Below, piece by piece: positions 1 to 44,442 of a stretch of 44,442 nt of DNA. The notes beneath the pieces were generated by a model that saw only the letters and a list, made by a program, of their open reading frames with translations, was not told the origin of the DNA and searched no databases. A program made the translations under genes and the position numbers. How positions within the stretch are numbered: the stretch's first letter is position 1; every line of letters starts with the position of its first letter. Origin of the DNA: a virus; IMG/VR virus record IMGVR_UViG_3300025141_000197, positions 1-44,442 of that record. One strand, given 5' to 3'.

Positions 1-1
1 A

Positions 2-298
2 TTCACAGACGCAATCGCCTATAATTGGCCAAACTACATCATCAGCCCAGGCACGTGGGCTAGCTCGCGCGAGGAACACGGCGAGGATTACGAAGATGAA
101 GGATCATTCTCTTGGCAGGAGTGCGATAGCTGCGGCACCACACTAGGCGGGGACCGCCATGAGGCTACCGCTATCCATCATGACGCATTCGGGCCTACCG
201 CCAAGCGCCCGAATGATTTGCATGAAATATCCATATGTACCGATTGCATCATGTTCCACGCTAATGGCGACGAACCAGAAGATGGGGAGTGGGCTTAA
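2..298 (+). CDS. Partial small phage protein with zinc-ribbon-like cysteines (5' end missing)
   Basis: An open frame enters from the left edge and runs 98 codons to TAA; no start codon is visible, so the gene is cut by the window boundary. The product has a CDSCG motif and a second CTDC motif about 45 residues later, an arrangement that would fit one zinc ion as a treble-clef or ribbon fold. It ends with an acidic tail. I do not recognise a named family; zinc binding is inferred only from the cysteine spacing. It is followed after 2 nt by a copy of the dispersed palindrome and then the iteron region, so it may be the last gene of a rightward unit. Confidence 0.7.
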   Translation, partial: FTDAIAYNWPNYIISPGTWASSREEHGEDYEDEGSFSWQECDSCGTTLGGDRHEATAIHHDAFGPTAKRPNDLHEISICTDCIMFHANGDEPEDGEWA

Positions 299-300
299 CT

Positions 301-318
301 TGGGATAATGTGATCCCA
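301..318. repeat. Dispersed palindrome, copy 1
   Basis: TGGGATAATGTGATCCCA. The right half is consensus and the left half differs at two bases. It begins 2 nt after the stop codon of the partial gene. Confidence 0.75.
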
Positions 319-426
319 TCCCCCCAGGCCACCCCTCCGAATACACGGCCATTGCCAGCTATCCAAATCTAATCGCCAGCTAATCATCAGCTAAGATAAA
401 ACCATGCAAAAACAAACCAAGGCAGT

Positions 427-473
427 TTTGGTATTGGGGGGGTCTTATAGACCCCTCCCCTACTATACCAAAA
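427..473. repeat. Imperfect hairpin in the control region
   Basis: Outer arms TTTTGGTAT and ATACCAAAA enclose an inner stem GGGGTCT / AGACCCC with a 3-nt loop. No T-run follows on either strand, so it is not an ordinary intrinsic terminator; cruciform extrusion or a regulatory RNA structure near the iterons is possible. Confidence 0.55.
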
Positions 474-493
474 TACCTCTGCACTCCCTATCC

Positions 494-682
494 ATACCAA
501 CTTTGTACCAACTTCGTACCAACTTTGCAATAAATGGCGGAATACTGCGGTTTTTGGCGTACCAACTTTGTACCAACTTCGTACCAACTTTCCTGGTATC
601 ACGTGGTCCCAAAACCCTTAATTTGGCCAAGTTGGTACAAAGTTGGTACAAAGTTGGTACAAAGTTGGTACAAAGTTGGTAC
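494..682. repeat. Array of eleven 11-bp iterons, six forward and five inverted
   Basis: Forward units GTACCAACTT(T/C) occupy 494-526 (three, the first starting with A) and 559-591 (three). Inverted units AAAGTTGGTAC occupy 628-682 (five, the first with C at its first base). Units abut exactly within each block, so the period is 11 bp, close to one helical turn. Palindrome copy 2 lies between the forward and inverted blocks. The array resembles an initiator or regulator binding array; the protein is unknown. Confidence 0.85.
594..611. repeat. Dispersed palindrome, copy 2
   Basis: TGGTATCACGTGGTCCCA. The left half is the T-type; the right half has one change. It sits 2 nt after the second forward iteron block. 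Confidence 0.75.
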
Positions 683-712
683 GCAAATCGGGCACCCTGC
701 AATATTGTGAAA

Positions 713-730
713 TGGGAACACGTGATCCCA
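713..730. repeat. Dispersed palindrome, copy 3
   Basis: TGGGAACACGTGATCCCA, one mismatch to the G-type consensus. It ends 15 nt before the ATG at 746, directly upstream of a GGAGG ribosome binding site. Confidence 0.85.
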
Positions 731-745
731 AAATGGAGGTAAATC

Positions 746-1120
746 ATGTTTATAATTAGGCTCAATACTACCCGCGAATACCTACATAGGAAGGGGGGTA
801 GGAACACTTATACCGCTTTACCTAAGGATGCTTCGATATTCAATACCTGGGCTGGGGCAGTCGAAACTGCTAAGCTATTGGGGGATGATCATACCGTAGT
901 CGAAATCGACGAAAGGTATGAAGCGGTATATCTAGCGGCGGGGAGGAATGTTTGCGACTGCGACAGCGGCGAGGATAGTTGGTGGGAAAATGATGCGCGT
1001 GGCATACCCTTGTGCAAAGTCTGTGATAGCTGTCGCGAGACTAAGCTAAAGGGGTATAGGATCGATGTTTTGATGGACCCGTTTTATTGGGCTGATGAAC
1101 CGATAGAGGAGATTGAATAA
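746..1120 (+). CDS. Hypothetical protein with C-terminal cysteine cluster
   Basis: This 124-residue protein starts at an ATG preceded by TGGAGG at good spacing. The first 90 residues have no motif I recognise. The region around residues 90-115 contains C-D-C, then L-C-K-V-C-D-S-C, a cluster of five cysteines that could bind zinc. Its TAA overlaps the next gene's ATG by one base, which suggests translational coupling. It is the first complete gene after the iteron region and sits just downstream of palindrome copy 3, so it is likely expressed early. The function is unknown. Confidence 0.8.
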   Translation: MFIIRLNTTREYLHRKGGRNTYTALPKDASIFNTWAGAVETAKLLGDDHTVVEIDERYEAVYLAAGRNVCDCDSGEDSWWENDARGIPLCKVCDSCRETKLKGYRIDVLMDPFYWADEPIEEIE

Positions 1121-1398
1121 TGAGTGGCCAGAAATACAGAGCCGACATTAAGGATTTGCAGCCTGATGGTGCCACCCTGTGGTTCGCTAGGTGGATGGGG
1201 GGACCTACCCTCTCTAAGATCAACAATTGCTGCCTTAATATGGCTGGGGCGATGCGGCGGACGGTCTATATCACTGGCGAGGCGGATACTTTCTTTTCCA
1301 TACCGGCAGTGTGTACCATCGCTGGCTGTCGAGTGAAGGGGTATGTAACCAGTGACGATGAGGGCTTTCTTTATTTCCAGCATGGTTACTATGCTTGA
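1120..1398 (+). CDS. Small hypothetical phage protein
   Basis: A 92-residue protein whose ATG overlaps the preceding stop codon (TAATG). The C-terminal half, from the MRRTVYITGEAD stretch at about residue 45, is dense in aromatic residues and contains two cysteines (CTIAGC). It has the look of a compact beta-rich phage accessory protein; I have the impression that this stretch is shared among phages of proteobacteria but cannot verify it. An internal ATG at 1252 could give a 48-residue product, but its ribosome binding site is poor. Palindrome copy 4 follows the stop codon. Confidence 0.75.
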   Translation: MSGQKYRADIKDLQPDGATLWFARWMGGPTLSKINNCCLNMAGAMRRTVYITGEADTFFSIPAVCTIAGCRVKGYVTSDDEGFLYFQHGYYA

Positions 1399-1401
1399 AC
1401 C

Positions 1402-1419
1402 TGGGATTACGTGATCCCA
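1402..1419. repeat. Dispersed palindrome, copy 4
   Basis: TGGGATTACGTGATCCCA, one mismatch in the left half; it is extended by C/G on each side. It lies 3 nt after a stop codon and 52 nt before the ATG at 1472. Confidence 0.85.
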
Positions 1420-1471
1420 GGTGCTGAACCACCAGTATGGCGGCGAAACCCAAGGGTGAAGGAGTTATCAT

Positions 1472-2053
1472 ATGAATACCGATCAGAAGGAAGCGGTCAG
1501 GGCCAGGGCTCGTAGTGCGATCCTGGATTTGTACCACAATGCGACGGTGAACCATCCCTACACTGAGGATGAGAGCTATTGGGATTGGTTCCAGGATACC
1601 GCCTCGTTCGAGATTGAGTATATCCAGGAGGGAGGTGCCTATGGCTCTCTAGTCAGGCACCTCCATAACGTGGGCAAGGAATGCGACCGCGAGGGTAGGT
1701 CGTTGGCCTACAAAAGTATGGCTAGGCGGCGGGAGAAGCGCAAGATACTGATAGAGCGCTCACGGTGGAGCGCCTGGGATTATACCTCTGACTGGTACGG
1801 CAAGATCTACCAGTATGGGCGAGGGGGGAGAACCTTGGCACCTTCTGATTTGATCGGGACGGGGGGAGGGGGCACCTATGCTGTGCGCGAGGACTATGCT
1901 GATGATTTGAGCATGGAGGATTGTGTCGAGCTGATCAAGGTAATCGAAAGCTTCAATTGGTTTGTAGGGTGCTGGTGCAAGGACGTACCCGACCTATGGG
2001 CCGATGAGGTTCAACAACGCGAGGAAATGGACGCTGAAGCTGGCGTCGGTTAG
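1472..2053 (+). CDS. Hypothetical protein, 193 residues
   Basis: The ATG follows AAGGAG at 8-9 nt. The protein is hydrophilic, rich in Trp, Tyr, Arg and Asp, with a basic patch MARRREKRK near the middle and an acidic C-terminus. There is no signal peptide, membrane segment or recognisable catalytic motif. A 12-codon frame (1437-1475) just upstream ends at a TGA overlapping this start, but it has no ribosome binding site of its own. The gene sits between palindrome copies 4 and 5. Function unknown. Confidence 0.75.
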   Translation: MNTDQKEAVRARARSAILDLYHNATVNHPYTEDESYWDWFQDTASFEIEYIQEGGAYGSLVRHLHNVGKECDREGRSLAYKSMARRREKRKILIERSRWSAWDYTSDWYGKIYQYGRGGRTLAPSDLIGTGGGGTYAVREDYADDLSMEDCVELIKVIESFNWFVGCWCKDVPDLWADEVQQREEMDAEAGVG

Positions 2054-2058
2054 TTTTT

Positions 2059-2076
2059 TGGTATCACGTAATCCCA
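2059..2076. repeat. Dispersed palindrome, copy 5
   Basis: TGGTATCACGTAATCCCA, mixed T-type and G-type halves with one change in the right half. It ends 19 nt before the ATG at 2096. Confidence 0.85.
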
Positions 2077-2095
2077 TTTTTCCTAGGAGAACGAA

Positions 2096-2227
2096 ATGGC
2101 TATCCATGTTACAGATATACTTTCCATCGACGACCTACCCGACCAGTGCATCGAAGAATGCTCCAGACCTGGGCGAGCGGCGGACGGGCCTGTGGATTAT
2201 TGGCGCCGGCGGTGGCCGCGCCGATGA
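2096..2227 (+). CDS. Small hypothetical protein, 43 residues
   Basis: A short frame begins at ATG 2096 behind CTAGGAGA and ends at TGA 2225-2227. The product starts MAIHVTDILSIDDLP, carries two cysteines (Q-C-I-E-E-C) and ends with an arginine- and tryptophan-rich tail (YWRRRWPRR). It resembles small phage proteins of the same size with a D-C-x3-C then YW arrangement, but I cannot name the family. The basic tail would suit nucleic-acid binding. Support comes from the ribosome binding site, the palindrome placed upstream as for its neighbours, and the tight packing. Confidence 0.6.
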   Translation: MAIHVTDILSIDDLPDQCIEECSRPGRAADGPVDYWRRRWPRR

Positions 2228-2265
2228 TGGCGCGGTTAGGTGAAACTTCTTTGGAGGTTTTGGAT

Positions 2266-2853
2266 ATGACAAAGTTTGGATGGAGCTACCCTGCCGGCGC
2301 AGCGGACGATCCCAACGCGCCCTACAATCAGGATGCGGAACCGCCCGACAACAGCATCATTAAGGAGGCGTTTGCCCGCGACTATGGCAGCCCCTTCGAG
2401 TTGTACCGGGCAACCTACAAATACACCGACTGCGGACCCAGTGTCGGGGTGCAGATCGAATATGAGGATGCCGGCGAGGATGGCATGGGGCCTTATGCCG
2501 CGCTGAAAACGAAATGGCTCTATTGCGATGATCTCCGTGAGCTTGGCACCTGGGCAGACATCGACGCGCAAGGCCTGCCAATCCTGGCAATTTCTGTATC
2601 GTCAATTGTGGAAGGCGTGGAGCAATGCGTTGACCCTGTGGTGATAGAGATCGACCGCGAGAACGATACCGGCGAGACACTGGCGGAGCGCTACAGCAAG
2701 GCGGTGAAGGAGGTTGACGAAGCCGCCGACGAAATTTGGAAGCAAACCCACGGCTGCGACGACTGCGGGCCGGAAAACTTCGACGAATACGCCGGTTATA
2801 GGGCAATCAATCCCGACTGCCCAACCTGCGAAGGAAAAGGGGTGGTGATATGA
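2266..2853 (+). CDS. Hypothetical protein with C-terminal CxxC zinc-finger-like motif
   Basis: I chose the ATG at 2266 because TTGGAGG lies 8 nt upstream; the open frame extends to 2146 without a better site. The 195-residue product is acidic. Its last 45 residues carry C-D-D-C-G and C-P-T-C-E-G-K-G, the paired pattern of a DnaJ-type or ribbon zinc site. The first 150 residues look globular with no known motif. The TGA overlaps the next ATG (ATGA). Its base composition is slightly richer in GC than the flanking small genes. Function unknown. Confidence 0.75.
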   Translation: MTKFGWSYPAGAADDPNAPYNQDAEPPDNSIIKEAFARDYGSPFELYRATYKYTDCGPSVGVQIEYEDAGEDGMGPYAALKTKWLYCDDLRELGTWADIDAQGLPILAISVSSIVEGVEQCVDPVVIEIDRENDTGETLAERYSKAVKEVDEAADEIWKQTHGCDDCGPENFDEYAGYRAINPDCPTCEGKGVVI

Positions 2854-3098
2854 GGAACGCACGATTCTGGATAATCTGGCACGAGTCGCCGGTCAAGATC
2901 ACGTTGAAACCAGGGCAGACGCTTTCGGCGGCGACGGGTGGCCCTGATGAAGAGGGTTGGGACAGGGAAGAATTAGCTGATTGGGACGACGATAGATTGG
3001 CCGATACAGTTCTTTGGTTAGCTTGTTGCGATTTCGCGGATTGGGATGGGACTGAGAGTTCACCATCTGGCTCTGATATTTTTACACTCGACAATTAA
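2850..3098 (+). CDS. Small acidic hypothetical protein, 82 residues
   Basis: Its start overlaps the upstream stop as ATGA, implying translational coupling. The product is acidic and Trp-rich, with several D-W-D repeats (ADWDDD, ADWDG), a composition sometimes seen in DNA-mimic or host-takeover proteins, although composition alone is weak evidence. No domain is recognised. Confidence 0.65.
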   Translation: MRNARFWIIWHESPVKITLKPGQTLSAATGGPDEEGWDREELADWDDDRLADTVLWLACCDFADWDGTESSPSGSDIFTLDN

Positions 3099-3108
3099 GG
3101 AGAAAGCT

Positions 3109-3477
3109 ATGACTGAGAAAACAATCCCTAACGTACCCAGCACTGCCTATCGGGTAGGCTCTACTGAGATGATCGTGGCCATGTTTCATATGCCTCGCGT
3201 GTCTATGACTTCACCAGCGTCTATCATCATGAAGTTTACCCCTCAAGAGCTACACCCCTGGAAGGTGTTTTGGTTCAACGCTGAGTTTGGTGGCTACAGT
3301 AGTGGTGGTTATCATAAGAAGTATGAGGAAGCTTTGAAAGACTTCCTTGATCGTGTTCAACGCCACGGCTTCTATACCGGCTTCGAACCACAATGGGTGG
3401 CCTTAGGCGACGGCTCTCTGCCAGCGAAGCAGACTGAGAGTGAAGTCTATCCTCCGCGTGATGGAGAGAAATCATGA
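3109..3477 (+). CDS. Hypothetical protein, 122 residues
   Basis: Start chosen at the ATG 3109, preceded by AAGGAG 5 nt after the previous stop. The sequence is rich in aromatics and Gly/Ser and looks like a small soluble globular protein, with F-G-G-Y-S-S-G-G-Y near the centre. There is no recognised motif. It overlaps the next gene by 4 nt, so the run from 3109 to 4060 is translated as a coupled unit. Confidence 0.7.
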   Translation: MTEKTIPNVPSTAYRVGSTEMIVAMFHMPRVSMTSPASIIMKFTPQELHPWKVFWFNAEFGGYSSGGYHKKYEEALKDFLDRVQRHGFYTGFEPQWVALGDGSLPAKQTESEVYPPRDGEKS

Positions 3478-3740
3478 TGCCTGATCTGACCAAGCCTTGG
3501 TGCTACTATGTTCCCTCTGACCAGAAGTGGGCGGAGCAGGGAGGCTTCATACCCTCTATTGTCGTTGAGGGTGACCAGGGGCACTACCCCATGACTGGGA
3601 ACAAGGATCAGATACCTTGGATGTGGGGTCCAACGCTGGAGGAAGCCTATGCCCAGGCTGCTAGAGCGAACGAGAGGATGGGCAAATCTGAGGACGAGGT
3701 AGACCGTATCGTATCATCATCAATGAGGGTAATAGCATGA
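3474..3740 (+). CDS. Hypothetical protein, 88 residues
   Basis: Starts at ATGATG overlapping the preceding TGA; GGAGAG is in the end of the upstream gene. The product is Trp- and Tyr-rich at the N-terminus, with a predicted helix at residues 55-80. It overlaps the next ATG by 4 nt. No family recognised. Confidence 0.7.
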   Translation: MMPDLTKPWCYYVPSDQKWAEQGGFIPSIVVEGDQGHYPMTGNKDQIPWMWGPTLEEAYAQAARANERMGKSEDEVDRIVSSSMRVIA

Positions 3741-4060
3741 CCTATGAAGTAATCGGCACCAGGAACTTCCTTCCCTTGCGAGGGGATGGTCCCAAATTTT
3801 ATAGCGTCGGCGTGGGCGGCGAGTATGACCAGCCTGGGGGCGGCGACGTTGGGGTGTATTGCTCTGACGAGGAGACTGCCCAGATAGTGGCCAGTGCCTT
3901 GAACCTGTACCAGGAGATGAAAGCTTTGCGTGGAGCCAGCAACGAACACGCTTGGATCTTCCCCACCAGTGTGGCTCTCCTCAAGCTCTGCGAGGTTATG
4001 GATGGGGTGCTAGAGCCCACCCCCATCGACCACCCTCCCCTGATCGCCAACGACCCCTAG
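3737..4060 (+). CDS. Hypothetical protein, 107 residues
   Basis: Starts in an ATGA overlap with the previous gene. The N-terminal half is Gly-rich and beta-like. A helix E-E-T-A-Q-I-V-A-S-A-L-N-L-Y follows, a pattern common in small phage proteins that begin with a short beta sheet. No catalytic motif is seen. It is the last gene of the coupled small-gene run; a possible promoter follows at 4093-4122. Confidence 0.7.
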   Translation: MTYEVIGTRNFLPLRGDGPKFYSVGVGGEYDQPGGGDVGVYCSDEETAQIVASALNLYQEMKALRGASNEHAWIFPTSVALLKLCEVMDGVLEPTPIDHPPLIANDP

Positions 4061-4092
4061 AAAACCTGAAAATAGAGTACCCCAGGAGCCCC

Positions 4093-4122
4093 TGGACATA
4101 GCCCTAAGGGTTGTGTTACTAT
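4093..4122 (+). promoter_or_regulatory. Candidate sigma70-like promoter for the secreted-protein gene
   Basis: TGGACA (4093-4098) and TACTAT (4117-4122) are separated by 18 nt in the 94-nt gap before the ATG at 4155. This is the only sizeable gap in this part of the cluster. Read by eye, not scored. Confidence 0.35.
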
Positions 4123-4154
4123 TCTGGTCCTCTGTCTCTTGCGGGAGTGCGGGT

Positions 4155-4466
4155 ATGTCCAGCCGCTTCTTGGAAAAGGCTTTCTTGGGTTTGTTCATGC
4201 TGGTGTGGGTGCTGGCCACGGCTGAGTATGCTCACGGCCAGACTGTCTGCGGGGACCGGCTAACCTTCTTGGCTAACCTCAAGCAGAAGTACCAGGAGGT
4301 TACCGCCCACATGGGTTTGGTTGCGACGGGCGCGGTAGTCGAGATTGTGGTATCCCCCAAGGGCACCTGGACGATGGTCGTAACCAACCCTCAGGGTGTT
4401 GCGTGTATCGTAGCGACAGGGACGGCTTGGGAAGCCTTCATGGGCGAGGGTGAGGATCAGATTTAG
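4155..4466 (+). CDS. Secreted or periplasmic hypothetical protein
   Basis: The start at ATG 4155 gives 103 residues with a classic signal peptide: basic start (SSRFLEK), hydrophobic core (AFLGLFMLVWVLATA) and a likely signal peptidase I site near A-H-G/Q at about residue 29. The mature part, about 75 residues, has two cysteines (VCGDR and VACIV) and a segment P-K-G-T-W-T-M-V-V-T that resembles small exported proteins of alphaproteobacteria, but I cannot name the family. An exported protein outside the lysis cassette is unusual in a lytic phage and could act in the envelope, for example in superinfection exclusion; that role is inference. Confidence 0.7.
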   Translation: MSSRFLEKAFLGLFMLVWVLATAEYAHGQTVCGDRLTFLANLKQKYQEVTAHMGLVATGAVVEIVVSPKGTWTMVVTNPQGVACIVATGTAWEAFMGEGEDQI

Positions 4467-4474
4467 ATTTTTTT

Positions 4475-4492
4475 TGGTATCACGTGATACCA
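4475..4492. repeat. Dispersed palindrome, copy 6 (perfect T-type)
   Basis: TGGTATCACGTGATACCA, a perfect 18-bp palindrome with T at position 4 and A at position 15. It ends 14 nt before the ATG at 4507 and is followed by GGAGG. Confidence 0.9.
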
Positions 4493-4506
4493 TTTCGGAG
4501 GGAACT

Positions 4507-4686
4507 ATGGAAATTTACTACTACGAAGTTTCAGGACCTATCACAACCCCGATAGATGGTCTATCTACATACGGCACTATCGACAAGGGCTTCATTACTG
4601 CCATTGATTTTGATGAGGCTTATGACGCTGTTAGGAGAATTTTTTCTGCTGATGCGTCCGCCATAGAATTGAAACGCGCTAACTAG
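4507..4686 (+). CDS. Small hypothetical protein, 59 residues
   Basis: ATG 4507 has GGAGG 8 nt upstream; the longer upstream frame reads through the palindrome and is not credible. The product begins MEIYYYEVSG and has a C-terminal helical half (FDEAYDAVRRIF), the look of a small alpha/beta protein. No family recognised. It ends 9 nt before the primase-helicase gene and is likely co-transcribed with it. Confidence 0.65.
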   Translation: MEIYYYEVSGPITTPIDGLSTYGTIDKGFITAIDFDEAYDAVRRIFSADASAIELKRAN

Positions 4687-4695
4687 GCTCGCAAC

Positions 4696-6666
4696 ATGAG
4701 CGAGCTACTAGAGGCGGCGCTTAGTTATGCTGAGCGAGGGTGGCCGGTCTTTCCGTGCCGCGCTGACAAGACACCTTACACTAGGCATGGTGTTCTCGAC
4801 GCCACGACTGACCCTGATAAGATCAGGGCTATGTGGGAGGAGCATCCTGGTGCTAACATAGGGATGAATTGCGGCGAGGCCGGCTTCGTTACCCTCGACT
4901 ATGATCCTGGCCACGACAGGGATGAGGTAGCGAAAGCGCTGGGCGGCGAGATACCTCCCACCAGACTTATAGCCAGAACACCCAGAGGAGGGACGCATGA
5001 ACACTACCAACTCGCCAGTGACGATGATCCAGTTGCATCGTCGGTTGAGCCGTTTGCAAAACACGTTGATATACGCTCGTTCAATGGTTACGTCCTTCTC
5101 CCTCCATCCAGAACTAAAGATGGAGTGTACGAATGGATCAAAGAAGGAAAGCCTGGAAGTCGAACTAAGGCTCTCCTTGAGGCTTGTCGGCCCGCGCGAT
5201 CTAAACACGCTGACAGAGATGCTTGGATTATTGAACAAGACCTCCCCGAAAATATCGAAGGTGCCATTGTATGGCTCCATGACGAAGCCCGACTAGCGAT
5301 TGAGAATTCGGGCGGCGACCTCACGACCTATGCCACGGCGGCGATGATGAAGTCGTATGGGCTTAGCGAGGAGACGGCAGCGGAGGTGATGTGGGAGCAT
5401 TGGAACAAGCGGTGCCTCCCCCCATGGGAATGGGATGATATCGTTACCAAGGTATCCCGCGCATACCAGTACAATACCTCCCCACCAGGGAACTGTACCA
5501 AAGCCTATCAGGTGGCCCATGTGGTGCTCCAGTTCAAGCCAATCGTGGAGCCAGCAGGGGAGGGACGCACCCTCAAGACAGGACGCTTCCGCATCGTTGA
5601 CTGGGAGGGGATGCAATCTATCCAGAAGCCAACGTGGCTGCTTCCAGATTTTTTGACGGACGGTGGGTATGGATTATTGATAGGACCCCGGTCGAGCTTG
5701 AAAACATTTATCGCATTGGACGCTGCTTTAACGGTGGCCACTGGGGGTGTGCCGCCATGGGAGGATAGGTCGGGTTGGAGGGGGGCGTGGGATTGCCCCG
5801 ACGACCCTGGCCCTGTCCTCTACGCGGTGGGGGAGGGACGATCAGGACTTCGTTTGCGCGCTAACGGCTGGACTAGGGTGCATCACGAAGGTCGTCCCTC
5901 CCCCAAGATGTATTTGGCCGACCCAGTACCAAGGGTATCGGAGGGTTTAGAAGCACTAGACGGCTTCATAGAAGGTGCGCTAGAATTTGAACCTCACGGT
6001 TACCGCATGGTGGTGATCGATACAGTAGGGCGGTCAATGCAAGGATTAAACGAGAATGCCCAAGAACACGCATCATCATTTACTGCCATGGTTGAACATC
6101 TACAACGAAATCTTTGTGACACAGTTCTTGCCGTCCACCACACAGGCCACGACGCCAAAGACAGAGGCAGGGGATCAAGCGTCTTCGAAGCCGACGCAGA
6201 TACCATCGTCGTCGTCTCCCGCAAGGACCAAGACAAATACTCGCGAATGAAGATGACCAAGCAGAAGGATGCTCCTGAGTGGGAGCGTCCTCGCTGGGTG
6301 GAGGGTATGAAGGTCAAGATGGGCGACGAGGGGGAGACGACCTTGGCCATCGTCAGGGCTGAGGAGCAGGAGGGGGAGAAGCAGGAAGCGAGGAAGGAGA
6401 AGAGTGAAGGCACAAAGCTGTGGGTAATAGATAAATTCGCTATGAAAGTTCTGAAGAAGTACCCACACGAAGAGATGACAGACACGAACTTCTCTAAGAA
6501 GATAGGTGCTTTTGAGGACAAGGATGGTTCTGGGGTAGGACTAGAAGCGGGGACTATCCGGCAGCGCTATCTTGATAAACTGCGTATGCCTTCAAATAAC
6601 TGTGAGGTTAGGCAACACTATGACGCAGGAAAAAGTCGTTGGCGGTACTCACCACCGACTGAGTGA
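4696..6666 (+). CDS. Bifunctional primase-polymerase / replicative helicase
   Basis: This 656-residue protein fuses an archaeo-eukaryotic-type primase-polymerase domain (residues about 1-160; GWPVFPC start, VTLDYDPG with acidic residues, and an RSFNGYVLLPPS stretch) to a RecA/AAA_25-type ATPase (about 310-520). The Walker A is GPRSSLKT near residue 329, with Leu where Gly usually precedes Lys; this S-L-K variant occurs in the RepA-like family. Walker B is VVIDT near 438 and a VHHTGHD stretch follows. It should prime and unwind DNA at the replication fork. The remaining C-terminal region is charged and helical. It is the first replication gene and pairs with the polymerase at 13701. Confidence 0.9.
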   Translation: MSELLEAALSYAERGWPVFPCRADKTPYTRHGVLDATTDPDKIRAMWEEHPGANIGMNCGEAGFVTLDYDPGHDRDEVAKALGGEIPPTRLIARTPRGGTHEHYQLASDDDPVASSVEPFAKHVDIRSFNGYVLLPPSRTKDGVYEWIKEGKPGSRTKALLEACRPARSKHADRDAWIIEQDLPENIEGAIVWLHDEARLAIENSGGDLTTYATAAMMKSYGLSEETAAEVMWEHWNKRCLPPWEWDDIVTKVSRAYQYNTSPPGNCTKAYQVAHVVLQFKPIVEPAGEGRTLKTGRFRIVDWEGMQSIQKPTWLLPDFLTDGGYGLLIGPRSSLKTFIALDAALTVATGGVPPWEDRSGWRGAWDCPDDPGPVLYAVGEGRSGLRLRANGWTRVHHEGRPSPKMYLADPVPRVSEGLEALDGFIEGALEFEPHGYRMVVIDTVGRSMQGLNENAQEHASSFTAMVEHLQRNLCDTVLAVHHTGHDAKDRGRGSSVFEADADTIVVVSRKDQDKYSRMKMTKQKDAPEWERPRWVEGMKVKMGDEGETTLAIVRAEEQEGEKQEARKEKSEGTKLWVIDKFAMKVLKKYPHEEMTDTNFSKKIGAFEDKDGSGVGLEAGTIRQRYLDKLRMPSNNCEVRQHYDAGKSRWRYSPPTE

Positions 6667-6668
6667 TT

Positions 6669-6686
6669 TGGGATCACGTGATACCA
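6669..6686. repeat. Dispersed palindrome, copy 7
   Basis: TGGGATCACGTGATACCA, a G-type left half with a T-type right half. It lies 2 nt after the helicase stop and ends 16 nt before the ATG at 6703. Confidence 0.9.
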
Positions 6687-6702
6687 CTAGACAAGGAGGG
6701 AT

Positions 6703-6849
6703 ATGCTAGAGTACACTGAGGAAGCTAAAGAGCGATACCGGAGGGTAACACATATCATAGGAGAGATAGTCGTCTGGGGCCACATAGTGGTCTGGGCGGG
6801 AGGTTTCTGTCTCTACCTCTACGGACTGTACCTCTGGATTTTCAATTGA
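6703..6849 (+). CDS. Small membrane protein, 48 residues
   Basis: ATG 6703 follows AAGGAGGG and the frame ends at TGA 6847-6849. The N-terminal 20 residues are charged and helical (MLEYTEEAKERYRR). Residues about 18-48 are hydrophobic and aromatic (IVVWGHIVVWAGGFCLYLY), enough for one transmembrane segment, with a tryptophan- and tyrosine-rich end typical of a membrane interface. It is encoded between the helicase and a basic protein and is preceded by a palindrome copy. Function unknown; host membrane targeting is inference. Confidence 0.65.
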   Translation: MLEYTEEAKERYRRVTHIIGEIVVWGHIVVWAGGFCLYLYGLYLWIFN

Positions 6850-6869
6850 AACCCTGAGGAGGGAAAACG

Positions 6870-7613
6870 ATGGCGAAGAAGACCAAGAAGACCGGCGGCG
6901 CGGCGGCGAAAGCCAAAGAAGCAATGAAGAAGGCTAAGGCTGCGGAGAAGGAAGCTGCCAAGGCTGAGAAGCTAGCCGCCAAGGAGAAGGCTGCGAAGGC
7001 TAAGGCTGCTGCCCAGAAGAAGGCTGAGAAGGCTCTCGATCCGCTCGCCAAGGAAATCAACAGCCGCTTGGAGTTGGCTGCGAAGAGTGAGGGTAAGGCT
7101 GACGATCACCGTCTCACAGCGGCGATCAGGCTGGACGAGGTGAAGACCCGTTGCGATGAGTTGGGTCTGAAGTTCAAATCTTGGTGCGAAAATAACCTCG
7201 ATGAGAAGTGGTCCTATGAAAACGCTCGCAAGCTGGCTCGCATCGGCGCTGCCGACGATCCTAAGCTGGCGTTGGAAGACCTTCGCGTAGGCACCCGTCA
7301 GAAGATGAAGGAGAAGCGGGACAAGGATAAGAAGGAGAAGAAGGAAGCTCCTAAGAAGTCCGCGCCCAAGGTTGCTGAGGAAGCTTTCGACAATATGTCG
7401 AAGGATGACGCAGAGAAGGTGATCAAGAAAGCGGTAAAGAAGCATAAGCTCAGAAGCAAGGCCGTTGGTAAGGGCCTTGAGGGTGCTATCGATGCTTTCG
7501 AAGGTCTGGACGCCAAAGACAAGATGCGGCTCCTGGCTCACATGGCCGAGAAGATGGACGCTGAGGTTACCATCTTTGGTGAGGACATCCACAAGGCTGT
7601 GGAAGACCTGTAG
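6870..7613 (+). CDS. Basic Ala/Lys-rich protein, DNA-binding candidate (paralogue of the 43274-44131 product)
   Basis: The ATG is preceded by GAGGAGGG. The 247-residue protein starts with an Ala/Lys/Glu-rich helical tail resembling histone H1-like or coiled-coil tails (residues 1-60). A central domain follows with a K-S-W-C-E-N-N-L then Y-E-N-A-R-K-L-A-R-I-G-A-A segment (about 110-140), a pattern recalling the helical core of DUF3102-type phage proteins. A Lys-rich linker and a helical C-terminal domain (about 190-247) end the protein. The product at 43274-44131 has the same architecture and near-identical segments such as ARIGAA and PKLALEDLR. DNA binding is inferred from composition and helices. 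It is a candidate ligand of the palindromes, unproven. Confidence 0.75.
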   Translation: MAKKTKKTGGAAAKAKEAMKKAKAAEKEAAKAEKLAAKEKAAKAKAAAQKKAEKALDPLAKEINSRLELAAKSEGKADDHRLTAAIRLDEVKTRCDELGLKFKSWCENNLDEKWSYENARKLARIGAADDPKLALEDLRVGTRQKMKEKRDKDKKEKKEAPKKSAPKVAEEAFDNMSKDDAEKVIKKAVKKHKLRSKAVGKGLEGAIDAFEGLDAKDKMRLLAHMAEKMDAEVTIFGEDIHKAVEDL

Positions 7614-7625
7614 ACCTGAAACTAG

Positions 7626-7653
7626 CCTGGGATCACGTGATCCCAGGTTTTTT
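7626..7653 (+). terminator. Intrinsic terminator built on a palindrome copy
   Basis: Palindrome copy 8 is extended by CC and GG into an 11-bp inverted repeat followed at once by a run of seven T. On the plus strand this is a plausible Rho-independent terminator between the basic protein and thyX, although the loop can be no more than about four bases after partial melting. Confidence 0.55.
7628..7645. repeat. Dispersed palindrome, copy 8 (perfect G-type)
   Basis: TGGGATCACGTGATCCCA, the full 18-bp consensus. It lies 24 nt before the thyX ATG and is followed by a T-run. Confidence 0.9.
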
Positions 7654-7669
7654 TCTGGAGGGAATTCAA

Positions 7670-8413
7670 ATGAAGATCGACGTTCTAGATCACGGTTATG
7701 TGATCCTTCGCAACATCGCTGGTCCCACCCCACGTGTTGATAAAGTTGGCTGGGATGGGATTGGGTCACGCTTCGACGCTGATGATACGGACCCAGCCAA
7801 TGCTGCTCGCTTCTCCTTCGACGGTGCCGACGACAAGGATCGCACCCGCGAGGAAGATTTGAAGCTGGCTGAATACCTTCTCAAGAATGGCCACACTACA
7901 CCATTCGAGATGATCGAGGTTTGGTTTGAGATGCAAATGCCTATTTTCGTGGCGCGACAGTTTGTTCGCCATAGGACGGTCAGCATCAACGAGGTATCGG
8001 CGCGCTACACCAAGCTACCCAATCAGTTCTATATCCCTGACCCTGTTAACGTAGGAGTGAAGTCTGCGACCAATAAGCAAGGGAGAAATATCAAAGAGGG
8101 GGATATTGAGAATGCTTATGCTTGGGTTAATATGATAGAGAAACATTGTGAAGTGTCTTATTTGGGGTATGCAACATCCCTCGATAATGGCATCCCTAAC
8201 GAGCTGGCGCGTATGATCCTGCCGCTCAACATTTACACGAAGTGGCTTTGGAACCAGGACCTCCACAACCTCATGCACTGTATGAAGCTGCGCCTTCACA
8301 GCCACGCTCAGTTTGAGGCTCGCGCTTACGCCCAGGCTATGTATGACCTGTTGAGGAGGGTGCTACCGCACAGCATGGACCTGTTTGATAAGTACCGAAG
8401 GATAGAGGAGTAA
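7670..8413 (+). CDS. thyX: Flavin-dependent thymidylate synthase
   Basis: The start is ATG 7670 behind GGAGGG; an upstream in-frame start would read out of the palindrome. At 247 residues it has normal ThyX length. The family signature RHRxxSxNExSxRY is present as R-H-R-T-V-S-I-N-E-V-S-A-R-Y-T near residue 100. ThyX makes dTMP from dUMP using FAD, NADPH and methylene-tetrahydrofolate as a homotetramer in the cytoplasm, and here would supply thymidine for phage DNA synthesis. A probable terminator precedes it, so it may have its own promoter. A 20-residue membrane peptide gene follows within 4 nt. Confidence 0.95.
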   Translation: MKIDVLDHGYVILRNIAGPTPRVDKVGWDGIGSRFDADDTDPANAARFSFDGADDKDRTREEDLKLAEYLLKNGHTTPFEMIEVWFEMQMPIFVARQFVRHRTVSINEVSARYTKLPNQFYIPDPVNVGVKSATNKQGRNIKEGDIENAYAWVNMIEKHCEVSYLGYATSLDNGIPNELARMILPLNIYTKWLWNQDLHNLMHCMKLRLHSHAQFEARAYAQAMYDLLRRVLPHSMDLFDKYRRIEE

Positions 8414-8417
8414 GGAG

Positions 8418-8480
8418 ATGGATTTCGCCACTATCACTATCATTCTCATTATCTTAGCAGCGTTTCTAGGACAATCATGA
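8418..8480 (+). CDS. Twenty-residue hydrophobic membrane peptide
   Basis: A minute frame with ATG 8418 and TGA 8478-8480, starting 4 nt after the thyX stop; TAAGGAG around that stop gives a close ribosome binding site. The peptide MDFATITIILIILAAFLGQS is one hydrophobic segment. Its TGA overlaps the next gene's ATG (ATGA). Position and overlap suggest real translation, at least as a coupling leader for the helicase gene; a toxin-like or membrane regulatory role is possible. Its shortness keeps confidence moderate. Confidence 0.45.
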   Translation: MDFATITIILIILAAFLGQS

Positions 8481-9934
8481 GCGACCATGCGGTAGAAGCA
8501 AGCTGGGCGACGGAGCCAATGTTCTATGAGGCTCCCTCGCCACCAGGGCAAGACCCACGCCAGTACCAGTATGCAGCCGTGGAGTATTGCCTCTCTCGCG
8601 ATCACGCGCTCATAGGGGATGCTCCAGGGCTTGGCAAGACTATTGAGCTGATCATGCTCTCTAATGCTATTGAGGCTAAGAAGAACCTAGTCGTATGCCC
8701 TGCCAGCCTGAGACTGAACTGGGAGAGGGAAATCTGGCGCTGGTCTATGCTGTCTAACGTCCGCACCTACCCAGTCCTTAAGGCCAAGGATGGGGTTAGC
8801 CCAGAGACAAACTACCTCATCGTGTCTTACGATATGCTGAGGAACAATAACATCCTCCAGGCTATCCTCGACTTGCGGTGGGATCACTTGATCCTAGACG
8901 AGGCCCATTACCTCAAAGACCCTAAGGGCAATAAAAGGACGGCAGCTATCTGTGCGGAGGATGGGCTGAGGTCGGTGGCGGGGCGTATTACCATGGCCAG
9001 TGGTACGATCCTCCCGAACCAACCCATCGAATGCTACAACGCAATCCGGCTCTTGAACTGGGACGCTATCGATAACATCAGCGTCGATAGCTTTCGTGAT
9101 TATTTTTATGAGAAAGGGCAGGGTTTCGTCACGGGCAGATACGAGACTACCCTCAAGGATGGGAGCAAGGTGTGGAAGTATGGCCCGCACTGGTCAGAGG
9201 AGGTCCGCAACGTCCCCTGCAATCTTGAACAGCTTCGCACTATCCTTCGCGGCGAGATAATGATCCGCCGCCTCAAGGAAGACGTACTCCCAGAGCTACC
9301 CAAAAAGCAATGGCACGTGTTCCCTCTGGCTGCGTCGAGTGAAGTCAAGAAGGCAATGGCCGACAAGAGTTGGAGTAAGGTCGAGAAGCTATACGAACTA
9401 GACGCTGGCGCATTTGATGAAGGCATCCCTATTGACGGTGCTATCTCGACAGCCTTCCGCTTGTTGGGCGAGGCCACGGCTCCTTCTATCGCTGACTATA
9501 TCGATGACCTTTTCGATAGTGGTGTGGAGAAGTTAGTGGTTGGCGCGTGGCATAGGTCAGTGCTAGACTACCTTAAGGAACGCCTAGGGAAATATGGTGT
9601 TGCGTACATGGATGGCAGCACCAGCACCAAGAGGAAGCAAGCCCAGGTCGATCTGTTTCAAGAGGACGCAGACATACGCATTATGCTTGGTCAGGTCCAG
9701 CCCTTGGGAGAAGGGTGGACGCTAACTGAGGCCCAGGATGTAGTACAAGCTGAACCCTGGTGGGTGCCAGGAAAGAACGATCAGTTGTTGGAGCGCACAC
9801 ATCGCTTCGGCCAGGAGGGAGACAGGGTGCTAGGGCATATGCCTTTCGTCCCCGGTACTCTGCATGAGAAGATCATTAGCCAGGTTGTGACTAAGGATCG
9901 CAACATCTATGAGACGCTTGATGTAAGAGATTGA
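8477..9934 (+). CDS. SNF2/SWI2-family DEAH helicase
   Basis: A 485-residue superfamily 2 ATPase of the compact phage SNF2 type. Motif I is G-D-A-P-G-L-G-K-T (about residues 47-55) and motif II is D-E-A-H (about 141-144). A SGTILPNQP segment corresponds to motif III. The C-terminal RecA-like domain ends with ERTHRFGQEGDR, equivalent to motif VI (H-R-x-G-Q). Such proteins translocate on duplex DNA and are common in phage replication and recombination modules; the exact role here is open. Next to ThyX and upstream of DUF2800 and DUF2815 genes, it fits a replication/recombination cassette. Confidence 0.92.
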   Translation: MSDHAVEASWATEPMFYEAPSPPGQDPRQYQYAAVEYCLSRDHALIGDAPGLGKTIELIMLSNAIEAKKNLVVCPASLRLNWEREIWRWSMLSNVRTYPVLKAKDGVSPETNYLIVSYDMLRNNNILQAILDLRWDHLILDEAHYLKDPKGNKRTAAICAEDGLRSVAGRITMASGTILPNQPIECYNAIRLLNWDAIDNISVDSFRDYFYEKGQGFVTGRYETTLKDGSKVWKYGPHWSEEVRNVPCNLEQLRTILRGEIMIRRLKEDVLPELPKKQWHVFPLAASSEVKKAMADKSWSKVEKLYELDAGAFDEGIPIDGAISTAFRLLGEATAPSIADYIDDLFDSGVEKLVVGAWHRSVLDYLKERLGKYGVAYMDGSTSTKRKQAQVDLFQEDADIRIMLGQVQPLGEGWTLTEAQDVVQAEPWWVPGKNDQLLERTHRFGQEGDRVLGHMPFVPGTLHEKIISQVVTKDRNIYETLDVRD

Positions 9935-9941
9935 GGTTGCC

Positions 9942-10229
9942 ATGCCTGAACTGGACTTAATGAAGAACTGGTTACTGTTCGGGGTGGCAATCTTTGCGCC
10001 GATAAGCGCATGGTTCGCGATGAAGTATGGCCAGAGGGAGAATACCAACAAGCTAAAAGATCAGGATGAGCGCATCAAAGCCTTGGCTGAACAAGTCAAG
10101 GCGCAGTGGCAGAAGTCGGATCAGATTAGCGTCGGGACACAGAAAGTGGAGACTACGATAAAGTGGCTTAAGGCCGACGCTGCTAGGATCGATAACGTAG
10201 TTGAATACATGAGGAGGAAAGACAGTTGA
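9942..10229 (+). CDS. Membrane-anchored coiled-coil protein, 95 residues
   Basis: Starts 7 nt after the helicase stop with GAGGT upstream. Residues about 9-27 form one transmembrane segment (WLLFGVAIFAPISAWFAM). The rest is a charged coiled coil (KLKDQDERIKALAEQVKAQ and onward). The layout is like the product at 17261-17521 in the lysis cassette, which is also one membrane helix followed by a coiled coil, but here it sits among replication genes. It could tether replication proteins to the membrane or act late in lysis; neither can be shown by reading. Confidence 0.7.
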   Translation: MPELDLMKNWLLFGVAIFAPISAWFAMKYGQRENTNKLKDQDERIKALAEQVKAQWQKSDQISVGTQKVETTIKWLKADAARIDNVVEYMRRKDS

Positions 10230-10254
10230 CCACACCTTTTAGTTCGCTTACAAT
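10226..10254 (+). promoter_or_regulatory. Sigma70-like promoter upstream of the poly-Glu gene
   Basis: TTGACC (10226-10231) and TACAAT (10249-10254) are separated by exactly 17 nt, and the -10 ends 30 nt before the ATG at 10285. The -35 overlaps the stop codon of the preceding gene. It is the best promoter match I find on the plus strand and would drive the DUF2800/DUF2815 genes. Confidence 0.6.
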
Positions 10255-10284
10255 TATCAATCGTACTCATGAAGGAGGGAAATC

Positions 10285-11030
<746 letters not shown>

Positions 11031-11034
<4 letters not shown>

Positions 11035-12254
11035 GCGAGCTACAAGCTCACTCTCCTCTAGGAGCGAGTGGGGCATACCGTTGGATGGTATGCCCCGGCT
11101 CCGTGGGTCATAGCGCTGGCGTTATTGACCCAGAGAGTGAGTTCGCAGCCCTTGGCACCGCCGCTCATGCTTTAGCATCCCTATGCCTCACCTCTGGTGA
11201 TGAGATCGATGCGTGGCTTTTAATAGGTGAGTGGGTGTATGAGGGTGAGATCGTTGGACCTGGGCCATCTCCCGAAGATATGCCACACCTGGAACAGGTT
11301 ATCCACATCGACAAGGGTATGGCTGATGCCGTCCAGGTCTACCTCAACGCAGTGCGCTACGAACACCCTGATCAGAACCAGGGCAACACCTGGGTAGAGC
11401 GTAAGTTCCACTGCCCCGATATCCATGAACTATTCTACGGCACTGCCGACTTCGTTCACTACGATGAGGCCAAGTCCACGCTCCACGTATGGGATTACAA
11501 GCATGGTGCTGGGATCGTGGTGGATGTCTTCGCTAACCCTCAGCTCATGTATTACGCTTGTGGAGCGCTCACTGACCTTAGGTTATGGAAAGTGGCAAAA
11601 CGTATTGTCTTACACGTAGCCCAACCTAGGGGTTGGCATAGCGACGGTCCATTGAGGGAGTGGTCAATTACGAAAGGCGAGCTAGCTAACTGGCTAGACG
11701 ATGTTTTAGTTCCAGCTATGGACCGCGCCCAAACATCAACCGACACAGCCAGTGGTGATCACTGCCGGTTCTGTCCCGCTCGTTGGAGGGCTTGCCCACA
11801 ACTCGTTGCTGATGAGAAGGAGCTAACGAAACTCATGGCCAAAATGAAGGAGAAGGGGGGAGCCAAGAAGCTATCCCATAAGGACATCGCTCGCTTGCTC
11901 GACCTGGGCGAGGTGATGAAGATCAGCATCAAGGCGGCGAGGGAGAATGGTTTCGCCCGCGCTGAGGGAGGAGCGAAGATACCAGGGTGGAAGCTGGTCA
12001 AGGCTCGCTCCAATCGCGAGTTCAAGGAGACTGCCGAGAAGGCAGCGATCAAGAAGTTTGGTAAAGACAAAGCTTTCACGACGCCTGAGTTGAAGTCGCC
12101 AGCCAAGATCGACACACTACCAGGAGGGAAGAAGTTCACGACTGAGTACGCTTTCAAACCTGAGAAAGGTATGCAATTGGTTCAAGCCAGTGATGCCCGC
12201 AACGAAGCTGGGCCTAGCACTAGGTCTATGTTCAAACCCCAACACAATAATTAG
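11031..12254 (+). CDS. DUF2800 family PD-(D/E)XK nuclease, Cas4/RecB-like
   Basis: Starts at a GTG overlapping the upstream TGA (GTGA). The 407-residue protein carries the RecB-type nuclease pattern: G-T-A-D-F-V and, about 20 residues later, V-W-D-Y-K-H-G, giving the metal-binding D and the D-x-K. Cysteines at C21 and in H-C-R-F-C-P-A-R-W-R-A-C (about 243-254) match the four-cysteine iron-sulphur site of Cas4/AddB-like nucleases. It probably processes DNA ends for recombination. DUF2800 genes usually lie beside a DUF2815 gene in phages, as here. The C-terminal third is basic and helical. Confidence 0.9.
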
Positions 12255-12268
12255 AAGGAAGATTGACT

Positions 12269-12898
12269 ATGGCCGAAGCGAAGAAGATTGTTACCCCTGT
12301 CGGGCGGATCATCAATGGTTCGTTGTTCACCAAGGAAATCTACACCAACGAGAAGGGGCAGGAGGGAACCCCCAGCTACAAGCTGGAGATGGCTTTCGAG
12401 CCTGATGCGCTGGAGGACCTGGAGGATGCCATCGTCCAGTGCGCCATCGATGAGTGGGGCGACGACGCCGACGACGATTACGATAACGGCGATATCCGTA
12501 GCCCCATTCACGATGGGGATGAGCTTGCCAAGAAGCGCGAGAAGAAGGGCAAGTCGGGCGATGCCTATGCTGGTATGGAAATCATTCGTGCCAGCACCAT
12601 CTACAACGCTCACGGCGAAGATGCCCCCGGTGGTATCTACGTGGCCGACGCTGCTGCTGAGCAGTTGACGTTCGATGAGCGTGGTAAGGTCTACAACGGC
12701 AGCTATGGCATCGCTATCGTGACCCCCAGTGCCTACGAGATCAGCGGCAACCGTGGCGTCACGTTGTACCTCCAGGCTTACCAGTTCGCCAAGGACGGCG
12801 AGCCTCTGCGTGGCGTCAACGCTGGCGCTTCGATGTTCACCTCTCAGGTGAGCGACAAGAGCGAGGGCAAAGGTCGCCGCAAGCGCAAAAGTAAGTAG
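12269..12898 (+). CDS. DUF2815 single-stranded DNA-binding protein
   Basis: I chose ATG 12269, behind AGAAGGAAG, over the TTG two codons upstream. The 209-residue product has the features of the DUF2815 family: an N-terminal G-R-I-I-N-G-S-L-F strand, an ARG-like beta core with Y-I/V-Q-A-Y-Q-F near the end, and a variable charged middle (DDADDDYDNGD). DUF2815 proteins bind ssDNA and act as the phage's SSB-like partner in replication and recombination. It ends in a basic tail (GKGRRKRKSK), unlike the acidic tails of bacterial SSB. A terminator follows at 12957-12997. Confidence 0.85.
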   Translation: MAEAKKIVTPVGRIINGSLFTKEIYTNEKGQEGTPSYKLEMAFEPDALEDLEDAIVQCAIDEWGDDADDDYDNGDIRSPIHDGDELAKKREKKGKSGDAYAGMEIIRASTIYNAHGEDAPGGIYVADAAAEQLTFDERGKVYNGSYGIAIVTPSAYEISGNRGVTLYLQAYQFAKDGEPLRGVNAGASMFTSQVSDKSEGKGRRKRKSK

Positions 12899-12956
12899 GT
12901 TTCTACGAGAGGGATCATGGGTTTACCCACTCTCATGTTGAAGTCTCGTAGGGAAG

Positions 12957-12997
12957 CTAGGGGTGTGTTCTCGCGGGCGCACCCCTAGTGCTTTTTT
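12957..12997 (+). terminator. Intrinsic terminator after the DUF2815 gene
   Basis: Arms CTAGGGGTG (12957-12965) and CACCCCTAG (12980-12988) form a perfect 9-bp stem with a 14-nt loop, followed by TGCTTTTTTG. It lies 12 nt before the next gene's start, so it would attenuate transcription into the polymerase genes. A 23-codon frame (12917-12988) ends within the stem. Confidence 0.75.
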
Positions 12998-13009
12998 GAG
13001 GAGGGAAAT

Positions 13010-13510
13010 ATGAAGATCATCGTTGGCCAACCACCTAACTACGAAGAGATCGTCAAGGCGATCCCCAGCGTCAAGAAGTTCAGCGTTATCTATGCCTGGG
13101 GTGACCGTATGTATGCCCCCACCACCAAGACCGTTCCCAAGCATCTCATCGCCCATGAGAGCGTCCACATGGCTCGCCAGAGGGCTTTCGTGATCGCGCT
13201 GTACGAGACGCAGTGGGAGAGCATCACCGAAGCCAGTCGCGAGGAGGGCATCGACGCTTGGTGGAACTGCTATCTCAACGATATGAAGTTCCGCTTCGAT
13301 GAGGAGCTTCCCGCGCACCAGGGCGAGTACCTTTGGTTCCTTCAGAATGGGGCGCATCGACCGGAGCGGCGGCGAGCGCTGTCTGAGATTTCTCGTCGTC
13401 TGGCTGGGCCACTCTATGGTCGTCTCATCACCAAGGGCGCAGCCAGGGAGCTGATGGAGATCGTTCACGGCTGGCGGGATCACGTGATCCCAAAGGAGGT
13501 GGAGGTATGA
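13010..13510 (+). CDS. HExxH-motif protein, putative zinc metalloprotease-like
   Basis: ATG 13010 follows GAGGAGGG. The 166-residue protein contains I-A-H-E-S-V-H-M-A-R-Q near residues 46-56, a canonical HExxH zincin motif, and Trp/Tyr-rich helices after it (E-A-S-R-E-E-G-I-D-A-W-W-N-C-Y). The third zinc ligand may be E79 or E83 on the following helix. It is small for a protease and lies in the replication module, so its substrate is unknown; it may be a minimal peptidase or a degenerate fold. The palindrome at 13475 encodes R-D-H-V-I-P at its C-terminus and lies 14 nt before the next gene. Confidence 0.75.
   Translation: MKIIVGQPPNYEEIVKAIPSVKKFSVIYAWGDRMYAPTTKTVPKHLIAHESVHMARQRAFVIALYETQWESITEASREEGIDAWWNCYLNDMKFRFDEELPAHQGEYLWFLQNGAHRPERRRALSEISRRLAGPLYGRLITKGAARELMEIVHGWRDHVIPKEVEV
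13475..13492. repeat. Dispersed palindrome, copy 10 (at a gene end)
   Basis: CGGGATCACGTGATCCCA, with a perfect 16-bp core. It is inside the last codons of the HExxH gene, in the D-H-V-I frame, and ends 14 nt before the ATG at 13507, the same spacing as the intergenic copies. Confidence 0.9.
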
Positions 13511-13704
13511 GGTTTATCTTAAACGAGGCGGGTCAGGGAAATGACATTCTCATGCTACGGACAGCCAGAAGTATCTGGTACAAGCTTCGGGACGGAGAGA
13601 TGGCGGTTGGCGACGTAGGAGTGCTAAGGTGGGACGACGGGTCAGATTACACCTATCGCATAAACAAGAGCAGTATATCTGTCTGGTCTACGAGTAAGTC
13701 ATGA
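13507..13704 (+). CDS. Small hypothetical protein, 65 residues
   Basis: ATG 13507 overlaps the preceding stop as ATGA and has AAAGGAGGTGGAGG just upstream. The product is a small basic, beta-like protein (W-Y-K-L-R-D-G-E, then YTYRINKSSISVW). Its TGA overlaps the polymerase ATG, so the two are translationally coupled. No family recognised. Confidence 0.65.
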   Translation: MRFILNEAGQGNDILMLRTARSIWYKLRDGEMAVGDVGVLRWDDGSDYTYRINKSSISVWSTSKS

Positions 13705-15710
13705 CTATCGTCCTCGATTTCGAAACCCGCAGCGAAGCTGACCTAACTAAGGTTGGCGCTTGGTCCTACTCCGAACACCCCAGCACTGAAATCATCTGCG
13801 CTAGTTGGGCGGTGGACGATGGGAAGATCGATCACTGGGTGAACCCTGACATAGGCAGAGTGCCGGGGGTGCGATCTAAGTTCCCTATAGATGACTGGGC
13901 TTACATGGGCTACCCAGGACAGATCAGCCACATCGAAGCCCACAACGCAGCCTTCGAAGTTTCGATCTGGGAGAACATAGGGGTCAAGCGCCTGGGGTGG
14001 CCTGAGATACCCCTCGACCGCTGGAGGGACAGTATGGCTCTGGCATCCTACTATGCCCTCCCTGCCGCCCTGGACAAGCTCTGTCGCCCCCTTGGGCTTC
14101 CCGGCAAGGACCCGGAGGGTGGGCGGCTCATCACCAAGTACAGCAAACTCCACCTCCCCACCTCCAAATCTGAGATACCACCAGAGGACTTGGCCAAGTT
14201 CGTGGCCTACTGCGATAACGATGTCGAGTTAGAGCGTAAGGTGGGGAACATCCTGGGCGAGCTTCCTGAGGATGAAGAGAAGATTTGGCTCCACGATTTT
14301 ATGGTCGCTCACCGTGGGCTACGGCTGGATCGATCTGGGATCGTGGGCGCTCGACGCATCGTGGATGACAGGGCGGCGGACCTGGAAGCTGAGTTCAAGG
14401 AGCTGACGGGGCTGAAGCCAGGGCAGCGGGATAAGGTGCTAGCCTGGTTAGCTGAGCGTGGCCTGGAGATGGAGAACCTACAGAAGGATACGATAGATGA
14501 TCTCCTCGACGGCTTAGATAGTCCGAAGGGGGATGTGAGGAAGGCGCTTAGTATCCGTCGCCGCCATGCCCGAGCCAGTACCAAGAAAATGGATGCCATG
14601 CTTCGTCATTGCGGCAATGATGGGCGAGCGCGGTGGCAAACTAGGTATCACGGTGCGGCCACAGGCAGGAATACGGGGTCTGGGTTTCAGCCTCTCAATC
14701 TCAGCCGTGGGGAGGGAGTGGACCCTGATCAGATGGTGCGAGACATCAACGTGGGGAGCGCTAAGTGGCTCGACTGTCTCTACGGTGATGCCATGGAAGC
14801 GGTGGGTAATGCCAGCCGTCACTGGATCACAGCTTCGAGGGGCAACCGTATCATCGCTGGGGATTTCGCCAGCATTGAAGCTGTCGTTCTCGCCTTCGTA
14901 GCTGGTGAGAAGTGGAAGATGCAAGCGTTCCTCGACGGCGAACCTATCTACGAACTCATGGGAGATGAAATCCATGGACTACCCCCTGGAACAGTCACTA
15001 AGAAAACTCATCCTTTTGAACGTCAGGACGGGAAAACGGGAGAGCTTGCTTTCGGTTATCAAGGCGCGCTTGGCGCGTGGCGAAATTTTGATGACAGCGA
15101 CCGACACACAGATGAGAGGGTTATCGAAATCTGCCGAGCCTGGAGGGGCAAGCATGACGCTACCACCTCCCTCTGGCCAGCAATGGATGACGCTGCGCTC
15201 GACGCCACGCGATATCCCGACCAGGAATTCGAAGCCATAGAGGGTATCTCATTCGAGAGAGTAGACGGCTGGCTGACGATGGTCCTCCCTGATGGCAAGC
15301 GCCTTTGGTATTGGGCTCCTGAGATACGCATGACCATGCCCCAGTGGCACAAGATCGATGAGCGTGAGGATTGTGCCTCTGGAGATTGCGATTGTAGCCC
15401 CAGGCCACAGCTTACTTATATGTCACAGAAGGAGGGACGGTGGCAGCGGACTTATACCTACGGTGGGAAGCTGACGGAGAACGCTGTCCAGGCTATCTCT
15501 CGTCAGATATTGAAGCCCGCTGAGTTAGCCGCTGAAGCCGCTGGCTATCCTGTGATCCTCTCCGTCTATGATGAGGTGGTCTGTGACGTACCTGAGGACT
15601 TCGGCTCCGCTAAAGAGTTCACACAGATTATGGAATATTATTCTGGGGATTGGTATAGGGGTTGGCCAATCCGTGCTGAGGTATGGGAGGGGGAGAGGTA
15701 TCGCAAATGA
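13701..15710 (+). CDS. polA: Family A DNA polymerase with 3'-5' exonuclease domain
   Basis: This 669-residue enzyme starts in an ATGA overlap. The exonuclease domain opens with V-L-D-F-E-T-R (Exo I, residues 4-10). Polymerase motif A is G-D-F-A-S-I-E-A near residue 386, and motif C is V-Y-D-E-V-V near 622, with Tyr in the position of the usual His. There is no 5'-3' exonuclease domain, which accounts for the short length compared with bacterial Pol I. It is the replicative polymerase of the phage and would work with the primase-helicase at 4696. A Cys-rich insert (DCASGDCDCSPRP) lies near residue 555, not typical of Pol I, and may bind metal. Confidence 0.95.
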   Translation: MTIVLDFETRSEADLTKVGAWSYSEHPSTEIICASWAVDDGKIDHWVNPDIGRVPGVRSKFPIDDWAYMGYPGQISHIEAHNAAFEVSIWENIGVKRLGWPEIPLDRWRDSMALASYYALPAALDKLCRPLGLPGKDPEGGRLITKYSKLHLPTSKSEIPPEDLAKFVAYCDNDVELERKVGNILGELPEDEEKIWLHDFMVAHRGLRLDRSGIVGARRIVDDRAADLEAEFKELTGLKPGQRDKVLAWLAERGLEMENLQKDTIDDLLDGLDSPKGDVRKALSIRRRHARASTKKMDAMLRHCGNDGRARWQTRYHGAATGRNTGSGFQPLNLSRGEGVDPDQMVRDINVGSAKWLDCLYGDAMEAVGNASRHWITASRGNRIIAGDFASIEAVVLAFVAGEKWKMQAFLDGEPIYELMGDEIHGLPPGTVTKKTHPFERQDGKTGELAFGYQGALGAWRNFDDSDRHTDERVIEICRAWRGKHDATTSLWPAMDDAALDATRYPDQEFEAIEGISFERVDGWLTMVLPDGKRLWYWAPEIRMTMPQWHKIDEREDCASGDCDCSPRPQLTYMSQKEGRWQRTYTYGGKLTENAVQAISRQILKPAELAAEAAGYPVILSVYDEVVCDVPEDFGSAKEFTQIMEYYSGDWYRGWPIRAEVWEGERYRK

Positions 15711-15874
15711 CCTGGGAAAAATTACTTGAGCTACCTGAAGGATGGCTGGGAACTCTCGTTGAGGGAAGAATAATCGTCACCCACCCTAACCATCCTCCTA
15801 GGGTGCTGCCTGTATCAGAGATTAAGTTTATGCCTTTCGAGGAGTGGCCTGAGTTGGAGATCGACCATGGGTAA
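15707..15874 (+). CDS. Small hypothetical protein, 55 residues
   Basis: I chose ATG 15707, which overlaps the polymerase stop (ATGA); GGGGGAGAGG lies 8-16 nt upstream. The product starts MTWEKLLELPEGW and has a beta-like middle (GRIIVTHPNHPPRVLPV). It overlaps the nuclease gene by 8 nt. No family recognised. Confidence 0.6.
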   Translation: MTWEKLLELPEGWLGTLVEGRIIVTHPNHPPRVLPVSEIKFMPFEEWPELEIDHG

Positions 15875-16229
15875 GCTCAGCCGCGACAAAGGAAAGATTG
15901 GGGAGCGGGAGGTTGTCCAGCTTCTTAAGGATTGGGGCTGGAAGGCAAAGCGTGGTCAGCAATTCAGGGGCGGTCCTGACAGCCCTGATGTGATCCATAA
16001 CATGGTGAACCTCGATCCCGCTGGAATAGAGATAGCTATTGAGGTTAAGTGGCGTCAACAGTTGAACCTTTATGATGCTCTCAAGAAGCTGACGGACGAG
16101 CAAAAGCCTGGGGAGCCAATCATCCCCACCGTGTTCCACCGCAAGGACAGGAAGGATTGGTTGGTCACGCTCGACGCCAACGACTTCCTTGAGATCGTTT
16201 ACTGTATGCACCACTACAACGATATCTAA
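15867..16229 (+). CDS. PD-(D/E)XK endonuclease, Holliday-junction-resolvase-like
   Basis: The 120-residue product fits the small Hjc/VRR-type nuclease fold: a G-E-R-E-V helix start (Glu near 13-15), then S-P-D-V with the active-site Asp near 44, then I-E-V-K-W with the E-x-K near 60. The helix L-Y-D-A-L-K-K-L follows. Such enzymes cut branched DNA before packaging and are expected beside polymerase and recombination genes. The alternatives are a VRR-NUC nuclease or an archaeal-type resolvase; I cannot separate them by eye. Palindrome copy 11 follows the stop. Confidence 0.8.
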   Translation: MGKLSRDKGKIGEREVVQLLKDWGWKAKRGQQFRGGPDSPDVIHNMVNLDPAGIEIAIEVKWRQQLNLYDALKKLTDEQKPGEPIIPTVFHRKDRKDWLVTLDANDFLEIVYCMHHYNDI

Positions 16230-16230
16230 C

Positions 16231-16248
16231 TGGGATCACGTGATCCCA
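16231..16248. repeat. Dispersed palindrome, copy 11 (perfect G-type)
   Basis: TGGGATCACGTGATCCCA, full consensus, beginning 1 nt after the nuclease stop and ending 16 nt before the ATG at 16265. Confidence 0.9.
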
Positions 16249-16264
16249 TGACCAGGAGAGAAAG

Positions 16265-16861
16265 ATGGATGACAGTAAGACTAAGAAAGACGACGGCAAG
16301 GTTCCGATCTACACTGGATGTGTGGCCCGCTTCCCCTTGGCGCTGCGGGAGGTGGCTATAGTCTCCCAGGAGAACGCTGTAAAAAAGTACAACACTAGCC
16401 CTGGCGACATGGGCTACCTGGAGGTCGAGAATGGATGGGATCGATATTCGGATGCGCTACTTGGCCACATGATGGACGACGATCCGCAAGGTGGAAAGCG
16501 CAATCCCAGCGACTACAACGTGTATCATGCGGCACAAGTGGCTTGGTGTGCGTTGGCTCGTCTGGAGATGATGATAAGGCGTTCAGGGGATGTGGCCAGT
16601 GTCCGCGACCCGTTTACGTTTGAGCATGAGGAGTGGGATGACCCTACCGACGAAGCGGCGGCGATGCAGAAGGCATTACTCTACAGCATACCCCGAAACG
16701 CAGCGCGCACTCCCGAGGATGAAGAGGATGGGAGGCGTCGCGTCATATACCCCGCACCGCCTAAAGAGGGTGAAGTGGGCTACGTCGCGCCAGGGCATGA
16801 AAGGCGGAACCCACCAGCTAAGCCGGGGACCGTCAGGTTCAGCGGCAGGGACGGGAACTAA
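16265..16861 (+). CDS. DUF5664-like dATP/dGTP diphosphohydrolase-type protein
   Basis: ATG 16265 follows AGGAGAG. The first 110 of 198 residues match the DUF5664 pattern: K-D-D-G-K-V-P-I, then F-P-L-A-L-R-E-V-A, a K-Y-N segment, N-G-W-D-R-Y-S-D-A-L-L-G-H-M, and Y-H-A-A-Q-V-A-W-C-A-L-A-R-L-E. Members are related to MazG-like nucleotide pyrophosphohydrolases, so a role in the dNTP pool is likely. The C-terminal 85 residues are charged and proline-rich. It is the last rightward gene and overlaps the lysozyme gene of the opposite strand by 4 nt at their 3' ends. I see no PurZ gene that would indicate a 2-aminoadenine genome. Confidence 0.7.
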   Translation: MDDSKTKKDDGKVPIYTGCVARFPLALREVAIVSQENAVKKYNTSPGDMGYLEVENGWDRYSDALLGHMMDDDPQGGKRNPSDYNVYHAAQVAWCALARLEMMIRRSGDVASVRDPFTFEHEEWDDPTDEAAAMQKALLYSIPRNAARTPEDEEDGRRRVIYPAPPKEGEVGYVAPGHERRNPPAKPGTVRFSGRDGN

Positions 16862-17274
16862 CCCTCTTTGATTTGCTCAGCAATACGATAAGCTCTCGCG
16901 CCGACCTGGGTGGCCCATTTACTATCAAGGGCTTCCTTGGCGGCGCGTTCGTATTCACCAGCCTCTAGAGCTGAAAGCATATTAATAAATTTTGACAAAC
17001 GAGTGATGCCTAGGTTAAAGGCCATATTGGCTAGAGCGATCTGGCGGGCTTCTGTCATACCAGACCACCACGGCGCTACGTTATCCAACTCGTAGATGAC
17101 ACGTTCAATGTCGTTGGATAGGAGATACCTAATCTCATCTTGAGACAACCCAACGTCATCAAGGTTTCGCCCTACACCAATCGTCAGAAATCCTTCTGTA
17201 TCAGTGTAGGGCTTTGTCTTGAGACCCTCGTCGCGGATCAGGTCAATAACCAGTTGTTCTTTAACCGTGGCCAT
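16858..17274 (-). CDS. T4-type lysozyme (GH24 endolysin)
   Basis: This 138-residue muramidase has the T4 lysozyme catalytic triad at exact spacing: E16, D25 and T31, in DEG...YTD...TIGVG (T4: E11, D20, T26). It cleaves the N-acetylmuramic acid to N-acetylglucosamine bond in peptidoglycan. There is no signal peptide or SAR helix, so release depends on the holin at 17526-17921. The start follows AAGGAA, and the N-terminus overlaps the upstream gene by 14 nt. It is the last gene of the leftward late operon. Confidence 0.92.
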   Translation of the reverse strand: MATVKEQLVIDLIRDEGLKTKPYTDTEGFLTIGVGRNLDDVGLSQDEIRYLLSNDIERVIYELDNVAPWWSGMTEARQIALANMAFNLGITRLSKFINMLSALEAGEYERAAKEALDSKWATQVGARAYRIAEQIKEG

Positions 17275-17521
17275 TCATCTTTCCTTCAATGCGGGCAAGC
17301 CTGTCGGTTATCCGAGCTTCCATATCCTTGAGCGTCTTCTCGAACCGGCTCTGAGAGGTGTACTTTTCCGCCACCTCAATTTGATGTCTGGATAGTGAGG
17401 CCCCAATCTCATCGATACGTTTGTGTAGGTCGCCGGTTCTCCGCATCATAAAGCTAAGGATGAAGCCTGATACAGAGGCTCCCCCAGCCACCAACAACCA
17501 AAATGATAAATCCCCCAGCAT
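17261..17521 (-). CDS. Membrane-anchored coiled-coil protein of the lysis cassette (spanin-like candidate)
   Basis: An 86-residue protein with one N-terminal transmembrane segment (FWLLVAGGASVSGFILSFMM) and a long charged coiled coil. That is the layout of an inner-membrane spanin or a lysis accessory protein. It lies between holin and lysozyme, where spanin or holin-related genes are common. No lipoprotein outer spanin is visible embedded within it, so the spanin assignment is uncertain. AAGGAT is upstream of the ATG. Confidence 0.7.
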   Translation of the reverse strand: MLGDLSFWLLVAGGASVSGFILSFMMRRTGDLHKRIDEIGASLSRHQIEVAEKYTSQSRFEKTLKDMEARITDRLARIEGKMNGHG

Positions 17522-17525
17522 GACC

Positions 17526-17921
17526 CTATCCTTTGTTCCGCTCTTTCATGATTTTTTCACCCGACCGGCCTAAAATATAGCCGCCCACGCCGACGTTGAG
17601 GAGCGCCCACATCCCAGGCGGAACCTCCAACGTGACAACCGTCACTTCGAAAGCGTTGAGGTATGGGGCGAGGATGTAGTTGTTGACGATGATCGCCATG
17701 AACGAAGTCATCAACAAGGGACGCCAATTACGCTGGAGCCAGCTATCCCCTTGAGCCTCAGCCTTGATGACGCTGGCGGCAGCTTTCTCCAAATCCGCAG
17801 AGTGTGAAACCATGGCCATACTGAGTTCGGCCTTGGCCTTATCCCGAGCCTCTGTATCAGGGAGAACGCTATCCAGAACCTTCCCAAGGATAGGGAGGGC
17901 GGCAGTAATAAGTGGTAGCAT
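17526..17921 (-). CDS. Holin, three-transmembrane-helix family
   Basis: I chose ATG 17921 because TAGGAG lies 8 nt upstream; longer starts have none. The 131-residue product begins with a hydrophobic helix (LPLITAALPILGKVLDSV). An amphipathic helical region and the stretch W-L-Q-R-N-W-R-P-L-L-M-T-S-F-M-A follow, typical of 3TM holins of proteobacterial phages. A second and a third hydrophobic segment end the protein. It forms the inner-membrane lesion that releases the lysozyme. Confidence 0.85.
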   Translation of the reverse strand: MLPLITAALPILGKVLDSVLPDTEARDKAKAELSMAMVSHSADLEKAAASVIKAEAQGDSWLQRNWRPLLMTSFMAIIVNNYILAPYLNAFEVTVVTLEVPPGMWALLNVGVGGYILGRSGEKIMKERNKG

Positions 17922-17931
17922 GGTTTTGCTC

Positions 17932-18252
17932 CTACGACTTCGGGTGTGCTGACTTAGTAGCAAGGATGCCACCAAGCATATCATCCACTTCTTGGATTAG
18001 GGCCTTACCCCCTAAGCGGTCTTGATTGAACTGTTTCCAGATCACATCAAGTTGGTCCCCTAATTCTGGGTATTTACGACGCCGTGCCTCCTCATAACCT
18101 ATAGGAGGCTCAGCCGACCAGACAGCTATCTTCCCTTCAACAGTAGCATTGCCGCCCTCGTCCCATCGATGTTGAATATAATTATCGACTTCGCTAGGAA
18201 GCATTACCCTCTCGCAGATTTCACGTTGTTCTGCTGTCAGTGTGTAGCTCAT
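17932..18252 (-). CDS. Tail-fibre-adjacent protein, XkdW/assembly-chaperone-like
   Basis: A 106-residue protein starting behind AAGGAGG. It contains R-K-Y-P-E-L-G-D-Q-L-D-V-I-W-K, a pattern seen in small phage proteins encoded after tail fibres (XkdW-like or fibre assembly proteins). Its position directly after the fibre gene and before the holin supports a fibre-assembly or adaptor role, which remains inference. Confidence 0.65.
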   Translation of the reverse strand: MSYTLTAEQREICERVMLPSEVDNYIQHRWDEGGNATVEGKIAVWSAEPPIGYEEARRRKYPELGDQLDVIWKQFNQDRLGGKALIQEVDDMLGGILATKSAHPKS

Positions 18253-18262
18253 CTCATCCTCC

Positions 18263-20011
18263 TTATGTGACTAAGACGCCACCAAAAAAGCTGTTGCCAC
18301 TACCGGCGTGAACATCAGCGACTTTGGTCCCATTTGTTATTCTTATATACGTAGTAGCGGTATCTGATGTGTCCATATCTACGAAACCACCCATGCCGTA
18401 GATTATATGGCCAGCGGCTTGATCGGCCATACTCCAACAACCGTTGCGATAGCCTGAGACGGTTTGGTTACTTACAGTAATGCCCGAGATGATGCGGGTG
18501 TGACTGGATGTTAATCCACTCACTGATACCGTCGCAAACAAATAGTATTTTCCTGTTATGGGAGCCGTAAATGTTGTTGAAGAAAAACTTCCCCCAATAT
18601 CAAAAACTTCAGATGCCCATACGATTGTATATACGGTGTCATCGCCAGTGACGTTTGATAAAGTTCCACTAGGGGTGACAAGGAATACTGGCTGGGTGCC
18701 GTTGGTCATTTCACCGCTTGCTGAAACGACAATATCATCATGGTTGGCAATACCCAAGCTACTCAGCGTAGGTGTACCTGCGTGAGTATCAATCATCTCC
18801 TTAGTACCAGCCACAGTTGGGTAAACCGTGTCATCAGTGCCAGTCACATTCTCAGCGCTAGTGGAGCGCTCCACAAGCCCCTCAGCCGAAGTGGTGGCCG
18901 TAATGATACCCAAGGAAGCAATAGCGGTGGCACCGCTCTCCCAGGCCAAGGCCCCGGCGCCTGTGCCTACTAGGAATTCGCTGTCGGCAGCATTGGCGCC
19001 AAGGGTGTTCAGATCATCAAGTACATCACCTTGCGCCTGTGCGCTTATGTCAGTGCGAGCTGCCGCTGCGGTAGCGTGAGTATAGGCGATAACCCTAGTG
19101 GTGTTCGCTGCTTCCGAAATACACAACATCCTATCACCAGCCTGGGTAGTCTGGTTGGCCGCATGAGGCATGATCAGGGTAGCGCTGTGCGTCAATGTCA
19201 ATGCGCCATCAAACTGGAGAGTGAAGAGGATGCCAGCGGCCACGGTGATTGAGGTAAAGCCTGTAGTACCAGTCACATCGAAGAGGTTGCCATCAGTTCC
19301 CAGCACCAAGGGGGATGCTGAAGCAATATCCGCACCCTTCACCCACCGTGTCTGGGCAGCGTGTTGCATGATGTTGTTGTCATCGATAGTGATACCGCTG
19401 TTCTCAAAAGTCTTACCAGCGGTGCCGCTGAACCTAGCGATGCCGTTGTCTGTCGAGCTGGTAGGCAGCGTGAGATGCGAACCGGTATTGGGCGTAACGT
19501 ACTCGAAAGCAGTTTTACCGCTATTCAAGGCCAACACATCACCGGCGGTGCCATCCTCACCAGCGTTGGGGATTTCCGGGTCAGTGAGGGTGGTGTCCGC
19601 GATCTTGATCTTGAAGGAGCGATCCAACTCTTCCTGAAGCTGGATATCCATCATGGCAAAGAGATCGAGCTGAGCCTCTAAGACATCAGCGAAGTATCCC
19701 CCCTGGTTCTCTAAGTCTGTCTGCTGCTCATGAGTGAGCAACCGTTTCATGATCACGCTCTCTCCTGTGGGGAGAGGGGTTACCTCATCTTCGGGGTAAG
19801 TGATAGAGCCAGTGCCAGGGAAGGTGGTGACGACGACAGCATAAGCGCTCGCGCCCGTACCCTCAGGCAACACCGTCTCGACGCCATCAGCATCAACATG
19901 AGTGACCTCAAGATCGTCGGACGCTGGAAGCACGATAGGGCTGAACGAGAAAGTTGTTGCTACATCGTTGCCGTTCGCGGTGACTTTAGCCGTAGCCGTT
20001 TCTACTGTCAT
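18263..20011 (-). CDS. Tail fibre protein with T7-gp17-like N-terminus and C1q-like C-terminus
   Basis: 582 residues, starting behind CAGGAG and 13 nt downstream of palindrome copy 12. Residues 1-150 resemble the T7 gp17 N-terminal adaptor domain (NGNDVATTFSFSP, then a long helix FADVLEAQLDLFAMMDIQLQEELDR). A Thr/Ser/Gly-rich beta shaft follows. The last 140 residues look like a C1q/TNF-type jelly roll (FTAPITGKYYLFATVSVSG and a final FFGGVLV), the likely host-binding tip. It determines host range and should trimerise. The C-terminal fold is inferred from sequence pattern only. Confidence 0.85.
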   Translation of the reverse strand: MTVETATAKVTANGNDVATTFSFSPIVLPASDDLEVTHVDADGVETVLPEGTGASAYAVVVTTFPGTGSITYPEDEVTPLPTGESVIMKRLLTHEQQTDLENQGGYFADVLEAQLDLFAMMDIQLQEELDRSFKIKIADTTLTDPEIPNAGEDGTAGDVLALNSGKTAFEYVTPNTGSHLTLPTSSTDNGIARFSGTAGKTFENSGITIDDNNIMQHAAQTRWVKGADIASASPLVLGTDGNLFDVTGTTGFTSITVAAGILFTLQFDGALTLTHSATLIMPHAANQTTQAGDRMLCISEAANTTRVIAYTHATAAAARTDISAQAQGDVLDDLNTLGANAADSEFLVGTGAGALAWESGATAIASLGIITATTSAEGLVERSTSAENVTGTDDTVYPTVAGTKEMIDTHAGTPTLSSLGIANHDDIVVSASGEMTNGTQPVFLVTPSGTLSNVTGDDTVYTIVWASEVFDIGGSFSSTTFTAPITGKYYLFATVSVSGLTSSHTRIISGITVSNQTVSGYRNGCWSMADQAAGHIIYGMGGFVDMDTSDTATTYIRITNGTKVADVHAGSGNSFFGGVLVT

Positions 20012-20024
20012 GTCTTTCTCCTGA

Positions 20025-20042
20025 TGAGATCACGTGATCCCA
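20025..20042. repeat. Dispersed palindrome, copy 12
   Basis: TGAGATCACGTGATCCCA, one mismatch. It lies 13 nt upstream of the tail-fibre start on the minus strand. A second half site, TGATCCCAGGT, recurs at 20064-20074. Confidence 0.85.
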
Positions 20043-20054
20043 GGTGAGTATAAC

Positions 20055-23000
20055 CTATTCAATGATCCCAGGTATAGGGGAACTTTGCTGGCGGAAGAAC
20101 AGCTTCTTGAACTTGTCGAAGCCGGTTTCCGCTGGTGATACTAAGCCACCCACCGACTTATCCTCAGGTACTCCAGGCTGGTCTTCAGTGAGGAGACGTA
20201 CCTCATCTTCCGCACCTAACAGCCCAGCAGCCCAAGCGTAAGCGTGGAGACGAATAGCGCTCTGAGAGGCCACCGCAGGGTCTTCGACGTTTTTCATAAG
20301 CTCTTTCAAGAGGCCCCACCGTTCTCCATTAGGTACGAGAGGAGCGCCGCTGAGAGCGTCTACTAACATCTGCCTTATACCCTTCCTGGGCATACGTTCA
20401 ATGAGGTCCACAGCCAGTTGAGAGCCCCTGGTGCGGGCGATCAGAGATGACGCCATATTACCAGAGGTGCCTACTAATTTTTGCCCGATATCTAACGCTT
20501 GACCACCAGCTTCCGCACCACCAAGCCTGAGGGCGAAGTTGAAGAACATACTTGGCGTCGTTGTGATCTCCTCGCCGGTAACTTGGCCCGCAATAGCAGC
20601 CCGTAGATTTTGTTCAAGCTTGCCTATCTGAGCTATGACGTTGCTATCTTCAGGAGCCAGAAGACCTCGCGTCACCATATACTCCCTGATGGACATCAAC
20701 CCAGGTTTGATGGGAGCATTCAAAACGTGTAGTAGCACATCCAGATCGATAGCCCCGTCGCTACGAGTAGCTGATCCAAATATTGTTTCCCAGATACTAA
20801 GCCTCAACCCGTCTTCAGCATCTAGGCCACCAGTCGAACCTCTAGCTAGGTTCAGAGCTTCGTCAAGTTTAGCTATAGGTGTCTTGCCCCCCATAACCCC
20901 ACGGATATATTCAGGAGCGCTCTCTGTGCCCAAAAGCCCCCCAATAATACCTTTCCCATCATCCAGAGCTTTCTTGTTGCCGGTTAATATGTTAGCCCAT
21001 TTCGCGAAATTTCTCTCCGACCTAATAGCGTTATCCAAGTCAGCCTTGACCTCTGGAAACCTCTGTAACACAGCAGCAGATTTCTTCATAAAGGCCCGCA
21101 AGGACTTGATACTTAGCCGCCCCGTCTCCTCATCCACGGCTGCATCAGCGGCGATACGCAGGAACCTGGATTGAAGATCGTACAGGAGTTTGGAATTCTG
21201 GTTCATCTGCGCCATCTGTTCCCTGAACAGGGTGGTGCCTCCGTCAGACAATTTCCTGACAGGGATGAAGTTAGCTCCCTCAGTCAACTCCTCGAAGCGT
21301 AGCGCAGCCTTAGGACCACCACTGGCCATAGCAGTTCTCAACACCACTTCTGCTGGAACCGTGTAGCCGTAAGCAGTCTCTTTGCGTATCTGCCCCAGGA
21401 AAGTACGGAGGTAGATATCATTCAGCATACGAGAAAATGCTCTGGCGTCGTCAAGCGGAGTGGTTCCGGCGACGGATTTCTTACTCTTAGTTGACGCCCC
21501 TGCGCGTACAACATCATCAAGCAACGCTTCCGCCATGAGGCCAAGTCTACGAGCGATCTTGTGCTGCGTAACAGGAACATCCCGCGCTGCTTCCAAAAGC
21601 TCACCACGAAACAGAAGTAATTCTTTCACCGTGAAAAGGTTACGAGCTTCTTTCAGTCGAGCAGCGGGTATCCGAGCGCCAAGCTCAGCGGCTTTAATCA
21701 AATCCCCAGCTTCCTTGAGCGCCTGAAATTGGTCGAGCATTATCTGGGGAAGTTTGACAGAAACAGGTAGATCACCCTCCAGTATCGCCTTCAGCTTCAG
21801 CGCACTTTGCCACGTAGCCGGACTATCCATGCCTTTGCCCGCAGCAGCCCATAACTCTCTTTCGACGCCGCGAGCAACACTCAGAGAATTGGCGAGAACT
21901 TCAGTAACCTCAGCCGATATGCGGCCCTCATCAACAGCAGTGTCGCCTTCTTTGAGTATCCTACCGACAGCAGCCCTAGCTTCTATCTCAGCGTAACCGA
22001 CCAGCCTTTCTAATGCGCTCTCATACCTGCCCCTCCACAGTTTAGCAGCCTCTTGTAAATTCCCTGGACTACCAGAAGCCTTCAGAAGTTTAATGGTGTT
22101 GAGTAAAGCCTCAAGAGTAGCGTCCCCCACACCCTGACGATGAGCATAAAATTTTTGATCCCGCGCCGCTAAATTAGCCTCTAGTCTAACAACCGCAGGA
22201 TGGCCAGTTCGTTGAGCCAAGGTGCCGCCTTCGGTCAAACCGGGGATTAGCCTTTCCAGAGCTTGCGTGTCAGCCAATATACGTACAAGCGTCTCAGGGT
22301 CTTCTCCAGCAGCAGCCCACAAGCGAGACAATTCGCGGCCAGCAGCGTCAATACCGAAAGTACCACCGGCAGCGGATTTAGCCGCTCTCAAACCGTGGTA
22401 AATCTTGCGAGCGAAAAACACCGTCATGTTCGTGGGGTTTAGAACACCCGCTGCGAGGCCAACGCCAGTGCGAGGGATTGGATTATCTGGGTCCACACTC
22501 TCGTAGACCGCTTCAGCACCACCAGCGGAAACGGCTGAGGTACTTTCCAGAAAGGCAAATCTCAGCGGATTGGTCTTAGCCCAATCCAGAGTGCGATTTA
22601 TGAAGTTACCCACGATAGATTGGCTTAACCTCAGACCTGTCTTAGCAACTACAAAAACAGTGCCGCCGCCAGCAAAAGAAGCCCCAAGTAGTTGACCGAA
22701 GACAGCAGCGGGCTTATCGCGCACATCGACATCAATGGGGTTAGCCCCTAATCCTTGTTCCTCTAATGATTTGGCCGCATTCTCACCAGCCCATGCGGTG
22801 GCGATTAAGCCCGTTAGACCCCCAACAATAGTACCAAAAGGCCCAGCAATAGCAGTTCCGGCCAGTCCACCCATTATAGCGCCGGGAAGCAATAACCCAG
22901 CTCTAAGGAAACCGGAGGCAGTGGATTTCACCACGGTTTCTGCTGTACTTGCTTGAGGCGTGACGAGGCCACCAACTGTCTTATCTACGGTGGTATCACG

Positions 23001-23237
23001 TGATACCACTTCTGGCGCTGCGTCCACCCTAACCGCAGGAGCGGTATCCACCCTCTTGGTACGTCTTGTGACTAACCCGCCAACGGTGTTATCCGGTTGA
23101 GGGGCTTCAACAGGGTCGGGGATGAAACTTTCACCGACATCAGCCCCACCAGACTGGAGGTCTAATTGATCGGTTTCAGCCTGCTTGACTGCATTGATCT
23201 GTTCTGCCTGATCGTCGGCTATGGAGACATCTACCAT
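20055..23237 (-). CDS. Large internal virion (ejection) protein, 1060 residues
   Basis: The position matches T7 gp16, the last ejection protein before the fibre. The N-terminal 100 residues are disordered and hold two copies of D-(N/K)-T-V-G-G-L-V-T (49-57, 85-93) around a palindrome-encoded VSRDT. A third copy, DKSVGGLVS, lies 27 residues from the C-terminus. Residues about 100-160 form Gly/Ala-rich hydrophobic helices (LLLPGAIMGGLAGTAIAG) that could insert in a membrane. The rest is mostly helical and basic. I see no lytic transglycosylase motif, unlike T7 gp16. It probably helps to form the DNA-ejection channel across the cell envelope. Confidence 0.8.
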   Translation of the reverse strand: MVDVSIADDQAEQINAVKQAETDQLDLQSGGADVGESFIPDPVEAPQPDNTVGGLVTRRTKRVDTAPAVRVDAAPEVVSRDTTVDKTVGGLVTPQASTAETVVKSTASGFLRAGLLLPGAIMGGLAGTAIAGPFGTIVGGLTGLIATAWAGENAAKSLEEQGLGANPIDVDVRDKPAAVFGQLLGASFAGGGTVFVVAKTGLRLSQSIVGNFINRTLDWAKTNPLRFAFLESTSAVSAGGAEAVYESVDPDNPIPRTGVGLAAGVLNPTNMTVFFARKIYHGLRAAKSAAGGTFGIDAAGRELSRLWAAAGEDPETLVRILADTQALERLIPGLTEGGTLAQRTGHPAVVRLEANLAARDQKFYAHRQGVGDATLEALLNTIKLLKASGSPGNLQEAAKLWRGRYESALERLVGYAEIEARAAVGRILKEGDTAVDEGRISAEVTEVLANSLSVARGVERELWAAAGKGMDSPATWQSALKLKAILEGDLPVSVKLPQIMLDQFQALKEAGDLIKAAELGARIPAARLKEARNLFTVKELLLFRGELLEAARDVPVTQHKIARRLGLMAEALLDDVVRAGASTKSKKSVAGTTPLDDARAFSRMLNDIYLRTFLGQIRKETAYGYTVPAEVVLRTAMASGGPKAALRFEELTEGANFIPVRKLSDGGTTLFREQMAQMNQNSKLLYDLQSRFLRIAADAAVDEETGRLSIKSLRAFMKKSAAVLQRFPEVKADLDNAIRSERNFAKWANILTGNKKALDDGKGIIGGLLGTESAPEYIRGVMGGKTPIAKLDEALNLARGSTGGLDAEDGLRLSIWETIFGSATRSDGAIDLDVLLHVLNAPIKPGLMSIREYMVTRGLLAPEDSNVIAQIGKLEQNLRAAIAGQVTGEEITTTPSMFFNFALRLGGAEAGGQALDIGQKLVGTSGNMASSLIARTRGSQLAVDLIERMPRKGIRQMLVDALSGAPLVPNGERWGLLKELMKNVEDPAVASQSAIRLHAYAWAAGLLGAEDEVRLLTEDQPGVPEDKSVGGLVSPAETGFDKFKKLFFRQQSSPIPGIIE
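22991..23008. repeat. Dispersed palindrome, copy 13 (perfect T-type, inside a gene)
   Basis: TGGTATCACGTGATACCA. On the minus strand it encodes V-S-R-D-T in the disordered N-terminus of the ejection protein. Confidence 0.9.
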
Positions 23238-23240
23238 AAC

Positions 23241-26200
23241 TTAATTCCCGCTTGCGGCTGCGTCGCGTACCATCTTGATGAGGCGGGGGCTCAAGTCCAC
23301 CAACTGACCATCTAAGATCATACGTCCGCCAGTCCCAGTATCGGGGTCAAAAGCTTCCAACTGAACCCCATGAAGACGCTCATACCGAAGAAGTGCGCCA
23401 ACCATCAAAGCCGTATCCGCCGTTAAAGTCTCAGCGGTAAACCCGAGCCCGTTCGCGTAAGGAGGAGCGCCGATATATCTACGAGCGTGTTGGATAGCTA
23501 TCATCCTGTTAGATATCTTACCTCGCTCAAGCGGGCTTGGGCTACCACCACCTTCAGTACCCGCCGCATCGAAGTTCTGCACTGCGATATCGAGATTTTG
23601 AAATTCGACCTCTAAAAACTGGTCAAGAGCCCCTAGAGCCGTGGCCAGAGCATCATCGTTATCTAAGAAGCCGGTATCTACTCTCTTCAACACTGTATTT
23701 AGAACACTCTCACGTTCCGGCTGGCCCTCTCGTTGTGTGCGAACGAAAGCGTCAACCAATGCACCCTTAAACGCCTCGAATTTAGTACGAGCGTCGATGA
23801 CCCTCTGACCAAATGGCACGAGGTCGCCTATGATAGCGAGGCCAGCTACACCGGCAGCAGCGGACGGACCTGGGCCGGTTAGTATGTTGACGCTATTGTA
23901 GATGCCGCCGATCCCTACCGGCTGTAGGCTAGCTAATCTAGCTGCCGCTGCGGGAAGCTGAGCTTGCGCTTGGTTTACGGTGGCGGGGGGTTTAGGCGCT
24001 ACATTGTTTGTAGATGGGAACCCACCAGAACCAATCTCCCTCTCTACCAAGTTCGCAGCGTTACCCAGATCAGGCCCACCAGCACCACCGAAGATCACCT
24101 GACGCGAGCGTGGGTCCAACGTACTTAACTTATTGACATCGATGCCTACGTTAGCGAACGCATCCCTGATGACTACACTCACATCGCTCTTTGTTTTGGT
24201 GATGGGATCGATTTGCCGCATCTGGTTTACTGCCTCTACGAACGCCACTACCAGACCTTGTTGGTCAGGTGTCCGTACCGCATGATCAAGAGCTATCGCC
24301 ACCTTAAACCTTTCAAGGTTTGTGGTAGTGAAGTTGACAAAATCGGTCCTACTAGATTTTGAACTGAATGGGGGGGCGGTATCGCTCAAACTCTTATCCA
24401 GCTTCGCTCCCTTACGCTCAAGCTCAACCCTGGTGCGCTCGTTTTTAATCTCTCTTTCCCTGATTTCTGCGTCCAGTTTCTCCAGCCTGATCTTCTCAGC
24501 CCTGGTTTTGTCATCAAGCTCCACACCAGCAGTTCTTCGCTCAAACGCCAAAACAGCGTTACCGTGAGCAAGCCTCTCCTCGCCCACCTTCAACTCACGC
24601 TCCCTCAAGGCGTTCTTACCATCCTGCAACTCATTGGTAAGAGTATTCTGGTTCTGGATACGAATAGCCTCATTCTTCGCCGCTTCTGCGGCCACTCTGG
24701 CCTCATTAGCTTCTTGCGTCAGACGAGCCAGTTCTGCTTTTTGCTCAGGCTTAAAGTTCTTTTCAGCAAACTTCAGACGATCCTCACGCAATTTAGCTCG
24801 GCCCTCCGCGAGTTGCGCTTGCAATTTAGCAATCTCAGTAGAAGCTTTGAGTTTATCTTGCGCTGTCGAAAGGGCGTTCTCTCTCTTCTGGAGGTCTAAT
24901 GCCAGCCTTTGTAGTTCTTGGTCGCGCTTAGTAAACTCAACCTGGGCATCGTAGCGAGCTTTCTTTTCCTGGAAGTCGAGTTCCCTACCCCGTAGGTCTT
25001 GCTCAGCTTTCGTTAACGCATTCTTGGCATCAGCATTATCTTTATCGGCGTTAAACCTACCTTTGGCTATTTCCAGAAGGTCTTGTCCCTTTTTCAACTC
25101 TGCTTGAGATGCCGCAAGCTCAGTCTCAGAAACTCGCTGCGTTTCCTCGAATTCGAATGTCTTCCGTTCCACCGCGAGAACATTCTCACGATGGGTAACA
25201 GCAGCCGTAGCAGCCGCTCGTTTGGCATCATCCTCAAGTTCCGCCTGGGTATCCTTGGCCGAAGCCGCAGCTTGTTCAGCTATCGCTCTACTTAGAGCTT
25301 CTTGCTCTTTTATAAGCCTAGCTCTCTCACTGCCGAAATCTTTTGTGTCTATAGACAGTTGGATTTCTTTTTCTCGCATCTCATCAGTGCTGAAGACAGC
25401 GACAACTTCAGGGTCACGAAGCACCCTCCTCACGCTGTCAAAATCCTGGGCGGCGCGATAACGCTCAATAGCAGTATTGGCAAAAGCTTTCATACCACTG
25501 TTCAGCATGACCGCAGTTTGATGTGGGTTAGCTGTCGGTGCATATCTCCCCTGATCTTCAGGATCATTAGGGTCGCCGCTTACCGCTTTCTGCCAGCTCC
25601 TAAATATGTCCTTGAAATGGTGTGGCGCAGACGACACCATAGCGTTCAAACGACGCCTAGTGGTGTTCATCGCCATATCCATGATCTCTATCTGTTCCTT
25701 GTTGCCCGCCTCCGCAGCCTGTTTATTTAGGTCAGCAACAATAGTTTGTAGAGATTTATTCAGCGCTACTTTGCTTTTCGCGAGTAGCAGCTTGCTGGCT
25801 TCCCCAGGATTTTTACCTCCATCTCCATTCAAAACCAAACCCAAATGTTGGGACAGCGCCGCCTTAAAATCAGCTATCCTACCTTGTGTTGCGAAACCAC
25901 CAGCCTTAGCGGCTTGAAACAACCTATTACCCTCAATCCTAAAATCACGTTCAATGATAGAGGTCATGATCGCGTCTTCACGCTCGTCAATGCGACGACT
26001 GGCCGCACCAAGCTCAACACGAAGATCATCGATCTCTCCTGCCCCAACGAGGAAATCTTCCCCTGCGCCGCCCAGCCGTTTGCTCAAGCTTTCAACTAGC
26101 GTACCCGCCTGAGAAGCGACACTCGCGGCGTTACTTGTGCGGCGAGCTTCCGCCGCCAAAAGCTGAGCCTGTCTCTCACCTCCTGTGCCTGACAAATCAC

Positions 26201-26267
26201 CGGGGTCCTCAAAAGCTACAGGACCCCGCTGGGGACGAACGGAAGGAGCTGGTCTAATGGTTGCCAT
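23241..26267 (-). CDS. Large internal virion (ejection) protein with long coiled coil, 1008 residues
   Basis: The position matches T7 gp15. It starts behind TAGGAC. The N-terminal region is basic and helical. Residues about 320-640 are an almost continuous Lys/Glu/Ala/Arg heptad coiled coil (for example REKEIQL, EKKARYDAQVEF, IRLEKLDAEIRER). The C-terminal 300 residues contain hydrophobic Ala/Gly-rich helices and a compact end domain. It is probably an internal core protein ejected with the DNA. The coiled coil is much longer than I would expect for T7 gp15 and may form a rod or tube. Its stop lies within 4 nt of the next start. Confidence 0.75.
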   Translation of the reverse strand: MATIRPAPSVRPQRGPVAFEDPGDLSGTGGERQAQLLAAEARRTSNAASVASQAGTLVESLSKRLGGAGEDFLVGAGEIDDLRVELGAASRRIDEREDAIMTSIIERDFRIEGNRLFQAAKAGGFATQGRIADFKAALSQHLGLVLNGDGGKNPGEASKLLLAKSKVALNKSLQTIVADLNKQAAEAGNKEQIEIMDMAMNTTRRRLNAMVSSAPHHFKDIFRSWQKAVSGDPNDPEDQGRYAPTANPHQTAVMLNSGMKAFANTAIERYRAAQDFDSVRRVLRDPEVVAVFSTDEMREKEIQLSIDTKDFGSERARLIKEQEALSRAIAEQAAASAKDTQAELEDDAKRAAATAAVTHRENVLAVERKTFEFEETQRVSETELAASQAELKKGQDLLEIAKGRFNADKDNADAKNALTKAEQDLRGRELDFQEKKARYDAQVEFTKRDQELQRLALDLQKRENALSTAQDKLKASTEIAKLQAQLAEGRAKLREDRLKFAEKNFKPEQKAELARLTQEANEARVAAEAAKNEAIRIQNQNTLTNELQDGKNALRERELKVGEERLAHGNAVLAFERRTAGVELDDKTRAEKIRLEKLDAEIREREIKNERTRVELERKGAKLDKSLSDTAPPFSSKSSRTDFVNFTTTNLERFKVAIALDHAVRTPDQQGLVVAFVEAVNQMRQIDPITKTKSDVSVVIRDAFANVGIDVNKLSTLDPRSRQVIFGGAGGPDLGNAANLVEREIGSGGFPSTNNVAPKPPATVNQAQAQLPAAAARLASLQPVGIGGIYNSVNILTGPGPSAAAGVAGLAIIGDLVPFGQRVIDARTKFEAFKGALVDAFVRTQREGQPERESVLNTVLKRVDTGFLDNDDALATALGALDQFLEVEFQNLDIAVQNFDAAGTEGGGSPSPLERGKISNRMIAIQHARRYIGAPPYANGLGFTAETLTADTALMVGALLRYERLHGVQLEAFDPDTGTGGRMILDGQLVDLSPRLIKMVRDAAASGN

Positions 26268-26280
26268 TTTTATCGTCCTA

Positions 26281-27066
26281 TTAACCGGTAGCGAATGAGG
26301 AACCGAAACGGTTCACAAGAGAACTGAAACCAGAGAAGGCAGTGCCGAATGAGCTTAGACCTGTGGCCCCACCAACTTGGCGTCGAGCGTCCGCGAGGAG
26401 AGCAGTGCTTTCGGACAAGAGCGCTCCGCTACCAGCGGTGCTGGGGCTTTCCGCCCGCATCCTAGCCAACTCAGCAGCCGAACGCTTATTCTTAGCTTCA
26501 GTGTGGAAAGCCATAGCCTCACGTTCAGCGTTAGTAGAGATGGTGAGTTCATCCAACTTGCTAATAGCCGCGATGTCGCCCGCAATATCTAGGGGGGTGC
26601 CTTCACTCACAAGCAACCCCCTTGCAGCGAAGCCCACCTTGGCTTCGCCCTGCAAGCGACGGGTGGCTAAACGAAGAGTTCGGATATCAGCCTCACCCCG
26701 AAGCCTTGCATCCTCAGCAAGATTGTCAGCGATCTCAGCGTTATTTTCCTCGACCGCAGCGACGAAATCATTCTGCGCCGAAACAGCTTCAGCCGCCGCC
26801 ACTTCAGCCTGGGCCTGTTCCTTCTGGGCCTCAGCCTGGATTTGGATCGCGTCGGCTTGAATTTCCAAGCCCTCAGCTTGTTGGCGTTGGCCAGCTACAT
26901 TCAAAGCCAAGCCCGCTGCGCCGACAAGCAGAGCGTCAGTAGCAAGTGCAGCGCCTAAAGTAATACCACCTATACCAGTAGCAGCAGCAGCACCAAAAGC
27001 AACGCCACCGCCAGCGAGAGCGCTACCAATTCCTGTGGCCAGGGCTACGATTGATACGATGCACAT
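26281..27066 (-). CDS. Internal virion protein, T7 gp14-like
   Basis: I chose ATG 27066, with GGAG upstream, giving 261 residues that begin MCIVSIVALATG. Residues 3-60 are hydrophobic, Gly/Ala-rich helices (GIGSALAGGGVAFGAAAATG), as in gp14-type proteins that insert into the outer membrane during DNA ejection. An Ala/Gln/Glu-rich amphipathic helix follows (QRQQAEGLEIQADAIQIQAE). It is encoded between gp13-like and the large ejection proteins, the T7 order. The Met-Cys start recurs in the products at 37375 and 37882. Confidence 0.8.
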   Translation of the reverse strand: MCIVSIVALATGIGSALAGGGVAFGAAAATGIGGITLGAALATDALLVGAAGLALNVAGQRQQAEGLEIQADAIQIQAEAQKEQAQAEVAAAEAVSAQNDFVAAVEENNAEIADNLAEDARLRGEADIRTLRLATRRLQGEAKVGFAARGLLVSEGTPLDIAGDIAAISKLDELTISTNAEREAMAFHTEAKNKRSAAELARMRAESPSTAGSGALLSESTALLADARRQVGGATGLSSFGTAFSGFSSLVNRFGSSFATG

Positions 27067-27067
27067 T

Positions 27068-27529
27068 CTACCGCTCCATGTGAAAGAAATGAAAGGGAAG
27101 ACCCTCCGCGCCAAATGGTTCGGGTTCCTCCACAACATACCCTAACCATTTAAGCCATTTTACTGTATTTTTGTTGCGCGCGTCAACGTGGTTCTCCAAG
27201 CGGTCATACCACGTAACGATCTCTTTCACGTAGTTGACACTCATCCTCAAGAACACTCGCGAATGCCCCTCCAAGCCGTCAGCCGCCAACATCCAAGGAC
27301 GACCGATTGAAGAGAAAGGTGAGCGCTGGCCAACGCCAAACATCCACATAGTTTTACCATCAGCCAAGAAAGCCATGGGATCACGTGATACCAAACAGGA
27401 CACCATCAGAGCTTTTAGAGGCTTGTAATGCGCCGCAGCCCAAGCCTCGTCAACGTCTACCTGACGCATACGGGGAGCCATATCGACTGCGTGTCTGGCC
27501 TTAGCGGAGACTAGCTCGTAACTAGCCAT
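27068..27529 (-). CDS. DUF2833 protein, T7 gp13-like (GNAT fold)
   Basis: A 153-residue protein typical of DUF2833 (T7 gp13, a GNAT-like fold needed for virion assembly). The sequence R-P-W-M-L, H-S-R-V-F-L-R-M-S, then W-Y-D-R-L-E-N-H-V-D-A-R-N and W-L-K-W-L-G-Y is characteristic. T7 gp13 is 138 residues. Palindrome copy 14 encodes V-S-R-D-P near residue 50, between two conserved parts. It overlaps the nozzle gene by 8 nt and precedes the gp14-like gene, as in T7. Confidence 0.85.
   Translation of the reverse strand: MASYELVSAKARHAVDMAPRMRQVDVDEAWAAAHYKPLKALMVSCLVSRDPMAFLADGKTMWMFGVGQRSPFSSIGRPWMLAADGLEGHSRVFLRMSVNYVKEIVTWYDRLENHVDARNKNTVKWLKWLGYVVEEPEPFGAEGLPFHFFHMER
27376..27393. repeat. 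Dispersed palindrome, copy 14 (inside a gene)
   Basis: TGGGATCACGTGATACCA, mixed halves. On the minus strand it encodes V-S-R-D-P in the gp13-like protein. Confidence 0.9.
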
Positions 27530-30329
27530 CCTCCATCTCCAGCTCTGGCGCGACAGCTAGGATGCTGAAGGGCAAAGGATCAAGCTGGCGCATAAACACC
27601 CTGCCATCCACTTCCCATTCGGAGGGGATGGTGATACTCTTATCGCCGGTAAGCAGAGAGGTGGGATCACCATAATCCTCATCCTCGCGCTGCTTCATCT
27701 CATCCAGGAAATCACTGTTCGGACCTACCCATAGACCCCTAGTCTTATCGAAACGGATCGTGACTTCGGGGATATGCTTCAACGCACCCTGGACTGTACG
27801 CAATGGAGCCTTATCCTCTATGTTAAGCGTCTCGACATCAGCGATGAATTTGAGCCCAGCGTGAACCCGACTGGCAGCGCGAGGGAGAGTGATAGAGCCA
27901 CTAGATACGGTAAGGCTGCTGACCACGTTGCCGTCTGATAAAGCCACCACGGTCTGACCTTCAAGATGGTGTAGCCCAGTCAGCGTAGTGAAAGTCGCTC
28001 TCACTTCTCCGCTCTCGACGTAGGCATTGAAAGCGGAGCCGTCCACGGCATCACCTTCATCATCCTCAAGCTCGAAAGTATTCGTGGCTTTATTCCTGAC
28101 CGTGAAGCGACGGTTATTCAATTGATCGGGCTGCGTCTCATTCCCGATAGCATCCGTATTAGCCACCCATACGATGCCATTGATGTCCACCTTATCCCCA
28201 TTTGAGAAACCATGGGACGCAGCCGTGATCACGACTGGGTTCGCCGCAGTAGACCCCGTAATTGTAATAGGGCTATCAAGAGATGCCCCACTATCAACAA
28301 AGAAAGCATCGCGAATGTCTGAAAAACGCCGACTGTGTACTCTTTCGATGTACTTGACCGTATTACCATCGATGATGCGCTCAACGACAAAGTAGAAGAT
28401 TTCGTCTTTCTCCGTCGATGTTGGCCTAATTGACGCCACGCTTTCAAACTTACCATTTGGCGTATCCCAATGCGTCCATGCCACGACCTCCTGCTCCTCT
28501 TGGAAGGTAAGCACACCCACCTGACCATCAGTTCTGACAGCAGCCACCAAAGGCTCCTCCCCCTTGGCTCTGGCCAAGTCCTGGATTGTGTACGTCTCAA
28601 ATAGATGTGACGCAAGCACCGTCATATCAGAGCCGCTATAGCCATCCACATCAAGGGAGAAGCCTAAGCTTCGCAAAGTCCGGTCATCGTCCTGAACGAA
28701 CAAAATTGTGCGCCCTAGAGTGACAGGAGTTTGGTGTCCAGCACCCCAGCGAGTTTGGGGGTTCTGGAAGATCGTTGCAGCTTCGAAACCGACATTCTCA
28801 CCACTATCTATCACCCACTCTTCGCCGCTGGTTAACACGATCAAGGAGCCTTGGGGAATGTAGTGGCGTATCTCATTCACCTCCAACGAAGACAGCGTGG
28901 CCGTGATACTATCGTCGGCTTGGCCAGGGGTAGAGACGGACAAGTTTTTGAAGCTACCCGTCTGGGAGAACCAGGACGTATCCGGTTGGTTGTTGGTCCC
29001 ACCGTACACGTGGCGCTGCTGATAGTAGCTGACCGCCCCAGGCTTGTTGTCAGTAGTTAGGAATGGCTCACGTGGGCGAGGGGGCGAAAAGTCGAAGTCG
29101 GGAGTGATACCATCATCAACAAATGCTGTAGTCTCCGTCTCCCCCAACAAACCATACAAACCGTTATCAAAACGATAGACGGCGTAACGCTGAGCGTCAG
29201 TAGCTGCCGTCCAGGAAATATCTATGTGATCCGTAGTGCTGAGGGTGGCGTTACCATCTGTCACCTCGAAATGAGTGAGGTTGGCGGTGCCAGCCGAAGA
29301 ATACGCAGTATGGCTGGAGCCATCCTCACCCTCAAGCTCAAAGGTGTTAGTTGCTTGGTTGGCCACTGTAAACCGTCTATTGTTAATCTCCGTCATACCG
29401 ACGATGCTATTGATCTCTACCTCATCTCCATTAGCAAAACCATGGGATGCGGAGGTTATCACAACAGGATTAGCGGCTGTAGCGCCAGTGATCGTCTTCG
29501 CAGTAGTGTTCAACCCCGCGAGACTTTCCTCCAGATCATCACCATTGATAGCCGTTACCTTGTACTTATAGGAAGTCGAACCTGTAGCTCCATCCTGCGT
29601 AGCTGTTATCGCTGTCGGATCATTCTGGCCAGGGGCAAAGCTAATAGCCGTCAAGGTCCAGGATGCGTGGCCGGTACGGGTAAGCTCTCTCACATCATAA
29701 TCTGGGTGCGCTAACGTCATAACGTCAGCGGATTGTGTGAATTTGATGTTGCGGAGATCAGCCGTATCGTAGGTGGTGGTTAACTCGAAAACCTTGAAGG
29801 AGGAACCACCAGAAGAATAGGCAGTGAAAGCGGAGCCGTCGATGTTAGCGCCCGCAGCCTGTGAAGTAAGCTCGAAAGTATTCGCCGTTTTGTTCGCTAC
29901 TATGAAGCGCCTGTTGTTAATCTCTGTCATACCAACGACGCTAGTTATTGTAACCTCATCCCCATCAGAATAACCATGAGACGTAGCCGTGATTACCACA
30001 GGGTTCGCCGCAGTAGCGCCAGTGATTGTTTTAGCAGCCTCAAGAACGTGAGCATCTTCGCGGACCACCCTCATATAAAGGTGGCCGAACTCAAGGATAT
30101 AAGTATCCGTAGTCTTGAACTTGAAGGGGATCAGACGGACCACATTGGAGTGGTCCCCCACAGGACCTATGAATTTAAGCCCAGGACGGTTACTGACGCC
30201 ACCAGCGGCATGGATGAAGACGTTCCGCGCCGTGGCCAGACCAGTGTGGTACGCAGCGGTATCGACACGCCCATGCAAAGAAGGGGACAACTCACCGCGA
30301 GAAAAAGATGGGAGTATCGTGGAGGGCAT
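27522..30329 (-). CDS. Tail tubular protein B (nozzle), T7 gp12-like, with three FCCH-like inserts
   Basis: A 935-residue protein starting MPSTILPSFSRGELSPSLHGR, the typical nozzle N-terminus (S-F-x-x-G-E-L-S-P). It forms the distal tail tube through which DNA exits. Three repeated modules of about 55-80 residues, each starting T-I-T-G-(A/S)-T-A-A-N-P-V-V-I-T and containing S-H-G-(Y/F), N-N-R-R-F and N-T-F-E-L, resemble the FCCH domain found in E1 enzymes and in phage tail proteins. They start near residues 99, 276 and 690. T7 gp12 has 794 residues, so the extra length fits the inserts. Confidence 0.88.
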   Translation of the reverse strand: MPSTILPSFSRGELSPSLHGRVDTAAYHTGLATARNVFIHAAGGVSNRPGLKFIGPVGDHSNVVRLIPFKFKTTDTYILEFGHLYMRVVREDAHVLEAAKTITGATAANPVVITATSHGYSDGDEVTITSVVGMTEINNRRFIVANKTANTFELTSQAAGANIDGSAFTAYSSGGSSFKVFELTTTYDTADLRNIKFTQSADVMTLAHPDYDVRELTRTGHASWTLTAISFAPGQNDPTAITATQDGATGSTSYKYKVTAINGDDLEESLAGLNTTAKTITGATAANPVVITSASHGFANGDEVEINSIVGMTEINNRRFTVANQATNTFELEGEDGSSHTAYSSAGTANLTHFEVTDGNATLSTTDHIDISWTAATDAQRYAVYRFDNGLYGLLGETETTAFVDDGITPDFDFSPPRPREPFLTTDNKPGAVSYYQQRHVYGGTNNQPDTSWFSQTGSFKNLSVSTPGQADDSITATLSSLEVNEIRHYIPQGSLIVLTSGEEWVIDSGENVGFEAATIFQNPQTRWGAGHQTPVTLGRTILFVQDDDRTLRSLGFSLDVDGYSGSDMTVLASHLFETYTIQDLARAKGEEPLVAAVRTDGQVGVLTFQEEQEVVAWTHWDTPNGKFESVASIRPTSTEKDEIFYFVVERIIDGNTVKYIERVHSRRFSDIRDAFFVDSGASLDSPITITGSTAANPVVITAASHGFSNGDKVDINGIVWVANTDAIGNETQPDQLNNRRFTVRNKATNTFELEDDEGDAVDGSAFNAYVESGEVRATFTTLTGLHHLEGQTVVALSDGNVVSSLTVSSGSITLPRAASRVHAGLKFIADVETLNIEDKAPLRTVQGALKHIPEVTIRFDKTRGLWVGPNSDFLDEMKQREDEDYGDPTSLLTGDKSITIPSEWEVDGRVFMRQLDPLPFSILAVAPELEMEDG

Positions 30330-30331
30330 AT

Positions 30332-30931
30332 CTAGCGTCCCCTAATGGTTTCAGCCTCTCGCGGGGCTCTAGGAACGCTTTGGTTAGCGTCATGCGCCGC
30401 TGCGATGTTTACCGTGGAAAAGTACGAGGTAATCATCTCCTGCTTAACCTTATCCTTGGCGGTCATAGGCTTCGCGATGTACCAAGCCAGGAGGAAGCTC
30501 AAGGAAGTAACGAAGTGAGGCGAGAAGAGGCTAACCGTCTCCAGATCAAACGTGTAGAGAAGAAAAGCGTCCTCACTGTCTGTGACAATGCTCCTAGTCC
30601 CATCGCCAGCGTTAACCGTCTCCATCGCGGGGCTATCACCCTCAAGGCCCGCTGGATTTTCGATATGGCGTGGAGCAAGACAGTCTGCTGGGTACTGATA
30701 TCTGTAGTTCCACTCATTCGTAGGTGCGGCCACACTATGCACTGCTAAAGCTTGCCTCTTCCTAGCGAACGACCAATCAAACTCAGCCAGGGCTTGCTGG
30801 CGCGCGTGATCATACCACAGCTTGATCAGCCGAGCTTCAGTGCTGGCTTCGTCAATACTCTGGATGGTGGAGCGAGCGCCGACGTTGGATAGCGCTAGAT
30901 TGCCAATGCGCGTTTTGCTAATTACCGCCAT
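30332..30931 (-). CDS. Tail tubular protein A (adaptor), T7 gp11-like
   Basis: I chose ATG 30931, six bases downstream of GGAG, over an ATG that touches it. The 199-residue length matches T7 gp11 (196). The N-terminus I-G-N-L-A-L-S-N-V-G-A, and L-W-Y-D-H-A-R-Q-Q-A-L-A-E-F-D-W-S-F-A, are typical of gp11-like adaptors that ring the portal and carry the nozzle. It overlaps the upstream gene by 14 nt and lies 3 nt from the nozzle gene. Confidence 0.88.
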   Translation of the reverse strand: MAVISKTRIGNLALSNVGARSTIQSIDEASTEARLIKLWYDHARQQALAEFDWSFARKRQALAVHSVAAPTNEWNYRYQYPADCLAPRHIENPAGLEGDSPAMETVNAGDGTRSIVTDSEDAFLLYTFDLETVSLFSPHFVTSLSFLLAWYIAKPMTAKDKVKQEMITSYFSTVNIAAAHDANQSVPRAPREAETIRGR

Positions 30932-31241
30932 CGTCATCTCCAAAGATGCGGCTGGCTTTAGACTTACCCTCAGGAGCCACAGCAGCCTCAATAAGATCAA
31001 GAGTTAAGCTGTTATCCTTTTTCTTGCTTCCCTCACTCTCATGACTTGATATGGAGGTGACGCGAACCTTCACCATCATCATGCGTTCGTCGCCCAGCTT
31101 CGCGCCGTCGAGGCCAAGGTCGCCAATCTCGTCGCCGTCGAGGAACATAGAGTGAGGGAAGAATTTCTTCGGGAGGTCAACTTCAGCAGAGCCATCGAAG
31201 CTTTCCCGCTTACGCTCCAGGCTTACCATCTTATGGGGCAT
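30918..31241 (-). CDS. Hypothetical structural-module protein, 107 residues
   Basis: Start chosen at ATG 31241, behind CGGAGG; the longer frame runs through a terminator stem. The product has a basic N-terminus (MPHKMVSLERKRE), an aromatic/acidic middle, and a Lys/Ser-rich C-terminus with DDDGG at the end. Small proteins at this place between decoration and gp11-like genes are usual in related podoviruses, but I cannot assign a role. A leftward terminator lies between it and the upstream gene, so it may start a separate tail transcript. Confidence 0.7.
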   Translation of the reverse strand: MPHKMVSLERKRESFDGSAEVDLPKKFFPHSMFLDGDEIGDLGLDGAKLGDERMMMVKVRVTSISSHESEGSKKKDNSLTLDLIEAAVAPEGKSKASRIFGDDDGGN

Positions 31242-31251
31242 CACATCCTCC

Positions 31252-31290
31252 GAAAAAGAAAAAGGGGAGGAGGATCGAAACCTCCTCCCC
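31252..31290 (-). terminator. Leftward intrinsic terminator between head and tail genes
   Basis: Arms GGGGAGGAGG and CCTCCTCCCC form a perfect 10-bp stem with a 7-nt loop. On the minus strand the stem is followed by TTTTTCTTTTT. It separates the head-protein genes from the tail genes. Confidence 0.85.
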
Positions 31291-31298
31291 GGATCACC

Positions 31299-31316
31299 TG
31301 GGATCACGTGATCCCA
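31299..31316. repeat. Dispersed palindrome, copy 15 (perfect G-type)
   Basis: TGGGATCACGTGATCCCA, directly upstream of a leftward terminator and after the stop of the decoration-type gene. An additional half site GGATCAC lies at 31291-31297. Confidence 0.9.
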
Positions 31317-31317
31317 T

Positions 31318-32412
31318 TTAGCGGTTCTGAGCCACCCAGATGTAATCGACAGTCAGGATGACCTGATTGGCGCTACGGTTAGCGACGACGATTGCTGGGG
31401 TTAGGGCGGTCGTGGCCGTGACAGCGGAGCCAACTTTGCCGATATACGTGTCGTTGATCCAACCTTCGACCTCGCCGGTCGCGCTCACACGAACAGTGGC
31501 GGTGAGATAGGTTGCATCGACAGGAACGACAGCCGCGATGGCAGTCGGTTCCGTATCCGTACCAGCCGCCACACCACCGACGTACCACTGATCGGTGGTG
31601 GCATCGACATCGTAGATGAGGCCGCAAGCATCCGCTGCGTCACTATCAACAGCCCCAGCCAGCAGGTAGATCGGAAGCTCGACCGTAGTCGAGATTGTAT
31701 CCGTGAAGCCGATAAAGACAGCAGCCTCAGATACGTCATCGATCTTAAGGCGAACGCCCATCTCCAGACCACCCTGGTTGGCCTTATAACCAAGGTTAAT
31801 ACCAGTGAAGGTCGAGCCGTTGGCAGCGTGGGTGCCATCATCCGACGCTGACTTGATGGTGACTTCGCCGTTCAAGCTAGCAGCCACAGTGACCGCTGCG
31901 GCGTTAGCCGTACCAGAGCCAGCCGTCGAGGACCACAGATCGGCGGGGCCAGCGTCAGACTTGAGCCATGTACCCAGGAAGTCTTCGAAGATGACCGCAC
32001 GGTTGGCGTCAGCGACGGGAATGCCGTTGATGCGAGGGCCGGAAGTGGGTAAGACCATCCCATCCTGGTCGAAGGAGAGGAGCAAGTTGCCGTTGGTATC
32101 ACGGATGTCAGCCTCAGGGAAATTGATGGTGCTGGCGTCCGTCAGCAAGGCAATAGCCGTGCCGCTGGTATCCACAGAGACGAACAGGCGAACCTTTTCG
32201 TTCGGAGACTTGGTGGTGTACGTGGCCGCGACGGTAGCGTTCGCCGTGCTGTAAGTGTTGAGGGTCTGCCATGCTCCAGAGCCGGGAGAACCGACTTCGA
32301 TCTGAAACAGGATCGTCATAGCGTAGGTGCCAGAGATGTTGATGGAAACGTCTTCCCCCTTGGCAGGGACGGAGAGTTCCAAGCTGTCGTTAACAGCGGT
32401 GAATGAGGCCAT
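31318..32412 (-). CDS. Putative virion decoration or fibre-like protein with beta-sandwich domains
   Basis: A 364-residue protein starting behind AAGGAG. The first 100 residues look like an immunoglobulin-like beta domain (SLELSVPAKGEDVSINISGTY). The C-terminal 200 residues look like a concanavalin-type beta sandwich (GLEMGVRLKIDD, AAVFIGFTDT, VTATVRVSATGEVEGWINDTYIG). The position after the cement protein suggests a surface decoration of the head, perhaps binding glycans. The folds are inferred from composition and strand pattern and no family was confirmed. Confidence 0.65.
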   Translation of the reverse strand: MASFTAVNDSLELSVPAKGEDVSINISGTYAMTILFQIEVGSPGSGAWQTLNTYSTANATVAATYTTKSPNEKVRLFVSVDTSGTAIALLTDASTINFPEADIRDTNGNLLLSFDQDGMVLPTSGPRINGIPVADANRAVIFEDFLGTWLKSDAGPADLWSSTAGSGTANAAAVTVAASLNGEVTIKSASDDGTHAANGSTFTGINLGYKANQGGLEMGVRLKIDDVSEAAVFIGFTDTISTTVELPIYLLAGAVDSDAADACGLIYDVDATTDQWYVGGVAAGTDTEPTAIAAVVPVDATYLTATVRVSATGEVEGWINDTYIGKVGSAVTATTALTPAIVVANRSANQVILTVDYIWVAQNR

Positions 32413-32424
32413 GGGATCGGCTCC

Positions 32425-32889
32425 TTACTTCTTTGCGCGGCTCTTGCCGCTAGGTTTACCCTTGCGGGACTTCTTCACTTTCGCAGCAGCCGTATGTGCA
32501 GCCTGAGCGGCACTAAAAGCGGCATCACCCTTGCTCTCCTTCAGCTCTCGTTTGAAAGCTGCCGAAGGGTCTTCAGGTTCCTCTTCCTTACCCCCCTCAT
32601 CTTCATCGTCGTCCTCTCCCTCTTTGCCTTCGCCCTCCTCCTGATCTTTATCTTCGTTTCCCTCATCCTCATCGTCGTCGTCACCACCCTCATCATCGTT
32701 CGCGATATCTGCGATCTGCGCTTTCAATTCATTCGCCCTAATCCAAGAGCCGTCGAGTTGCTCCACTTCGGCATCGCTAGGAAGGTCCAGCATCAAAGTG
32801 TCGGGAACTTCGCAAGGACCAAAGGCATCCGCTTGACGGTAGCGAACGCTATTCGGAGCGAACCATTTTCTTTTCAGCTTAACTAACAT
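32425..32889 (-). CDS. Acidic low-complexity protein of the head module, 154 residues
   Basis: Starts behind AGGAGG. The N-terminal 60 residues are globular (KRKWFAPNSVRYRQADAFGPCEVPD), the middle is nearly all Asp, Glu and Gly, and the C-terminus is Lys-rich. The N-terminal part resembles small head proteins beside cement genes in BPP-1-like phages. The charged segments may act in head assembly. It lies 27 nt downstream of palindrome copy 16. Confidence 0.7.
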   Translation of the reverse strand: MLVKLKRKWFAPNSVRYRQADAFGPCEVPDTLMLDLPSDAEVEQLDGSWIRANELKAQIADIANDDEGGDDDDEDEGNEDKDQEEGEGKEGEDDDEDEGGKEEEPEDPSAAFKRELKESKGDAAFSAAQAAHTAAAKVKKSRKGKPSGKSRAKK

Positions 32890-32916
32890 TTCTTCCTCCT
32901 ATATGGAGGCCCCGGC

Positions 32917-32934
32917 TGGTATCACGTGATACCA
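32917..32934. repeat. Dispersed palindrome, copy 16 (perfect T-type)
   Basis: TGGTATCACGTGATACCA, within a longer imperfect stem whose outer arms are GGCCC (32908-32912) and GGGCC (32940-32944). It lies 27 nt upstream of the start at 32889. Confidence 0.9.
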
Positions 32935-32952
32935 AACCAGGGCCAACCATAC

Positions 32953-33405
32953 CTAGTTGCTGGCGTCAGCGTAAGAACGCCACTTCGGTGGGTGCATCGT
33001 CAGGAAAGCGTTGACGTTGCCAGCCGTGAGGGCCTGACCAGCATCTTCCTCAACCTGGAAGGCGAGGTAACGCTCATAGTCAGGATTGGCCATCGGGATA
33101 GGCATAGCCAACTGATAACCAGCCACCAGCGTCGCAACAGCGATGCTATCAGACGTAATATGCTCCGTCTGAGTGCCATCGACTGCGATGGTGGTGGTCG
33201 CATCCGACGCCAGCTTGAAGCGGACGGTAGCAGAACCGCCAGAGGTGATAGCGGTAGTGACTTGCACCACGAGGTACATATTGCTGCCGTCACCGATATC
33301 GCGGGCCACTTCCAGATCGATGATGTCACCGACGTTGACAGTGGAACTATTGGGAGTGCCAACCGACGTTGCGTCAGCAAACTCCGTGCGTTCGTCCATG
33401 ATCAT
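32953..33405 (-). CDS. Capsid cement protein, Bbp16-like
   Basis: 150 residues, starting at ATG 33405 behind AAGGAG at 7 nt. A compact beta protein: V-N-V-G-D-I-I-D-L near residue 25, then Y-L-V-V-Q-V and T-V-R-F-K-L, and a proline-rich end. It sits directly after the major capsid gene. The pattern fits the Bbp16 cement protein of Bordetella phage BPP-1, which locks the capsid lattice from outside. Assigned from motif and position, not from alignment. Confidence 0.75.
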   Translation of the reverse strand: MIMDERTEFADATSVGTPNSSTVNVGDIIDLEVARDIGDGSNMYLVVQVTTAITSGGSATVRFKLASDATTTIAVDGTQTEHITSDSIAVATLVAGYQLAMPIPMANPDYERYLAFQVEEDAGQALTAGNVNAFLTMHPPKWRSYADASN

Positions 33406-33435
33406 TCTCTTACTCCTTCTTGATCTGGCTCAGGA

Positions 33436-34458
33436 CTAGGAAACCTGGGCTTCGTCAGCAGCCAGGACATCGACACGCCGCATGGGAATGCCGTGGAACC
33501 GCTCAGTGAAGCGCATATCAGCCGCAACCTGATCCAGGGATACAAGACCCCCCTGGCCCATGGCCGAAGTCTGACGGGCGATCCACGTAGCGATATCGCG
33601 CGACATATAGAATGACGGGCGAACCGAAGCGATGCTGGGCAGCAAACGAACAGCCTGGAGCATCAAGTCAGGGAGGTTAGCGCCGGTTGAGAAGTCGCCG
33701 CTAGTGAACACACGGCTCAGCAGAGACTTGTCGATGTTGGCGATACGAACGACATAGCGCCAGTCGCGGACCGTGAGGCCAGCATCCCAGCGATAATGGG
33801 TCCGATACGCTTCCATACGACCGTTGGAGCCGTCAGCGTCTTCGATGGTCACGCGCCCCAGGTCCTCGACCTGGATACCAGCCTTCGATCCCTTGGGGAT
33901 GATGCCGTGAACGGTTTGCTCGCTCCAACCAACAAGCCAGATAGAGGCGTTGTCAGAACCAGAGCCGCCGCCGTCGATGATGTTGTCGGCGTTGGCGGGA
34001 CCGCTGTTGTCGTTGAAGCGGGGACCAAAGCCGGTAAAGGCTTCAGGCTCCGTTGTCTCGTTTCCGAAGAACAGAGTGTCGGCAATTTCCTGGTTCATGC
34101 CCTCGATATGGGGGCGATCCTCAGAGAGCCGGAACTCCGCAGTGTTGTTGTTGAGATCGGCCAGAGCCTTATCGACCTCAGAGTAAGCTTCCAACATACC
34201 AGTGTTGTCCGTGACCTGGACGGTCGTGGACTTACTGGGCTGGACGCCACCGTACATCTTGCGCCACGTGGGGGTGGGCAAGCCGGTACGGATGGAAGTC
34301 TTGTGACCAGTGGTGAGGTTGCCCTCAACCCAAGTCATCTCGTCGAGAATTTCGTTCGTCTCGGCAAGAATTTCGACGACAGCGGCGATAGAACCGTCCG
34401 GGTCCGTGCGGGTAGCCAGGTCCAGGAGGGTGGGGTTTTTAACGGAAAGCGTGGCCAT
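33436..34458 (-). CDS. Major capsid protein (HK97 fold, BPP-1 Bbp17-like)
   Basis: 340 residues, behind AAGGAG. The start TLLDLATRTDPDGSIAAVVEILAETNEIL and the following W-x-E-G-N, then Y-G-G-V and T-V-Q-V-T-D, match the Gp7/Bbp17-type major capsid family of podoviruses. It lies between scaffold and cement protein genes, as in that group. It assembles into the icosahedral head. No N-terminal cleavage region is visible, in keeping with a separate scaffold. Confidence 0.88.
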   Translation of the reverse strand: MATLSVKNPTLLDLATRTDPDGSIAAVVEILAETNEILDEMTWVEGNLTTGHKTSIRTGLPTPTWRKMYGGVQPSKSTTVQVTDNTGMLEAYSEVDKALADLNNNTAEFRLSEDRPHIEGMNQEIADTLFFGNETTEPEAFTGFGPRFNDNSGPANADNIIDGGGSGSDNASIWLVGWSEQTVHGIIPKGSKAGIQVEDLGRVTIEDADGSNGRMEAYRTHYRWDAGLTVRDWRYVVRIANIDKSLLSRVFTSGDFSTGANLPDLMLQAVRLLPSIASVRPSFYMSRDIATWIARQTSAMGQGGLVSLDQVAADMRFTERFHGIPMRRVDVLAADEAQVS

Positions 34459-34478
34459 AAGCCTAGCTCCTTCTGTTG

Positions 34479-35243
34479 TTAGCTACCCGCATGAGACGGG
34501 TAAAGCCTTTCTGCGAGAGAGGGAGTTTCAGCATTCGATGAACCTCCCCCTGTAGTGTCCTCCGACAGTTCAGCCCCCACCCTACCCATGAAGCGAATAA
34601 TCTCAGGGTGGTTGCCTACTCCGAAGTCATCCAAGACGCTCCTAAGTTCCGGCGTCCCGAATTCGTTTAGGGCGCGCTTGCCCATCTCGACGGTGGTCGC
34701 GTAGTTCTCACCGCCGATATCCTTGTCTGCTTTCGCTTGGTCGATCCAACCCGAAAGCGTCCCCTCCCACCTAGCATTCTGGGCTTCCACATTAGTGGAC
34801 AAACGATTGCTCTCGTAGTTGATGAGAGCTTGCGCTTGATCCTGGTCGAGGTTCATAGAGCGGGCCACTTCATGGAAGTCACCTAACTGGGTCGCATCGA
34901 TGACCGACCCTTCAGGGACCGTGAACTCCGCATACTCTTCTGGGGCTCCCGCCTTCTGCTCCCCGTCGCCGTCCCCTGGCTTGTCCTTTTCTTGGGTGTC
35001 TCCCCCGGCTTCGTCCGCCGCCTTCGATCCCTCATCGTCCGTCTCCGCTGTCAAGGGGTTGATGTCGCCGCCATTCGCTTCGGCTTCACCCTCCGAAGCT
35101 CCAGCACCCTCCGTTAGGGAATTGATGTCGGTGTTGGCCTCAGTCGTAGCTTCCGCAGTGGTATCACGTGATCCCACTTCTCCCTCAAGGGAAGCTGTCG
35201 CCGCTGCGTCTGTGCTGGCATCTGCCACGTTGGTATCACTCAT
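34479..35243 (-). CDS. Scaffolding protein of the procapsid
   Basis: A 254-residue acidic protein. The first 110 residues are disordered and Ala/Glu/Asp/Thr-rich and contain the palindrome-encoded G-S-R-D-T. A helical region follows (FHEVARSMNLDQDQAQALINYESNRL, about 125-150) that is typical of podovirus scaffolds. The position before the major capsid gene matches. It should guide capsid assembly and leave the head on packaging. Confidence 0.8.
   Translation of the reverse strand: MSDTNVADASTDAAATASLEGEVGSRDTTAEATTEANTDINSLTEGAGASEGEAEANGGDINPLTAETDDEGSKAADEAGGDTQEKDKPGDGDGEQKAGAPEEYAEFTVPEGSVIDATQLGDFHEVARSMNLDQDQAQALINYESNRLSTNVEAQNARWEGTLSGWIDQAKADKDIGGENYATTVEMGKRALNEFGTPELRSVLDDFGVGNHPEIIRFMGRVGAELSEDTTGGGSSNAETPSLAERLYPSHAGS
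35159..35176. repeat. Dispersed palindrome, copy 17 (inside a gene)
   Basis: TGGTATCACGTGATCCCA, mixed halves. On the minus strand it encodes G-S-R-D-T in the disordered N-terminus of the scaffold. Confidence 0.9.
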
Positions 35244-35294
35244 TTCCTGTCCCTCTCGTTTGAAAAACGCATTTCACCGCGCATTGTAGCCGGT

Positions 35295-35672
35295 TTACTC
35301 TATATCTGTAAATAGGTCTTTTGTGCGGCCCTCAGCTTGGTGTCTGAAGTGTTCTTCCCTTAACCGAGCGTCCTCTTGCATATCTGAGTAGCTAGCAGGA
35401 TCGGCTGTCATAATCTGACTTAGGAGAGCCAATCCTACGCTGCGCCGTCCCTCACGGAATGATGTAGCGTGAGGTTCCTCAGGAACGAAGCTGAGGGAGT
35501 AGATACTGGCCTCTTCCAAGATGGCCCAAACTACGGTCTTACCTTCTCCTGTCTTGAGGACACGCTGAAGCGCATCAAGCAAATGCTCGTTCTTTATCTC
35601 AGCCATAACACTAAGCAAAGCTTCCTGGTTCTGCTCACCACCTGGATAATACTCTTTCGTCCTATCGCTCAT
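35295..35672 (-). CDS. Bbp19-like head protein, 125 residues
   Basis: Behind AGGAGGG. The features L-L-D-A-L-Q-R-V-L-K-T-G-E-G, then T-S-F-R-E-G-R-R-S-V-G-L-A-L-L-S-Q-I, and D-P-A-S-Y-S-D-M-Q are those of small Bbp19-type proteins encoded between portal and scaffold in BPP-1-like phages. The function of this family is uncertain. It lies 10 nt after the portal gene. Confidence 0.75.
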   Translation of the reverse strand: MSDRTKEYYPGGEQNQEALLSVMAEIKNEHLLDALQRVLKTGEGKTVVWAILEEASIYSLSFVPEEPHATSFREGRRSVGLALLSQIMTADPASYSDMQEDARLREEHFRHQAEGRTKDLFTDIE

Positions 35673-35681
35673 AGTTCCCTC

Positions 35682-37373
35682 CTACTGAGCTGTCGCCTCT
35701 ACCAAACGTGAGGTCATGTTGTCGCCCTCAAGATCAGCAGCAGCACCATCCTTGGCCGACCGAGCCACGCTCTCAGCCGCCGCGAGCGCTTGCTGCTGTT
35801 GCTCTTGCTGAGCCCGTTGCTCCCTGGTCGCCAGGACTTGCTCATCATCCAAAAGCAAGCTGGGAGGTGTGCCAATCAAGCGAGCATACTCATCGATGGC
35901 CGCATCTCCATCCACCTTATCCAGCACCTCAGGTTTCAACTGGGCGAGGTTGCCAGCGGAGCCAAGGAGACGGTCGATGCCACCAAGGATCGCCGCTTGC
36001 TGGGCCAAGGCGAGAGTTGAGACGTAGCGGGGTTTTAACTCCCTCCCTTCAAGCTCCTCAGGAGGAGGGGGAACCAAACCAGCGCGGACCATCTGGTTAA
36101 AGGTACGGCTCACTAACGGGTCAAGGAAATCACCGTACTGGCGCTCCAAGATCGGGCCTAGTTCCAGAAGGCGCTCCTGGTTACGCTGAACAAGCTCCAG
36201 GCGATTGCGAGGCTGGACGCCTTGCATCTCAGTGATGGCTTTGAACAGATCAACAAAGAATGCCTCACCGATACGGACTTCGGTGTTCTGGATATCAGCA
36301 GCCACAGCATCGATAGGTAGACGAACCTCGTAGACAGGACGCAGACCCTTCAGGTCACCGCCGACATCATACAATGTGGCCTGACCAGGAAGGTTCCCAA
36401 TAGGGATATTCCTCAGCGCAGCGGGGCCATGGAGAGGAGGAGATACCATCTTCTCGACGGCTTGTGCCTTCCGCTTCTCCATGAGCTGAAGCTGGCGAAC
36501 GTCACCAAGGGCGATCATGCCAGGGCAGCTAGTCGCGTAGATGTCCTCGCCTGTCACTTCCCAACGGGGGCAGTAGAAGGGAAACTCGTCGAAACCCTTC
36601 TCCCGTAGGATCGTGTTGCGGTCGTTATTCCCCGGCTCGTAGTGCGCCGACCGAAAACGCCGTTTAGTTGGTTTCACACTGCCAGGGATAAAGTTTGGGT
36701 TCTGGTCAACAAAGTGAACGACCTGATGCCAGTTGTCGTAGTCACCACGGTCCCATTGGTCACGAACAGCCTTACTGATTTTCTGGCTAACACTCTTGGT
36801 GCTATTCGAGAACTTCCTGACGATCTGTTCAGTCGTCATTTCATACTCGCGAACGACCGTGTTAACCACACCGCGCTCATCCTGGGCAATGTAGTAGCTG
36901 CCGACAGTATGGGTGTGGAAACGGGCCAGCTCAAACGGATCGTCATCATGCGACATACACCCCGTACCAAAGAGAAGTTCTTCAGCGATCATGATCGGAG
37001 CCATGTTGTAGAGATTAGTCGTATTGAAAATAGCCAGCATACGCTGCTGGAGATCAAAGAACCATTCGCGCACTGGCCTGAACTTATTCAGATCATCATC
37101 GTCGGTTTCAAGGACCACCCAAGGTTGGCTAGGTGACATCGTGCCGTTGAACATACCAGCCGTGGCAATGCTGAGAGCTTTCCCAGCTCGACCATTGATA
37201 ATGCTCTGATGGCGGCGTTCGCCCCGATTACGGTCGGTTGTCTCGAACCGGCCACGCCTGGGACGAACAAACTCAGACAGGAGCTTATAGTGGTCGATAA
37301 AGGACGAGCGCTCAGTCTTCAAAGACGATAAGCGCTTCGTGTAGGTTTCTTTCTGTGTGAACGCCGATACCAT
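35682..37373 (-). CDS. Portal protein (head-tail connector)
   Basis: A 563-residue protein of the podovirus head-to-tail connecting family, with the start YTKRLSSLKTERSSFIDHYKLLSEFV, F-N-G-T-M-S-P-S-Q-P-W, and W-E-V-T-G-E-D-I-Y-A-T-S-C-P-G. A long C-terminal helix is rich in Gln (QQEQQQQAL). It forms the dodecameric ring at the special vertex through which DNA is packaged and ejected. It starts behind GGAGGAG, 1 nt after the stop of the proline-rich gene. Confidence 0.92.
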   Translation of the reverse strand: MVSAFTQKETYTKRLSSLKTERSSFIDHYKLLSEFVRPRRGRFETTDRNRGERRHQSIINGRAGKALSIATAGMFNGTMSPSQPWVVLETDDDDLNKFRPVREWFFDLQQRMLAIFNTTNLYNMAPIMIAEELLFGTGCMSHDDDPFELARFHTHTVGSYYIAQDERGVVNTVVREYEMTTEQIVRKFSNSTKSVSQKISKAVRDQWDRGDYDNWHQVVHFVDQNPNFIPGSVKPTKRRFRSAHYEPGNNDRNTILREKGFDEFPFYCPRWEVTGEDIYATSCPGMIALGDVRQLQLMEKRKAQAVEKMVSPPLHGPAALRNIPIGNLPGQATLYDVGGDLKGLRPVYEVRLPIDAVAADIQNTEVRIGEAFFVDLFKAITEMQGVQPRNRLELVQRNQERLLELGPILERQYGDFLDPLVSRTFNQMVRAGLVPPPPEELEGRELKPRYVSTLALAQQAAILGGIDRLLGSAGNLAQLKPEVLDKVDGDAAIDEYARLIGTPPSLLLDDEQVLATREQRAQQEQQQQALAAAESVARSAKDGAAADLEGDNMTSRLVEATAQ

Positions 37374-37374
37374 C

Positions 37375-37869
37375 TTACGCTCCTCCCAAAGTGACCTTCA
37401 AGCCGAAGGATGGTTCTGTGATACCAAGGCCCGAAGTCTTTACAGTCTTCTTGCGACCTCCCGCGATTGCCTTACGTTTAGCACGACGAGAGGCGCGAAG
37501 GATAGCCGCCTGGTTCTCCGTGGGAGAGGGCTCAGCTTCCGGCTCAGCCTCAGCCTTCTCTTCCTCAGTCGGGATATCCCGCTCAGCAGCCCCACCCTCA
37601 GTACCAGGAGGGGGAGAAGGAGGTGGAGGCGGCGGAGGCGGCGGAGGTGCAGCTTCCGCAGTCTCTACTCTTTCTTGAAGCTGATCAATCTGCTCCTGGA
37701 GAACCTGTGCCTGTGTCGGAGGTGGCGTGGGGATATCTTTCGGATCAGAAATTATTTGAGGAGAGGGAGAAGGTGACTCTGGAACAGGAGCCGGTTTATC
37801 CGTGATTGCTTTACCAATAATAGGTATCTTGCGAGTAACGCTAACGATTGCTTTTTTCGAGATGCACAC
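37375..37869 (-). CDS. Proline-rich structural-module protein with Met-Cys start
   Basis: The start is GTG at 37867-37869 behind AGGAGAG. The 164-residue product begins MCISKKA, holds a run of ten prolines, and has a basic C-terminal motif (R-A-S-R-R-A-K-R-K-A-I-A-G-G-R-K) ending F-G-L-K-V-T-L-G-G-A. Small proteins with Met-Cys starts and an RRAxR...GLxxxLGG end lie next to portal genes in other podoviruses. The next protein upstream (37882-38676) ends F-G-L-N-T-L-L-G-G-Q, a shared tail. A portal- or tail-associated role is likely but unknown. Confidence 0.75.
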   Translation of the reverse strand: MCISKKAIVSVTRKIPIIGKAITDKPAPVPESPSPSPQIISDPKDIPTPPPTQAQVLQEQIDQLQERVETAEAAPPPPPPPPPPSPPPGTEGGAAERDIPTEEEKAEAEPEAEPSPTENQAAILRASRRAKRKAIAGGRKKTVKTSGLGITEPSFGLKVTLGGA

Positions 37870-37881
37870 AGTGTCTCTCCT

Positions 37882-38676
37882 CTATTGACCGCCAAGAAGT
37901 GTGTTCAAACCGAAGTCAGATGACAGGATACTATCACTCCCAACGCTAGTTGATCTTTTACCCTTCGATTTTCTACCGGTAACGGCGCTACCCGTAGTCA
38001 GATCAGTAGCAGATTTAGCAGTAGTACCTGGGGGGCTACTCTTCCCCTTACTACTAACGGACTTTCCGCCTTCATCATCTCCAGGGAAATCGAAGTCTGG
38101 CACACCACCGGCAGCATCAAAAGTCTCACCCAAAGTATTCAAGCCGGTGCCTATTAAACCCATCGCCCCAGTCATAGGAGAGGTTAAACCAGTTATCGCA
38201 GCCTCAAAAGGATTAGTAGGCTCAGGCTGATTAAGGTCCACCCCTGCTAAACTAGCTATAGAAACAGGTATAGATAGTGGGTTGACCGCAGCAGTAGCGG
38301 CACCAGAAATAATACTAGCAACAGTATTGATCGCTGCTGTGGGCGTATCTACACTGTTAATAGCGTTATTTATAGCATTGTTGATGAAAGAGGTAACAGG
38401 GTTTGCAGGGGGTTGGGGGTCACGTTCTATGTCATCTAGCGACGATAGATCAGAAGGAATAGAAGGGTTATCGAAATCTACTCCTATAGGTCCTCCACCA
38501 GCAGGAGCCGAAGGCGCAGAGGGAGCCGAAGGAGCTTGCCCTGGTCCCTGCCCAGGTTGGTCAAACATACCACTAGGAGCGCTGAAATCAAAACCTATAT
38601 CAGGCGCAGGGCCGAAATCAAAGCTCACTCCAGAATTCCCTCCAGCGCCGCCAAAGTCTGCTTCACCTACACACAT
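37882..38676 (-). CDS. Gly/Pro/Ser-rich structural-module protein with Met-Cys start
   Basis: 264 residues, behind GAGGGG, beginning 3 nt after the terminase stop. It starts MCVGEADFGG, contains Pro/Ala/Ser repeats (APSAPSAPSAPAGG) and three hydrophobic Ala/Ile/Val segments (for example AINTVASIISGAATAAVNPL). It ends F-G-L-N-T-L-L-G-G-Q like the following gene's product. It may be a low-complexity tail- or portal-associated protein. I see no enzyme motif. Confidence 0.7.
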   Translation of the reverse strand: MCVGEADFGGAGGNSGVSFDFGPAPDIGFDFSAPSGMFDQPGQGPGQAPSAPSAPSAPAGGGPIGVDFDNPSIPSDLSSLDDIERDPQPPANPVTSFINNAINNAINSVDTPTAAINTVASIISGAATAAVNPLSIPVSIASLAGVDLNQPEPTNPFEAAITGLTSPMTGAMGLIGTGLNTLGETFDAAGGVPDFDFPGDDEGGKSVSSKGKSSPPGTTAKSATDLTTGSAVTGRKSKGKRSTSVGSDSILSSDFGLNTLLGGQ

Positions 38677-38679
38677 GAT

Positions 38680-40341
38680 CTAACCCCTCATCTCAAGGAA
38701 AGGATCGTAATCGTGGTTCGTCTGAGTAGCCGACTGCATCATCCCTATTCCTGCGTCCGCATTCTCAATCAACGTGGCCACATCAATAGCCCAAGTAAGA
38801 GCTAGGGCATCGGCAACATCAGGAGAAGTCAAACCACGTTTCTTAAGCTCCTTCTTACTCTCCAGGCTGATCTGTTCCTTCATCGTCAGCCCGTATTCCC
38901 GTTGGGTAAGCTCTTGCCTAAGACGATAGGCTACGTCGTTCTCTTCACCAGACATCTCAGGAAGGAACAACGTCGGTAGAGCCTCAGCCATCCTACCCCA
39001 CATCTCATCGACTTTGTAGCGGTATTTTCGAGGCTCCGAAACACGCCCACCGAAGTCCACTCCGATAGCTGGATAGCCTCGCCTCTGGAGGTAATCGACC
39101 ACTGCGCCGCCGACATAGCCAGCATCAACCAGAATGGCCACAGGACGCATACCCAGATTGCTAAATTCCTCAAAACACTCCGCGACCCTATCCACCAATT
39201 GGTCTGTGGAGAGATTGTTATAGGTCCTGGGCCTGAACGAACGAGCATCCCGGCCACGGCGAGGGAAGATAACGCTGTCATCGTCACCAAAGCGGGCACA
39301 ATCGACGCCCAGGACCATACGATGATGCTTCTCCTCACCATCCATCTCCCTCGTCATCGCATTATCCACATCCTCCTCAGAGATCAACTGGACACTACCC
39401 TTATCAGGGAACAAACCCATCCAACGGACCTTGAAGCGATCACTATCCTCTCCCCAGGCTACGCGATCCTCCTCAATCTTTTCCTTGTTCGTAATGGCCA
39501 CGTGACGGCTATCAATCTGGCGCGTCACATACCTCTTGGCATACTTACCCCGGCAGTTCTCGAAAAACTCACCGCTATTACGAGTTGGGTTGCCGAAATC
39601 AAAGGCCATCGGCTCACCAGAGGACATCCCACCCTCTCTGACCTCATACACCTTGTCAGGGACGCCAGAAGCCTCATCAAAGATGTAGAACGATGTAGAG
39701 GTCGGTGCGTGTTGCCCCGCAAACGCTTCCGACTTCTCCTCGCGACAGGTACGAGCGTCACAGCGCCAAGTACCAGCATAGCGAAGGTCCATATGCACCA
39801 ACGACATCGCACCCCTGGACGAGCTATGCTTGAACCAGTGAGCGGTCATTGACATATGGTGCCACTTACCCAATTCCGCCCAGGTCTTCGTCCGAAGCTG
39901 CTCATCCGTCACAGCCGTCACCGAACCCTTCGACATGGGGCGAGTATCCATGATCCACTTGATAAGCCACGCCACCAAGGCAGATTTCCCAATCTCATGG
40001 CCGGAAGCCGTCGCAAACCTGAGAGGGGATACAGGAGTAGAGCCGTTAAACTTATTAGCCCTTACCCCTTTCCCTACCTCATCCAAGAAATCACAAGCCC
40101 ACAAATCAGGGCCATACTTGCAACCAGGGAACCTAGCCCGATAGAGATCGCGGCGATCCACATCTTCCGTGGTCATGTGGTCCTCAACACCCTCAGCCAA
40201 CTCAACCACCTGGATCGAGGGCTCCTCATCCCAGGGGAAGTTGAACATGACATAGCCAAGTGGATCACCAGAGAACTTGATCATCATATCGGCCAAGACC
40301 TCATCTTCCGTCCTGACATCTTTGGGATCACGTAATCCCAT
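38680..40341 (-). CDS. terL: Terminase large subunit
   Basis: I chose ATG 40341, giving 553 residues, because AGGAGG precedes it and its TG is the first two bases of palindrome copy 18; the longer start at 40359 has no good site. ATPase motifs: Walker A A-S-G-H-E-I-G-K-S near residue 109 and Walker B F-Y-I-F-D-E-A near 222. The nuclease domain shows G-V-D-C-A-R-F-G-D-D near 343 and S-P-D-V-A-D-A-L-A-L-T-W near 520. It pumps DNA into the head and cuts the concatemer. It resembles the BPP-1-type terminase. Confidence 0.93.
   Translation of the reverse strand: MGLRDPKDVRTEDEVLADMMIKFSGDPLGYVMFNFPWDEEPSIQVVELAEGVEDHMTTEDVDRRDLYRARFPGCKYGPDLWACDFLDEVGKGVRANKFNGSTPVSPLRFATASGHEIGKSALVAWLIKWIMDTRPMSKGSVTAVTDEQLRTKTWAELGKWHHMSMTAHWFKHSSSRGAMSLVHMDLRYAGTWRCDARTCREEKSEAFAGQHAPTSTSFYIFDEASGVPDKVYEVREGGMSSGEPMAFDFGNPTRNSGEFFENCRGKYAKRYVTRQIDSRHVAITNKEKIEEDRVAWGEDSDRFKVRWMGLFPDKGSVQLISEEDVDNAMTREMDGEEKHHRMVLGVDCARFGDDDSVIFPRRGRDARSFRPRTYNNLSTDQLVDRVAECFEEFSNLGMRPVAILVDAGYVGGAVVDYLQRRGYPAIGVDFGGRVSEPRKYRYKVDEMWGRMAEALPTLFLPEMSGEENDVAYRLRQELTQREYGLTMKEQISLESKKELKKRGLTSPDVADALALTWAIDVATLIENADAGIGMMQSATQTNHDYDPFLEMRG
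40323..40340. repeat. Dispersed palindrome, copy 18 (at the terL start codon)
   Basis: TGGGATCACGTAATCCCA. On the minus strand the initiating ATG uses the palindrome's TG, and residues 2-5 are G-L-R-D-(P). Here it lies downstream of the Shine-Dalgarno sequence, unlike other copies. Confidence 0.9.
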
Positions 40342-40342
40342 T

Positions 40343-40969
40343 TTAGAATTCCTCCTCATTCTCAGGGATATCCAACGCAGCTTTGATCCTCAGCTCCTCC
40401 GCCCGAGCCTCTTCCACCGTATCAAAGCTCCTAATCTCCCTACCCGTCTCCGGGTCCGTCATACCAGCGTCAATCACCTTCTGAGTAGCATCCCCTATCG
40501 ACAACTGCTTACCGCCGAAAATGGTGGGGATGACGATCTGCTTACCATCCACCTCAACGATAGCCCTAAGCTCCGTAGACCTCCCACCCTCGCGGTTAGC
40601 CAGAACTGGCCGACCCTGCTTAGTCCGCCCAACTACCTCACCAGTCAGAAAGGGCTCCTCATCGTCACCATCAAAGTCTTCCGGCACCGACCAATACCGC
40701 CCACCCCGCTTGAGAACACGAAAGCCCCTAATCCCTTCACCCTCTACCGCCTTGTGCCATGTCTCATGCTGCCGCCCCTTCAGCATAAGATAGCTATCCT
40801 GAGGCAGCTCATGCCGCTTCCTCTCCGGGAGGGTACTCTGGCGAACAGAACCCATATGGCCAAAGTCATTCCTAATCATCTTAGCTTCCGCCGCCGACTT
40901 ATCATCAAAGCCAGACCCCTCAGGATCAAACTTATCAGGAGCATCCAACTCTATCGATACATCCGACAT
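40343..40969 (-). CDS. Hypothetical protein of the packaging module, 208 residues
   Basis: Behind GGAGGAG. The middle contains L-P-E-R-K-R-H-E-L-P-Q-D-S-Y-L-M and H-E-T-W-H-K-A. The C-terminal 80 residues have the pattern V-I-P-T-I-F-G-G-K-Q-L-S, then G-x-x-x-P-E-T-G-R, then F-D-T-V-E-E-A, which recurs as a small domain in many phage proteins, often linked to structural proteins. It lies between the small terminase and terL genes and is probably a head or packaging factor; unconfirmed. Confidence 0.7.
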   Translation of the reverse strand: MSDVSIELDAPDKFDPEGSGFDDKSAAEAKMIRNDFGHMGSVRQSTLPERKRHELPQDSYLMLKGRQHETWHKAVEGEGIRGFRVLKRGGRYWSVPEDFDGDDEEPFLTGEVVGRTKQGRPVLANREGGRSTELRAIVEVDGKQIVIPTIFGGKQLSIGDATQKVIDAGMTDPETGREIRSFDTVEEARAEELRIKAALDIPENEEEF

Positions 40970-41143
40970 CTAATCTCCTCCATACACAAATTGTCCCTGA
41001 ACCTTCATCCTCAACGACACCAACACCGTCAAATCATCTCTAACCACCGCTGTACCACTACCGTCAACATTCATCTCGTTCGTCGGACTTTCACCACTGT
41101 TGATCAGATACTCATTAACGTAATCAAGAGCTGGAATAGACAT
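40970..41143 (-). CDS. Small hypothetical protein, 57 residues
   Basis: I chose ATG 41143 because AAGGAG lies 9 nt upstream; the longer start at 41224 lies inside the terS gene without a site. The product MSIPALDYVNEYLINSGESP ends V-Q-G-Q-F-V-Y-G-G-D. No family recognised. It abuts the 40343-40969 gene. Confidence 0.6.
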   Translation of the reverse strand: MSIPALDYVNEYLINSGESPTNEMNVDGSGTAVVRDDLTVLVSLRMKVQGQFVYGGD

Positions 41144-41189
41144 CTCAACACACTCCTTCTGTGGACCCCCCACAGGAACCAAATCTCCC

Positions 41190-41795
41190 CTACTCTTCTT
41201 CCATACCAAGTCTCTTCTTACCACTCATAATCCTAGCTGCCAAATCGGCCACCGCTGCCGTACTCTTATCCTTCGATAGACCACCATGCCTCATCAGACC
41301 ATCAAGGGCTTGCAATTTATTGTGAGGCTTCACCTTGATCCGCTTGACACGACAGGGAACCTTATGGACCTTCCCATCCTCATCCTCAACGATATCAAAG
41401 CCATCAGTATACGTCTCTACCGTCACCTCACCCATGGCGGCAAATACCGAAGCATCCTCAATCTTATTGAAGTCAAAGATGAGATCACCCTCGTCCGTAA
41501 TCGTCATGTAGTCCATGACATTCGAGAACGCGACCTTGGCCATCTCATGGGAAACGGTGTCATAGTCGATGGAATACTTCTTCCTCAGCTCAGCATGGCG
41601 GCGCTCGACCTCTACTGCGATCTGAGGGTGGTCAAAGATACGGGTGTAGTTGCCAGCCTGGGCATAGCCACACCTACGGATGGCATCAGACTTATTGAAG
41701 TTTGAGATACCAAAATAGAAGTCAATAAGCTTCTGATGGCGCAAGGTCAGCTTGCGCTTTTTCGATTTCGCTGTCTTTTCCCAGGCACTCGTCAT
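41190..41795 (-). CDS. terS: Terminase small subunit
   Basis: I chose ATG 41795, six bases from GAGGAG; an ATG two codons upstream touches the ribosome binding site. The 201-residue protein fits the Terminase_2 family: an N-terminal helix-turn-helix L-R-H-Q-K-L-I-D-F-Y-F...N-K-S-D-A-I-R-R-C-G-Y, then N-Y-T-R-I-F-D-H-P-Q-I-A-V-E-V-E-R-R, and a helical C-terminal region ending K-K-R-L-G-M. It recognises the viral DNA start site and stimulates the large subunit. The non-coding region just upstream may carry that site. Confidence 0.88.
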   Translation of the reverse strand: MTSAWEKTAKSKKRKLTLRHQKLIDFYFGISNFNKSDAIRRCGYAQAGNYTRIFDHPQIAVEVERRHAELRKKYSIDYDTVSHEMAKVAFSNVMDYMTITDEGDLIFDFNKIEDASVFAAMGEVTVETYTDGFDIVEDEDGKVHKVPCRVKRIKVKPHNKLQALDGLMRHGGLSKDKSTAAVADLAARIMSGKKRLGMEEE

Positions 41796-41819
41796 ATCCA
41801 TCTCCTCAAAGGAAGGATC

Positions 41820-41859
41820 GGGGGGTGATATCAAGGGGCGGGTCCGTCAACCACCCCCC
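41820..41859. repeat. Inverted repeat of G and C runs in the terS leader
   Basis: GGGGGGTG (41820-41827) and CACCCCCC (41852-41859) are perfect 8-bp arms around 24 nt. No T-run follows, so it is not a normal terminator. A packaging or regulatory site is possible. Confidence 0.6.
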
Positions 41860-42008
41860 GAGAGCCCCATCACCTTCCGTCCTAGAGATCAACGCGCGAA
41901 AGGGGAGGGAGCCCTGCGCTGCATCGGCTACTCTGGAAGGCTCCTATAGGGTATCCGAGGCTCGCAGGGGCTTCAATAGCTCATTTATGGCAGTATTCCG
42001 GGGTTTTT

Positions 42009-42020
42009 ACCATATATGGT
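42009..42020. promoter_or_regulatory. Twelve-base palindrome overlapping the leftward promoter -10
   Basis: ACCATATATGGT is a perfect palindrome covering the proposed -10 of the terS promoter and could be an operator. No binding protein is known. Confidence 0.35.
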
Positions 42021-42038
42021 GCTTATTTTTGTTATCAA
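42011..42038 (-). promoter_or_regulatory. Candidate leftward promoter of the late operon
   Basis: On the minus strand TTGATA (42038-42033) and TATATG (42016-42011) are 16 nt apart in an AT-rich stretch. It would give terS an mRNA leader of about 200 nt. Palindrome copy 19 lies 32 nt upstream of the -35. Confidence 0.5.
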
Positions 42039-42070
42039 CTTTTATATTTCGCTATTTCATACCTTATTAT

Positions 42071-42088
42071 TGGGATCACGTTATCCCA
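42071..42088. repeat. Dispersed palindrome, copy 19
   Basis: TGGGATCACGTTATCCCA, one change in the right half. It lies upstream of the leftward late promoter, flanked by AT-rich sequence. Confidence 0.85.
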
Positions 42089-42145
42089 AGTAGTTGTTGA
42101 ATTTTCTGGAGGGTCTGTGTCATCCACAGGGTAGGCATACGCTGA

Positions 42146-42176
42146 GGTCCCCCCGTGCCCCCAAAGTGGGGGGTCC
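42146..42176. repeat. Inverted repeat of C and G runs
   Basis: GGTCCCCCC (42146-42154) and GGGGGGTCC (42168-42176) are perfect 9-bp arms around a 13-nt loop. It resembles the one at 41820-41859 and, like it, flanks the late promoter. Confidence 0.6.
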
Positions 42177-42219
42177 GATCCGCCGCCCCCAGCGCCAGAA
42201 TTTGCCGCTATTGATCCCT

Positions 42220-42545
42220 GGCGCTGGCTGGCTGGCGCTATCGATCCCTGGCGCGCTGGCGCTGGCTAGCGCTTGGCATTGGCTGGCATTGGCTGGCGAT
42301 AGTTGAGCACCAGGGCTTGGTCGGGCTTGAGCTCGAGCGCCAAGGGTAGCGAAACGCCATTAGATAGCCTCAGAAGCTAGCCTAGCGCTTAGAGCGCACT
42401 AGAGCGCCAGGGATCATGTGGTTAGCGCTGGGGATCGTGGGCGCTGGCTGGCTTGGTCTCACGTGATCCCAAATGGATAGGCGCTAGGGCTGGCTAGGCT
42501 GGCGCTAGAGCGCTAGCGCTGGCTGGCTTGGCCATTGGATACCAG
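42220..42545. repeat. Degenerate GGCGCTGGCTGG-type repeats, first block
   Basis: The words GGCGCTGG, GGCTGGC and GCTAGCGC recur many times in irregular order, without an open frame. A second block with the same words lies at 44245-44375. Function unknown. Confidence 0.6.
42454..42471. repeat. Dispersed palindrome, copy 20
   Basis: TGGTCTCACGTGATCCCA, one change in the left half. It lies inside the first GGCGCTGG-type repeat block. Confidence 0.75.
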
Positions 42546-42550
42546 ACAAA

Positions 42551-42585
42551 GAAAAGCCCACGCTAGCGGCTGGCTAGCGTGGGCT
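42551..42585 (-). terminator. Intrinsic terminator of the leftward right-end operon
   Basis: AGCCCACGCTAGC (42555-42567) and GCTAGCGTGGGCT (42573-42585) form a perfect 13-bp stem with a 5-nt loop. On the minus strand it is followed by TTTTCTTTG. It ends transcription coming from 44131 before the late promoter. Confidence 0.88.
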
Positions 42586-42761
42586 AATGGTTGGCTTGAT
42601 TGAGAGGTTAGAAGTTGGCTGGCATTCCCAAAGCTTGCCTAAGCTTTAGGTAATGAATGATACGACGCTCGCGACGCTCTATCGATTGATCAATTAGCAT
42701 CGCGGACCAAAAACACCATGGCGCATTGCGCGACCATGATTGTTCCCAGATACGACCGAGC

Positions 42762-42965
42762 CTAAACATAACGTCGCCTAATCTTGCGAGCGTTTGCCAG
42801 GGTTAAGCGCCAGGGCAAACGATAGGCGCGGCAAATGGTACGCAAGCGACGTTTAGCACCATCGATGGTTCTAGCCTCAATCGTTAGGCGCTGACCATTT
42901 GGAGTGAAAGCGCGGAGATAAACTTTTGGGCTGGCTGGCAATTTGCCAAACATTAGGTCTGTCAT
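42762..42965 (-). CDS. Small arginine-rich protein, 67 residues
   Basis: Start behind GAGGG at about 10 nt. The product is strongly basic, with a C-terminal helix (A-K-R-R-L-R-T-I-C-R-A-Y-R, then NARKIRRRYV). The composition suits binding of DNA or RNA. It is the last gene of the right-end leftward operon before the terminator. Function unknown; a candidate binder for the genome's repeated sites, unproven. Confidence 0.65.
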   Translation of the reverse strand: MTDLMFGKLPASPKVYLRAFTPNGQRLTIEARTIDGAKRRLRTICRAYRLPWRLTLANARKIRRRYV

Positions 42966-43041
42966 GCTTTGGTTTCCCTCTCTGATATGAAAGCTTAAGC
43001 CTTAACGACACAAGCTATAGCAAGCTTGCAAGCGCTAGGCG

Positions 43042-43272
43042 CTACTGTTGTATCTTGCCAGACTGACATTGCACGAACGTTGCCCAATGCCAAATTGACG
43101 CGATACGTCTCCCATTGGCTTTACCCTTCCTTTGTATAGGATAGCATTCGCCACTCTCATGGCAGTAAAGCAATCCACTATCGCCTGTGAAATATCCTAC
43201 CTCTTCGCAGTCTACGCATTGCAAACCTATATCCTCACAGGCTGCCTGATGCGCTGATCTATCACTAGCCAT
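43042..43272 (-). CDS. Small cysteine-rich protein with zinc-ribbon-like motif
   Basis: I chose ATG 43272, two bases after the stop of the upstream gene; the ribosome binding site is weak, so translation may be coupled. The 76-residue product has C-E-D-I-G-L-Q-C-V-D-C-E-E-V-G-Y-F, then L-L-Y-C-H-E-S-G-E-C-Y, five cysteines and a histidine that could form a zinc ribbon, then a basic segment (RKGKANGRR). It resembles small phage regulators but has no name I know. Confidence 0.65.
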   Translation of the reverse strand: MASDRSAHQAACEDIGLQCVDCEEVGYFTGDSGLLYCHESGECYPIQRKGKANGRRIASIWHWATFVQCQSGKIQQ

Positions 43273-43273
43273 G

Positions 43274-44131
43274 TTATTTAGACCGCTTGGCTTTGGCGGC
43301 TGCTTTCTTTGCCTTAGCCTTTTGTGCTTTGGTGCGTCTATCCAAGGCTGGCGGAATATCAGATAGATCATCCTCAACCTTCACCTTAGCTTTCCCTTTA
43401 GTTTTAGGCTTTGGCCTATCACTAACGCTAAAGCCTTCGATATCGCCTATCCTTTGGATAAATTGTTTCTTATCCGCTTTGGAAAGCGAATTAAAGCGAT
43501 TGATCAATACATCCACTAGATTGTTACTGAATAGCGCCGCTTGCTTGTTCGTAACAATCGAAAGGTTTTGATTACTGGCCACACTATTAAGTGTTTCCCG
43601 CTTCAAGCTATCGGACATAGCGTTAACGTCGCGATTGAATTTATCAACCATACTAGCCGATTGTTCGCTAGTGACTTTACCTTGTGACCCACGGCTAGGT
43701 TTATTCCCCGCTTTCTTTGCTGCTTTGGCGGCTGCTTTCTCAAACCGTTCTTTCTCGCGCTGCTTTGCCTGAGCTATAACAGACTTAGCTCGCAAATCTT
43801 CTAACGCCAATTTGGGATTTGGCGCGGCACCAATTCTGGCAAGCTTCCTAATATTCTCATAACTCTTTGTAAGCTTAGCTTCGCACCACTCTTTAAAGTT
43901 TACCTTATTGGTTTTGCATTCCGCCTTAGCATTAGCAGCCGTGATAGCAGCCGCTAACCTATGATCTAATGCGTCTCCCTCCATTTTCTCCGCTTGTTTA
44001 ATCCTGTGGTTTATCTCAATCGCTTTCACCTCCAAAGCTTCTAAAGCTTCATCCTTTGCAACTTTCGCCGCTTTGGCGCTGGCCTTGCTTGCCTTAGCCT
44101 TGCTTGCCTCTGTCTCTTTCTTGCTAGCCAT
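43274..44131 (-). CDS. Basic Lys/Ala-rich protein, DNA-binding candidate (paralogue of the 6870-7613 product)
   Basis: I chose ATG 44131, eight bases from GAGGG. The 285-residue protein has a basic Ala/Lys/Ser-rich tail (ASKAKASKASAKAAKVA), a central domain with F-K-E-W-C-E-A-K-L, Y-E-N-I-R-K-L-A-R-I-G-A-A and P-K-L-A-L-E-D-L-R, a long linker, a helical domain (V-D-V-L-I-N-R-F-N-S-L-S-K-A-D-K-K-Q-F) and a Lys-rich C-terminus. It shares these parts in order with the 6870-7613 protein, so the two are paralogues on opposite strands. First gene of the right-end operon, hence probably early. Regulation or nucleoid-like DNA binding is inferred. Confidence 0.75.
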   Translation of the reverse strand: MASKKETEASKAKASKASAKAAKVAKDEALEALEVKAIEINHRIKQAEKMEGDALDHRLAAAITAANAKAECKTNKVNFKEWCEAKLTKSYENIRKLARIGAAPNPKLALEDLRAKSVIAQAKQREKERFEKAAAKAAKKAGNKPSRGSQGKVTSEQSASMVDKFNRDVNAMSDSLKRETLNSVASNQNLSIVTNKQAALFSNNLVDVLINRFNSLSKADKKQFIQRIGDIEGFSVSDRPKPKTKGKAKVKVEDDLSDIPPALDRRTKAQKAKAKKAAAKAKRSK

Positions 44132-44165
44132 TTCTCTATCCCTCATTGGATTGTTTCCAGGTTGT

Positions 44166-44186
44166 GTGCCGCTTCAAACACGGCAC
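44166..44186. promoter_or_regulatory. Inverted repeat just downstream of the right-end promoter (operator candidate)
   Basis: GTGCCG and CGGCAC are 6-bp arms 9 nt apart, placed at the expected transcription start of the leftward operon. It could bind a regulator such as the product of the first gene; unproven. Confidence 0.4.
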
Positions 44187-44190
44187 CAAC

Positions 44191-44218
44191 ATTATAGACG
44201 CGCCAGCGCAGTAAACAA
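44191..44218 (-). promoter_or_regulatory. Candidate promoter of the leftward right-end operon
   Basis: On the minus strand TTGTTT (44218-44213) and a perfect TATAAT (44196-44191) are 16 nt apart, 60 nt upstream of the ATG at 44131. Palindrome copy 21 begins 9 nt upstream of the -35. Confidence 0.6.
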
Positions 44219-44226
44219 GCGCTGAT

Positions 44227-44244
44227 TGGGATCACGTTATCCCA
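44227..44244. repeat. Dispersed palindrome, copy 21
   Basis: TGGGATCACGTTATCCCA, the same variant as copy 19, and likewise just upstream of a leftward promoter. Confidence 0.85.
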
Positions 44245-44375
44245 AACTTGGCGCTAGCTCTGGCACTGGCTGGCTAGCCTTAGGATAACGTGTTCCCAAA
44301 TGGCTGGCGCTGGCTGGCTTGGCGCTGGCTCTATTGGTGCGAGCGCCAGCGCGCCCACGCCAGCGCCAGCGCCAG
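44245..44375. repeat. Degenerate GGCGCTGGCTGG-type repeats, second block
   Basis: Repeated GGCTGGCGCTGG and GCCAGCGC words in both orientations, around palindrome copy 22, with no gene. They match the block at 42220-42545. Confidence 0.6.
44281..44298. repeat. Dispersed palindrome, copy 22 (degenerate)
   Basis: TAGGATAACGTGTTCCCA, three changes from the consensus, within the second repeat block. Confidence 0.55.
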
Positions 44376-44426
44376 CGCGCCCACACACGTATACGCTCGC
44401 CTTACGCATACGTGCATTTATATACA

Positions 44427-44442
44427 CCCCCCCCCCCCCCCC
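44427..44442. other. Run of 16 C at the window end
   Basis: The last 16 bases are all C. This may be a true homopolymer, a damaged end or an assembly artefact. The left edge cuts a gene, and joining the two ends gives no start codon for it, so circularity is not shown. Confidence 0.5.

Follow-up and report, generated by a model that had tools for sequence, protein, structure and literature searches.

The window is the whole of IMG/VR virus record IMGVR_UViG_3300025141_000197 (44,442 bp). A rightward gene series at 746–16861 (+ strand) carries replication functions, among them a primase-helicase in which a Prim-Pol is joined to a helicase (4696–6666), a thymidylate synthase, an SNF2 helicase, a DUF2800/exonuclease-family protein, a single-strand binding protein, and a family A polymerase (13701–15710). 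Leftward genes encode a portal, the major head protein, terminase subunits, tail proteins, a holin, and a lysozyme; the best matches of the portal are epsilon15-like phages, with about 40% identity. By its gene content the record is that of a self-sufficient podovirus-like phage, and its own capsid, portal, terminase, and polymerase genes exclude satellite status. The last 16 nucleotides (44427–44442) are all C. In L013, one of three relatives (L011–L013) whose primase-helicase is 74% identical to that of the window, about 1.1 kb (3872–4946) lies between the equivalents of window positions 44341 and 1; judged by this comparison, the window is probably a permuted genome from which a short piece is absent. 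Degenerate GC-rich repeats of the type GGCGCTGGCTGGC lie in long non-coding stretches of the window (42186–42580 and 44202–44384), and a similar 15-bp tandem array is found at 3797–3858 of L013.

The element analyzed here fills a non-coding interval between genes that end at 298 and start at 746. Its features, and those of the proteins discussed with it, are as follows.

299–745, no strand: non-coding interval with the whole element, 447 bp
426–473, no strand: GC-rich stem-loop, GGGGGGGTCT/TATA/AGACCCCTCCCC, with iteron-like outer arms TTTTGGTAT and ATACCAAAA
494–526, + strand: forward iteron block 1, three 11-bp units at 494, 505, and 516
527–558, no strand: spacer between the forward blocks, containing ATACTGCGGTTTTT, which is like a motif in about six of ten related clusters (marginal)
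559–591, + strand: forward iteron block 2, three 11-bp units at 559, 570, and 581
594–611, no strand: palindrome copy, 18 bp; the same place holds a palindrome in L011–L013
628–682, − strand: inverted iteron block, five 11-bp units at 628, 639, 650, 661, and 672
4696–6666, + strand: primase-helicase with a Prim-Pol domain (PF09250), an AAA_25 helicase domain (PF13481) like that of RSF1010 RepA, and a predicted C-terminal winged helix; proposed initiator
6364–6663, + strand: predicted winged-helix domain (AF2 model), proposed iteron reader
6870–7613, + strand: basic helical paralogue 1, HTH-like, no Pfam family above cut-off
43274–44146, − strand: basic helical paralogue 2, HTH-like, no Pfam family above cut-off

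The original prediction described 11 iterons in opposed blocks around a palindrome copy, and both observations were confirmed. Six forward and five inverted units keep a period of exactly 11 bp within each block, and the palindrome copy, TGGTATCACGTGGTCCCA, lies between forward block 2 and the inverted block. The iteron unit is GTACCAACTTY, except that the first unit (494) starts with A. When up to one mismatch is allowed, GTACCAACTT occurs 13 times in the window (11 of these inside the array), compared with 1.95 on average and at most 7 in dinucleotide shuffles; a scan of the whole 44-kb record found the exact 10-mer confined to the array. An open reading frame at 404–742 was rejected as a gene because most of the indels that distinguish the interval from that of L013 (1, 20, 1, 1, 3, 14, and 1 nt) would break its frame. 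The array region is 58% A + T compared with 47% for the genome, and no strongly AT-rich opening region was found at the array, where A + T reaches a maximum of 62% in 40-nt steps. The spacer at 527–558 is a possible opening region. The shared spacer motif GTTTACTGCGGT is present in 6 of 10 lineages, but 1 of 12 controls gave an equal count, which makes the motif marginal. The GC-skew check proposed with the original prediction revealed a turn near the array, but gene direction turns there too, so the two causes are inseparable; skew tracks gene direction and was set aside as evidence for an origin. When the window and the array were used as queries in near and distant DNA searches of the phage collection, no match was obtained, and viral contigs searched for a pattern of three units in tandem gave none either.

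In L011–L013 the elements follow in the order hairpin, three forward units, three forward units, palindrome, and four inverted units. When the window is compared with L013 (73% identity), identity is 96% in the 9-bp iteron cores and 17% in the 2-bp linkers that separate them; it is 85% in the palindromes and 62% in the remaining spacer DNA. Retention of the core while the linkers change is the hallmark of core recognition by a protein. Linkers are largely uniform inside each virus, which suggests concerted change. Elsewhere in these genomes, window positions 1451–2076 are 92% identical to L011–L013, compared with about 73% in the flanks; this segment, which starts just after the palindrome at 1402 and ends at the palindrome at 2059, is by this measure a recently exchanged gene cassette.

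Alignments of the primase-helicase, used as search queries, gave further lineages in which the enzyme is 41–51% identical to that of the window. Opposed clusters were found in nine further lineages in all (enzyme 41–74% identical), eight of them distant, and nearly all have their own unit, as listed below.

L011–L013: TTACCAACATC
L014: TTGCACGATTA
L016/L018: GACCAACAAATC
L017: ATTACCAA
L019: TCATACCAT
L115: TTGGGATTT
L116: TAAGGCACAGG
L117/L118/L122/L123: GTATCACGA
L121: TTACAGTCT

Several of these units have a -TACCA- or -CCAAC- core in common with the window. The cluster lies directly 3′ of the primase-helicase gene in L017, L116, and L121, about 0.7 kb 3′ of it in L115, and about 3.4 kb 3′ of it in L122 and L123. 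It lies 4 to 5.5 kb upstream in some lineages, and in the window it is located about 4.0 kb upstream of the gene rather than 3′ of it. No cluster was found in L015, L020, L114, and L120, in which the enzyme is present, or in L119 and L139; these records may be incomplete.

Just left of the array we noticed a GC-rich hairpin (426–473) that was absent from the original prediction. A scan for perfect stems overlooked bulged hairpins, and folding was used instead. The hairpin has a folding z-score of −4.3 relative to shuffles and ranks 13th among 4439 windows of the record for local hairpin strength. The corresponding z-scores in relatives are −5.7 (L013), −5.8 (L014), and −3.5 (L019), and most related clusters have a hairpin in the top 1.4% of windows at or adjoining the cluster. 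In L013, both hairpin arms are genuine inverted iterons (GAAGTTGGTAA and TTACCAACATC). We propose that the hairpin is a candidate element for helicase entry or priming, or a terminator; as a terminator it could shield the origin instead of serving as a priming or entry site. A T-run follows the hairpin in L117 and L118, and the window hairpin is without one.

The palindrome within the array belongs to a dispersed set. About 18–22 copies of the 18-bp sequence TGGKATCACGTGATMCCA are found across the window, often at gene edges (for example, at 301, 594, 713, 1402, 2059, 4475, 7628, 16231, 31299, and 44227), and the palindrome recurs in most relatives. Its core, TCACGTGA, is that of the parS site bound by ParB. 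In L013, a perfect 32-bp tandem repeat of 3.2 copies that begins TTGGGATACG (1185–1288) adjoins palindrome copies. The original prediction drew attention to the resemblance between TTGGTA in the inverted iteron and the T-type half of the palindrome, a kinship that does not survive comparison: the array palindrome of the closest relatives is TGGGATCACGTTATCCCA, which is without the T-type half, and their iteron core is unchanged. Palindrome halves and iteron cores change independently, and the idea that the iteron is half a palindrome was rejected for the window phage, in which the likeness looks fortuitous. In L117, L118, L122, and L123, the iteron GTATCACGA equals a palindrome half. Dispersed palindromes are scarce in these four (0.4–0.7 per 10 kb); their density is 2.5–5.4 per 10 kb in the window, L116, L120, and L015, and L020 is low too (0.9). 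The two basic helical paralogues are candidate palindrome binders.

The original prediction also held that no protein in the window is an obvious iteron binder. This view has to be revised, since the C-terminus of the primase-helicase is predicted to be a winged helix, and P4 alpha binds its iterons through such a domain. Prim-Pol (PF09250, E = 2.3e-32) and AAA_25 were the only Pfam families found in the protein, whose relatives in the PDB include RSF1010 RepA (1g8y, E = 2.9e-7) and pRN1 ORF904 (1ro0, E = 0.0081). The AF2 model of the last 100 residues has a mean pLDDT of 81 and an arrangement of three helices plus a wing. A fold search with this domain gave mostly winged-helix domains as weak matches (best Z 7.6), and the P4 origin-binding domain was absent among the matches listed. 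In distant lineages, the C-terminal domain is 14–37% identical to that of the window, compared with 33–60% for the other domains, which makes it the fastest-evolving part of the enzyme. L117 and L118 have the same iteron and the same recognition helix. From the model and the analogy with known initiators, we infer that the C-terminal winged helix probably binds the iterons, although its quick change may come from weak constraint.

Opposed clusters were also found at loci that mostly have only the Prim-Pol domain in common with the window. These 78 loci (L141–L218; 1.31 Mb), fetched from bacterial genomes, were abandoned as a negative control when clusters proved to be concentrated beside their Prim-Pol genes. 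Within about 460 bp 3′ of a Prim-Pol gene lay 23 of 41 opposed clusters, compared with 1.8 expected by length (P ~5e-21, a value that assumes independent clusters, which related prophages are not). The thresholds of the cluster detector were set after the array had been seen. Despite these caveats on P-value and tuning, the direction of the result is clear: opposed clusters of short iterons accompany Prim-Pol replication genes. D5-type helicases were present in two of three Prim-Pol prophage loci checked. Opposed 9-bp repeats (e.g., AACCCTCGC and TGCAAGGGT) lie no more than about 460 bp 3′ of the Prim-Pol gene in L146, L182, L193, L203, and other prophage loci; these repeats form likely origins in alphaproteobacterial Prim-Pol prophages.

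The best explanation for the element at 299–745 is a phage replication origin served by the phage's own primase-helicase, with the C-terminal winged helix as the predicted reader of the iterons; we place the probability of this reading at roughly 0.72. Origin function of the element is well supported by sequence comparison, because the iteron cores are selected, the clusters recur with the same enzyme, some of them adjoin its gene, and the relatives of its domains are replication proteins. The replication origin favored in the original prediction therefore gains support from the relatives, whereas its statements about binders and the palindrome half do not stand. Against this reading stand the distance of about 4.0 kb from the cluster downstream to the initiator gene, the lack of a strongly AT-rich region, and the failure to find a cluster in four relatives that bear the enzyme, whose records may be incomplete.

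In the model that we propose, the winged helix would read the 9-bp core TACCAACTT, and the 11-bp spacing would stack successive protein molecules head to tail along the same side of the DNA. The opposed blocks would then set two helicase assemblies face to face, so that the DNA between them opens. It is tempting to speculate that the RepA-type helicase ring subsequently unwinds outward from the array and that the Prim-Pol lays primers, possibly at the iteron-flanked hairpin, which the family A polymerase would extend. The hairpin may act as a priming or entry site by analogy with ssiA and ssiB of RSF1010 (PMC4234260).

A replication origin could also be read by a different protein, such as a member of the basic helical family (6870–7613 or 43274–44146) or a small early protein, which would bind the iterons and recruit the primase-helicase. 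Lambda O and RSF1010 RepC recruit their helicases in this way. Nearly all the relatives searched possess the basic family, whose predicted core is compact, helical, and HTH-like, and the winged-helix assignment of the primase-helicase C-terminus is structural only. However, the family is also present in L015, L020, L114, and L120, where no cluster was found, and its more uniform sequence fits the slowly changing palindrome better than the lineage-specific units. Clusters moreover adjoin Prim-Pol genes in prophages selected for the Prim-Pol domain alone, and we consider a separate binder unlikely.

Other functions for the array appear less probable still. A repressor or activator might bind it cooperatively and control the early genes from 746, as the array is non-coding, lies just upstream of the rightward gene series, and is accompanied by palindrome copies (301, 594, and 713) that could be operators. 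Yet positions 1–1500 of the window contain no match to a sigma-70-like promoter, family searches recognized no regulator gene nearby, and in some relatives the cluster is located 3′ of the primase-helicase gene; the recurrent neighbor is the replication gene. Transcriptional control is thus improbable. The 11-bp period of the array matches that of the R1 parC iterons, and the core of the dispersed palindrome is parS-like; both would suit a centromere-like partition site. This we regard as very improbable, and an R1 parC-like centromere was rejected: no ParM-, ParR-, or ParA-like partner was found among those window proteins that were searched, the blocks face in opposite directions, and partition would be of little use to a phage with a lytic-type gene set.

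Comparison with known systems helps to place the proposed origin of replication. Two sets of short iterons have been described for all PICIs, a layout called unique to them (PMC6092414). The SaPI Rep is described as reading its origin, located just 3′ of rep, through a C-terminal domain, and C-terminal binding of origin repeats has been shown for SCCmec Cch2 (PMC7581432). The window resembles PICIs and SaPIs in its two opposed iteron sets, and L017, L116, L121, and the Prim-Pol prophages do so in the 3′ position of the cluster. In contrast, the window is a non-satellite that encodes capsid, portal, terminase, and polymerase; its helicase is RepA-like rather than D5/SF3 or DUF927; and its cluster is 4 kb from the gene, with an iteron-flanked hairpin added and a weakly AT-rich center.

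P4 alpha is a multifunctional replicase that acts as both primase and helicase and binds its origin repeats through a winged helix (PMC4234260). The window enzyme likewise unites primase and helicase in a single protein with a winged helix, here a predicted one, but P4 alpha has a TOPRIM primase in place of the archaeo-eukaryotic Prim-Pol and RepA-type helicase found here; P4 iterons and crr lay outside the comparison. At RSF1010 oriV, the iterons are bound first, followed by the stem-loops ssiA and ssiB, which are priming sites (PMC4234260). The window helicase domain is a sequence relative of RepA, and the scheme proposed here proceeds similarly from iterons to stem-loop. RSF1010 employs three proteins (RepA, RepB′, and RepC), whereas the window has one polypeptide, with Prim-Pol in place of RepB′ and the winged helix in place of RepC; the RSF1010 iterons are 20 bp long compared with 11 bp in the window. 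Finally, stem-loop origins of the pRN1 type, which have no iterons at the stem-loop, have been proposed for phages such as BIP-1 (PMC4234260). The window shares with these a Prim-Pol related to ORF904, a C-terminal winged helix (predicted here), and a stem-loop at the proposed origin; it differs in having an AAA_25 rather than an SF3 helicase and in combining iterons with a hairpin.

The PICI origin is the nearest known kind and the pRN1-type stem-loop origin is the other parent; among the families compared, the proposed window origin belongs to no single one. We tentatively suggest, as a proposal with somewhat less than even odds, that non-satellite tailed phages possess a previously undescribed class of origin in which opposed iterons and an iteron-flanked hairpin depend on a single protein with three parts: a Prim-Pol like that of pRN1, a RepA helicase like that of RSF1010, and a winged helix that reads the iterons. 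In such a class the reader would change together with its iterons, so that related phages would carry mutually exclusive origins.

Opposed iteron clusters are now found in non-satellite phages whose helicase is of another family, as well as beside Prim-Pol genes in many prophages, and for this reason the layout is probably one that self-contained primase-helicase initiators use generally. The hairpin connects iteron origins with stem-loop origins. The layout also offers a route to origins in uncultured phages by sequence alone, and the iteron units and reader domains form ten naturally occurring pairs with which the evolution of origin specificity could readily be tested.
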